48,412 nt of DNA, taken from the NCBI GenBank assembly GCA_031277295.1, contig JAITMV010000091.1:1-48412 (forward strand), given 5' to 3'. The notes beneath the pieces were generated by a model that did not search any database, was not told the origin of the DNA, and was given only the letters and a program-made list of their open reading frames with translations. The translations under genes were made by a program, and so were the position numbers. Source of the stretch: Burkholderiaceae bacterium. Lineage in GTDB: Bacteria > Pseudomonadota > Gammaproteobacteria > Burkholderiales > Burkholderiaceae_C. Of this stretch, positions 1-48,412 are shown piece after piece (position 1 is the stretch's first letter; each line of letters begins with the position of its first letter).

Positions 1-2
1 AC

Positions 3-2492
3 AAAGCCATGCTCAGTGCGGGGCCTGATCAGCCTGATAGTGTTCTTGTCATTGAAAACGACCATAGCTTTGGCTCCGTTTTATCTCCTGAAAGCCCCTT
101 TTATCTGAGTCCGGAGGAGCTCAAGGCCGCACGCATTCAGACCGACTACCCACTCGGTACTTCGGCGGAGACTGGTGGTATTCGCCACACCCTCTTCAAT
201 CCCTACGTTCCGCCTGGTTTAGAGAAAGCAGAATATGGTTTCTCCGGCTATTGGGTTCGCGATCCCGTGGCCTTCACCAACGAATGGTCGCAGGGCGACT
301 CTCCCCTGCAAAAAGCTTTCACTACCTTGTTCGGTGGCGATCAGGGAGGACTACAAGCGCATGTAACTGAAAAAAACCAGTGGGGGATGCCGAGCAGTTC
401 AGGGGAAATAGATAGCAACGGTCAGCCGATACCGCAACCACCGTCGTATTTGACCTTGGCTGGGTACAAGTTTAGTTTGAAGCCATTCAATCATATGCAT
501 AGCGGTGTTCCTGATAACTGGAACAGCACAGCCAACTGGAACAGCACAGCCGGTGCGTATGGCAGCCTCGCAGCCAACGGCACCGGCATCAGAAAACTGG
601 ACTTTTCTCTTTTCGAGTTCTCGCAGTCGGAGAGTTTGGCCAACAAGGACGCGGTGTGGTTTGACCCGCAGTTCGGCTGGGCGACCGTTCATAACAACAG
701 GAAAGCCGATTTCCTGGACAAGCTCTTCCCGGTGCTCTTTGGCGGGACGATGAGCATCATGACTGGCGGTCTTCTGGGCGCGGCGTTCGCTGGCAGCAGT
801 AGCGCTCTTACTGGCGCTGCAATTGGCGCTGTATCCGGCGCGGTCGGCTCGGCGGCTACGCAGATGGCCGCTAACGACAAGATCAACTTCGGTGACATGC
901 TGCTGAGCGCGGTAAGCGCCGGTGTGAGCAGAGGCATCATGGACTCTGAATGGGTCAACGGCGCCAAAGGTCTGGGCCTGGACTTGGCCGGCACCGGCGG
1001 CACCGCCGCGGACATCATCACCCGCACCGTCGCCCACGCTGGCGTGCAAGGCGTTATCCAGGAGTTGACCGGCGGCAAGTTCAAAGACGGCGCCCTCCAA
1101 GGCGCCCTGGGCGCGTTGGCAAGCGAAGTCTCGGCTTCCATCAACAAGCAGATTGATGAGTTGGCCGTCATCGACCCCAACGCCGACTTCAACCTCAGCC
1201 CCGCCGACGTCAGCACTCTCAAAACACTCAGCCGCGCCGCCGGCAGCGCCATCCGCGCCCTGGGCAACCCGGACGACCCGGCAGCAGCACTTGCGAGTGA
1301 CTTCCTCAGCTCATTCATACCAGCGCCGCAGCCACTCAACCCGCTTGACCCCAACACCGCCCCAGCCGAACCGGGCGCTGACCCGCTGGGCGAGTTCATC
1401 GCCCAAAACCAGGAGGCTTGGGATCAGCGGGCAGCCGATCAGCCCAGCTTCGTGCGCGCAGGCGACTATGGCGGCTCGCTGGAGAACATTGCCCGCGCTC
1501 AGCTTGGGGCCGATGCCACCCAGCGCGAGATCAACAACTACGTCGGCCAACTCTTCGAGATCAACGGCATCACCGATGCGCGCACGATAGGCGCTGATTG
1601 GGACATCGTGCTACCCACGGCCAACACCCCCGCAGCCAGCACCGGCTTGAATGCCTATGCCCAGGACATCGCACAAGGCCAACGGATCACGCAAGCGGCG
1701 CAACAGGCGGCACAAGCTGCGCAACAGGCACAGGCGACACAACAAACCGTTGACCTATCGCCGACAATTGATAATGCGCGGCGGCTTGGGTTGATGGATA
1801 GCGATGCAGTGTCCACGGATACCACCGATCAGCCGCTGTATCTTAGTCAAGCCGAGATTGACAGCGAAAACTACCGACTCAACCAACGTGTTCCCATTAC
1901 AGTTGAGGGCGCCAGCAACCCATCGTCTGCAGGCAGCCTGTGGGACGGCTACCGGGACCGCATGGTAGAGCGAACAGGAAGTGCAATGTATGGGGACCCA
2001 CTACCAAACCCCATCAACAACAACCGATCCTTGACCGCCAATATTGGCGCGCTACTCGCAGATGCGCTAGATGAGTATCAACAAGATGTAAAGGAAGGGA
2101 TAATTTCGCCTTCTCAAAGCGCACTGAGACGCGCACAGAGAATGGCTGACCGTAATGTGGTGCCGCCTGGGACGCGAGTGTCGGGGAGTGGCGGTGCTGG
2201 AGTAAATAGTGGGAAGGTTATTATCGACAGCAAGATCGGCGGCCAACTTAAGGCTCGTGGATGGACGGAGCAAGAAGTGCAAGCCGTTGCCAATAGAAAT
2301 TCTGTCGGGGTAACGATGGATAATAGGTCCGCGGGGAAAACACCAGACGGATTACCGAGAAATGATTCCGCATCTGTATACGGCTCGAAGAATGGTTACA
2401 TTGTAGTAAATGATCGAACTGGTGAAGTTGTTCAAGTAAGTAGCAAAAATGATCCAAGCTGGATTCCTGATAGTCGAATTAATTGGAAGTAG
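3..2492 (+). CDS. C-terminal part of a large polymorphic/CDI-type toxin (hemagglutinin-like pre-toxin region, LysM-like segment, C-terminal colicin E5-type tRNA ribonuclease domain); 5' end outside the window
   Basis: Frame is open to the left edge. Alanine/glycine-rich hemagglutinin-like segment (LLGAAFAGSSSALTGAAIGAVSGAVGSAATQMAA...GGKFKDGALQGALGALASE). LysM-like segment (GDYGGSLENIARAQLGADATQREINNYVGQLFEINGI). C-terminus IDSKIGGQLKARGWTEQEVQAVANRNSVGVTMDNRSAGKTPDGLPRNDSASVYGSKNGYIVVNDRTGEVVQVSSKNDPSWIPDSRINWK closely resembles the colicin E5 nuclease domain. Confidence 0.88.
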   Translation, partial: KAMLSAGPDQPDSVLVIENDHSFGSVLSPESPFYLSPEELKAARIQTDYPLGTSAETGGIRHTLFNPYVPPGLEKAEYGFSGYWVRDPVAFTNEWSQGDSPLQKAFTTLFGGDQGGLQAHVTEKNQWGMPSSSGEIDSNGQPIPQPPSYLTLAGYKFSLKPFNHMHSGVPDNWNSTANWNSTAGAYGSLAANGTGIRKLDFSLFEFSQSESLANKDAVWFDPQFGWATVHNNRKADFLDKLFPVLFGGTMSIMTGGLLGAAFAGSSSALTGAAIGAVSGAVGSAATQMAANDKINFGDMLLSAVSAGVSRGIMDSEWVNGAKGLGLDLAGTGGTAADIITRTVAHAGVQGVIQELTGGKFKDGALQGALGALASEVSASINKQIDELAVIDPNADFNLSPADVSTLKTLSRAAGSAIRALGNPDDPAAALASDFLSSFIPAPQPLNPLDPNTAPAEPGADPLGEFIAQNQEAWDQRAADQPSFVRAGDYGGSLENIARAQLGADATQREINNYVGQLFEINGITDARTIGADWDIVLPTANTPAASTGLNAYAQDIAQGQRITQAAQQAAQAAQQAQATQQTVDLSPTIDNARRLGLMDSDAVSTDTTDQPLYLSQAEIDSENYRLNQRVPITVEGASNPSSAGSLWDGYRDRMVERTGSAMYGDPLPNPINNNRSLTANIGALLADALDEYQQDVKEGIISPSQSALRRAQRMADRNVVPPGTRVSGSGGAGVNSGKVIIDSKIGGQLKARGWTEQEVQAVANRNSVGVTMDNRSAGKTPDGLPRNDSASVYGSKNGYIVVNDRTGEVVQVSSKNDPSWIPDSRINWK

Positions 2493-2497
2493 TTGAA

Positions 2498-2827
2498 ATG
2501 AAAATTGATCCTCAGCGCCGTTACGATTCTTCGGACGACTTTTTTCTGCTCGAAGGAAGCATTGTAATGAAACTAACTGCTGATGCGGCAATCGCGATTT
2601 GTGAGCAAGCCAGTCGGCGTGGTTATGTTATCACTCGAATTGAAGGGGGGATTTGGCATTTTCCCGGATTTGAAGCAAGGCTCGATTGCATTTGGGATGG
2701 GGTTGATCTCCCCGTTGGTATTCGTGCGGCAGAAAAAAATAATCTAGCTGCAATCGAATTCATTCGCTCAGAGAGAAAAATGCATGATGTTTTTATTGTG
2801 ACATCTCCAAAAATAATAGCCCGGTAG
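2498..2827 (+). CDS. Colicin E5-type immunity protein (cognate CdiI); start could be 2483, 2498 or 2567
   Basis: Directly downstream of the E5-like toxin. MKLTADAAIAICEQASRRGYVITRIEGGIWHFPGFEARLDCIW...NNLAAIEFIRSERKMHDVFIVT resembles ImmE5 (MKLSPKAAIEVCNEAAKKG...GGHW..PGF). Confidence 0.82.
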   Translation: MKIDPQRRYDSSDDFFLLEGSIVMKLTADAAIAICEQASRRGYVITRIEGGIWHFPGFEARLDCIWDGVDLPVGIRAAEKNNLAAIEFIRSERKMHDVFIVTSPKIIAR

Positions 2828-2906
2828 GTTGGGTTGAGCTATAGCGAAACCCAACAATCGGATGGATCACAAACGTTGGGCATCGTTACACTCAGCCCAA
2901 CCTACC
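2823..2906. repeat. Palindromic repeat, GGTAGG family copy 1
   Basis: GGTAGGTTGGGTTGAG...CTCAGCCCAACCTACC, 15/16 inverted match; overlaps the immunity stop codon. Confidence 0.85.
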
Positions 2907-2908
2907 GC

Positions 2909-3111
2909 GCTGAACAGGCAAAGATATTAGGTTACGATAAACTAGTGAAAGACCCCCCATTTAATTCCCACAGCCAAAAAGATTTACCAATGGAAGGAGT
3001 TTTATAACCCCAGATGTTGACCAACATATTGGCGGGGCTTGAAAAGGGTTTGATAGAAACGGCAATCGAACTGGAACTTATGACGTCAATATGAATTGGA
3101 TAGGAAAATGA
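2909..3111 (+). pseudogene. Decayed orphan polymorphic-toxin C-terminal fragment
   Basis: Reads AEQAKILGYDKLVKDPPFNSHSQK, then after a frameshift NGRSFITPDVDQHIGGA-stop-KGFDRNGNRTGTYDVNMNWIGK-stop. The typical toxin C-terminal motif ITPDVDxHxGGxWKxFDRNGNRxGTYD is broken by one frameshift and a W(TGG) to TGA change at 3040-3042. Confidence 0.85.
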
Positions 3112-3548
3112 AATTTAGCATCCGCTCAATAAAAGAAGATGATTCATCATCAAAATGTGAAATTGTTATTGGAAGCTTCAAAGAGATTACTCCTCTTTTT
3201 ACTGATCTCTGGGATGTTCATCTCTATAAATCTCAATGGAATAAGGCGCTCAGTTCTTTGGTGAACGGTACGGTACAGCGATGCATGCTTGTAACTGACA
3301 TACGTCCACCTAATATCAGCGCAGGTATCGTTTTTTGGGTTTTGTTTAAAGAGGGCGGTGATATTTTCTTTCAGCAACGATTTTTGCGAGAACGCAACGC
3401 ATCACTCATTAATTCGCCTCTTGATATTGAGAAGTATATTGCACCACGCGTGCAAGGCACTCCAGAAGAGCATGCAATGGTTTCTGAATGGCAATTATCT
3501 ATTGAAGATGTATGCCATTTTATAAAATGCTTTGATGAAGCCCGGTAG
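3108..3548 (+). CDS. CdiI_4-like orphan immunity protein
   Basis: MKFSIRSIKEDD...YKSQWNKALSSLVNG...VFWVLFKEGGDIFFQQRF...EEHAMVSEWQLSIEDVCHFI fits the CdiI_4-type pattern. Start ATG overlaps the TGA of the decayed toxin frame (ATGA), so 3108 is preferred to 3096. Confidence 0.7.
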   Translation: MKFSIRSIKEDDSSSKCEIVIGSFKEITPLFTDLWDVHLYKSQWNKALSSLVNGTVQRCMLVTDIRPPNISAGIVFWVLFKEGGDIFFQQRFLRERNASLINSPLDIEKYIAPRVQGTPEEHAMVSEWQLSIEDVCHFIKCFDEAR

Positions 3549-3624
3549 GCTGGGATAAAGCGTAGCCTAATCCCAGCATCCACCGCCTGAAGCTGGGATT
3601 ACGTTTCACTCCATCCCAGCTTAC
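3544..3624. repeat. Palindromic repeat, GGTAGG family copy 2
   Basis: GTAGGCTGGGAT...ATCCCAGCTTAC inverted arms, 11/12; overlaps the stop codon of the CdiI_4-like gene. Confidence 0.8.
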
Positions 3625-3816
3625 TTCGCTGCATTCATCACCCATCCCAACATTAATCCACCACTCAAAGGAGAAAGACAACACCACAAATCTCAACAAC
3701 CACCCAACCTCGCTGGCGCTCAGCCCGGTTTATTGCATTATTGCAAAAGCAGGGCAAACGCAGGCAAGCAACCGGGTATCCCAATCTCATTTTTAAAATC
3801 CTGAAAGGAAATCAAT

Positions 3817-4476
3817 ATGAACAAAATCACACAATTAGCAACCGCAACGCTTTACGCTCTGGCCTTGACGGCATGTGGCGGGGGTGATGATGGCGACGGC
3901 GGCGACGGTAATGTCGGTAATGAAAACCCATCCCCATCCATTGCGGCATGTTTTTCGGCGCCTAAGGCGGTCAGCTACGATATTGCATCGTCGAACCCTG
4001 ATAAGCATCCTATCCATTATGCCATTGAAACCGGAACTTTCAATAATCTACCCACTACGATAGAAAAGACATTTTATAAAGATGATAATTACCTCACTGA
4101 ATACTGGCAAACCACTAGCAACGCTGTCGCTTTGGTTGCTATTGGGGTTAATGAGATTATATCTGCAAATAAGCAGCCGATAGTTAGTTTTCCGCTCGAT
4201 ATGCAGCCAGGCCAATCGGTTGATTACCTCATCGTGACAGACGATCCTTCTGTCATGACTTTTGTGGGATTTCAAACATTGACTCTGAACGGTAGGACGT
4301 TTGCCAATACTTGTCATTTCAAGATATCAAATGTTCCGGATACCGGGTCGATTCAGGTACCATTTACCCATACATGGTATGCGCCCGGCTATGGCTCTGT
4401 GAAGCAGGCGGATGATTCAGAGACAGGTTTTCAGGATGGAGCAGGGACAGGCTTTCAATATGCCGGTGGGCTTTGA
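3817..4476 (+). CDS. Putative lipoprotein of unknown function
   Basis: Signal peptide with lipobox (LALTAC|GGG), Gly/Asp-rich linker, preceded by GAAAGGAA Shine-Dalgarno-like sequence. Confidence 0.75.
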   Translation: MNKITQLATATLYALALTACGGGDDGDGGDGNVGNENPSPSIAACFSAPKAVSYDIASSNPDKHPIHYAIETGTFNNLPTTIEKTFYKDDNYLTEYWQTTSNAVALVAIGVNEIISANKQPIVSFPLDMQPGQSVDYLIVTDDPSVMTFVGFQTLTLNGRTFANTCHFKISNVPDTGSIQVPFTHTWYAPGYGSVKQADDSETGFQDGAGTGFQYAGGL

Positions 4477-4551
4477 GGTGTCTCTGATTGGATTCGCCTA
4501 AGCCATCCAATTGCGTACATTTTGAAAATCTATTACAAATCCATGAGTTAC

Positions 4552-4599
4552 CCTAGAAACGGTAGTTGAACGCGCCCGAGGCTGGTCTGCTCGGGCGCG
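4552..4599. repeat. Partial copy (29 bp identical) of the 11869-12103 element end, ending in a perfect 10-bp hairpin
   Basis: CCTAGAAACGGTAGTTGAACGCGCCCGAG identical to 11869-11897; CGCGCCCGAG-GCTGGTCTG-CTCGGGCGCG hairpin at 4571-4599. Confidence 0.8.
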
Positions 4600-4606
4600 C
4601 AGGACC

Positions 4607-4687
4607 GCAGGCTGGGATGAAGCCTAGCGTAATCCCAGCTTCAAGCAGTGAATGTTGGGATTTCGTTTCACTCCGTCCCAGCCTACC
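4607..4687. repeat. Palindromic repeat, GGTAGG family copy 3
   Basis: GCAGGCTGGGATGAAGCCTAGCGTAATCCCAGC...GTTTCACTCCGTCCCAGCCTACC; close to copy 2 (GTAGGCTGGGATAAAGCGTAGCCTAATCCCAGC). Confidence 0.8.
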
Positions 4688-4789
4688 GTGCTCAAACAGG
4701 ACACGAGGTTACGTCGGATTAAGGACAAAAGTCCGGACTAACCTAATAATCTGCCGCGCTTTTAACCGAGCGGCAGTGACCTCTCTCAT

Positions 4790-6457
4790 TTACCGCAACT
4801 CGCGCCGCAGCACTTTGCCGACCGGGGTCTTGGGTAGCTCGGAGCGGAACTCGATGAGGCGCGGGCGCTTGTAGCCGGTAAGTTTGTCGTGGCAGAAGGC
4901 GCGCACCGCTTCTTCGGTGACCGCGGCGTCTTTGGTGACGACAACCAGCTTGACCGCTTCACCCATTTTTTCGTCGGGTACGCCGACGGCGGCCACTTCG
5001 AGCACGCCGGGCATGGCGGCGACCACGTCTTCGATTTCGTTCGGGTAGACATTGAAGCCACTGACCAGGATCATGTCTTTCTTGCGGTCGACGATGCGGG
5101 TAAAACCGCGCTCGTCCATGATGCCGATGTCGCCTGACTTGAAATAACCGTCGGGCAGCATGACGCGGTCGGTTTCATCGGGTCGTTGCCAGTAGCCGGC
5201 CATGACCTGCGGGCCTTTAATGGCAAGCTCACCTGGCTGACCCAGCGGCACTTCGTTGCCTTGTTCGTCTACGATCTTGATGTAAGTGCTGGGCAGCGGC
5301 AGGCCGATGGAGCCGTTGAATGCCTTGGATGTGACCGGATTGCAGGTCACCGACGGGCTGGTTTCCGACAGGCCGTAGCCCTCGCAGATCGGGCAGCCGG
5401 TCTTTTCCAACCACAGCTTGGCGACCGCGCCTTGCACCGCCATGCCGCCGCCGACCGATACCTTCAGGTGACTCCAATCGACGGTGTTGAAGCCAGGATG
5501 ATGCGCCATGCCGTTGAACATGGTGTTCACGGACGGAAAACTGTGGAATATCTGCTTGGACAAGTCCTTGAATACCGATGGCAGATCGCGCGGATTGGGG
5601 ATCAGGATCGATTTGCCGCCAGTGCGCAAGGGCAGCATCATGCATACCGTGAAGGCGAAAATGTGGTACAGCGGCAGCGCGCAGATGCTGGTGGGCTGCT
5701 CGCCGTCGGGCACTTGGTGCATCGCTGGCTTGTCCCAGGCTTCCGATTGCAGCACGTTGGCAATCAGATTGCGGTGCAGCAGCATCGCGCCCTTGCTGAC
5801 GCCGGTGGTGCCGCCGGTGTATTGCAGTACGGCGATGTCGTCCGGGCCGATGGCGGGCGCGCGCAGCCTCAGGCCTCGGCCCTTGGCGACGGCGGCGTTG
5901 TAGCGCACCGCGCCGGGCAGGTGGTAGTTGGGCACCAGCTTCTTGACCTTGCGCACGACATAGTTGACGATCATGCCCTTCAAAAAGCCGAGCCGGTCGC
6001 CCATCGATGCCAGCACGACGTGCTTGACCAGTGTCTTAGCGATGCACTTTTGCAGCGTGGCGGCGAAGTTCTCGATGATGACGATGGCCTTGGCGCCGCT
6101 GTCTTTGAGCTGGTGTTCCAACTCGCGCGCCGTGTACAACGGGTTGACGTTGACCGCCACGTAGCCGGCGCGCAGGATGGCGGCCACCGTCGCCGGGTAC
6201 TGGGGCATGTTGGGCATCATGATCGCCACCCGGTCGCCGCGCTCCAGGCCCAGGCTTTGCAAATAGGCGGCCAGCGCGCGGCTTTGCGCGTCGGTGTCTG
6301 CGTAGCTGAAGTCCTGGCCCATGAAGCTGTAGGCGGCGCGGTCGGCGTATTTGCCGAAACTCTCCTCCAGCAGCGCCACCAGCGAAGGATATTGCCCAGG
6401 GTCGATGTCGGCCGCAACGCCTTCAGGGTAGCTGGCCAGCCAGATGCGCTCAGTCAT
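4790..6457 (-). CDS. fadD: Long-chain-fatty-acid--CoA ligase
   Basis: AMP-binding motifs LQYTGGTTGVSKGAML, YGLSETSPSV, GWFKSGD-like YFKSGDIGIMDERGF, KDMILVSGFNVYPNEIEDVV. Confidence 0.93.
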   Translation of the reverse strand: MTERIWLASYPEGVAADIDPGQYPSLVALLEESFGKYADRAAYSFMGQDFSYADTDAQSRALAAYLQSLGLERGDRVAIMMPNMPQYPATVAAILRAGYVAVNVNPLYTARELEHQLKDSGAKAIVIIENFAATLQKCIAKTLVKHVVLASMGDRLGFLKGMIVNYVVRKVKKLVPNYHLPGAVRYNAAVAKGRGLRLRAPAIGPDDIAVLQYTGGTTGVSKGAMLLHRNLIANVLQSEAWDKPAMHQVPDGEQPTSICALPLYHIFAFTVCMMLPLRTGGKSILIPNPRDLPSVFKDLSKQIFHSFPSVNTMFNGMAHHPGFNTVDWSHLKVSVGGGMAVQGAVAKLWLEKTGCPICEGYGLSETSPSVTCNPVTSKAFNGSIGLPLPSTYIKIVDEQGNEVPLGQPGELAIKGPQVMAGYWQRPDETDRVMLPDGYFKSGDIGIMDERGFTRIVDRKKDMILVSGFNVYPNEIEDVVAAMPGVLEVAAVGVPDEKMGEAVKLVVVTKDAAVTEEAVRAFCHDKLTGYKRPRLIEFRSELPKTPVGKVLRRELR

Positions 6458-6496
6458 GGATGCGTCCCCCTCTTTGCCGTTTGGCGCCGCTTTCAG

Positions 6497-6578
6497 GTAG
6501 GGCGGGGTTTACCCCGCCACCTCGTCAGTTCATGTCCGTTAGTTTGGGCAGTGGCGAGGTTTTTACCCCGCCCTACCG
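6497..6578. repeat. Palindromic repeat, GGTAGG family copy 4
   Basis: Perfect 13-bp inverted arms GGTAGGGCGGGGT...ACCCCGCCCTACC between pntB and fadD. Confidence 0.85.
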
Positions 6579-6588
6579 CCAAACGCCC

Positions 6589-8004
6589 CTACTCAATCGC
6601 CTTGGTGATGTCTTCGACCACCTTTTTGGCGTCGCCGAATACCATCATGGTTTTGTCCATGTAAAACAACTCGTTGTCCAGCCCGGCGTAACCGGCGGCC
6701 ATGGAGCGCTTGTTGACGATCACGGTTTTGGCTTTGTACGCCTCCAGAATCGGCATGCCGTAAATCGGGCTGCCCTTGGTATGCGCGGCGGGGTTGACGA
6801 CGTCGTTGGCGCCCAGGATGATGGCCACGTCGGCCTGGCCGAATTCGCTGTTGATGTCTTCCATCTCGAACACCTGGTCGTAGGCCACCTCTGCCTCGGC
6901 CAGCAGCACGTTCATGTGGCCCGGCATACGCCCGGCCACCGGGTGGATGGCGTATTTGACGTCGACGCCTCTTTCGGTCAGCTTGGCCGCCATTTCCTTG
7001 ACCGCGTGCTGCGCCCGCGCCACCGCCAGGCCGTAGCCGGGCACGATGATGACGGTCTCGGCGTTGCCCAACACGAAGGCCGCGTCGTCGGCGCTGCCGC
7101 TTTTGACCGGGCGTTGTTCCTTGGCTCCGCTGGTGACGTCGCCCCCTTCTCCACCGAAGCCGCCCAGAATGACGCTGAAGAACGAGCGGTTCATGGCCTT
7201 GCACATGATGTAGCTCAGGATCGCGCCCGAACTGCCGACCAGCGAACCAGCAATGATGAGCATGCTGTTGTCCAGGCTGAAGCCGATGCCGGCTGCCGCC
7301 CAGCCGGAATAACTGTTGAGCATCGACACCACCACCGGCATGTCGGCCCCGCCGATGGGGATGATGAGCGTCACACCGATGATGAAGCCCAGCGCGCACA
7401 CCAGTCCGAACGCCACCGATCCCTGCATTTGCCAGAATCCGGCCACGCACAGCAGCGCCACGATGCCCAGCGTCAAGTTGATCCAGTGCTGACCGGCAAA
7501 GACCACCGGCGCGCCTTGAAATAGCCGAAACTTGGATTTGCCCGACAGTTTGCCCCAGGCGATGACCGAGCCGCTGAACGTGACCGCACCGATAAACGCG
7601 CCCAGCGCCAATTCGACGCGGTTGCCGTTCGGGATGTAGCCGCCCTCGTGACCGAACGCCGCCGGCTCAGCCACGGCGGCGACGGCGATGAGCACCGCCG
7701 CCAAGCCGATCATGCTGTGGAAGAACGCCACCAATTCGGGCATCTTGGTCATTTCGACCGTCTTGGCGCGCCAAGCGCCGTAGCCGCCGCCCACCACCAG
7801 GCCCAGCAGCACCCAAAGCAGTCCCGCGCCGGAGCCGGACAGCTTGATGATCAGCGCCGCCGTGGTCAGCACGGCAATCGCCATGCCGGTCATGCCGAAG
7901 ATGTTGCCGCGGATCGACGTGGTGGGGTGCGACAGGCCCTTGAGCGCCTGAATGAAGCACACGCTGGCGATCAGGTACAGCAGCGTGACGAGGTCCATGC
8001 TCAT
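6589..8004 (-). CDS. pntB: NAD(P) transhydrogenase subunit beta
   Basis: Typical PntB: ALKGLSHPTTSIRGNIFGMTGMAIA, IPIGGADMPVVVSMLNSYSGWAAAGIGF, VIIVPGYGLAVARAQHAVKEM, KRSMAAGYAGLDNELFY. Confidence 0.97.
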   Translation of the reverse strand: MSMDLVTLLYLIASVCFIQALKGLSHPTTSIRGNIFGMTGMAIAVLTTAALIIKLSGSGAGLLWVLLGLVVGGGYGAWRAKTVEMTKMPELVAFFHSMIGLAAVLIAVAAVAEPAAFGHEGGYIPNGNRVELALGAFIGAVTFSGSVIAWGKLSGKSKFRLFQGAPVVFAGQHWINLTLGIVALLCVAGFWQMQGSVAFGLVCALGFIIGVTLIIPIGGADMPVVVSMLNSYSGWAAAGIGFSLDNSMLIIAGSLVGSSGAILSYIMCKAMNRSFFSVILGGFGGEGGDVTSGAKEQRPVKSGSADDAAFVLGNAETVIIVPGYGLAVARAQHAVKEMAAKLTERGVDVKYAIHPVAGRMPGHMNVLLAEAEVAYDQVFEMEDINSEFGQADVAIILGANDVVNPAAHTKGSPIYGMPILEAYKAKTVIVNKRSMAAGYAGLDNELFYMDKTMMVFGDAKKVVEDITKAIE

Positions 8005-8019
8005 ATCCGTTGCTCCTTC

Positions 8020-8349
8020 TTATTTGCCCGCTGGCTGAGCTTTGTCGGTGGGCGCGGGGCGCTCTTTTTTCTTGAACATTTCAAGCATTCTGCGCGTGAC
8101 CAAAAAGCCGCCGAAGATGTTCACCGCCGCCAGCGCCACCGCAATCACGCCCATGGCCTTGGCGAAACCGCTTTCGGTCAGCGCGGCAGCCAGCATGGCG
8201 CCGACGATGACGATGGCTGAAATGGCGTTGGTCACCGCCATCAACGGCGTGTGCAGCGCTGGCGTGACGGTCCAGACCACGTGGTAGCCGACGTAGATGG
8301 CCAGCACGAAGATGATGAGGTAGAGAATGATCGGTGAGATGGCTTCCAT
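8020..8349 (-). CDS. pntAB: NAD(P) transhydrogenase subunit alpha, membrane part (PntAB)
   Basis: SPIILYLIIFVLAIYVGYHVVWTVTPALHTPLMAVTNAISAIVIVGAM, characteristic PntA C-terminal membrane domain. Confidence 0.94.
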   Translation of the reverse strand: MEAISPIILYLIIFVLAIYVGYHVVWTVTPALHTPLMAVTNAISAIVIVGAMLAAALTESGFAKAMGVIAVALAAVNIFGGFLVTRRMLEMFKKKERPAPTDKAQPAGK

Positions 8350-8397
8350 GGGGGGCTTTCGTGCGTTTGAGGTTTCGTGCGTAGCGCGCTAAAAAAA

Positions 8398-9231
8398 TTA
8401 CCTGTTATTACCGCGTGGCGGCTCGGGCGGCGACGACGTCGGCAGCGGTTCTGGCGGCGGCGCTGCTTGCGGCGCGAACGGAAACGGCGGCACGCTCAGC
8501 ACCCCGCCGCCGGCCGCGCGCGTGGCGGCCGCAAAGCTACGCGCCCACTGCCGGGCGGACTGACCGCCGGCCAGAAACTCGGCGTTATTGCGCGTGGCCG
8601 GCTCCAGCAGGGGCGGATCGACCAGCGCGTGTGCTTCGATGGCGTGGCCGCCGACGCTCACGCGATAGCCGACCCAGGCGCGCGGGCGCGAGGTCCAGCC
8701 ACGCCCGTCCAGCCAGCGATACAGCACCGAATGCTGCTGCCGCAGCCAACCGTCGAAGTCGGCGTCGCCGCGCATACGCAGGCAACCGCCATCCATCGTC
8801 TCATCGGCCACGTGCAGGCTATTGGACGCCGGGCACTGCGCGTCGGCCGAAGGCGCCGTTTGCACCACCATGATCGCCAGCCAATGACCGTCATCGCGAC
8901 GCAGGCCGGCCACTCGCGTGGGCGCGCTCAGGCCATCGGCCAACACCGGCGCGTCACCGGCCATCCAGGGCGCCCGGAAATTGCCCAACTCGTACCAAGT
9001 GCCCACGCTGGTCGGCGGCATGGCAATCAACGGCGCCGCGCCGTTATTGACCCCGACGGATGGCGCTGCGTTCGCCGGCCCGTTGCTGGCGCAGCCGCCA
9101 AGCGCGCTCGCCAGCGTCAGGGCAAGCGCGCCGACCCCCGCGCTCCAGCAACGAAGCCAAGCGCCGAAACGAGCGGATGAAAGCATGGGGTGATGGCTGC
9201 GGGTCATGGTCGGCGCGCCGGTAAAGCTCAT
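8398..9231 (-). CDS. Putative lipoprotein of unknown function inside the pnt operon
   Basis: Signal peptide with LGGC|AS lipobox; start overlaps the end of pntAA (9228-9231). Confidence 0.7.
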   Translation of the reverse strand: MSFTGAPTMTRSHHPMLSSARFGAWLRCWSAGVGALALTLASALGGCASNGPANAAPSVGVNNGAAPLIAMPPTSVGTWYELGNFRAPWMAGDAPVLADGLSAPTRVAGLRRDDGHWLAIMVVQTAPSADAQCPASNSLHVADETMDGGCLRMRGDADFDGWLRQQHSVLYRWLDGRGWTSRPRAWVGYRVSVGGHAIEAHALVDPPLLEPATRNNAEFLAGGQSARQWARSFAAATRAAGGGVLSVPPFPFAPQAAPPPEPLPTSSPPEPPRGNNR

Positions 9232-10373
9232 ATGCGCGTCAGTCCGCCTTGATGCGTCATCAGGCAGGCGGTGACGATGTCGTCGTCGGGATCGATCTTG
9301 AAGCCGCCATCCTTGGGCAGCACCAGTTTCAAAAAATCAAGCACATTGCGCGCGTACAGGCTGCTGGCGTCGGCCGCCACTTGAGCCGCCAGATTGGTTT
9401 CGCCGACGATCAAAACGCCATGCTTGACCACCGTGCGGCCGGCCTCGGTCAGCGGGCAGTTGCCGCCCGCGGCGCCGCTCGGATTGGGCGCGCCCTTGCC
9501 GGCGGCCATGTCCACGATCACCGAGCCAGGCTTCATGCTCTTGACCATGTCCTCGGTAATCAGCACCGGCGCGGCGCGGCCCGGAATCAGTGCGGTGGAA
9601 ATCACCACGTCGGCCTGCGCCACGCGCTTGGCGACCTCGACTTTCTGGCGCGCCAGCCAACTGGGCGGCATCGGGCGCGCGTAACCGCCGACGCCTTCGG
9701 CGGCCTCTTTTTCCTCGTCGGTTTCATAGGGAACGTCGATGAATTTGGCGCCCAGCGATTCGACCTGCTCTTTCACGCTCGGACGCACGTCGCTGGCTTC
9801 GATGACCGCGCCCAAACGCTTGGCGGTGGCAATCGCCTGCAAGCCCGCCACCCCCACGCCCAAAATGACCACCCGCGCGGCCTTTACCGTGCCGGCGGCG
9901 GTCATCAACATGGGAAAAAATTTCGGGTAATAGTCGGCAGCCATGATCACCGCCTTGTAACCGGCAACGTTGGCTTGGCTGGACAACACATCCATGCTCT
10001 GCGCCCGCGTGGTGCGCGGCGCGGCCTCCAGCGCGAAGGCGGTCAGATGGGCCGCCGCCAGCCGCTTCAGCCCCTCGGCGTCAAACGGTTCCAGCATACC
10101 GATCAGCACTGTGCCCGGCTTCATCAGCGCAAGTTCGCTGGCCGACGGGCTGCGCACCTTCAGCACCATCTCGGCGCCGAACGCGCTGGCGGCATCGGCC
10201 ACGACCTGGGCGCCAGCGGCACGGTAGGCCTCGTCGGTGATGCTGGCCCACCCCCCCGCACCCGCCTGAATGCGCACGGTATGGCCCTGGCCAACCAGCT
10301 TCTTGGCCGTCTCCGGGGTGACGGCGACACGCGTTTCACCAGCCGCCGTCTCGGCGGGCACGCCAATCAGCAT
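9228..10373 (-). CDS. pntAA: NAD(P) transhydrogenase subunit alpha part 1
   Basis: MLIGVPAETAAGETRVAVTPETAKKLVGQGHTVRIQAGAG...VILGVGVAGLQAIATAKRLGAVIEASDVRP. Confidence 0.96.
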   Translation of the reverse strand: MLIGVPAETAAGETRVAVTPETAKKLVGQGHTVRIQAGAGGWASITDEAYRAAGAQVVADAASAFGAEMVLKVRSPSASELALMKPGTVLIGMLEPFDAEGLKRLAAAHLTAFALEAAPRTTRAQSMDVLSSQANVAGYKAVIMAADYYPKFFPMLMTAAGTVKAARVVILGVGVAGLQAIATAKRLGAVIEASDVRPSVKEQVESLGAKFIDVPYETDEEKEAAEGVGGYARPMPPSWLARQKVEVAKRVAQADVVISTALIPGRAAPVLITEDMVKSMKPGSVIVDMAAGKGAPNPSGAAGGNCPLTEAGRTVVKHGVLIVGETNLAAQVAADASSLYARNVLDFLKLVLPKDGGFKIDPDDDIVTACLMTHQGGLTRI

Positions 10374-10610
10374 GGAATATCTCCTTGTTCAAAACGACGA
10401 CCGCACATTAAATCAAATGCTCAAATGCGCGCCAGTCCATATTGTGTGCTAGCCCGTAAGCTTAACAAAGTTGACCAAGCCAAAATTGACTTGATCTGGG
10501 AAAGCGCCAACAGCCGTTCCGAAACTGGCCTTCGCTTTAGCGTGCCACGGCGCTGGCACGCCACCCGCGACGCATGAACCTAGGCTGAAACGAAACGCGC
10601 TGGTTTGCAA

Positions 10611-10724
10611 CTCCCTCCCCCTTTGGGGTTGGGGTGAGGGCCTGCGGCATTGGCGCTTCACGCTCCAGCTTGGTTTGATGCGCCCTCAGCCCCCATCCCT
10701 GCCTTCCACCAAAGGAGGAAGGAG
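10611..10724. repeat. Long imperfect intergenic palindrome
   Basis: CTCCCTCCCCCTTTGG at one end and CCAAAGGAGGAAGGAG at the other (14/16 inverted match). Confidence 0.7.
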
Positions 10725-10826
10725 AAAACCGGCGCGACAATGGATTGTTTCACTTCAACCGCAAAGAAACAAAACTACCCACTGCCTTGCGCAGACTTAC
10801 CGCAGCGCCACCTCAAGCTGAACCAG

Positions 10827-11813
10827 CTATTCGGCACTCCGGATGCCGGCTTTTTCGATCAGCTTGCCGAAACGCGCGTATTCGTCGCGCATCATCTGCA
10901 TGGTGGCGTCGCCGCTCAGGAAAGAAATCTCGATACCCATTTCGGTGAGCTTTTGCTGCACTTCGGTGTCCTTCATCAGGGTTTGAAACGCGCCTTCGAG
11001 CTTCTTCAGTACCGGCGCGGGCGTTCCCGCGGGGGCAAACAAGGCAATCCAGGCCACCACTTCGGTACCGGGGAAACCGGCTTCGGCGATGGAAGGCACA
11101 TCGGGCAGCGAAGGCAGGCGGGTGGATGACGTCACCGCCAACGCCCGCAACTGGCCCGACTTCACGCGCTGAACCGAGCCGATGGCGGTGTCGAAACCGT
11201 AGTTGACCTCGCCCGAAAGAATGGCCTGCACGCACTGCGCGCCGCTTTTGTAAGGCACCTCGGCGATGTCCGCGCCGCCGGCGGCCACCTTGATGCCTTC
11301 GCCCGACAGTTGCGCCGTGCTGCCGATGCCAAACGACGCGTAACTGAACTTGCCCGGAGTGGCGCGCGCGGCCTGCACCACTTCGGCCAGCGTTTTGTAG
11401 GGCGAATCCGGTTTCACCAGAATCAGATTGGGAAAGTTGGCCAGCGTGCCGACGGCGGCAAAGCTGCGCAGCGGGTCGTAAGGCACTTTGGCCATCACCT
11501 GCGGGCCAATCGTGAAGGCCGCGTTGGAGCCGAGAAACAGAGTGTGGCCATCCGGTTCGGCGCGCGCCACCGCGTCGGCGCCAATCGTGGTGCCGCCGCC
11601 GGGTTTGTTCTCGACGATCACCGGCTGCCCCAAAAGCGCATGCAGCCTGGGCCCCAGCATACGCCCGACCAAATCAATGGTTCCGCCAGCGCCATAGGGA
11701 ACGATCAGCTTGACGGGTTTGGAGGGAAAGTCGGCCGCGATGGCCGCCGCGCACGCGCACATCAGCGCCGCCGCGCACGCCAATGCCCTGAAAATTTTTG
11801 CCGTCGCGATCAT
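10827..11813 (-). CDS. Tripartite tricarboxylate transporter (Bug family) substrate-binding protein
   Basis: Signal peptide then FPSKPVKLIVPYGAGGTIDLVGRMLGPRLHALLGQPVIVENKPGGGTTIGADAVARAEPDGHTLFLG. Start placed at MIATAKIF (11813); the upstream ORF extension is repeat-derived. Confidence 0.92.
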   Translation of the reverse strand: MIATAKIFRALACAAALMCACAAAIAADFPSKPVKLIVPYGAGGTIDLVGRMLGPRLHALLGQPVIVENKPGGGTTIGADAVARAEPDGHTLFLGSNAAFTIGPQVMAKVPYDPLRSFAAVGTLANFPNLILVKPDSPYKTLAEVVQAARATPGKFSYASFGIGSTAQLSGEGIKVAAGGADIAEVPYKSGAQCVQAILSGEVNYGFDTAIGSVQRVKSGQLRALAVTSSTRLPSLPDVPSIAEAGFPGTEVVAWIALFAPAGTPAPVLKKLEGAFQTLMKDTEVQQKLTEMGIEISFLSGDATMQMMRDEYARFGKLIEKAGIRSAE

Positions 11814-11868
11814 TGCGTGTGTCTCCTTGTGGTGGGATCGTGAATCGAGGAAGGTGGAAAAAATTAAA

Positions 11869-12103
11869 CCTAGAAACGGTAGTTGAACGCGCCCGAGCAG
11901 GCTGTCATCGGGTGGGCTGGCAAGGGCGACCAAGGCCGCGCACTCGTGTGCTTAGGCGAGGAGCAACGCCGCCAGCGCGTCCGAGGACGGCCTGATCGGG
12001 CGCGTAGCGCTCTCACCCAATCGGTGAAGGCCATCGAAGCATGGAAAGTCAACATCAATGCGGCTTTCCTGAAGGTAGAAAGCGATCAACTGCGGTTTCT
12101 AGG
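11869..12103. mobile_element. MITE-like 235-bp element with 18-bp imperfect terminal inverted repeats
   Basis: CCTAGAAACGGTAGTTGA (left) versus reverse-complemented right end CCTAGAAACCGCAGTTGA (16/18), flanked by direct TTAAA (11864-11868 and 12104-12108). Confidence 0.65.
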
Positions 12104-14278
12104 TTAAAAACGCTCGCCCTTGGCGGCCTTTTGCTTGAGCAGTTCAGGGGGCGCGAAACGCTCGCCGTAATGCCGTGCCAGGTAGTCGGCGCGTTCGACC
12201 GCGCGCGCCAGTCCGTACTGGTTCAGAAACTGGAACACGCCGCCCGTCCAACGCGGAAAGCCGATGCCCAGCACCGAGCCGATGTTGCCGTCGCGCGCGT
12301 TGTCGAGCACGCCTTCTTCGAGGATGCGCACCGATTCGATGGCCATGCAAAACAGCAGCCGGTCGATCTTGTCTTGCTGCGGAATTTGTGCGCCGGGCTT
12401 GAAAAAGTGCTCGGCCAATCCGGGCCAGAGCGTTTTGGCGCCATCCTTGGGATAGTCGTAAAACCCCCCGCCGGCGGCGCGCCCCTTGCGACCGAATTCG
12501 TCCAGCATCCGCCGCATCACGTCGTCGGCCCCATGCGGAGGCAAGGGACGGCCTTCGGCGGCATACGCCTTGAGGGTTTCGAGCCGGTTGTTGAACGACA
12601 GCGACAGGCTGACCTCGTCGAGCACCGCCAGCGTGCCGACTGGAAAGCCCGCGAACAGCGCGGCGGCTTCGACGCTGGCGGCGTCCTGCCCTTCGCCCAC
12701 CATCGCCACGCCTTCGCGCGTGAAGGTGCTGAACACGCGGCTGGTGAAAAAGCCCCGGCTGTCGTTCACCACGATTGGCGTCTTGCCCAGTTGCATGACG
12801 AAGTCCAGCGCGTGCGCCAGCGTGTCGCTGGCGGTTTGCTCGCCCTTGATGACTTCAACCAGTTGCATCCGGTGCACCGGCGAGAAGAAATGCGTGCCGA
12901 TGAAGCGCCCCGGCCGCGCGGATGAGCGCGCCAGCCCGGTGATCGGCAGCGTCGAGGTGTTGGAAGCCCAGATCGCCGTATCGCGCAGCAGCGGCTCCAG
13001 GGCGCGGATGACGTCGGCCTTGAGCGCCGGGTTTTCGGGCACGGCCTCGACCACCATGTCCACGTGGGCCAGCTCCTCGTAACGCTCGGCGGGGTAAATG
13101 CGGGCGAGGATTTGCGCGCTTTTGGCGGCGTCGATCTCGCCTTTTTCGATCCGCTTGGCCAGCAGTTGCTCGGCATGGGCGCGCGCGCCTTCGGCCTGAG
13201 CGCGCGTGGCGTCCTTGACCCAGACCTCGATGCCGCGCAGCGCCGCCGCATAGGCGATGCCCTTGCCCATCATGCCCGCGCCCAGCACGGCCAGCGTCTT
13301 GATCTCGCCCTTGGGCACGCCCGCCGGACGCTGCGCGCCGGACTTGATTTCACCCGCCTGGAACCAGAAGGTGCCGATGATGTTCTTGGCCACCTGGCCG
13401 GTCGCCAGTTGGGTGAAATAGCGCGTTTCGACGCGCGAGGCGGTGTCGAAATCGACCTGCATCCCCTCCACCGAGGCGCAGACGATGGCCTCCGGCGCCG
13501 GGTAAAGCCCGCGTGTTTTGGCGCGCACCTGCGCGGCGGCGGTCGATATCCAGCGTTTCACCGCCGGTGCGTCATTGCCGCCACCGGGAGGTGCGAAGCC
13601 GGGCCGATCCCACGGCTGCGATGCCAGCGCGCTGCCCGCCGGGTTAGCGGCGATCCAGGCGCGCGCCTTGGCCGTCAGATCTTCGGGCGTGCTCGCCAGT
13701 TCGTGAATCAACCCGGCTTTCAGCGCCTGCGCGGGCGAGACCAGCCGGCTGTCTTGCAGATAGGGCTGCGCCGCCACCAGCCCCAGCAGGCGCGTCATGC
13801 GCACCACGCCGCCGGCGCCGGGCATCAGGCCCAGCGTGGCCTCGGGCAGGCCGAATTGCACCTTGGGCCGATCCAGCGCGATGCGGTGGTGACAGGCCAG
13901 CGCAATCTCGAAGCCGCCGCCCAGCGCCGTGCCGCCCAGCGCCGCCACGACGGGACAGCCCAGCGTTTCCAGACGGCGCAAAGCGCGCTTGGTCTGCTCG
14001 GTGGTGTTGAAAAAACGCTGCGCGTCCTCGGGGCGGATGTCGTACAGGCGCTTGAGGTTGCCGCCAGCGAAAAAAGTCTCCTTGGCCGAGGTCAGGATCA
14101 CGCCGGCAATCGATTCCTTTTGCGCGGCCAGTTGCTCGATGCGCTGCTCAAGGCATTCGCGCATGGCATCGGTCAGCGTATTGACGCGCTCGCCCGGCGC
14201 GTCGAAAGTCAACGTGACGATGCCGTCGTCCGAGCGGTGGTAGTGGATGGGGTCTTGTGTGGAGCTAGACATTTTCAA
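12104..14278 (-). CDS. 3-hydroxyacyl-CoA dehydrogenase / enoyl-CoA hydratase fusion (FadB/FadJ family)
   Basis: Crotonase part (AGVILTSAKETFFAGGNLKRL, VAALGGTALGGGFEIALACHHRIA) and HAD part (LGAGMMGKGIAYAAALRGIEVWVKD, GTHFFSPVHRMQLVEVI, NDSRGFFTSRVF). Confidence 0.94.
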   Translation of the reverse strand: MKMSSSTQDPIHYHRSDDGIVTLTFDAPGERVNTLTDAMRECLEQRIEQLAAQKESIAGVILTSAKETFFAGGNLKRLYDIRPEDAQRFFNTTEQTKRALRRLETLGCPVVAALGGTALGGGFEIALACHHRIALDRPKVQFGLPEATLGLMPGAGGVVRMTRLLGLVAAQPYLQDSRLVSPAQALKAGLIHELASTPEDLTAKARAWIAANPAGSALASQPWDRPGFAPPGGGNDAPAVKRWISTAAAQVRAKTRGLYPAPEAIVCASVEGMQVDFDTASRVETRYFTQLATGQVAKNIIGTFWFQAGEIKSGAQRPAGVPKGEIKTLAVLGAGMMGKGIAYAAALRGIEVWVKDATRAQAEGARAHAEQLLAKRIEKGEIDAAKSAQILARIYPAERYEELAHVDMVVEAVPENPALKADVIRALEPLLRDTAIWASNTSTLPITGLARSSARPGRFIGTHFFSPVHRMQLVEVIKGEQTASDTLAHALDFVMQLGKTPIVVNDSRGFFTSRVFSTFTREGVAMVGEGQDAASVEAAALFAGFPVGTLAVLDEVSLSLSFNNRLETLKAYAAEGRPLPPHGADDVMRRMLDEFGRKGRAAGGGFYDYPKDGAKTLWPGLAEHFFKPGAQIPQQDKIDRLLFCMAIESVRILEEGVLDNARDGNIGSVLGIGFPRWTGGVFQFLNQYGLARAVERADYLARHYGERFAPPELLKQKAAKGERF

Positions 14279-14335
14279 CGGTCAGAAAAAGGGGGGAAAG
14301 AAAGCGGTTGAACGCCAATGGGCATCGCGGCGGTC

Positions 14336-15319
14336 CTAATCCAGTTGAACGTTCGATGCCTTGATGGTTTCGGCCCAACGCTCGCGGTCGCGCTCCACAA
14401 GTTCGGCGAAGGCGGCTTGCGGCTGACCGCCTGGGATACCGCCCAGTTCGGTAAAGCGTTTGACGACGTCCGGGTCCTTGAGCACCTTGATGAGGCTGTC
14501 GCCGAGCTTGGCGGCTATCGGCGGCGGCGTGTCCGCGGCGACGAAAAAGCCCAGCCAGCCGTTGACCACGAAATCGTTCACGCCGGCTTCGGCCATGGTG
14601 GGCACGTCGGGCAGATCAGGCTGACGCTGCCCGCTGGTGACGGCCAGCGCGCGCAGCTTGCCGGCGCGGATATGCACCAGCGACTGCACCAGGTTGTCGA
14701 ACATGAACGTCGTCTCGCCCGAGAGCACCGACGTGGTGGCCGGGGTAGCGCCGCGGTAAGGCACATGGATGGCCTGCGTCTGCGTGCGCAAGGTGAACAG
14801 CTCGCCGGTCAGGTGCGTGGTCTGGCCAATGCCGGCCGAAGCGAAGGAGAGCTTGCCGGGGTTGTTCTTCAACTCGGCGATCAGCTCGGCCACGCTTTTG
14901 ATCGGCGACTGCGCATTGACCACCAGCACGTTGGGAAACGAGATCACATCCGTCAGCGGCAGGAAGTCCCGCGGCTTGTAAGACAGTTGCTTGTAGGCGC
15001 TGTAGTTGATGGCGTGCGAGCCGGTATTGCCCAGCAACAGCGTGTAGCCGTCGGCCGGCGCGCGCAGCAGCGCCTGCGTGCCCAGAATGCCGCCACCGCC
15101 GGGCTTGTTGTCCACGATCACCGGCTGGCCAAGCAGGGGGCTGAGTTTTTGTCCGATCACCCGCGCCGGAATGTCGGTGGTGCCGCCCGGCGCGCCGGGC
15201 ACGATGATGGTCAGCGGGCGCGCGGGCCACGGCGTCTGGGCCTGCGCCGCGCCGGCCAGCGCCGAAGCAGCGAACAACACGCAAGCGGCGAAACGGGCAA
15301 GGTGTGTTTTGGCTAGCAT
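14336..15319 (-). CDS. Tripartite tricarboxylate transporter (Bug family) substrate-binding protein
   Basis: Signal peptide, WPARPLTIIVPGAPGGTTDIPARVIGQKLSPLLGQPVIVDNKPGGGGILGTQALLRAPADGYTLLLG. Confidence 0.92.
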   Translation of the reverse strand: MLAKTHLARFAACVLFAASALAGAAQAQTPWPARPLTIIVPGAPGGTTDIPARVIGQKLSPLLGQPVIVDNKPGGGGILGTQALLRAPADGYTLLLGNTGSHAINYSAYKQLSYKPRDFLPLTDVISFPNVLVVNAQSPIKSVAELIAELKNNPGKLSFASAGIGQTTHLTGELFTLRTQTQAIHVPYRGATPATTSVLSGETTFMFDNLVQSLVHIRAGKLRALAVTSGQRQPDLPDVPTMAEAGVNDFVVNGWLGFFVAADTPPPIAAKLGDSLIKVLKDPDVVKRFTELGGIPGGQPQAAFAELVERDRERWAETIKASNVQLD

Positions 15320-15367
15320 GAAATCGTCTCCTGTCGGATGGTGTGGGAAAGCAAGGGAACAATGTTT

Positions 15368-16582
15368 TTAAAGCCGTTCAATCACAGTCGCCACGCCCAT
15401 GCCGCCGGCGGTGCACAGCGTGGCCACGCCGTAGCGCAACTGGCGCCGCTCCAGTTCGTCGAGCAGCGTGCCCAAGATGATGGCGCCGGTGGCGCCGATG
15501 GGGTGACCCATGGCAATTGCGCCGCCGTTGACGTTGAGCTTGTCCAGCGGCACGCCCAACTCCTTGACGAAGTACATCGGCACGGCGGCAAAGGCTTCAT
15601 TGACCTCGAACAGATCGATCTGATCGAGCGACAACCCGGCCTTTTGCAGCGCCTGCCGCGTCGCGGGCACCGGGCCGGCCAGCATCAACGTGGAATCGAC
15701 CGGCACCAGCCCCACGCCCGCGATGCGCGCGCGCGGGCGCAGGCCCAGCGCCTGGCTCGCCTTGGCGCTGCCGACCAGCAACAGCGCCGCGCCATCGACG
15801 ATACCCGACGACGACCCCGCCGTGTGCGCCGCCGGAATATGCTCCAGTTGCGGATAACGCTGGCGCGCGACCATGTGGTTGGCCGCCGCGTCCGGCCCGC
15901 CGAACGCGGGCTTGAGCGTGGCCAGCGACTCCAACGTCGTCTCCTCGCGGATGTACTCATCGTGGTCGAGCACGACAAGCCCGTTGGCGTCGCGCACCGG
16001 CACCAGCGAGCGGCTGAAATGCCCCGCGCGCCGCGCCGCGCCCGCCAGTTGCTGCGAACGCAGCGCAAAGGCGTCGAGTTGCGCGCGGTCAAAACCCGAC
16101 AGCGCCGCCAGCATGTCCGCGCTGTAGCCTTGCGGGACGTAGGCGATCTTCAGACTGGTGGCCGGGTCATAAATCCAGGCGCCCCCGGACGCGCCCAGCC
16201 CGATGCGCGACATCGATTCCAGCCCGCCAGCGGCGATCAGATCATGCCAGCCCGAGCGGACTTTTTCCGCCGCGATGTTCACCGCCTCCAGCCCGGCGCC
16301 GCAAAAGCGTTGCAACGCCATGCCAGGCACCTGCGCCCAGCCTTTATCGGCGCACAGCGCGGCAATGCGCGGCAGGCACGAACCTTGATCGCCGACCGCC
16401 GAACTGACGCCCATGATGAGGTCTTCCACCCGCGCCGGATCGAGCGCGTTGCGCTCGCGCAGCGCGTCCAGCAGCGTGACCACCAGGTCAATCGGCTTGA
16501 CCTCATACAGCGCCCCGGCGCCCGGCTTGCCCTTGCCGCGCGGAGTGCGCACGGCATCAAAAATGAAGGCTTCTTCAGACAT
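15368..16582 (-). CDS. Acetyl-CoA C-acyltransferase (thiolase)
   Basis: FIFDAVRTPRGKGK, ALQRFCGAGLEAVN active-site Cys, EVNEAFAAVPMYF, NVNGGAIAMGHPIGATGA, ATLCTAGGMGVATVIE. Confidence 0.94.
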   Translation of the reverse strand: MSEEAFIFDAVRTPRGKGKPGAGALYEVKPIDLVVTLLDALRERNALDPARVEDLIMGVSSAVGDQGSCLPRIAALCADKGWAQVPGMALQRFCGAGLEAVNIAAEKVRSGWHDLIAAGGLESMSRIGLGASGGAWIYDPATSLKIAYVPQGYSADMLAALSGFDRAQLDAFALRSQQLAGAARRAGHFSRSLVPVRDANGLVVLDHDEYIREETTLESLATLKPAFGGPDAAANHMVARQRYPQLEHIPAAHTAGSSSGIVDGAALLLVGSAKASQALGLRPRARIAGVGLVPVDSTLMLAGPVPATRQALQKAGLSLDQIDLFEVNEAFAAVPMYFVKELGVPLDKLNVNGGAIAMGHPIGATGAIILGTLLDELERRQLRYGVATLCTAGGMGVATVIERL

Positions 16583-16643
16583 CGCGTCTCCATAAGTAAT
16601 TTCGAACTTAGTGTACCGAAAAATTTAATCGTATTTTAAAAAT

Positions 16644-17501
16644 ATGGTAAATTTTGATCTTGGCTATCTAAAAATGGAACAGTTACCTCAAATTAACGAC
16701 GATTCGGGCAAACTCGTCAGCGCCTTGGCGCGCGGCGTGCAAATCCTGCGCTGCTTCACGGTGGACACGCCCGCGCTCAGCGCGCGCGCGCTGATCGACA
16801 GCACCCGGCTGCCCAAACCGACCTTTTTCCGGCTCGCGACCACGCTGTGCGCGGCCGGGCTGCTGCGCTACAGCGAGGCGTCGGGCGCTTTCATGATCGC
16901 TCCGGGGCTGCTGACGCTGGCGTCGTCCGTGTGGGCGCGCATCCATGTCCGGCAATTGGCGTTTGGGCAAATGCAGGCGCTGGCCGACCGCGTGCGCGGG
17001 CAGGTCACGCTGGCGTTGGGCGCGGGGCTGGAACTGGTGTTCGTGGAACTGGCGCAGTCCAAAGAATGCACCACCTACCGGCCGGCGATGGGCGGGCACA
17101 TCTCGCTGTCGCGCACCGCCACCGGCCGCGCTTACCTGGCCGCGCTGCCGCCCGAACAGCTCCAGCGTTACGTCGATGGCGTGCAAGCGGCTGATCCGCG
17201 GCAGGGCCAGTGGCTGGCCGAACGGCTGGCCGAAACGCGCGACGATTTGCAACAGCACGGCTTTTGCGTCAACCGCGGCGATCTGCACCGCGAACTGCAA
17301 GCCGTGGCGGTGCCGGTGCGCTCAAGCACGCCCGACGACGAAATCCATGTCTTCACCTGCACGGTTGCAGTCTTCGAGTTGACGCCTGGGCAACTCGAAG
17401 ACGACATCGGCCCGCGCCTGGTGGCGCTGGCGCGCAATACCGAAGCGGCTTTGGGCCACAGTCCTGGCAGCGACGATCCGCGCTGGGCCGCGACGCCTTG
17501 A
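16644..17501 (+). CDS. IclR family transcriptional regulator (start may be 16674)
   Basis: VSALARGVQILRCF...ALIDSTRLPKPTFFRLATTLCAAGLLRY...ISLSRTATGRAYLAALP, IclR HTH and effector-binding domains. Confidence 0.9.
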   Translation: MVNFDLGYLKMEQLPQINDDSGKLVSALARGVQILRCFTVDTPALSARALIDSTRLPKPTFFRLATTLCAAGLLRYSEASGAFMIAPGLLTLASSVWARIHVRQLAFGQMQALADRVRGQVTLALGAGLELVFVELAQSKECTTYRPAMGGHISLSRTATGRAYLAALPPEQLQRYVDGVQAADPRQGQWLAERLAETRDDLQQHGFCVNRGDLHRELQAVAVPVRSSTPDDEIHVFTCTVAVFELTPGQLEDDIGPRLVALARNTEAALGHSPGSDDPRWAATP

Positions 17502-17527
17502 TACACGCGACACAAAGGCAACCGGAC

Positions 17528-19105
17528 ATGAATCCGACCACTGACATCGACCGCCTGGCCCAATGGGCGCGCGAACAGCCGGACAAAGCGGCGGTGCGGC
17601 TGATCGACGGCGAGCAAGTGCGATCCTTGAGCTACGCCGAACTCGATGCGCGATCCACCCAAGCCGCGCACTGGCTGATCGCCCTGGGTCTGCGCCCTGG
17701 CGACGGGCTGGCGCTGTTGATGGAAAACCGGCTCGATCTGTTCGTGCTGGGCTGGGCCGCGCGCCGCGCCGGTTTGTATTACACGCCGGTCAGCCCCCAT
17801 CTGCACCCGTCCGAGGTGGCCTACATACTCAACGATTGCGAAGCACGCCTGCTGATCGGCACGCAACAAACGCTGGAACTGGCGCGCCGCATCCAGACCG
17901 GCGACGAGACGAACGGCTGGGACGGCCTGCGCTACCTGCTCGATGGCAAGGCAGCAGGCTGGCGTGGCGTGGCCGAAGAACTCGAATGCCACCCATCCGA
18001 CGCCATATTGCCGCAATGTCCGCTCGGGCGCGACTTTCTCTATTCCTCGGGCACCACCGGCAAACCCAAGGGCATCAAGCGCCCGCTGACGCCCTATGCC
18101 GAACGAATGCGCGACAGCTACGACGCCATCCTGTGGCGCGAATATTTCGGCCTGGGGCGCGAATCGGTCTATCTGACGATGGCCCCGCTGTACCACGCCG
18201 CGCCGCTGCGCACGGTCATGCGCAACATCGAGTGGGGCGGCGCGAGCATCGTCACCCGCCGCTTCGATGCGCTGGCGGCGCTGCGGATCATCGCGGACTG
18301 GCGCGTCACGCACAGCCAATGGGTGCCGACGATGATGATCCGCATGCTGGCGCTGCCGCAAGAAGTGCGCCAAGCGGCGGATCTGTCCAGTACGCAAGTG
18401 GCGATCCACGCCGCCGCGCCCTGCCCGCCCGACGTCAAACGCGGCATGATCGAATGGTGGGGGCCGGTCTGGTACGAATACTACGGCGGCTCCGAAAGCA
18501 TCGGCCTGACCGCTATCGACAGCGCGCAGTGGCTCCAGAAGCCGGGATCGGTAGGACGCGCCATGATCGGCAAGATTCACATCAAGGACGATCAGGGCAA
18601 CGAACTGCCCGCGGGCCGTCAGGGCCACATCTATTTTTCCGGCACGCCGCGCTTCGAATACCACAACGATCCGGCCAAAACCGCCGCCGCCTACGATGCC
18701 CAAGGATGCGCCACCTTCGGCGACATCGGCCACGTGGACGAAGACGGCTTTCTCTTTCTTTCCGGCCGCCGCACCGATCTGATTCTCTCCGGTGGCGTCA
18801 ACATCTATCCGCAGGAAGTCGAGAACCTGCTGGCCACCTACCCCGGCGTCACCGACGTGGCGGTGATCGGCGTGCCCCACCCCGAATTCGGCGAAGAAGT
18901 CAGGGCCGTGGTCGAGCTGGTCAACCCCGCCGACGCCAGCCCCGAACTGGCGGCGGCGCTGATCGATTTCTGCCGGCAACACTTGGCGCACCTGAAATGC
19001 CCGCGCAGCGTCGATTTCGTCCAGCGCCTGCCACGCTCGGAAAACGGAAAACTGTACAAACGGCGACTGATGGAACAGTACGCCGCCGCCCACCAACCTG
19101 TCTGA
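17528..19105 (+). CDS. AMP-dependent acyl-CoA synthetase
   Basis: FLYSSGTTGKPKGIKRP, YYGGSESIGLTAI, ATFGDIGHVDEDGFLFLSGRRTDLILSGGVNIYPQEVENLL, RSENGKLYKRRL. Start at MNPTTDIDRL (17528), not the ORF-track start. Confidence 0.92.
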   Translation: MNPTTDIDRLAQWAREQPDKAAVRLIDGEQVRSLSYAELDARSTQAAHWLIALGLRPGDGLALLMENRLDLFVLGWAARRAGLYYTPVSPHLHPSEVAYILNDCEARLLIGTQQTLELARRIQTGDETNGWDGLRYLLDGKAAGWRGVAEELECHPSDAILPQCPLGRDFLYSSGTTGKPKGIKRPLTPYAERMRDSYDAILWREYFGLGRESVYLTMAPLYHAAPLRTVMRNIEWGGASIVTRRFDALAALRIIADWRVTHSQWVPTMMIRMLALPQEVRQAADLSSTQVAIHAAAPCPPDVKRGMIEWWGPVWYEYYGGSESIGLTAIDSAQWLQKPGSVGRAMIGKIHIKDDQGNELPAGRQGHIYFSGTPRFEYHNDPAKTAAAYDAQGCATFGDIGHVDEDGFLFLSGRRTDLILSGGVNIYPQEVENLLATYPGVTDVAVIGVPHPEFGEEVRAVVELVNPADASPELAAALIDFCRQHLAHLKCPRSVDFVQRLPRSENGKLYKRRLMEQYAAAHQPV

Positions 19106-19116
19106 GGAACCCCGCC

Positions 19117-20247
19117 ATGCGTACCGCCCTTCGAGAAGATCACGAACAATTCCGCGACCAGGTTCGCAAATTCGTCCAGCGCGAAATCGCGCCGCACCAC
19201 CACGACTGGGAAAAAACCGGCGTCGTCTCGCGCGACGCCTGGCTGAAAGCCGGGCGCGAAGGCCTGCTGCTGTGCGCCATTCCCGAAGCCTACGGCGGCG
19301 GCGGCGGCGACTTCGGCCACTCCATCGTCGTCATTGAGGAACTGGTGCGCGCGCTGGCCAGCGGCCCCGGCTTTCCGCTGCACTCGGACATCGTCGCGCC
19401 CTACATCCTGGCCTACGGCACCGAAGAGCAAAAACAGCGCTGGCTGCCCGCCATGGCGCGCGGCGAAATCATCGGCGCCATCGCCATGACCGAACCGGGC
19501 CTGGGCAGCGACCTCAAATCGGTGCGCACCACGGCGCGGCGCGACGGCGACCACTACGTGCTCACCGGCCAGAAAACCTTCATCACCAACGGCATCAACT
19601 CGGACCTGGTCATCGTGGTCTGCAAGACCGACCCGGCGGCAGGCACGCGCGGCATCAGCCTGCTGTGCGTCGAAGCCGGCACGCCCGGCTTCACCAAAGG
19701 CGCGCCGCTGGAAAAAATCGGCCTCAAGGCGCAAGACACCGCCGAGCTGTTTTTCGACGACGTGCGCGTACCAGTCGGCAACCTGCTGGGCGAAGAAGGC
19801 AAGGGCTTCGGCTACCTCATGCACCAACTGGCGCAAGAACGCCTGATGATCGCCGTGCGCAGCCCGGTAGTCATGGAAGCCATGCTGGAAGAAACCATCA
19901 ACTACACCAAGAGCCGCAAAGCCTTCGGGCAGCCGGTGTTCGACTTCCAGAACACACGCTTCAAGCTGGCCGAAATCAAGACCAAGACCATAGCCTGCCG
20001 CGTGTTCGTCGACCACTGCATCGCCTTGCACTTCGAGAAAAAACTCAGCCCCGACATGGCCGCCATGGCCAAGCTGTACGCCACCGAAGCGCAAGGCCAA
20101 GCCGTCGATGAACTGCTCCAGTTGCACGGCGGCTACGGCTTCATGCGCGAATACCCAATCGCCCGCGCCTTCATCGACAGCCGCGTGCAGCGCATCTACG
20201 GCGGCACCTCGGAAATCATGAAGGAAATCATCGCGCGCGGGCTATAA
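19117..20247 (+). CDS. Acyl-CoA dehydrogenase
   Basis: [82 protein letters not shown]. Start at [12 protein letters not shown] (19117). Confidence 0.95.
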
Positions 20248-20279
20248 AGTTCAACAACAACCGGAAACAAAAACACACC

Positions 20280-21422
<1,143 letters not shown>

Positions 21423-21449
21423 CGGCAATCCATCACGTGCACACGCCCA

Positions 21450-22295
21450 TCAGACACCGGCCCCAGGCCGGCGCGACTGCGCGCAACGCACCTGAATCAA
21501 TTCACGCTCGTGCGCGTCAGCGCCCAAACGGACGGCGCTGAGAAAACCGCCCCAGACGCAGCCGGTGTCAAGCGAAATCAGCTCGGGCCGCCCCTCCAGC
21601 CAGCCCAGAGCAGACCAATGGCCAAAGGCAATCACGTCGCGCGCCGTGCGGCGGCCCGGCACATCGAACCACGGCACATAACCCGGCGGCGCGCCGTCAG
21701 CGGCGCGATCCTTGGTGGCGAATTCCATGCGTCCATCGACACTGCAAAAACGCAAGCGCGTCAAAGCGTTGACGATCACGCGCAACCGCGCCGCGCCTTG
21801 TAGATCGTCCTGCCATTGATCGGGCTGACTGCCATACATCCGATGCATGAAACCGCTCCAGTCAGAGCCGCTCAACACGGCCTCAACCTCGGCGGCCAAA
21901 GACAAAGCCTGCGCTGCCGTCCACTGCGGCAACACACCGGCGTGAACCATCAGCACGCCACGCTCGCGCAGCGCCAAAGGGCGCCGACGCAGCCAATCGA
22001 TCAATGCGGCGCGCTCGGGCGCATGCAAAATGTCGTTCAAAGTATCGTCGCGTTGCGGCTTGCGCGCGCCCTGCGACATCGCCAGCAAATGCAAGTCGTG
22101 ATTGCCGAGCAGGCAAGCAGCGGCATTGCCCAACGCCATCAGGCGGCGCAGCACGGCCAGCGATTGCGGCCCCCGGTTGACCAAATCGCCAAGCACAATC
22201 AACCGGTCGCGGCTGGGCGAAAAATCGACGCGCTCCAACAACCGGCCCAACGCCTGATCGCAGCCCTGCACGTCGCCAATCAAATAAAGTGACAT
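21450..22295 (-). CDS. apaH: Symmetrical bis(5'-nucleosyl)-tetraphosphatase
   Basis: MSLYLIGDVQGCDQALGRLLERVDFSPSRDRLIVLGDLVNRGPQSLAVLRRL, LLGNHDLHLLA, MVHAGVLPQWT. Confidence 0.96.
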   Translation of the reverse strand: MSLYLIGDVQGCDQALGRLLERVDFSPSRDRLIVLGDLVNRGPQSLAVLRRLMALGNAAACLLGNHDLHLLAMSQGARKPQRDDTLNDILHAPERAALIDWLRRRPLALRERGVLMVHAGVLPQWTAAQALSLAAEVEAVLSGSDWSGFMHRMYGSQPDQWQDDLQGAARLRVIVNALTRLRFCSVDGRMEFATKDRAADGAPPGYVPWFDVPGRRTARDVIAFGHWSALGWLEGRPELISLDTGCVWGGFLSAVRLGADAHERELIQVRCAQSRRPGAGV

Positions 22296-22383
22296 AGTGT
22301 TTAATTTGACACACTGTTTCAGAAAATACAGTTGTACAAAACGAAATCAACGCCCGCGCGGCAAGGCACAAAGCTTAAGGCCA

Positions 22384-22506
22384 CGCTGAACAACTTTCAT
22401 GCGGCGAAAAACATCTTCGCTTATGAAGCAGTCTGCTGCTATAAGCCAATGATCGTGATATCGCCCGAATGCAAGATGCGCCAGCCGCGACAGACTTGTT
22501 CAGAGC
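22384..22506 (-). repeat. MITE-like short element (inverted orientation copy)
   Basis: 30 bp (22475-22504) are the exact reverse complement of 25819-25848; imperfect terminal inverted repeats CGCTGAACAAC / GTTCAGAG. Confidence 0.6.
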
Positions 22507-23173
22507 TTCCCCAAAGGCACGCTCATCCGCAGAAACTGCATGACGTGCCCCCTCAATCTGCTTCACTACAACTACAAAGTAGGCCATGCAAAATTCGTCC
22601 TTGTGTTCCATGCCGATGACGCGCCATCCGTGACGCATGAAACTGGCACAGTCCCACCCTCTCGTCATTCCGCGCGAAGGCGGGCGATACAAGCTCTCAG
22701 CGCGAACTCCCGGAGTGATATGGATCGAATCAAAACCTGGGAGTTTTTGCCACCCGTGATAACCCCGAAACGCCAGCGCCCATGCGGGTCAGAGAGGTTT
22801 TGCAGGGCCGACCACTTAGTCGCCCCTGAAAGACCGCCTACTTGCGCAACAGTCCCGTGGATTTGATGATCGTTTGCCGCCGCCAAAAAACTGCATGACT
22901 CTCGCCCCTGCCCCCCATTGCTGTCACTACTTGGGTGACAAAACAACATGCGTACCGACATTGATGCACCCCGGCCGTGGTGCGGCATCGCTCGTCAACT
23001 GCATCCGCCCTCTTGCTTGGCATGTTGATCATGGTACCGGCGGGCACACTCAACTGGCGTATATATTCACTTCAGTTTTTCATATCGCTCACGCGCCACC
23101 CGCACCGCATGAAACCGGCGCGCTCTCACCTTTTCGTCATTCCTGCCCGCCCCTTTGTCATTCCCGCAAAGAC

Positions 23174-23343
23174 CTCAGAGCCTATGAAAAAATCCGCCAC
23201 GCCCGCTCATGCCGCCAAAACGCACCCAGTCGTCGAAAGCAAATGCTCGCAATACCACGAGGTATTGCTGCGCTTTGCGCCTAGACTGGACACGTTGCAG
23301 GCGACTTAGCTCGGACGCGCCGAATTCTTTCACAGGCTCTGAG
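23174..23343. repeat. Short element with terminal inverted repeats CTCAGAGCCTATGAAA / TTTCACAGGCTCTGAG
   Basis: 15/16 inverted termini; ends 8 bp before the ATG of the CNNM gene; interior shares GAAAGCAAATGCnCGCAATACCnCGAGGTAT with 25860-25910. Confidence 0.65.
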
Positions 23344-23351
23344 AGCACACC

Positions 23352-24692
23352 ATGGTTTTAGCTTTGATTCTGATCGTTCTGTTCACGCTGCTGAACGGCG
23401 TATTTGCAATGTCCGAGTTGGCATTCGCATCTGCTCACAAGGCACGGCTGGCAGCGCTGCAAGAAAGCGGCGATGCGGGTGCAGGCGCAGCGCTGAAGTT
23501 GATGGCGCAGCCGACGCAGTTTCTGTCCATCGTGCAAGTGGGCGTCACGCTGATCAACATGCTCAACGGCGTCGTTGGCGAGGCGGCGTTCAACGCTCCG
23601 TTGACGCAGTGGTTCGTCGGGCTAGGTCTGCGCAAAGGTGTGGCATCGGTCGCAGCCACCGCGCTGATCCTGAGCGTCATCACATTCACCACCATCGTCT
23701 TTGGCGAACTGGTGCCCAAGCGCATTGGTCAGTTATTTCCTGAGACGGTAGCTCGCTGGGTCGCGCGGCCGATGACATGGCTGGCAACGACTGCCAAGCC
23801 ATTCGTCGCTCTACTGGCACTATCGACGCAAGCCGCGCTAAAGCTGCTGCACATCGACGAATCACGCCGCCGCACCGTCACCGAAGAAGAAATTTCGGCC
23901 AGCCTGGAAGAAGGCGTCGATGCCGGACTGATCGAAGAACACGAGCATCAGATGGTACGCAACGTATTCCATCTGGACGACCGGCCATTGACGTCGCTGA
24001 TGGTCCCGCGCGGGGATATTGAATGGCTGCACGCCGGTCAAACCGCGGCGGCGGCGCTGCAATTCGTTGCCGGGCGCGGAGAATTGCACGCCCACTCGTG
24101 GTACCCGGTGTGCCGTGAAGGGCTGGACGACGTGATCGGCATTATCTCTGTTGCGCACTTGCTCAAACTCAAGGATCAGCCCGAGCAGCGACTGGAACCC
24201 CACGTCGCGCCGGCATCATTCGTGCCGGAGACTTTGAGCGGTCTGGAAATGCTGGGACAACTACGCGACAAATCGAGCCGCCTGATGTTCATCGTTGACG
24301 AATATGGTGTAGTACAAGGCCTGATGACACCGGGCGATTTGCTGGAAGCGATCACTGGAGAACTCAAACCCGAACAACGTGCCGACGCCTGGGCCACACC
24401 CACGAATGACGGCGCCTGGGCGCTAGACGGTCTGATGCCGATCAGTGAATTAAAAGCACGTCTGCATATCGACCAATTACCGATGGAAGATAAAGGCCGC
24501 TACAATACGGTTGCCGGTTTGCTGCTGGCCGTCACCGGCCATCTGCCGTCGGTTGGTGACGAGATCGAAACGTCGGGCTGGATATTCAAGGTTCTTGAAA
24601 TGGAAGGTCGGCGCATTGATCGTGTTATAGCGCGCAACGCCCAACTGGTCGAAAAAACAGGTGTCACCCCTCGTTCGCAAGCTGCGGATTGA
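23352..24692 (+). CDS. Hemolysin family protein / CNNM-CBS domain transporter
   Basis: N-terminal CNNM membrane domain (LNGVFAMSELAFASAHKARL...LINMLNGVVGEAAF...VFGELVPKRIGQLFPE) and CBS domains (LMVPRGDIEWL, MFIVDEYGVVQGLMTPGDLLEAITGEL). Confidence 0.93.
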   Translation: MVLALILIVLFTLLNGVFAMSELAFASAHKARLAALQESGDAGAGAALKLMAQPTQFLSIVQVGVTLINMLNGVVGEAAFNAPLTQWFVGLGLRKGVASVAATALILSVITFTTIVFGELVPKRIGQLFPETVARWVARPMTWLATTAKPFVALLALSTQAALKLLHIDESRRRTVTEEEISASLEEGVDAGLIEEHEHQMVRNVFHLDDRPLTSLMVPRGDIEWLHAGQTAAAALQFVAGRGELHAHSWYPVCREGLDDVIGIISVAHLLKLKDQPEQRLEPHVAPASFVPETLSGLEMLGQLRDKSSRLMFIVDEYGVVQGLMTPGDLLEAITGELKPEQRADAWATPTNDGAWALDGLMPISELKARLHIDQLPMEDKGRYNTVAGLLLAVTGHLPSVGDEIETSGWIFKVLEMEGRRIDRVIARNAQLVEKTGVTPRSQAAD

Positions 24693-24753
24693 TATTTTTC
24701 CAAAGTAGTGGTAATATCATCCCGTTTTAATTATTGATTAGGAGCCTTCTGAT

Positions 24754-25044
24754 ATGTCCTCTTACCATGAACTACTGAAACAGCGCGATGCGCTGACGCA
24801 GCAAATCGAGGAAGCGCGCAAGCGCGAAAAGGCAGATGCCGTTGCCAAGGTGCGCGTGTTAGTCGGAGAATACCAACTGACCACCACTGACATATTTCCT
24901 TCCGGCCGCAAGACGCGCGCAATCAGCAACGCAAAAATCCCACCCAAGTACCGCGACCCGGCCTCCGGCCAAACCTGGACTGGCCGTGGCAAAGCGCCCA
25001 AATGGATCGACGGCAAAGACCGTGCTCAGTTCGTGATCCTCTGA
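24754..25044 (+). CDS. H-NS family nucleoid-associated protein
   Basis: C-terminal DNA-binding motif IPPKYRDPASGQTWTGRGKAPKWIDG. Confidence 0.93.
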   Translation: MSSYHELLKQRDALTQQIEEARKREKADAVAKVRVLVGEYQLTTTDIFPSGRKTRAISNAKIPPKYRDPASGQTWTGRGKAPKWIDGKDRAQFVIL

Positions 25045-25051
25045 TCTTTCC

Positions 25052-25127
25052 CTGCATCCGTGAGTTGAAGAGGAAAAACACATCACCTTCCGGGCGAGAC
25101 CTTCCCTTCTTGAGGCCACGGATTCAG
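25052..25127. repeat. 76-bp palindromic dispersed repeat, copy E1 (tandem with E2)
   Basis: CTGCATCCGTGAGTTGAAGAGGAAAAACACATCACC...CCTTCCCTTCTTGAGGCCACGGATTCAG. Confidence 0.88.
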
Positions 25128-25135
25128 ACTTTCAC

Positions 25136-25211
25136 CTGAATCCGTGAGTTGAAGAGGGAAAGCGCATCACCATGTGGGCGGGGCCTTCCCTTCTTGAGGT
25201 CACGGATTCAG
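25136..25211. repeat. 76-bp palindromic dispersed repeat, copy E2
   Basis: CTGAATCCGTGAGTTGAAGAGGGAAAGCGCATCACC...TTCTTGAGGTCACGGATTCAG; perfect 12-bp arms CTGAATCCGTGA/TCACGGATTCAG. Confidence 0.88.
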
Positions 25212-25260
25212 ACTTTCATTAATGCCGCTCGACTGCTACGAAGCGGCGAAAAAAATCTCG

Positions 25261-25289
25261 AACAGGCGCCCGCAGGTGCCTGTTTTTTT
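25261..25289 (+). terminator. Rho-independent terminator after the H-NS-like gene
   Basis: AACAGGCGCC-CGCA-GGTGCCTGTT followed by a T run. Confidence 0.85.
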
Positions 25290-25392
25290 ATGCACTTTCC
25301 CAACCCCGGCAACAGGCGCCAACCCTAACGGCAATGAGCCAATGGCGATGATGAAATAATTCCCCGCTTACACACAAAGGAGCCCATTCACC

Positions 25393-25719
25393 ATGGATCA
25401 AGACACCCGACAGCGCATAGACGACCTGCTCAAAAGACACGACATTGTGCTGTTCATGAAGGGAAACGCCAATTTTCCCATGTGCGGCTTTTCCGGCCGT
25501 GCCGTACAGCTTCTCAAAGCCTGCGGCATCGAGCCACGTACGCTAGCCACAGTCAACGTGTTGCAAGACGATGCTATCCGCCAGGGCATCAAGGAATACA
25601 GCAACTGGCCAACTATTCCACAGCTCTACATCAAAGGCGAATTCATTGGTGGCTCTGACATCATGATGGAAATGTACGAATCAGGCGAATTACAACAACT
25701 GGTGTCCAGCGCCCTGTGA
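25393..25719 (+). CDS. grxD: Monothiol glutaredoxin, Grx4 family
   Basis: KGNANFPMCGFSGRAVQLLKACG (CGFS active site), EYSNWPTIPQLYIKGEFIGGSDIMMEMYESGEL. Confidence 0.96.
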   Translation: MDQDTRQRIDDLLKRHDIVLFMKGNANFPMCGFSGRAVQLLKACGIEPRTLATVNVLQDDAIRQGIKEYSNWPTIPQLYIKGEFIGGSDIMMEMYESGELQQLVSSAL

Positions 25720-25817
25720 GACCCATCATCCCAGGCCCCCTGTAACTAGGTGCGTGAAATGGCATTGATGCACTCACGTTCATGGCAAGACGCAAACCGC
25801 AGCGATACCAAAGGAGC

Positions 25818-25934
25818 CTCTGAACAAGTCTGTCGCGGCTGGCGCATCCCGTATTCGGGAGGTCTGCTTCGAAAGCAAATGCGCGCAATACCGCGAGGTA
25901 TGCTTAAGCTTTGCTCGCGCAGACTTATTCAGAT
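25818..25934 (+). repeat. MITE-like short element
   Basis: CTCTGAACAAGTCTG...CAGACTTATTCAGAT imperfect terminal inverted repeats; 30-bp terminal block shared with 22475-22504 in opposite orientation. Confidence 0.65.
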
Positions 25935-26012
25935 ATCCCAAAGTATTTGCAAAGACAGAACACGGGTGCGGCGCACCACGTTAGAACCCACCCAAAAGTC
26001 ACTGCCTGGGGC

Positions 26013-26666
26013 TCATTTCCCGCCCGTCGCAACCGGCTGCGATGCAGCAGAGGCTGTCGGCACAGGCTCGCTGCTGGATGCCGGCTTTGCATCTGAAGTT
26101 GACACCAATGGAGTGACAGAGCTCGTATTCCCATTGCGATTGCCGACGTAGTAGCCCAGGCCAATCAGCACCGCCAACACCACAATCGCCCAGGGCAACC
26201 ACTTGATCATGCCCGCGCCGGAGCTGTCCTTGGCGCCATCTCTCACCGGCATTGAAAGCAGGCTTTGCCCAACATCCGCCAGACTGACAACCTCAGCAGG
26301 AAGTTTGGACAACACACTTCCTCCAAGTGTGAGCTTACCCACAATGGGCGGCAGCAAGTAAGCCAGCGCTGAAGTCACGTCGTCGCGCGCAAGCCCAAGC
26401 CGCTTGGTCAGCATTGACAACTTATCGTCGCCCCCGCCGAGCACAGTCTCCAACTGGCTGTTGCTGATCGGCTGCGCTGCCGGACCGCCGCCCAACCAAG
26501 ACTGAACGATTGGCCCCAGACCCGCAGTCTTGAATTTTTCCAAAAAGCCGATCAATCCTCCGGCTGGCTTGTCGGTCATCAAAGCCAGCAGCATCTGCAT
26601 CAGCGGCAGCGCCTTGTCGCCTATGCCAAAGCGCGCAGCGGCCTCACGGATCAATACCTCAAACAT
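26013..26666 (-). CDS. YidB/DUF937 family protein with C-terminal transmembrane segment
   Basis: GGLIGFLEKFKTAGLGPIVQSWLGGGPAAQPISNSQLETVLGGG DUF937 motif, then a WLPWAIVVLAVLIGLGYYVG TM helix and Ser/Ala-rich tail. Confidence 0.85.
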   Translation of the reverse strand: MFEVLIREAAARFGIGDKALPLMQMLLALMTDKPAGGLIGFLEKFKTAGLGPIVQSWLGGGPAAQPISNSQLETVLGGGDDKLSMLTKRLGLARDDVTSALAYLLPPIVGKLTLGGSVLSKLPAEVVSLADVGQSLLSMPVRDGAKDSSGAGMIKWLPWAIVVLAVLIGLGYYVGNRNGNTSSVTPLVSTSDAKPASSSEPVPTASAASQPVATGGK

Positions 26667-26902
26667 GGAAACTCCTTTCTATCGTTTAGCGTTTAGCGCG
26701 GACTATGACATGGCGCGGCGGCGTCAAGCTCGATCCACGCCGCACGTTGTGCGTCAAACGCGCAGCGTCTGTGAACAAAATCGCAGATGACTTCGCTTGC
26801 GCTCAGGTGACGCGCTTAGACGGCACATGATTTGAACGGGTCATTTCATCATGCGCCGCTTCAGCGCGGTCATTTCGTCATTCATTCACAGGCGCTCAGC
26901 GA

Positions 26903-27583
26903 TCAGGGCGTGTGAAGCCATTTCTTCTGCGCCGCGAACACCGCGTTGGGATACTGCGACTTGCCGCGCGAGCCGTTGTAGCGACCCAATGCCATGAACT
27001 CGTTGCCGCCCTCCACGTCGAGATAGTGGCGCAAGATGACGCAGCCGAAGCGCAAATTGGTCTGCATGTGAAACAGCTTGGCCGGATCGCCATCACCGAT
27101 CAGCCGGCACCAAAACGGCATCACCTGCATGTAGCCACGCGCACCAGCCACAGAGACGGCAAACTTGCGGAACGCGCTCTCCACCTGAATCAAACCGAGC
27201 ACCAGCGAAGTCTCCAACCCGGCGCGCTTGCTTTCGTACCAAACTGTTTGTAAAAATTCAATGCGGTCTGTAAATACTTGTATGCGCGACTGAAGATGAT
27301 CGCTCATCGCCGACAGCCAGCGCAGATGAGCCAGCCGCGCCTCGGTCGAAGCAAACATCGGCACCGGCGGCGCGCTGTTGGCAACGGCCGCGCTCAAAGC
27401 GGTGCGCACGGAATCAGCGAGCGGCTCCTCGATCTGGCTGCCAGCGCGCGCGCCTGGTGGCACGAGCAAAAGCGCGCCCGGCAGCAGGGTCAAACTCCAA
27501 AGAACTTTTCTTCTGTGCATCCCATCTCTCAAGAAAAAGAACGACCAACGGGAAGCCGCCACGCCCGCGGCACGAAGATGCAT
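26903..27583 (-). CDS. Lytic transglycosylase domain protein
   Basis: GLIQVESAFRKFAVSVAGARGYMQVMPFWCRLIGDGDPAKLFHMQTNLRFGCVILRHYLD, SLT fold. Start may be internal (MHRRKVLW). Confidence 0.88.
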   Translation of the reverse strand: MHLRAAGVAASRWSFFFLRDGMHRRKVLWSLTLLPGALLLVPPGARAGSQIEEPLADSVRTALSAAVANSAPPVPMFASTEARLAHLRWLSAMSDHLQSRIQVFTDRIEFLQTVWYESKRAGLETSLVLGLIQVESAFRKFAVSVAGARGYMQVMPFWCRLIGDGDPAKLFHMQTNLRFGCVILRHYLDVEGGNEFMALGRYNGSRGKSQYPNAVFAAQKKWLHTP

Positions 27584-27612
27584 CCGTCATTTGTCATTCG
27601 CCGCGAGCGCGG

Positions 27613-29343
27613 TCATTTGTCATTTAACCTAGCCTTGACGAAAGCGGCGATCTCGCCTGCGGCAACCCTGGTCGCGGCGCTATCGCGGCGGTGCTGGTAT
27701 TCCAGTTGACCGTCCTTCAGGCTCTTGTCGCCGATGGTGACACGATGCGGTACGCCGATCAACTCCCAGTCGGCAAACATGACGCCGGGACGTTCGCCGC
27801 GGTCATCAACAATCACATCCACACCGGCCTGCCGCAACTCGTCATACAAAGTTTCAGCGGCGCTTTTCACCGCCTGGCTGCGCTCCATGCCGAGCGGGCA
27901 AATCACCACCGTGAAAGGCGCGATGGCGTCCGGCCAAATGATGCCGCGCTCGTCGTGGTTTTGCTCGATAGCCGCCGCGGGCAAACGCGTAATGCCGATG
28001 CCGTAGCAACCCATCTCGAACGGTTTGGGCTTGCCGTCCTCATCCAGAAAAGTCGCGTTCATCGGCACGCTGTACTTGGTGCCGAGATAAAACACATGGC
28101 CGATTTCAATGCCACGCTCGATAGCCAGAACCCCCTTGCCGTCAGGCGAACGATCACCCGCGACAACATTGCGAAGATCGGCCACCAAATCAGGCGCGGA
28201 CAGATCGCGCCCCCAATTGACACCGGTGAAGTGAAAGTCCTCCGCGTTCGCGCCGCACACCCAATCAGCCATCACCGCCACTTCGCGGTCGGCGATCACC
28301 GTAACCGCTTTCTTCAACCCGATTGGGCCGAGGTAGCCGGGCTGCGTGCCGAAATGTTCGACGATCTCCGCCGCGCTGGCGAAACGAAAACCCGCGTCCA
28401 ACCCCGGCACCTTGCCGGCTTTGACTTCGTTCAGATCATGGTCGCCGCGCAGCAGCAGCAGCCAGATCCGAAGCTGATCGGCATCACCCGTGGCCAACAC
28501 CAGCGACTTGACAGTTCGCTTCAAAGGCAGCCCAAGCAGCGCGGCGACGTCGGCGCAGGTGCTCTTGCCCGGCGTCGGCGTCTTGACCAACGGCTGTGCG
28601 GGTGCGGGAAGGGAGGCCGCTGGCGGCGCGCTCTCGGCCTTTTCCATGTTGGCGGCGTAGTCGCTGCCAGGGCAGTAGACAATGGCGTCCTCGCCGGTGG
28701 CGGCGATAACTTGAAACTCCTCGCTCAAGTCACCGCCGATGGCCCCCGAATCAGCCGCCACCGCACGGTAGCGCAAGCCGAAGCGGTCGAAAATGGCGCG
28801 GTACGCCTGCGACATGCGCTGGTAGCTTTGCTGCGCACCGGCAGCATCGCGATCGAAGCTATAGGCGTCTTTCATGATGAACTCGCGCCCACGCATCAGC
28901 CCGAAGCGCGGGCGCCGCTCGTCGCGGAACTTGGTTTGAATCTGGTACAGATTGCGCGGCAACTGGCGGTAGCTTTTGAACTCCTGCCGGGCAATGTCGG
29001 TCACCGCCTCCTCACTGGTCGGCTGCACGACAAAACCACGCTCATGTCGATCCTTGAGACGCAGCAACTCCGGCCCCATCTTGCCGAAACGCCCGCTCTC
29101 CTGCCACAACTCGGCAGGCTGCACCACCGGCATCACGCACTCGATGGCGCCAGCGCGGTTCATCTCCTCGCGCACGATGGCCTCGACCTTGCGGATCACC
29201 CGCAGCCCCATCGGCAGATAAGTGTAAATGCCGGCCGACAGGCGCTTGATCATGCCAGCGCGCAGCATCAGCCGATGGCTGACGATTTCGGCGTCGGCTG
29301 GCGCTTCTTTCAGGGTGGAAATAAGGAATTGGGAAGCTCTCAT
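27613..29343 (-). CDS. proS: Prolyl-tRNA synthetase
   Basis: [54 protein letters not shown], class II aaRS motifs and YbaK-like insertion. Confidence 0.97.
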
Positions 29344-29444
29344 GAGATAGCGGCAAAGTTCGCGCCATCGCGGTGATGGCGCACCCGTTCAGTCGGCCAT
29401 TGGGCCACGGTGCATAATGGACACAACGTTTCAAAATTTGGAGT

Positions 29445-30074
29445 TTGATTATGCTTGACCGGGAAGGTTTTCGCCCGAATATCGGCATCATCTTGCTCAA
29501 CCAGAAAAATCAGGTGTTCTGGGGCAAGCGTATACGCACCCATTCCTGGCAGTTTCCGCAAGGCGGCATCGACCGGGGCGAGTCGCCCGAGCAGGCCATG
29601 TACCGCGAACTGCACGAGGAAGTCGGCCTACAGCCGGAGCACGTGCGCATCGTGGCCCGAACCCGCGACTGGTTGCGCTATGAGGTGCCAGACCGGTTCA
29701 TCCGTCGCGACTCGCGCGGCCACTACAAAGGCCAAAAGCAAATCTGGTACCTGCTGCAATTGCTGGCCCAGGACTGCGCGCTGAACCTGCGCGCCACCAG
29801 CCGTCCCGAATTCGACGCTTGGCGCTGGAACGACTACTGGGTACCACTCGACGTCGTGGTCGAATTCAAGCGCGACGTATACGAAATGGCCTTGACCGAG
29901 TTGGCGCGCTTTTTGCCGCGTCCCGATCACCGCAATCGCTATCTGCGCGTCAGCATGCGCCAGCAGCGCGGCCAGGATCAAATGCCACTGATTCACACAC
30001 GGGAAGCTCGCCAGCCCGCGCCGCATGAATTGGCGCCTGTTGCCGCCCTGAAAACCGTGCTGCAACAGCCATGA
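29445..30074 (+). CDS. rppH: RNA pyrophosphohydrolase; annotated start probably 29451 ([10 protein letters not shown])
   Basis: [60 protein letters not shown], Nudix box. Confidence 0.96.
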
Positions 30075-30622
30075 AACCGCCCCCGCGCCGCCGCAAGTCT
30101 TTTGGTAAACAGGACCTGCTGGCGGCGGCACTGCTCTTGGCCGCTCCGGTCATGGCGCAACAGTACGCGAGCGACGAGCTATCGGACTGGCGCGAGGACA
30201 CGATCCCGCCGCCGCCCGCCTACACCACCCGGCCGGGGCAGCTCATCGACATCGACATGCCCCCCATCTCCAGCGTAAAAATGGGCATCGATCCGGCCAC
30301 CATCACCGTCAACCCGGCCACCGGCATCGTGCGCTACGTGGTGGTAGCGCGCGGGACATCAGCAGTCAATGCCGCTTACGAAGGCATCCGCTGCTCCACC
30401 GCCGAGTATCGCGTCTATGCCCGCCGAACCGAAGACAACCCCTGGTCGCCCAGCACCGAAACCGAATGGAAGCCGATGCGCGGTCAATCCGGCGTCATAG
30501 TGACCCACCCGTACCAACTGGCAAAAGGCGGTCTGTGCTTCGGCACCGCCGTGCGTCACAACGTCGATGACATGGTGCGCGAACTGCGCAGCGGCAACCA
30601 GTCCCTCTACCTCGGACGCTGA
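30071..30622 (+). CDS. CNP1-like family protein
   Basis: ATGA overlap with rppH; signal-like N-terminus; [14 protein letters not shown]...[32 protein letters not shown]. Confidence 0.85.
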
Positions 30623-30650
30623 GTCGCTCGGCACGCGCCAAATAGCCCCC

Positions 30651-31805
30651 TCAGCGCGCCAACACCAAGTTATCGCGATGAATCATTTCCGCCCCGGCGC
30701 TGTAGCCCAGCAGCGCCTCGATCTCGCTTGAGGACTTGCGGCACAGCAGCCGCGCTTCGGCGCTGGAATAGTTGGCCAAGCCGCGTCCCACCTCAGCGCC
30801 GGCCGCATCATGAATGGCAATCACGTCGCCGCGCGAAAACTCACCTTCAACCTGCGTCACGCCTATCGGCAACAGGCTTTTGCCCTCTTGCCGCAGCTTG
30901 GCGGCGGCGCCGTCATCCACCACCAGCGCGCCGCGCAGTTGCAGATGATCCATGATCCACTGCTTGCGCGCCTGCGTCTTTTGCGTCGGCGCAACCAGCA
31001 GCGTACCGATACGCTCGCCAACGGCCAGGCGCAGCAAGGCATCAGGCTCACGCCCCCAGGCGATAACGGTGGACGCGCCCGAACCCGCCGCGCGGCGCGC
31101 CGCCAGAATCTTGGTCAACATACCGCCCTTGCCGATACTGGAGCCGGCGCCGCCGGCCATGCGCTCCAGCGCCGGATCGCCGGCGCGCGCCTCATGCACA
31201 AACTCCGCCGCCGGATCGCTGCGCGGATCAGCGGTGTACAGACCCTTCTGATCGGTCAGGATAACCAGCAGATCGGCCTCGATCAGATTGGCGACCAGCG
31301 CGCCCAGCGTGTCGTTGTCGCCAACCTTGATCTCGTCGGTGACGACAGTATCGTTTTCATTGATGACCGGCAGCACCTGATGCTGCAACAGAGTCAGCAA
31401 GGTGGAACGTGCGTTGAGATAACGCTCGCGGTCCGACAGATCGGCGTGAGTCAGCAGCACCTGTGCGCTGCGCAGGCCATGCTGGCGCAACTGAGTCTCG
31501 TACATCTGCGCCAGCCCCATCTGGCCGACGGCGGCAGCGGCCTGCAATTCGCTGACCTCGCTTGGTCGCCTGGCCCAGCCGAGCCGCTTCATGCCCTCGG
31601 CAATCGCGCCGCTGGACACCATGATGATTTCGCGCCGCCCTGCCCCGAGCGCCGCGTCGCCGTGCGCCAGCAAAGCCAACTGGCGGCACCAGCCGCTGAT
31701 GGCCGCCTCGTCCAGCCCACGCCCTTCATTAGTGACCAGGCTGGAGCCGACCTTGACGACGATTCGACGCGCCTGGCGCAAAACTTCGGAGACGTTGTTT
31801 TCCAT
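30651..31805 (-). CDS. proB: Glutamate 5-kinase
   Basis: [24 protein letters not shown]...[25 protein letters not shown]...[44 protein letters not shown]-terminal PUA domain. Start at MENNVSEV. Confidence 0.96.
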
Positions 31806-31831
31806 GATGTTGGCTTGATCTACTACGGGCA

Positions 31832-32978
<1,147 letters not shown>

Positions 32979-33000
32979 GATGAGTTTACGCGCGCCCAAA

Positions 33001-33030
33001 AACAACGAAGCCCCGCGTTAGCGCGGGGCC
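33001..33030 (-). terminator. Terminator-like hairpin after rpmA
   Basis: GCCCCGCG-TTAG-CGCGGGGC hairpin; on the minus strand it is followed by TTCGTTGTTTTT. Confidence 0.75.
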
Positions 33031-33058
33031 TTGTCCAAACGGCGCGCGCCGTGCCGGA

Positions 33059-33322
33059 TCAAGTCGACAGCGGGCTGACCTCGACCATTTGCTTGTTCAA
33101 CGCCCCCTTGGTGGCGAACGACACTTGGCCATCAGTCAGAGCGAACAGCGTATGGTCCTTGCCCACGCCGACATTGGCTCCGGCATGGAACCGGGTGCCG
33201 CGCTGACGCACGATGATGGCGCCAGCGCTGACAGTCTGGCCACCGAACACCTTGACGCCCAGCATCTTGGGCTTGGAATCGCGGCCATTGCGAGTGGAGC
33301 CGCCGCCTTTTTTCTGTGCCAT
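33059..33322 (-). CDS. rpmA: 50S ribosomal protein L27
   Basis: [62 protein letters not shown]. Confidence 0.98.
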
Positions 33323-33335
33323 GGTTGCTTACTCC

Positions 33336-33656
33336 TTAGTTGCCGGCGCGGATGGCGCCAATTTCCAGTTCGGTATAGCCTTGGCGATGGCCTTGGCGCT
33401 TCTGGTAGTGCTTGCGACGACGCATCTTGAAGATACGCACCTTGTCGTGCTTGCCGTGGCTGACCACCTTGGCAACCACCGTGGCGCCGGAAACCAAAGG
33501 CTCGCCAATCAAGATTTGCCCGCCGCCGTCGCCGACAGCCAGCACCTGATCGATGGTGATTTCCTGGCCCACGTCCGCAGCAATCTGTTCTATCTTGATC
33601 TTTTCGCCTTCGGCAACGCGATACTGCTTGCCGCCGGTTTTTATGACCGCGTACAT
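33336..33656 (-). CDS. rplU: 50S ribosomal protein L21
   Basis: [33 protein letters not shown]; start MYAVIK at 33656 with upstream AAGAGG. Confidence 0.97.
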
Positions 33657-33679
33657 GTGAACCTCTTTTCCAGTGAAAC

Positions 33680-33756
33680 CTGAATCCATGATTTGAAGAG
33701 GAAAACGCGCATCACCTTGCGGGTGGGGCCTTTCCTTCTTGAGGTCATGGATTCAG
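33680..33756. repeat. 76/77-bp palindromic dispersed repeat, copy E4
   Basis: CTGAATCCATGATTTGAAGAGGAAAACGCGCATCACCTTGCGGGTGGGGCCTTTCCTTCTTGAGGTCATGGATTCAG; arm change CGT to CAT matched on the other arm (ACG to ATG). Confidence 0.88.
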
Positions 33757-33877
33757 ATGAAAATTTCCCCGACGAATTTCGGGAAACTTTGAATTGTAGC
33801 AAATCGGCGCCGCAACAAGCACACGCCAATCGCGCGAAATCTATAATGACCGCCGCGCCGCCCGCGTCGTTTCTCCC

Positions 33878-34861
33878 ATGCCTTCTTCCCCCGTCCCTAC
33901 CAGCCACACCCTATCGCTTGCCGCCGCGGACATGCGCGAAGTCGATGCGCTGATCGCGCGCCGCCTGTCCTCGGCGGTACCGCTGGTGGGACAAGTAGCG
34001 CGCTACATCATTTCCGCTGGCGGCAAACGGCTGCGGCCGGTGCTGCTGCTGCTGACCTGCGGCGCGCTGGGCTGCCGCAGCCCGCACCGCTTCAACCTTG
34101 CGGCGGTGGTGGAGTTCATCCACACCGCCACGCTGCTGCACGACGACGTGGTGGACGAGTCCACACTACGCCGGGGTCGCGCCACCGCCAACGAGGCATT
34201 CGGCAATCCCGCCAGCGTGCTGGTGGGTGATTTTCTGTATTCGCGCGCTTTTCAAATGATGGTGGAAACCGGCAGTATGCGCGTCATGGAAATTTTGGCC
34301 GAAGCCACCAACGTCATTGCCGAAGGCGAAGTGCTGCAACTGATGAACATGCACGATGCCTCGCTCGACGAGGCGTCGTACCTGCGCGTCATCCGCTCCA
34401 AAACCGCCAAGTTGTTCGAGGCCAGTTGTCGGCTGGCCGCCGTGCTGGCAGGCGCGACACCCGAGACCGAACAAGCCTGCGCCGAATACGGCCAGTCACT
34501 CGGCACTGCTTTTCAAGTCATCGACGACGTGCTGGATTACGACGGCGACACGGACGAAATGGGCAAGAACCTAGGCGACGACCTGCGCGAAGGCAAAACC
34601 ACGCTGCCTTTGATTCTGGCCATGCAAAATGCCGGCGTCGGCGACGCGGCCACGATACGGCAAGCCATCGAAACTGGCAACGTCACCGACCTGTCGGCCA
34701 TCGCGCGGATCGTGCGCGACTCTGGCGCGTTGGAAGGCACCCGCGCAGCAGCCGGTGCGCAAGCACAACGCGCCATCGACGCCGCGCGCCAACTGCCGGT
34801 CAATGATTACTCGGGGAGTTTGGTAGAATTAGCGGCTCAGTTGCTACAGCGGCGCTCGTAG
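33878..34861 (+). CDS. ispB: Polyprenyl synthetase (octaprenyl diphosphate synthase-like)
   Basis: GGKRLRPVLLLLTCGALG, LHDDVVDESTLRRGRATANEAFGN, FQVIDDVLDYDGDTDEMGKNLGDDLREGKTTLPLI. Confidence 0.94.
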   Translation: MPSSPVPTSHTLSLAAADMREVDALIARRLSSAVPLVGQVARYIISAGGKRLRPVLLLLTCGALGCRSPHRFNLAAVVEFIHTATLLHDDVVDESTLRRGRATANEAFGNPASVLVGDFLYSRAFQMMVETGSMRVMEILAEATNVIAEGEVLQLMNMHDASLDEASYLRVIRSKTAKLFEASCRLAAVLAGATPETEQACAEYGQSLGTAFQVIDDVLDYDGDTDEMGKNLGDDLREGKTTLPLILAMQNAGVGDAATIRQAIETGNVTDLSAIARIVRDSGALEGTRAAAGAQAQRAIDAARQLPVNDYSGSLVELAAQLLQRRS

Positions 34862-34889
34862 GTCGGCATGGCGGGCCTGCGGACTCCAT

Positions 34890-34966
34890 CGGGGTGTAGC
34901 TTAGCCTGGTAGAGCGCTACGTTCGGGACGTAGAGGCCGGAGGTTCGAATCCTCTCACCCCGACCA
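34890..34966 (+). tRNA. tRNA-Pro (anticodon CGG)
   Basis: CGGGGTGTAGCTTAGCCTGGTAGAGCGCTACGTTCGGGACGTAGAGGCCGGAGGTTCGAATCCTCTCACCCCGACCA: acceptor CGGGGTG/CACCCCG, anticodon stem CTACG/CGTAG with loop TTCGGGA, T-loop GGTTCGAATCC, encoded CCA. Confidence 0.97.
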
Positions 34967-35567
34967 CGACACCCATCGCCCACATCGGCATGAAGAACCT
35001 GCCGATCTTCCCACGAGCCAAGAAGCCGAGTCGTCATCAGGCGACGGGCCTTCGGCTGTCTGCGCGCCTTGAAACGGCATAGATCGGGCGTTCGGGCCGA
35101 ATACGGGAACAGGGCCACCCAAGACGGCGACACCGGCGCAGCCTATCCATCGACATGCAAAAATCCGATGGCTTCGCAACCCTTTCGCAACCCGTTTGTC
35201 TCAGCACACACCAACGTGTACCCAGTTCGACGCAAGCACATGACCGTGTCGAAGTGTTTATGCACGTCGTATCGGCGCCGCCGCCCGGCAACATGACCAG
35301 GGCGCAAACCCTCACCCGTTTCGACCGTGATAGCGCAAGCACAACGCGGCTCACCAGCACGCCGCCGCGCTAAAATGCGCGCGTAACTTTGTGAACAGCG
35401 GTATACGTCGCATGTTTTGAAAGTGCGCATGAGCTAAGCAACTGTCCAGCACCGGCCTTCTTAGCCGAGGGCACTACGGCTTAGCGCCCGACCACAGGGC
35501 GGGGTTTCAAACCAAAATCAGTTTACGATGAAGCTTGGCTTGCTGTTCAACAAAGGCAAGCCGCATA

Positions 35568-37382
35568 ATGGCCTCGGCTATGAGATACGGTTTTCAGGAG
35601 CAAGGTCAGGGCTTGCTGCGCGCGGCGCTTTGGGTCGCGCACATGTGGCGCATACTGATGCGGATGATTGCGGGCGCGGTGCTGCTGCATTTCGTGCTTT
35701 TCGTCGTGTCGCAGGTGACGTTGCTGCTGGCTTTGCTGCTGCCCTGGAACATTCTGGCAAGCCTGACGACGGATCGGCTTCCTTGGCGCGTCGCGTGGCT
35801 TTTCGATGGTTATGGCCCCGCAACTGCGGTGCCGATTTTAATGGCGCTGGTTGTGGGTTGTTTCGTAGCGCACCTGCTTGCGGAAGCGGGCAACGCCCGG
35901 CTGGTGCGGCAAGCCTCGCGCTGGATTGTTGATCGGCATGACAAGACTGGTCTTTCGGACGCCCTGCGCGGCCAAGCGGCGCCTTTTCTCGGGCGCTTGC
36001 TGCGGTTGTTTTCCGTGTGTGGGTGGCTACTGCTGGCCGCCATAATAATGGCCTTGCTCTATCCGGCATTGTTCGCGGCGCTGCTCGTTTATATCGTGGT
36101 GGGCGCGTTGGTTATCTTGACGCTGCGGCCCGGCAAGCGATGGGGCACGGCCATTTCGGCCGATCTGCGCGGTAAGGCATGGTGGGGCGTCGGTTTCATC
36201 TGGCTAGTCGGCTGTGTGATCTACCACGCCTGGCATGGCGCCTTGCCGCATTTTTGGGCGCTGTTCCCAAGTCTGTTGCTGGGGCGGCAGATTCTGGTGT
36301 TTCTCACCGCAGTGCAAACTAATGTGACGTTTTTACTGGGGCGGGCTGAACGGGTGGAGGCGCTATTTCTTCCCGATGCGCCGCTTGCTCCGCCGCAGCG
36401 CCAGAGTGACGGCTTTGCCGGGCTGGCACAACGTGACAGACGCGCTGCTTGGCTGCCGGGGTTGCTGGCCGCTTATGGGGCCGGCGATTTCGAGGTACGC
36501 GAGCAAGCGACGCGGTGGGAGACGAACGGCAGGGTGCTCTGCCTTCTGGTGGATGCGCCAGGCTCGCAGCAGGATCGCGCGCTTCTGATCCGGGTGTTCC
36601 ACAAAAACATCCGCGAGCTTGGGCGCCATGAGCGCAATATCCTGGTTCATGCGGGTCGGCATTGGCCGGTACCTGAATTTCTTGGCGAAAGCGAATTGCG
36701 AGAAGGCCATCTGGCTCTTGTTTTCGAATGGGCCAAAGGACAAGACTGGCTGACTCGTCAAGAGATCAACCGGCAGGTGCAGTTGGAAGTGCGCAAAAGC
36801 CTGCTCGCTTGCGAAGTTCCGGCTGAATTGGTGGATCGCTATAAGCGCGGAAATATCCAGCTTGGGCAGCACTTGGCCCGGATCGACTGGGTGCTCTTAC
36901 GACAAATGGCGCTCACACCGGAGCTTGCCGCGACATGCGATAGGCTGCGCGGAAACTGGTCAGCGCTGCTGCGTTGGCTGGACCAACAGCCATTCCAGGT
37001 GTTGCTGGACAAGTTGGTGTGGCGGCTGATGGCGCGGGGTAAGGACGGTGCGTTTGTGGTCAGTAATTGGGCGAATTGGCGCCTCGAACCGCTTGGAATC
37101 GATTGGCCTTTGGGGTGGACCAAGCAAGAACTGGAACAAATGTTGGCGCAAGCGGCGCTAAGCCGCCCGGCTTTGCTTTCGGTGGCGGCGGATGACGTCT
37201 GTCTCGTCGCGCGTCTGGAGGAATTGAGAAAACTCAATGCCGATGGAAATTACACGGCGGTATTCGGCGTGCTCGGCGCACTGGAAACGCAATTGACCCA
37301 TTGCGTGAACACCCCAGAGTCCGGGCAGCTCCAGGTGCGAGAATCCGATTTTTTCGCAATCCAGAAAATGGATATCGCATGA
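35568..37382 (+). CDS. Membrane protein with C-terminal kinase-like (APH-type, possibly inactive) domain; start uncertain (35535/35568/35580)
   Basis: Several hydrophobic segments in the N-terminal half (AGAVLLHFVLFVVSQVTLLLALLLPWNILA; FSVCGWLLLAAIIMALLYPALFAALLVYIVVGALVIL). C-terminal part has an N-lobe-like pattern (ALLIRVFHKN...RHERNILVHAG..WPVPEFLGESELREGHLALVFEWAKGQDW). Confidence 0.7.
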   Translation: MASAMRYGFQEQGQGLLRAALWVAHMWRILMRMIAGAVLLHFVLFVVSQVTLLLALLLPWNILASLTTDRLPWRVAWLFDGYGPATAVPILMALVVGCFVAHLLAEAGNARLVRQASRWIVDRHDKTGLSDALRGQAAPFLGRLLRLFSVCGWLLLAAIIMALLYPALFAALLVYIVVGALVILTLRPGKRWGTAISADLRGKAWWGVGFIWLVGCVIYHAWHGALPHFWALFPSLLLGRQILVFLTAVQTNVTFLLGRAERVEALFLPDAPLAPPQRQSDGFAGLAQRDRRAAWLPGLLAAYGAGDFEVREQATRWETNGRVLCLLVDAPGSQQDRALLIRVFHKNIRELGRHERNILVHAGRHWPVPEFLGESELREGHLALVFEWAKGQDWLTRQEINRQVQLEVRKSLLACEVPAELVDRYKRGNIQLGQHLARIDWVLLRQMALTPELAATCDRLRGNWSALLRWLDQQPFQVLLDKLVWRLMARGKDGAFVVSNWANWRLEPLGIDWPLGWTKQELEQMLAQAALSRPALLSVAADDVCLVARLEELRKLNADGNYTAVFGVLGALETQLTHCVNTPESGQLQVRESDFFAIQKMDIA

Positions 37383-40084
37383 CGACGCAGCCCGATGGCA
37401 AGACGCCCGATCAGTCCAACGCACTGGCGACTGTGGCTTGGGCAGGAGATATCAACCTCGGGCGACGTTTCCATTATCGCAGCGTCCGCGCACAAGTGCG
37501 CGACCAACTGGCGCGGATCGCGCCATTTGTCGCGGCCGATCTTCGCATTGTGAACCTCGAATGCGTGGTTGCCACTTCTGGCAAGGAAGGGATCGATAAA
37601 CTCATGCTGGGAACCACCAGGAATGAGTACTCACCCTACTATTTCCGCGCCCGTCCGGAAATGCTCGAAATTCTGCTGCGCGGCGGGGTGGATGTGGTCA
37701 CGACGGCCAACAACCACAGCGGCGATTACGGTCCGGATGCCTTGGTCGAGCAGGGTCATTGGCTCGATCTGGCGGGCATCGACCATATAGGTTCCGGACG
37801 CCATCTGGAGGAAGCTTTCAGCCCGCTCATCCGGCGCGTCGGCGGGTTGAACATTGCGCTGTTCGGGCTGGACGCGACGCAGCCGGACTTTGTCGCGGGC
37901 GAGACAAGGCCGGGCCACGCCTGGCTGGATCCAACCAAACCTCAGGGTTGGTGCGAAATCATGAAACCCCGGATTGAGGCCGCGCGCGAACAGGCCGACA
38001 TCGTTGTGCTGGTCATGCACTGGGGTATGAACGGCCTGCAGCAGCCCGACAAGATGGAGATCATCGGCGGCCATGCGCTAATCGACGCGGGAGCCGACGC
38101 CATTTTGGGCGCTTCGTCTCATTTGCTGCAAGGCGTTGAAATCTACAAGAACAAACCTATCGTCCATGACGCCGGGAATTTTTTGTTTGATGCGGTATCC
38201 AGAAAACTCGGAGACGGCGGGATTTTTATTCTGGAAATGGATGGCTCGGGCGTGAAACATGTCATTTTCACTCCCCTTGAAATCGGTTTTTGTCAAACCG
38301 TTGTGCCGGCATTGCCTCAAGCGATCAGCATCACAACGCGGTTCGAGAAAAAATGCGCTGAATTGGGAACCCGGCTTGAGATCACGAAGGAAGGCCAGGG
38401 TGTGATCGAAATGCCTGATGATCGCCCTGTTCGCAATCTGCGCCCGCCGATTCCGGTGGCGCCCAAGGTGGGAGCGAAGCTGGCGCCGCTTTCCGAACCG
38501 AGACCCGAGTGGCTTGCCGAGGTGGTTCCCGAGGATGCTCGCTTGGCTGAGCCTCTGCGGTTGGGGCCGTTGGAACTCTTGGGCGTCAGGGCTTATCCTC
38601 AACAGATCGACCGGCTCAGATCGATTCATGTCGAATCATGGTGGCGTTTGGCCGAGCCGACCACGGTGGATTGGCGTATTGATTTTCTTGCATCGCCCGA
38701 CAAGCCAGGGCCGGTTGGCGACTGGGGCGGAGGAAGCGAGCATGATCCGTGTGACTGGATGTGGCCAACGAGCCGCTGGCGAACAGGCCAAATTTACCGG
38801 GATTTTTACAGTTTGCGCCGGCCCGCTGTCCGAGAGTGGGTCGACCAGTCGATTACTTTGTCGGTCGGCCTTGTCAGCCAGGCTGGCCGGATTGAGCGCC
38901 ACTGCCTGCCTGGTTCAATCGAGTTCAAGCTTTTACCGAAAGTCGGGCTTGAAGTTTCGCGCGCCAATCCAGCGCAGTATCAAATCCCGCCTGTGGAGAA
39001 AATCAGTCCAACGCCCCAAATTCTTTGGACTGCGCAGCAGCTTGAAGAAATCACCGGAGGGACGTGGCTGGTCAAGCCGCCTCAGACTTGGTTCGTTCGT
39101 TCGGTGACGCATAGGGCGGAACAACTCGAAAGCGGGTGTTTCGCGGCTCCTGCCTTACTGGCGGCCGTGGATCAGCGCATGGCTATGCGACATGAGTTGC
39201 CGCCAAATGTATGGCCTGAAAAATACTGGGACACCCATGACCAGCTACCGGCAAAGCAGAAATTGATCGCAGGCGCCATCGTTGCGCACTCTGTTGATGG
39301 GCTTGCCCCCGATTTCCCCTTGCTCCAAGTCACCGACCCTCTGCACGCGGTGATGCAACTCGGAGTGGCCGCACGCAACCGACTCAAGGGCCAAGTCGTA
39401 GCGGTAGCAGGCAGCGTGGGAAAAACCGCGCTGTGCCAGATGCTGATCAAGACGATGGCGGTGGATCACTCTGTTCTAGGCGATCTCATTGCGGGCTATC
39501 ACTCTCGCGCTGGAATTCTGCATACCATGGCCAATGCGCCGGAATTCACGGATTTGGTGGTTGTTGAGACTGAAGAGGCGGCGTTGAACGCGCGGCAATT
39601 TCAAAATAGTCGTTTACTGCGCCCAAATATTGGCATCATCGTAAATGTCATGCCACCTCGTTCGAGCAACCCGAAACCGAGACTGGATGTTGTCGCGCGA
39701 AGAATGGCCAACATCGTCGAAAGCCTGGAGGCGGGAGGCGCCTTGCTGCTTCATCGTGAAATCGAATTCTTTGATTTCATCTGCAAACGCGCACAAGAGA
39801 AAAGCCTCCGTCTGATTACTTATGGGCAGAGTGAGGATGCAAACCTTAGACTGCTCGACTACGATCAGCACAGTGGCCGAATTTGTGCTCGCTTGCCCGA
39901 TGGCAAAGAAGTTGAATATGGCCTCAATGTCCGTGACAAACATATGGCATTGAATAGCCTTGCTTGTATCGGGGTGCGCTTGGCGTTGGGATGGGAAATC
40001 GAACCTTGGCTCAAGGAGTGCGGGACGTTCATGCCGCCGACAGAAGAGCGCGTCGAATTATCTTCAGCGGGCGCTCAAGGATAA
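37379..40084 (+). CDS. CapA-type metallophosphatase fused to a MurF-like Mur ligase module
   Basis: CapA motifs: WAGDINLGRRF, IVNLECVVAT, VVTTANNHSGDYGPDALVEQG, IVVLVMHWGMN, ADAILGASSHLLQGVEIYKNKPIVHDAGNFLFD. MurF-like: LWTAQQLEEITGGTWL...VRSVTHRAEQLESGCFAA...LQVTDPLHAVMQLGVAARNRLKGQVVAVAGSVGKTALCQML...RPNIGIIVNVMPP. ATGA overlap with the previous gene sets the start at 37379. Confidence 0.85.
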   Translation: MTTQPDGKTPDQSNALATVAWAGDINLGRRFHYRSVRAQVRDQLARIAPFVAADLRIVNLECVVATSGKEGIDKLMLGTTRNEYSPYYFRARPEMLEILLRGGVDVVTTANNHSGDYGPDALVEQGHWLDLAGIDHIGSGRHLEEAFSPLIRRVGGLNIALFGLDATQPDFVAGETRPGHAWLDPTKPQGWCEIMKPRIEAAREQADIVVLVMHWGMNGLQQPDKMEIIGGHALIDAGADAILGASSHLLQGVEIYKNKPIVHDAGNFLFDAVSRKLGDGGIFILEMDGSGVKHVIFTPLEIGFCQTVVPALPQAISITTRFEKKCAELGTRLEITKEGQGVIEMPDDRPVRNLRPPIPVAPKVGAKLAPLSEPRPEWLAEVVPEDARLAEPLRLGPLELLGVRAYPQQIDRLRSIHVESWWRLAEPTTVDWRIDFLASPDKPGPVGDWGGGSEHDPCDWMWPTSRWRTGQIYRDFYSLRRPAVREWVDQSITLSVGLVSQAGRIERHCLPGSIEFKLLPKVGLEVSRANPAQYQIPPVEKISPTPQILWTAQQLEEITGGTWLVKPPQTWFVRSVTHRAEQLESGCFAAPALLAAVDQRMAMRHELPPNVWPEKYWDTHDQLPAKQKLIAGAIVAHSVDGLAPDFPLLQVTDPLHAVMQLGVAARNRLKGQVVAVAGSVGKTALCQMLIKTMAVDHSVLGDLIAGYHSRAGILHTMANAPEFTDLVVVETEEAALNARQFQNSRLLRPNIGIIVNVMPPRSSNPKPRLDVVARRMANIVESLEAGGALLLHREIEFFDFICKRAQEKSLRLITYGQSEDANLRLLDYDQHSGRICARLPDGKEVEYGLNVRDKHMALNSLACIGVRLALGWEIEPWLKECGTFMPPTEERVELSSAGAQG

Positions 40085-40088
40085 CCGG

Positions 40089-41150
40089 ATGGAACGGAAC
40101 ATGCCGCGCAGCGTAAAAATATGGTTGTTGTTTGCCGCCAGCTTGGCAGTGTGGGTTGGTGCGTCTCTTGCGGCATTTGCCGAACAGGGCACGCCCGCCT
40201 TGTGTGGAGCAACCCATGATGAAAACATTAATCAACTGGAGCGTGTACTTGAGCGCGATGAATTTCGCATTTTCTACACGCTGACGGGAAAACATGCGCT
40301 GATTGATCGCACTGATCGCAATCTCAACGGCATTCCGGACGAAGTCGAGGACCTGGCAACCCAGTTGACAACCAGCCGGGACATATTTTCCAAAATCATT
40401 GGATTACAGAACCCTTTGAAGCGACCGCGCTACGCCAACGCCCGCAAAATTGACGTTTTTCTTTTGCATTTCAATAAGGGAACAGGAACGGCTTATGACG
40501 AAATCCACAATCACATGGTCGACCGGGACGGTAAGGGCTATTGCGCGTTGCGTCTGAATGTGGCCATTGGTCGTCCCAATTCGAATTCCGCACCGACGCA
40601 CGAGCTTTTTCATCTTTACCAATACAGCTACAGCATGTTCAAGACACCCTGGTTTCTGGAGGGCGGGGCGAGATGGTCGCAATCTGCAGTTCAAGCGGAT
40701 CTGGCGCCCGAAAAACGGCTTTTGCCATCTGACCAGGCCCAACTTGATCGGCAGTTGCTTACCAGAATATACGCGGCAAGCCGAATATGGAATCGCCTCG
40801 GGGTTTTGTTGGACCCAACTGGCCGGTTGCATCTTCCGCCAGACATTCAGGCCAGGACCTATTTGGACGGAACGAAGGTTGTGCAGGACGATGTGCTGTA
40901 CGGCGCGGCTCTCATGAAGGATTTACTCGAGGAGCTGGACAGGGTCAGCCTGGAGGTTTCCCAGAGGAAAGGGTGGCGTCGATACCAGTGGCGAGAGGCG
41001 GACCAGAAGGATTTGTCGCATGCTCGGGATGTGGTTCGCGCTATTCTGGTGGCGGCAAGGCGGCAGGCCCGAAAGGCGGGGGTAGAGAATGCGGAACTTG
41101 AATCTTTTTTGCGAACGTTGGAGCTTAAGATTAGAAATGCAACCCAATGA
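40089..41150 (+). CDS. Secreted putative zinc metallopeptidase (HExxH/gluzincin-like)
   Basis: Signal peptide SVKIWLLFAASLAVWVGASLAAFA; Ca-binding-like DRTDRNLNGIPDEVEDL; THELFHLYQYSYSMFKTPWFLEGGARW (HELFH plus downstream EGGA). Start 4 nt after the CapA-Mur stop. Confidence 0.72.
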   Translation: MERNMPRSVKIWLLFAASLAVWVGASLAAFAEQGTPALCGATHDENINQLERVLERDEFRIFYTLTGKHALIDRTDRNLNGIPDEVEDLATQLTTSRDIFSKIIGLQNPLKRPRYANARKIDVFLLHFNKGTGTAYDEIHNHMVDRDGKGYCALRLNVAIGRPNSNSAPTHELFHLYQYSYSMFKTPWFLEGGARWSQSAVQADLAPEKRLLPSDQAQLDRQLLTRIYAASRIWNRLGVLLDPTGRLHLPPDIQARTYLDGTKVVQDDVLYGAALMKDLLEELDRVSLEVSQRKGWRRYQWREADQKDLSHARDVVRAILVAARRQARKAGVENAELESFLRTLELKIRNATQ

Positions 41151-41418
41151 TGTCACGTCAGTTGGCGAATGATGCGGTGCTCGAAAGCCGTTAGACCCCT
41201 ATTCTCCGAATATTGAAAAAATAGTTAAATCAGCAGACGCTCCGATCCGTTAAACCATTGACAAATGAAATTGATGGATTTGTTCAGCAGACAAGATACG
41301 AATCGGATCGGTGCTAAACTGTATCACGGAAATATGCAACGTAACGCGGCAACTAAAACGCAGTTTCACATCAATAGTTTTATGGAATAGCGTATTAATT
41401 ATTGAAAGGACCAGTCAC

Positions 41419-42192
41419 ATGCGGAATTGGCAAAAGGCGACGGCACGGGATGTCAGGGATTCATTTTTAGCATTTGGTCGAAAAATTCGAAAGAAGGAAC
41501 TAGAAATAGGTCGTATGCACTATGCCCTGGGATTAGCCCATGGCGTGCGCCAAGCAATTCATTGCGGCTATGATAAATTGGTGGCGGTAGAGCTTGGAGT
41601 GGCAGCTGGCAGTGGCTTACTCTCGCTGTGTCAGGCGGCTGAATATTTTCGTAACGAATTCGGCATGGATATTCGTGTTTACGGCTTTGATAGTGCGGCC
41701 GGCCTCCCGGAGTTGGCTGGTTATAAGGATCACCCAGAAGTATGGTGGGAGGGACAGTTCAAGATGCCCGATCCTGAAGAATTACGCGCGAAGCTCCCGG
41801 CTTTCGCCAAACTGCTGATCGGTGACGTGGGCGATACAATCACGGAGTTCGAGTCGGAAATAGCGGACTACCAGCTTGGATTCATCGTGGTCGATCTTGA
41901 TTTCTACTCGTCAACCACCAGAGCAATGAAAATATTCGAAATGAATCCCCTGCGTTATGTGCCGGCTCTGCCGCTCTATATGGACGATACCGAAGTACTC
42001 ATTTCTCAAAATCCATGGTGCGGTGAGGAACTGGCGATTCAAGAGTTCAATAACAATCATGAGTTCCGTAAAATAGAGCGCAAATCTCATTTTTGGGCGA
42101 TCCATAATTTTTATGTATGCCACGTGCTTGATCATCCCGTACGAACAGGTGAGACCCGCCCGCGCCTGCCATTCGAGATTCGTGCGTTCTGA
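41419..42192 (+). CDS. Class I SAM-dependent methyltransferase-like protein
   Basis: LVAVELGVAAGSGLLSLCQAAEYF motif I; DIRVYGFDSAAGLPELAGYKDHPEVWWEGQF; GFIVVDLDFYSSTTRAM. Start at MRNWQKAT (41419). Confidence 0.72.
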   Translation: MRNWQKATARDVRDSFLAFGRKIRKKELEIGRMHYALGLAHGVRQAIHCGYDKLVAVELGVAAGSGLLSLCQAAEYFRNEFGMDIRVYGFDSAAGLPELAGYKDHPEVWWEGQFKMPDPEELRAKLPAFAKLLIGDVGDTITEFESEIADYQLGFIVVDLDFYSSTTRAMKIFEMNPLRYVPALPLYMDDTEVLISQNPWCGEELAIQEFNNNHEFRKIERKSHFWAIHNFYVCHVLDHPVRTGETRPRLPFEIRAF

Positions 42193-42218
42193 AACAACTA
42201 GAGCTTGAGGAATATTTT

Positions 42219-43121
42219 ATGATGAATGCACTGCTGATTCCTGTTCATGTAGCCAAAATCAACTGGCTTGTTTCCTTGCTCAATACAACCCGTGAGAGAT
42301 TAAGAGAAAATGAGCCATTGAATTTTGACATCATTCTTGTCGTCTCAAATGATGGCGAGCGTGAAATTATTAGAAAATCATTGGATTTTTTTTGCGAAAG
42401 GATGACTCCATTCATAAAATACTTCAATGCCCAGGGTTATATTGAGGCCAAGTATGGAAACGGGAAAATTCTGGAGCGTTATCGAAGGAATGACGATAAA
42501 TGCATCGTTAATTTAAAAAAATTCATTAGTCTTTATTTTTTTATGAATAAATACGAATACATTGCAGTGATCGACTGTGACTGTATTTTTGTATCCGATC
42601 CAAACATACTTTTCCCAAAATTAGTTGAAAATTACTTGACAGGTGAATATTTCTCAGGGGGAGGTGGGGGAGTCGCGTTTACAAGCATCATGGAAGATTG
42701 TGCTTCATTTTTTGGCGAGGAAGAGGTTCAGAAGCTAAAGGAGATGTCAAGTTCTTTCAAGCTATTTCCTTGGTTTTTCGATGTCCCGATTTATTCTTCA
42801 GTAGATTTAAAAAGCTTTTTCAATTTTATGTTTTCCAAATCCACGGACGAAGAGGGGTTTTGGTTGAAGCTCAAATGGGGAAGTTTTGAGCACATCATTT
42901 ATATTTTTTATCGCGCTTTGTTCTTGGATGGTAAAATTCGTGACTATTCCGGAATGTTCCCTGGGAAGATTCCTGAACATTTGACTCAATCTGAAATTGA
43001 AAAAATAAAATATATTTATGACTATTCTCCTGCCTGGCTGCGATTTCGTGCCGTCGTCAATGAGACTATGAGCCCATCCAAAAATGATTTTTCCCTACTT
43101 TATCACGTAGATCGAAAATGA
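42219..43121 (+). CDS. Glycosyltransferase-like protein
   Basis: YEYIAVIDCDCIFVSDPNILFPKLVENYLTGEYFSGG (DxD-type motif) in a GT-A-like context; polysaccharide locus neighbours. Confidence 0.55.
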   Translation: MMNALLIPVHVAKINWLVSLLNTTRERLRENEPLNFDIILVVSNDGEREIIRKSLDFFCERMTPFIKYFNAQGYIEAKYGNGKILERYRRNDDKCIVNLKKFISLYFFMNKYEYIAVIDCDCIFVSDPNILFPKLVENYLTGEYFSGGGGGVAFTSIMEDCASFFGEEEVQKLKEMSSSFKLFPWFFDVPIYSSVDLKSFFNFMFSKSTDEEGFWLKLKWGSFEHIIYIFYRALFLDGKIRDYSGMFPGKIPEHLTQSEIEKIKYIYDYSPAWLRFRAVVNETMSPSKNDFSLLYHVDRK

Positions 43122-43202
43122 ATATTTCTTTTATTTGCAGATCCCCTGACACTTTAAAAATTCGACCCATGACAGTTGCCTTCAAATCTGGCGATTGCCA
43201 TA

Positions 43203-44966
43203 TCATTGCGTAAACTCTTTTTTTTCAAGAAGACTTACAAAATTCATTAACTTATCTTGGAGTGAGCGCCACTGGGTTGCCGTGGTGCTCAAATCCTTTT
43301 CCAGGGCCTCGCTCATACCAGAAAACTTCTTTTTCATGTCTTCAAATGTGAAATATCCACCATGCCGCAGCATACCGCGATCCCTTGAGGTCAGGCCCTG
43401 TTTGGCGATCCATAGGGCAGTAAGGTAGTGCGACACGCATTCATAATCCTTGAAGACAAAAATACTCTGAGCATCCAGCATCTCCTGCCAAATGGAACAC
43501 ATTTTCAACATGGTGTCTCGTCGCGCCACCCACATGTTGTCGGCAGGTCCGAAGCCGGCTCTGAGGTAGTTTAAATAGACAACGCCTTCTTCCACTGCTT
43601 TAAAAGACTCCCTGTTGGCAGGAATTGGGCACCGCAAATCAGGACGCATCCTGGCAATATAATCATATCTGATCCCATGTTGTTCTTCATGTTTCAATAA
43701 TAACTGCATGACGGCGTAGTTTTTATAAAACATTTTAGCTTGATTGTAGCTACCTTGATATTCTATCTTTTTTAAATCGAAGGGGATTGACTGTATGAAA
43801 TCATTTTCATTTTCTATTTCACATGCGGCTAACGGAAAGTGATCCTTGTAAAAATCAATACCCAGGTCTTTGACAATACCTTCACTGAAGGTAGCAAAAA
43901 GGTGGGGGAATGTCGCCCGAAATTTTTCAGTATTGTCCAATTCCGGGATGGGGAAAATTGATTCAAATTCCGTTCCGAATGTCCTGCCGATGAACTGGCT
44001 GGGTTTGAATACACCCGGCCATTCTGGAACCTTATCCCAGGTAGAAAGAAAAACATCGGCCTGGAGTGGATCAATAATATTGACGCGAAGATTTTCCAGG
44101 CAGGCACTCGTTCCGCGAGTTTGACCAGTCAAGCACATGGCGATACGTGGTTTTTTTTCTGAAACTGCCCGGTTGATACTGATTATTGGGTTGTGCCATG
44201 TTTCGATTGTTGGCGGAACCTGCCGCACAGTCGCTTTATATTCCACAGCCTGACCAAGCTTTCGATAAACAAGGTCTAGCAGCCTTTTTTGATATGGGGT
44301 TTCCTGGTTGCGGGCTATTTTGGTGAGAAGTTGAATGATGTGCTGCATATTGACCGGATTACGTCCAAAAAAATGGTTCGAATCCAGATGAGCAATAAGT
44401 AGTTTGACAAGGCGCCTGCCTCGGAGAGAAGTTGGAAATACTCTGTTGCTGAATTTACGCATTTCCAAATCGAAGTCACCGTATTTGGCATAAGCAAACA
44501 GCGAAAAAATACCTGTCATTTGCCGGCATTTCCATCGCCGGAACATGGGGACAAAGTTCGCTTGCAAATACTTTCTCATTTCTGCAAAATTTTTGTCTCG
44601 AAATAGCGCAAGAACGGCTTGTTCATGAGAATCAGCTTGTGGAGCGGTTTCTCCTTTCATGATGGGCAGAAAAATTTTGGCGTACCAGTTAATAATGATA
44701 CGTGTCGCTCGTATCTGTTTTTCGGAATACCTGGAATCAGCAAGCAGGTTTAGAAAAAAATTTACTCCTTTCTCTTCTATGATGGTATGCATTTCTTCCA
44801 AAAAACTCCCATCCGCCAACCAGATCAAGAAATCGACATAATAATAGTCATCGAGAGTGCACAGAGTCTGGTAGGTCGTTTGAATATTCTCGAAATCCCA
44901 ATTGCCATCATAAACATGAATATTTTCTAAATGCCATGCGATGGTGAGATGCTTTTGATCACTCAT
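43203..44966 (-). CDS. Surface-polysaccharide protein with N-terminal helical region and C-terminal glycosyltransferase-like domain
   Basis: C-terminal half KPRIAMCLTGQTRGTSACLENLRVNIIDPLQADVFLSTWDKVPEW...YDYIARMRPDLRCPIP resembles polysaccharide-locus glycosyltransferase-like proteins. Confidence 0.6.
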   Translation of the reverse strand: MSDQKHLTIAWHLENIHVYDGNWDFENIQTTYQTLCTLDDYYYVDFLIWLADGSFLEEMHTIIEEKGVNFFLNLLADSRYSEKQIRATRIIINWYAKIFLPIMKGETAPQADSHEQAVLALFRDKNFAEMRKYLQANFVPMFRRWKCRQMTGIFSLFAYAKYGDFDLEMRKFSNRVFPTSLRGRRLVKLLIAHLDSNHFFGRNPVNMQHIIQLLTKIARNQETPYQKRLLDLVYRKLGQAVEYKATVRQVPPTIETWHNPIISINRAVSEKKPRIAMCLTGQTRGTSACLENLRVNIIDPLQADVFLSTWDKVPEWPGVFKPSQFIGRTFGTEFESIFPIPELDNTEKFRATFPHLFATFSEGIVKDLGIDFYKDHFPLAACEIENENDFIQSIPFDLKKIEYQGSYNQAKMFYKNYAVMQLLLKHEEQHGIRYDYIARMRPDLRCPIPANRESFKAVEEGVVYLNYLRAGFGPADNMWVARRDTMLKMCSIWQEMLDAQSIFVFKDYECVSHYLTALWIAKQGLTSRDRGMLRHGGYFTFEDMKKKFSGMSEALEKDLSTTATQWRSLQDKLMNFVSLLEKKEFTQ

Positions 44967-45694
44967 TTGCGCCTACCCTTTTCTTTCTCTGCAGCGATGA
45001 GTTGTCTATATTCCTCTGGCGTACCACAGAATTCGATGAGAGCGCGCTCTACGATCTGATAAAATATCCTCTGCCCCTGATCTATAAGGATATTATAGAG
45101 CGGCGCGATATAATACTCTCCCTTGGACGTTCTATTTTTCGATTTTTCTTGCACAAATATTTCATTGAATTTCCTGCTGTCTTTGAAGTAGTAAAGCCCG
45201 TCGCTGCACAGATCAGAAATGCGTTCTTTTTCGGTCGTTCTGGCTACATTGATTGCATCAGCAGGATCGACAAAAGACCAGTGTTCGCCCTCCCCTCTGA
45301 ATACCTCGAGATACCCATCGCAATCTTTAAGAAATTCTGGTTTTTCATAATGATGGCGAAACGTATCAATATTGAAAATAAACAATGGAAAGTTATCCTT
45401 GCGATCAGAAATGGCAAGGTGAACTGTTTCGGCTTGCCCTCCTGTGGCATCCGGAAGAACATGCAAGTGCGCGTTGCGCAGGCCCAGTCTGGCAATTTCT
45501 CCCTGCACGAAAGGGATGGATTGATGCGTGTCACGGAGAATAAACAGGAATTCATCAGTGGTAAAATATTTTTCAAAACTACGCACGGATCTGGAAAAAA
45601 CCGTTTCTTCTCCAATGGGCAACATATACTTTGGCAGATCATAACCCGCCGCAAAGAAACGACTGCTGAGTCCAGCCATGGGTATGACAATCAT
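44963..45694 (-). CDS. Nucleotidyltransferase (NTP transferase family)
   Basis: MIVIPMAGLSSRFFAAGYDLPKYMLPIGEETVFSRSVRSF; ATGGQAETVHLA; FIFNIDTF. Confidence 0.85.
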   Translation of the reverse strand: MIVIPMAGLSSRFFAAGYDLPKYMLPIGEETVFSRSVRSFEKYFTTDEFLFILRDTHQSIPFVQGEIARLGLRNAHLHVLPDATGGQAETVHLAISDRKDNFPLFIFNIDTFRHHYEKPEFLKDCDGYLEVFRGEGEHWSFVDPADAINVARTTEKERISDLCSDGLYYFKDSRKFNEIFVQEKSKNRTSKGEYYIAPLYNILIDQGQRIFYQIVERALIEFCGTPEEYRQLIAAEKEKGRRK

Positions 45695-45697
45695 GTT

Positions 45698-47251
45698 TTA
45701 CTTTCTTTCGCAATAAGTAGCATAAAGGCGCAAGGCATTGGCAAAAAATGCCCGTTGTCGCTGAGTATTGTCAGCATGTAACGGCAACATGGAGAGAAAC
45801 AGCAAGATGACCAGAGGCAGGCAATCCTTGACATGCACGCCTGGAATGAATTTTTCATTCCAGAATTGCTGCCGGATGGCTTCTGTGCGTGGCTCCAAAG
45901 CAAAAGTCAGTTCGTAGGAATACAGATTTGTGCTGTTTAGAGTGAAGTACCCCGCAACAATGAAATCATACAATCCGATGATGGAATGGGTGAGTTTAGC
46001 CAAATCATACTTCTGATCACCCAGAATGGTCGGGTTCTGATCTGCATCCATGCCTCTTGGATCGAGCAGCTTGATTCCATCAGAACGCAGATCGATCAAC
46101 ATATTGCTGAGGCAGAGGTCTCCATGCAAAAAGCATGGAATGCAAGACAAAGTAGTGACTTGGGCAAAACAGTCAGCGCAGATTTCTTCCAGAGAGGGTA
46201 GCTGCTTTCCTGCATAGTATAAAGGCTGTTTATTATTTAAACCAATACTTTGTGTAAATTCCTCCAGGCGAGTCTGTGTTTTATTTATGTATAGCTTTTC
46301 CGCTTTTGTTTTCAGATTTTCTTCTGAATCAACCGTTGTGCGCGCATCATTGAAAAAATATCTGATCTGCTCAAAAATTCGCGCCCAGAAAAAAACAGGA
46401 TTTTTACCGTGAACAAAAAGCTCGTTCAACGGATTCAGGGGAAGATATTCAAGTTGATAGAATTCTTTTCCATTTTTTTGACCGCTGTCAATAAGCTGGG
46501 GAGTGTATTTTTTTAATGCTGGAGGAACGGATTTGAACCAGGTGGCTTCCGCTGTAATTTTAGCGGAATTTTCTCCGGTTTTATTGACTACACGATTATT
46601 GATTGTCAAGGTATTGAAAGCCCGTTCCGTGGTCATCATTGCGCGGGCCTTGAAATAAGTGTTGACATGACCCATGTCCATCCAGTCGTCAGAAACATGC
46701 ATTGTCATGAGATGCAATTTCATGTATTGCCTGACGCCGGCCACAAAGTCGCCGCGCGCCAGCGCCAGACAGCGCGCCAGATCTCTGGGGGATGAGAAGG
46801 CGAAATACCCGGTCCAGATGTAATCCTTTCCTGAGGCCACTTCCCGGGTCCAGTTGTAATTATCGCGGCTGACAGCAATGTCAATCAGGTCGAGGCTGCG
46901 AGGAAAGTCGTTATACAGGGTGTCGCCATGAAGCATTCGTAAATGGTCCGCAGGGGCGATGGTATTCAGGATGTACAGCAGCGCTTCGGCCAAATTGAAA
47001 TCTTCCGGAGTGGTGATGCTGGAGACGGCAAGACTATCCAGTAAGCTGCGTTCGTGGGTGGTTATCGGATATAATTCCGGCAGCGAGACCATAATTTTTT
47101 CATCGGGAAAGGCCGCGCGAAGTTTTGGCACCTGAAATTCAATCAGTTTCCTGTTGGCCAAAGGGATAAAACAAGCAGGTAGCCGGCCAAATTCAGCCTG
47201 TAGTTCCTGAGTAAGATAAGCACCGGAATTGATTAGGATCATATCAGTCAC
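45698..47251 (-). CDS. Nucleotidyltransferase-like / APH-type kinase fusion
   Basis: N-terminal NTP-transferase-like segment (FGRLPACFIPLANRKLIEFQVPKLRAAFPDEKIMVSLPE...HLRMLHGDTLYND); C-terminal kinase motifs IPCFLHGDLCLSNMLIDLRSDGIKLLDPRG. Confidence 0.78.
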   Translation of the reverse strand: MTDMILINSGAYLTQELQAEFGRLPACFIPLANRKLIEFQVPKLRAAFPDEKIMVSLPELYPITTHERSLLDSLAVSSITTPEDFNLAEALLYILNTIAPADHLRMLHGDTLYNDFPRSLDLIDIAVSRDNYNWTREVASGKDYIWTGYFAFSSPRDLARCLALARGDFVAGVRQYMKLHLMTMHVSDDWMDMGHVNTYFKARAMMTTERAFNTLTINNRVVNKTGENSAKITAEATWFKSVPPALKKYTPQLIDSGQKNGKEFYQLEYLPLNPLNELFVHGKNPVFFWARIFEQIRYFFNDARTTVDSEENLKTKAEKLYINKTQTRLEEFTQSIGLNNKQPLYYAGKQLPSLEEICADCFAQVTTLSCIPCFLHGDLCLSNMLIDLRSDGIKLLDPRGMDADQNPTILGDQKYDLAKLTHSIIGLYDFIVAGYFTLNSTNLYSYELTFALEPRTEAIRQQFWNEKFIPGVHVKDCLPLVILLFLSMLPLHADNTQRQRAFFANALRLYATYCERK

Positions 47252-47624
47252 CGTTACCGATTAGTTTACATATCTCAGGATAGGAAAGAGATACAAATTC
47301 ATTGGGCCGGATGGCTTTGTCATCCACATAAAAACCTTCTCGACCGCACCATGGTTTACCGATGTGTACGGCGTCGTAGGGCACCTGATGTTCATTCAGC
47401 CATGCAATGATGCCCGGCAGGGTATGGACAGCAATCTTGCCCACGTCGCCCGCATAAGTCCGCATATTTCTGCTGGTATAAATAACGATCTCGAAGCCTT
47501 GCTGCTTATATTCACGCAAGACTTGAATTGCTTTTTCATTTGGCCTGGCCTCGGAATAGTTTCCGCCTTGCGAAAAGCACAAAGTACTGTCAAGATCACA
47601 AATGATTTGTCGGTCACTTAGCAT
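47244..47624 (-). CDS. HAD family phosphatase (capsule biosynthesis phosphatase type)
   Basis: IICDLDSTLCF (DxDxT), IVIYTSRNMRTYAGDVGKI, IGKPWCGREGFYVDDKAIRPNEF. Confidence 0.85.
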   Translation of the reverse strand: MLSDRQIICDLDSTLCFSQGGNYSEARPNEKAIQVLREYKQQGFEIVIYTSRNMRTYAGDVGKIAVHTLPGIIAWLNEHQVPYDAVHIGKPWCGREGFYVDDKAIRPNEFVSLSYPEICKLIGNGD

Positions 47625-47809
47625 GATTTTGCCTTTTCAAACAAGCGGAACGCGGGTTTGGATGTAAATTGAGGACCCTTAAAGGGAGATGTTATAATAA
47701 GGTTAGCTGGCGACCATTAGACATTTTGGAGTGATTGGATAATTTTCAAAGACACTCAGGACAACACGAGAAAGGTCAGAGCGCAAGGCTATTGACGGGC
47801 AGATATGGA

Positions 47810-48412
47810 TTAATTTGATCCATGCGCATAAAATGATCCAGAATGTGACAGGCATGGAAGTTGCGAACAACCCCGATAGACAGCCTGTTTCGTTTCGGTT
47901 TTGTCGGCCTTGGAATGGCTGAACTGCTGCCACCGCCACATGTCGCCACACATGTCATCAATACCGCGCGTGGCCTGCCACTTCAGTAGTTGCCGAGCAC
48001 GCTGAACATCCGCGAAGCAAACTGCGACATCTCCAGGACGCCGACCTGTCATTCGATAAGGAATTTTTCGGCCACTGGCTTTCTCAAACGCCCGAATTAT
48101 TTCCAGCACTGAAGTGCCTTTGCCTGTTCCCAGATTGACAACCAAGCCAGACGAGGATTGCTCCAGGTGTCTGAGCGCGGCCACGTGTCCTTGCGCCAGA
48201 TCCATCACATGAATGAAGTCGCGTACTCCCGTGCCATCAGGCGTGGGGTAGTCCGCGCCGAACACAGCCAGTTCCGGACGCAGCCCAATGGCCACTTGTG
48301 CCACAAAGGGCATAAGATTGTTAGGGATGCCGCGCGGATTCTCTCCAATGAGGCCGCTTTGATGCGCGCCCACGGGGTTGAAGTATCGCAGCCGCGCGAT
48401 CCGCCACGACGG
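47810..48412 (-). CDS. galE: UDP-glucose 4-epimerase, C-terminal part (5' end beyond the right edge)
   Basis: [37 protein letters not shown]...[30 protein letters not shown]...[16 protein letters not shown]; frame open to the window end. Confidence 0.92.

Follow-up and report, generated by a model that had tools for sequence, protein, structure and literature searches.

In this report, we describe a three-gene operon that is part of a widespread, barely described toolkit that travels with surface proteins built of hundreds of (Asp-Ser) or (Asp-Ala) repeats. The operon is found at positions 35568-41150 of the 48,412-nucleotide stretch of DNA that was analyzed (the window), and its three open reading frames, all on the + strand, encode a membrane protein (K), a CapA-linker-Mur fusion (CapA-Mur), and a secreted protein (H). 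By sequence comparison, homologues of all three genes were shown to occur in loci with a giant (Asp-x)n surface protein and a further protein, T, usually together with genes for type I secretion (T1SS) in Gram-negative bacteria or with LPXTG-type proteins in Gram-positive bacteria. The same comparison showed that T in such loci is fused to, or encoded beside, a MurF-like ligase, a glycosyltransferase resembling SdgA/SdgB, or an ATP-grasp ligase. The toolkit probably attaches chemical groups to the Asp-x repeats, and the most likely reading of the operon in the window is that it would serve as an accessory module of this system.

The gene for K (35568..37382, 604 aa) overlaps the start of the gene for CapA-Mur (37379..40084, 901 aa) by the sequence ATGA (37379-37382), and a gap of 4 nt separates the end of the latter at 40084 from the start of the gene for H at 40089 (40089..41150, 353 aa). 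An earlier note on this DNA had taken the overlap and the gap as signs of a single coupled operon, and both are present as claimed. The co-occurrence of these genes is also conserved elsewhere: the fusion recurs in approximately 40 other genomes, K is found 5' of it, and K and H are found together in a paralogous operon. The envelope-directed role that the same note had proposed for the operon is likewise retained here. The gene for tRNA-Pro(CGG) (34890..34966, + strand) lies directly 5' of the operon, and the GC content drops downstream, giving an island-like flank.

The fusion of a CapA domain to a Mur-type domain proved to be genuine. The CapA domain (PGA_cap, calcineurin-like; residues 18-271, 37430..38191, + strand) matches PF09587 with an E of 6e-58 and retains the GD, NLE, NNHxxD, HWG, and GxxxH motifs. 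It is followed by a beta-rich linker and a degenerate MurF-like middle domain (psi-Mur), of which the ATP-binding domain (residues 676-866, 39404..39976, + strand) matches Mur_ligase_M with an E of 1.6e-12. The Mur part is similar to MurF (TIGR01143, E 3.9e-21, vs 0.15 for PgsB) and keeps the P-loop GSVGKT at 678, in agreement with the MurF-type GxxGKT pattern. The label of MurF was nevertheless overstated; the domain is indeed MurF-like (E 4e-21), but the protein ends ahead of the Mur_ligase_C domain, and the conserved His of the N-x-x-x-H motif (PSH/PAH) is replaced (PPR, in PPRSS). The decay was judged by comparison with those family members whose ligase is intact and with the MurF proteins of the same genome. 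With the catalytic His and the entire C-terminal domain gone, psi-Mur is probably inactive as a ligase. The missing Mur carbamyl-lysine was dropped as evidence of decay because the genuine MurF proteins of this genome are also without it, and the claim therefore rests on the lost C-terminal domain and His. No signal peptide, TM segment, or hydrophobic segment was found in the 901-aa fusion, and thus it should be cytosolic.

These properties bear on the analogy with poly-gamma-glutamate synthesis (PgsBCA/CapBCA) from which the earlier note had started, in which the operon itself would make an envelope polymer, either similar to poly-gamma-glutamate or of another polyamide. The two systems share a CapA-family domain and a Mur-type domain, and the strong CapA domain, together with the presence of a Mur-type domain, a membrane partner, and a secreted hydrolase within a single operon, is consistent with such a role. 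However, the CapA domain is without a membrane anchor and is fused to a Mur part that matches MurF rather than PgsB and that, because it is decayed, cannot be the polymer-making ligase. Neither PgsB nor PgsC is present, K has no match to CapC/PgsC, and the relatives of the operon adjoin adhesins and T1SS genes. We therefore regard the synthesis of a polymer by this operon as highly improbable. The relatives point away from a free polyamide capsule and toward the decoration of (Asp-x)n adhesins made on the ribosome.

The hydrophobic stretches in K fit approximately six TM helices, and these are followed by a soluble C-terminal region of approximately 340 aa. No match to K was found in Pfam or NCBIfam. 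The AF2 model has a pLDDT of 63, and its best fold matches have E values above 0.03, including a weak match to APH(4) (E 0.08). The earlier description of K as kinase-like thus found no HMM support, and with a model of such low confidence the kinase fold is left unsupported. An ABC-exporter membrane domain, suggested by weak Foldseek matches, was rejected on comparison of profiles, with an hhalign probability of 0.1%. By its distribution, K is a family of unknown function that is present in adhesin loci of the T/GtfC type. It is encoded directly 5' of CapA-Mur in Paracoccus, Alcaligenes, Pseudogemmobacter, and a Zoogloeaceae MAG (L039), and it occurs in 3 genomes of a 399-genome set, two of which are positive for T.

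As the earlier note had described, H is a secreted HExxH protein: its N terminus resembles a signal peptide, HELFH is found at residues 171-175, and Glu is found at 191. The residues H171, E172, H175, and E191 are invariant in six H sequences, and the pattern of HExxH with a downstream acidic ligand is that of the zincins. H is thus a putative zincin-type metallopeptidase by motif. Its similarity to the NCBIfam family MXAN_6640 HExxH is distant (49.7 bits, below the curated cut-off of 140). Eight genomes of the 399-genome set contain H, and all eight are positive for T (p = 4e-13, with the genomes treated as independent though they are not). Sequence searches of the PDB with T, K, and H returned nothing useful.

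A scan of GTDB species genomes returned 42 loci with relatives of CapA-Mur, most of which match over the whole length. The protein from Variovorax bears an extra N-terminal domain of approximately 580 aa, which is T; elsewhere T has a gene of its own or occupies a different position in the fusion. T and an adhesin are linked to homologues of K, CapA-Mur, or H in L034/L215, L035/L214, L072, and L129. With DREP for the Asp-x repeat protein and ABH for an alpha/beta hydrolase, the gene order is DREP-ABC-HlyD-TolC-T-ABH-K-CapA-Mur-Ddl in Paracoccus, TolC-DREP-ABC-HlyD-T-hydrolase-K-CapA-Mur-Mur2-Ddl in Alcaligenes, and DREP-H-Mur-CapA-T in Desulfovibrio. In another genome (G353), the order ABC-HlyD-regulator-T-Mur-H-K-DREP is found on one strand. 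A strain with the Paracoccus type of locus (DREP-T1SS-T-ABH-K-CapA-Mur-Ddl) is Paracoccus denitrificans DSM 413.

The presence of Ddl in the loci of Paracoccus, Alcaligenes, and Pseudogemmobacter, the last two of which also have a second Mur, is compatible with a peptidoglycan-linked role. The set of T, Mur, and CapA could tailor the adhesin or anchor it to peptidoglycan precursors by means of the MurF-like ligase and Ddl, for example through a bond between the side chain of Asp and an amine of the stem peptide. The MurF-like character of the Mur domains is in keeping with this. However, most of the loci are without Ddl, genuine murF genes are found elsewhere in the genome of the window, and the Gram-positive adhesins are already anchored through LPXTG. 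We consider this role to be quite unlikely.

The genome of the window contains two copies of T. One of them, on contig C19, stands alone and overlaps galE. The other, on contig C32, is fused to an intact MurF-like ligase (T-MurF) and is followed by paralogues of K and H (65% and 54% identical, respectively) in an operon of overlapping genes. The copy in the window could be a duplicate of the C32 operon that is in decay and has no current function, since the Mur domain is degenerate both in the window and in L039, where the P-loop lysine is also lost. Against this, the window genes are full-length open frames, the CapA motifs are kept, and K, CapA-Mur, and H are 72%, 72%, and 68% identical to orthologues in L039 that are found in the same order, with CapA-Mur truncated at nearly the same point. 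A truncation common to both genomes, with the rest conserved, points to a retained function, and we give little credence to a copy in simple decay.

The T protein is 580 aa in length and was modeled with confidence as an (alpha/alpha)6 barrel (AF2 pLDDT 88.6); it belongs to no Pfam or NCBIfam family, and its invariant residues include His264, Glu389, His426/428, Asp549/550, and His553. Its fold is nearest to those of the AGE-type sugar epimerases/isomerases and the GH76/GH105 hydrolases; since no glycosyltransferase fold was found, the assignment of T as a TagE-like glucosyltransferase was rejected. The T from staphylococcal plasmids is 538 aa in length, is encoded just 3' of SdrD-like proteins, and is annotated as a poly(glycerol-phosphate) alpha-glucosyltransferase. 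GtfC from S. aureus is also 538 aa in length, is encoded just 3' of the SD-repeat gene pls, and is absent from CAZy (PMC5230774). The published GtfC-F primer matches the plasmid gene for T at 26/26 positions, and the GtfC-R primer, at a distance of 390 bp on the other strand, matches at 20/23. Because the published primers match the plasmid gene, T and GtfC are one family, and GtfC appears to have been misnamed as a TagE-like glucosyltransferase.

T was found beside (Asp-x)n-repeat surface proteins across the Pseudomonadota, Desulfovibrio, Listeria, Enterococcus, and Staphylococcus, often with type I secretion. The giant proteins at these loci include an LPXTG protein from Listeria (DA) and a (DS) protein from Klebsiella, and others are found in Enterococcus, Staphylococcus, Agrobacterium, Nitratireductor, Sulfitobacter, Desulfovibrio, Xylophilus, Paracoccus, Alcaligenes, and several other Pseudomonadota, one of them with (DG)n. 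Asp occupies 3399 of 3402 in-phase positions in 27 stretches, a count partly favored by the search pattern, and x is Ala, Ser, or Gly. Synonymous codons are mixed within the repeats, which shows selection at the level of the protein. A 12-unit Asp-x pattern was matched at least 30 times in 9/15 T-positive vs 1/384 T-negative genomes of the single 399-genome set (p 8e-14), and at least once in 10/15 vs 32/384 (p 1e-7), where the p values treat as independent genomes that are not.

In the genome of the window, (DS)n adhesins are found on six contigs (C40, C83, C87, C146, C157, and C223). A search of this genome with the (DA)n pattern returned nothing, and the relaxed Asp-x pattern returned (DS)n. 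The adhesin on C87 resembles the Bap/BapA-type T1SS adhesins in having BapA_N and Big domains; unlike these, it has a long (DS)n stalk, and its genome has a dedicated toolkit of T, Mur, CapA, K, and H. The operon in the window is adjacent to neither T nor an adhesin. Both are on other contigs of this fragmented MAG and were therefore beyond the view of the earlier note. Several contigs end inside repeats, so that any linkage to the window is not visible.

The partner of T usually follows the repeat, with an SdgA/B-like glycosyltransferase for (DS)n and a Mur ligase for (DA)n. T is fused to or beside a GT4 glycosyltransferase in three of the four (DS)n loci (L126, L140, and L145); the GT4 in L126 matches SdgA/SdgB, and in L126 and L140 the SdgA/B-like GT4 is fused to T. 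At (DA)n loci where T has a partner, it is a Mur ligase in 12/12. The association between partner and repeat has a p of 0.007 among the loci scored for both features. The exceptions are L125 and the genome of the window, where the repeat is (DS)n yet T is fused to Mur. A YheCD-type ATP-grasp ligase is the partner of three other T proteins.

These partners raise the possibility of a system that acts purely by glycosylation, in which the adhesin receives sugars from T (GtfC) and the glycosyltransferases, and the sugar rather than Asp is the acceptor of amino acids from the Mur or ATP-grasp ligases, for example as an amide on a uronic acid. GtfC, together with GtfD, is required for the full HexNAc glycosylation of the Ser-Asp repeats of Pls (PMC5230774). 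The fusion of T to GT4 in L126 and L140, the overlap of T with galE in the genome of the window, the resemblance of T to sugar epimerases and glycoside hydrolases, and a gene for a polysaccharide pyruvyl transferase between T and K in L039 are all in keeping with this proposal. However, some of the repeats beside T are pure (DA)n or (DG)n, with neither Ser nor Thr, and thus O-glycosylation of the repeat is not its general job. In addition, no glycosyltransferase domain was found in the T-Mur and T-CapA-Mur proteins. On balance, glycosylation as the whole explanation appears unlikely, though less so than the other alternatives above.

We favor, with moderate confidence, the proposal of a system that modifies surface adhesins, with amidation of Asp side chains by the ligases; the operon in the window would be an accessory module of it, with K, H, and CapA-psiMur as accessories. 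T would engage the Asp-x repeats in the cytoplasm ahead of export, and its partner would decorate them. A glycosyltransferase partner would transfer sugars to Ser, and a Mur or ATP-grasp ligase would activate the side-chain carboxylate of Asp with ATP and join an amino acid or a dipeptide to it. Because carboxylates are what both kinds of ligase activate, and hydroxyl groups are absent from pure (DA)n, the Asp side chain would be the natural target. The module in the window would act in trans with T and T-Mur. Activity in the fusion would lie with the CapA domain, which would use the same peptide as its substrate, perhaps in the manner of the epimerase MslH or as a hydrolase, and psi-Mur would be a binding scaffold for T-Mur or for the repeats. 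K may couple modification to export at the inner membrane, and the secreted H may trim or release the adhesin in the periplasm. These roles for K, H, and CapA are conjectures drawn from where the proteins would reside and from their motifs. Counting against the proposal are a link of the window to T and the adhesins that is only in trans, the survival of T without Mur in Listeria, Enterococcus, and Acinetobacter, and the genome of L039, in which T-Mur was not found although the decayed Mur is present.

The Mur-like domain of cyanophycin synthetase joins an amino acid to the Asp side chains of poly-Asp. The cyanophycin polymer (PMC9262961) is a precedent for amidated poly-Asp, and CphA1 resembles the present system in having a Mur-ligase-type domain, which is predicted here to amidate Asp side chains. 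In contrast to CphA1, the poly-Asp-x backbone is ribosomal, the ligase is MurF-like, the T-Mur proteins are without the ATP-grasp domain that polymerizes the backbone, and the side-chain ligation is a prediction by analogy. A more tentative extension, to which we would not give even chances, is a ribosomal counterpart of cyanophycin, in which a Mur or ATP-grasp ligase, guided by T, would couple amino acids or dipeptides through amide bonds to the Asp side chains of giant adhesins with hundreds of Asp-Ala or Asp-Ser units before type I secretion. A CapA-fold enzyme would further edit the modified peptide in the cytosol, and a catalytically dead Mur would have become the scaffold of CapA in this lineage. 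MslH, a lasso-peptide epimerase with the CapA fold (PMC10406935), has the same CapA/calcineurin-like fold and works on a ribosomal peptide. Most of its catalytic residues have putative counterparts by motif (D11, E44, N87, H88, D91, H259, and H295), but the similarity is mainly over residues 183-269, and H261 is replaced by Gly.

The closest known systems are the staphylococcal GtfC/GtfD-Pls and SdgA/SdgB systems (PMC5230774, PMC3794999). The T protein is of the GtfC family by the primer match, the length of 538 aa, the annotation, and the gene order; the client adhesins have Asp-Ser or Asp-Ala repeats; and the partner is a GT4 in (DS)n loci. The present system differs in its Mur or ATP-grasp partner, often with CapA, K, H, an alpha/beta hydrolase, and T1SS genes, in its occurrence in Gram-negative bacteria, and in its many (DA)n repeats without Ser. 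In published mass spectrometry of Pls, (SD)n carried HexNAc, and no adduct on Asp was reported (PMC5230774); the Pls locus carries GtfD and not Mur.

The system apparently has no earlier description as such, as the earlier note had supposed, and the cross-phylum system, the ligase branch, and the decayed Mur appear to be undescribed. The open-access literature searched yielded no paper that connects Asp-x repeats with Mur or CapA proteins, so a description elsewhere is possible. Ser-Asp repeat adhesins have so far been known mainly as staphylococcal proteins glycosylated on Ser. The data suggest that one family, GtfC, serves proteins with Asp-dipeptide repeats in both Gram-positive and Gram-negative bacteria, and that the chemistry of decoration changes to match the repeat, with a glycosyltransferase for (DS)n and a carboxylate-amine ligase for (DA)n. 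The amidation of Asp side chains in a ribosomal repeat protein is a predicted new protein modification, and the orphan families K, H, and CapA-Mur gain a functional context. Annotations of Mur ligases and CapA proteins outside of loci for peptidoglycan or capsule may denote protein-modifying enzymes.

The operon encoding K, the CapA-Mur fusion, and H is immediately preceded by a tRNA-Pro(CGG) gene, downstream of which the GC content falls from approximately 60% to 40-46%. The presence of the tRNA gene upstream, together with this drop in GC content, suggests that the region from 34890 to 47600 is a genomic island. A block of four genes was found on the minus strand at 43203-47624, with weak matches to NTP-transferases and to APH/fructosamine-kinases, and with HAD matches. 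Homologues of these genes adjoin K-CapA-H in the Zoogloeaceae MAG (locus L039), where the gene order is kept, and their putative role is perhaps in a surface glycan. In L039, the gene placed between T and K (2285-6010, plus strand) encodes a 1241-aa protein in which a polysaccharide pyruvyl transferase domain is combined with FrhB/FdhB and hexapeptide domains.

At the start of the window, Pfam places a Colicin E5 ribonuclease domain (E = 6e-33) at the C-terminal end of an 827-aa protein (9-2492, plus strand), which is probably of the polymorphic-toxin type. The MAG of the window (G000) carries two closely similar murF-like genes on separate contigs, C212 (L003) and C29 (L004), which may reflect a duplication, a strain mixture, or contamination.

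The protein-aminoacylating tubulin-tyrosine-ligase-like and RimK enzymes are ATP-grasp peptide ligases. A YheCD-type ATP-grasp domain is a third kind of partner for T, to which it is fused in loci L121, L122, and L127. A second Mur ligase with an S11-peptidase-like N-terminal stretch is encoded in L035 (11132-13174) and also in L038. In both loci the next gene encodes a D-Ala-D-Ala ligase, a hint that the transferred group may be a D-Ala dipeptide.
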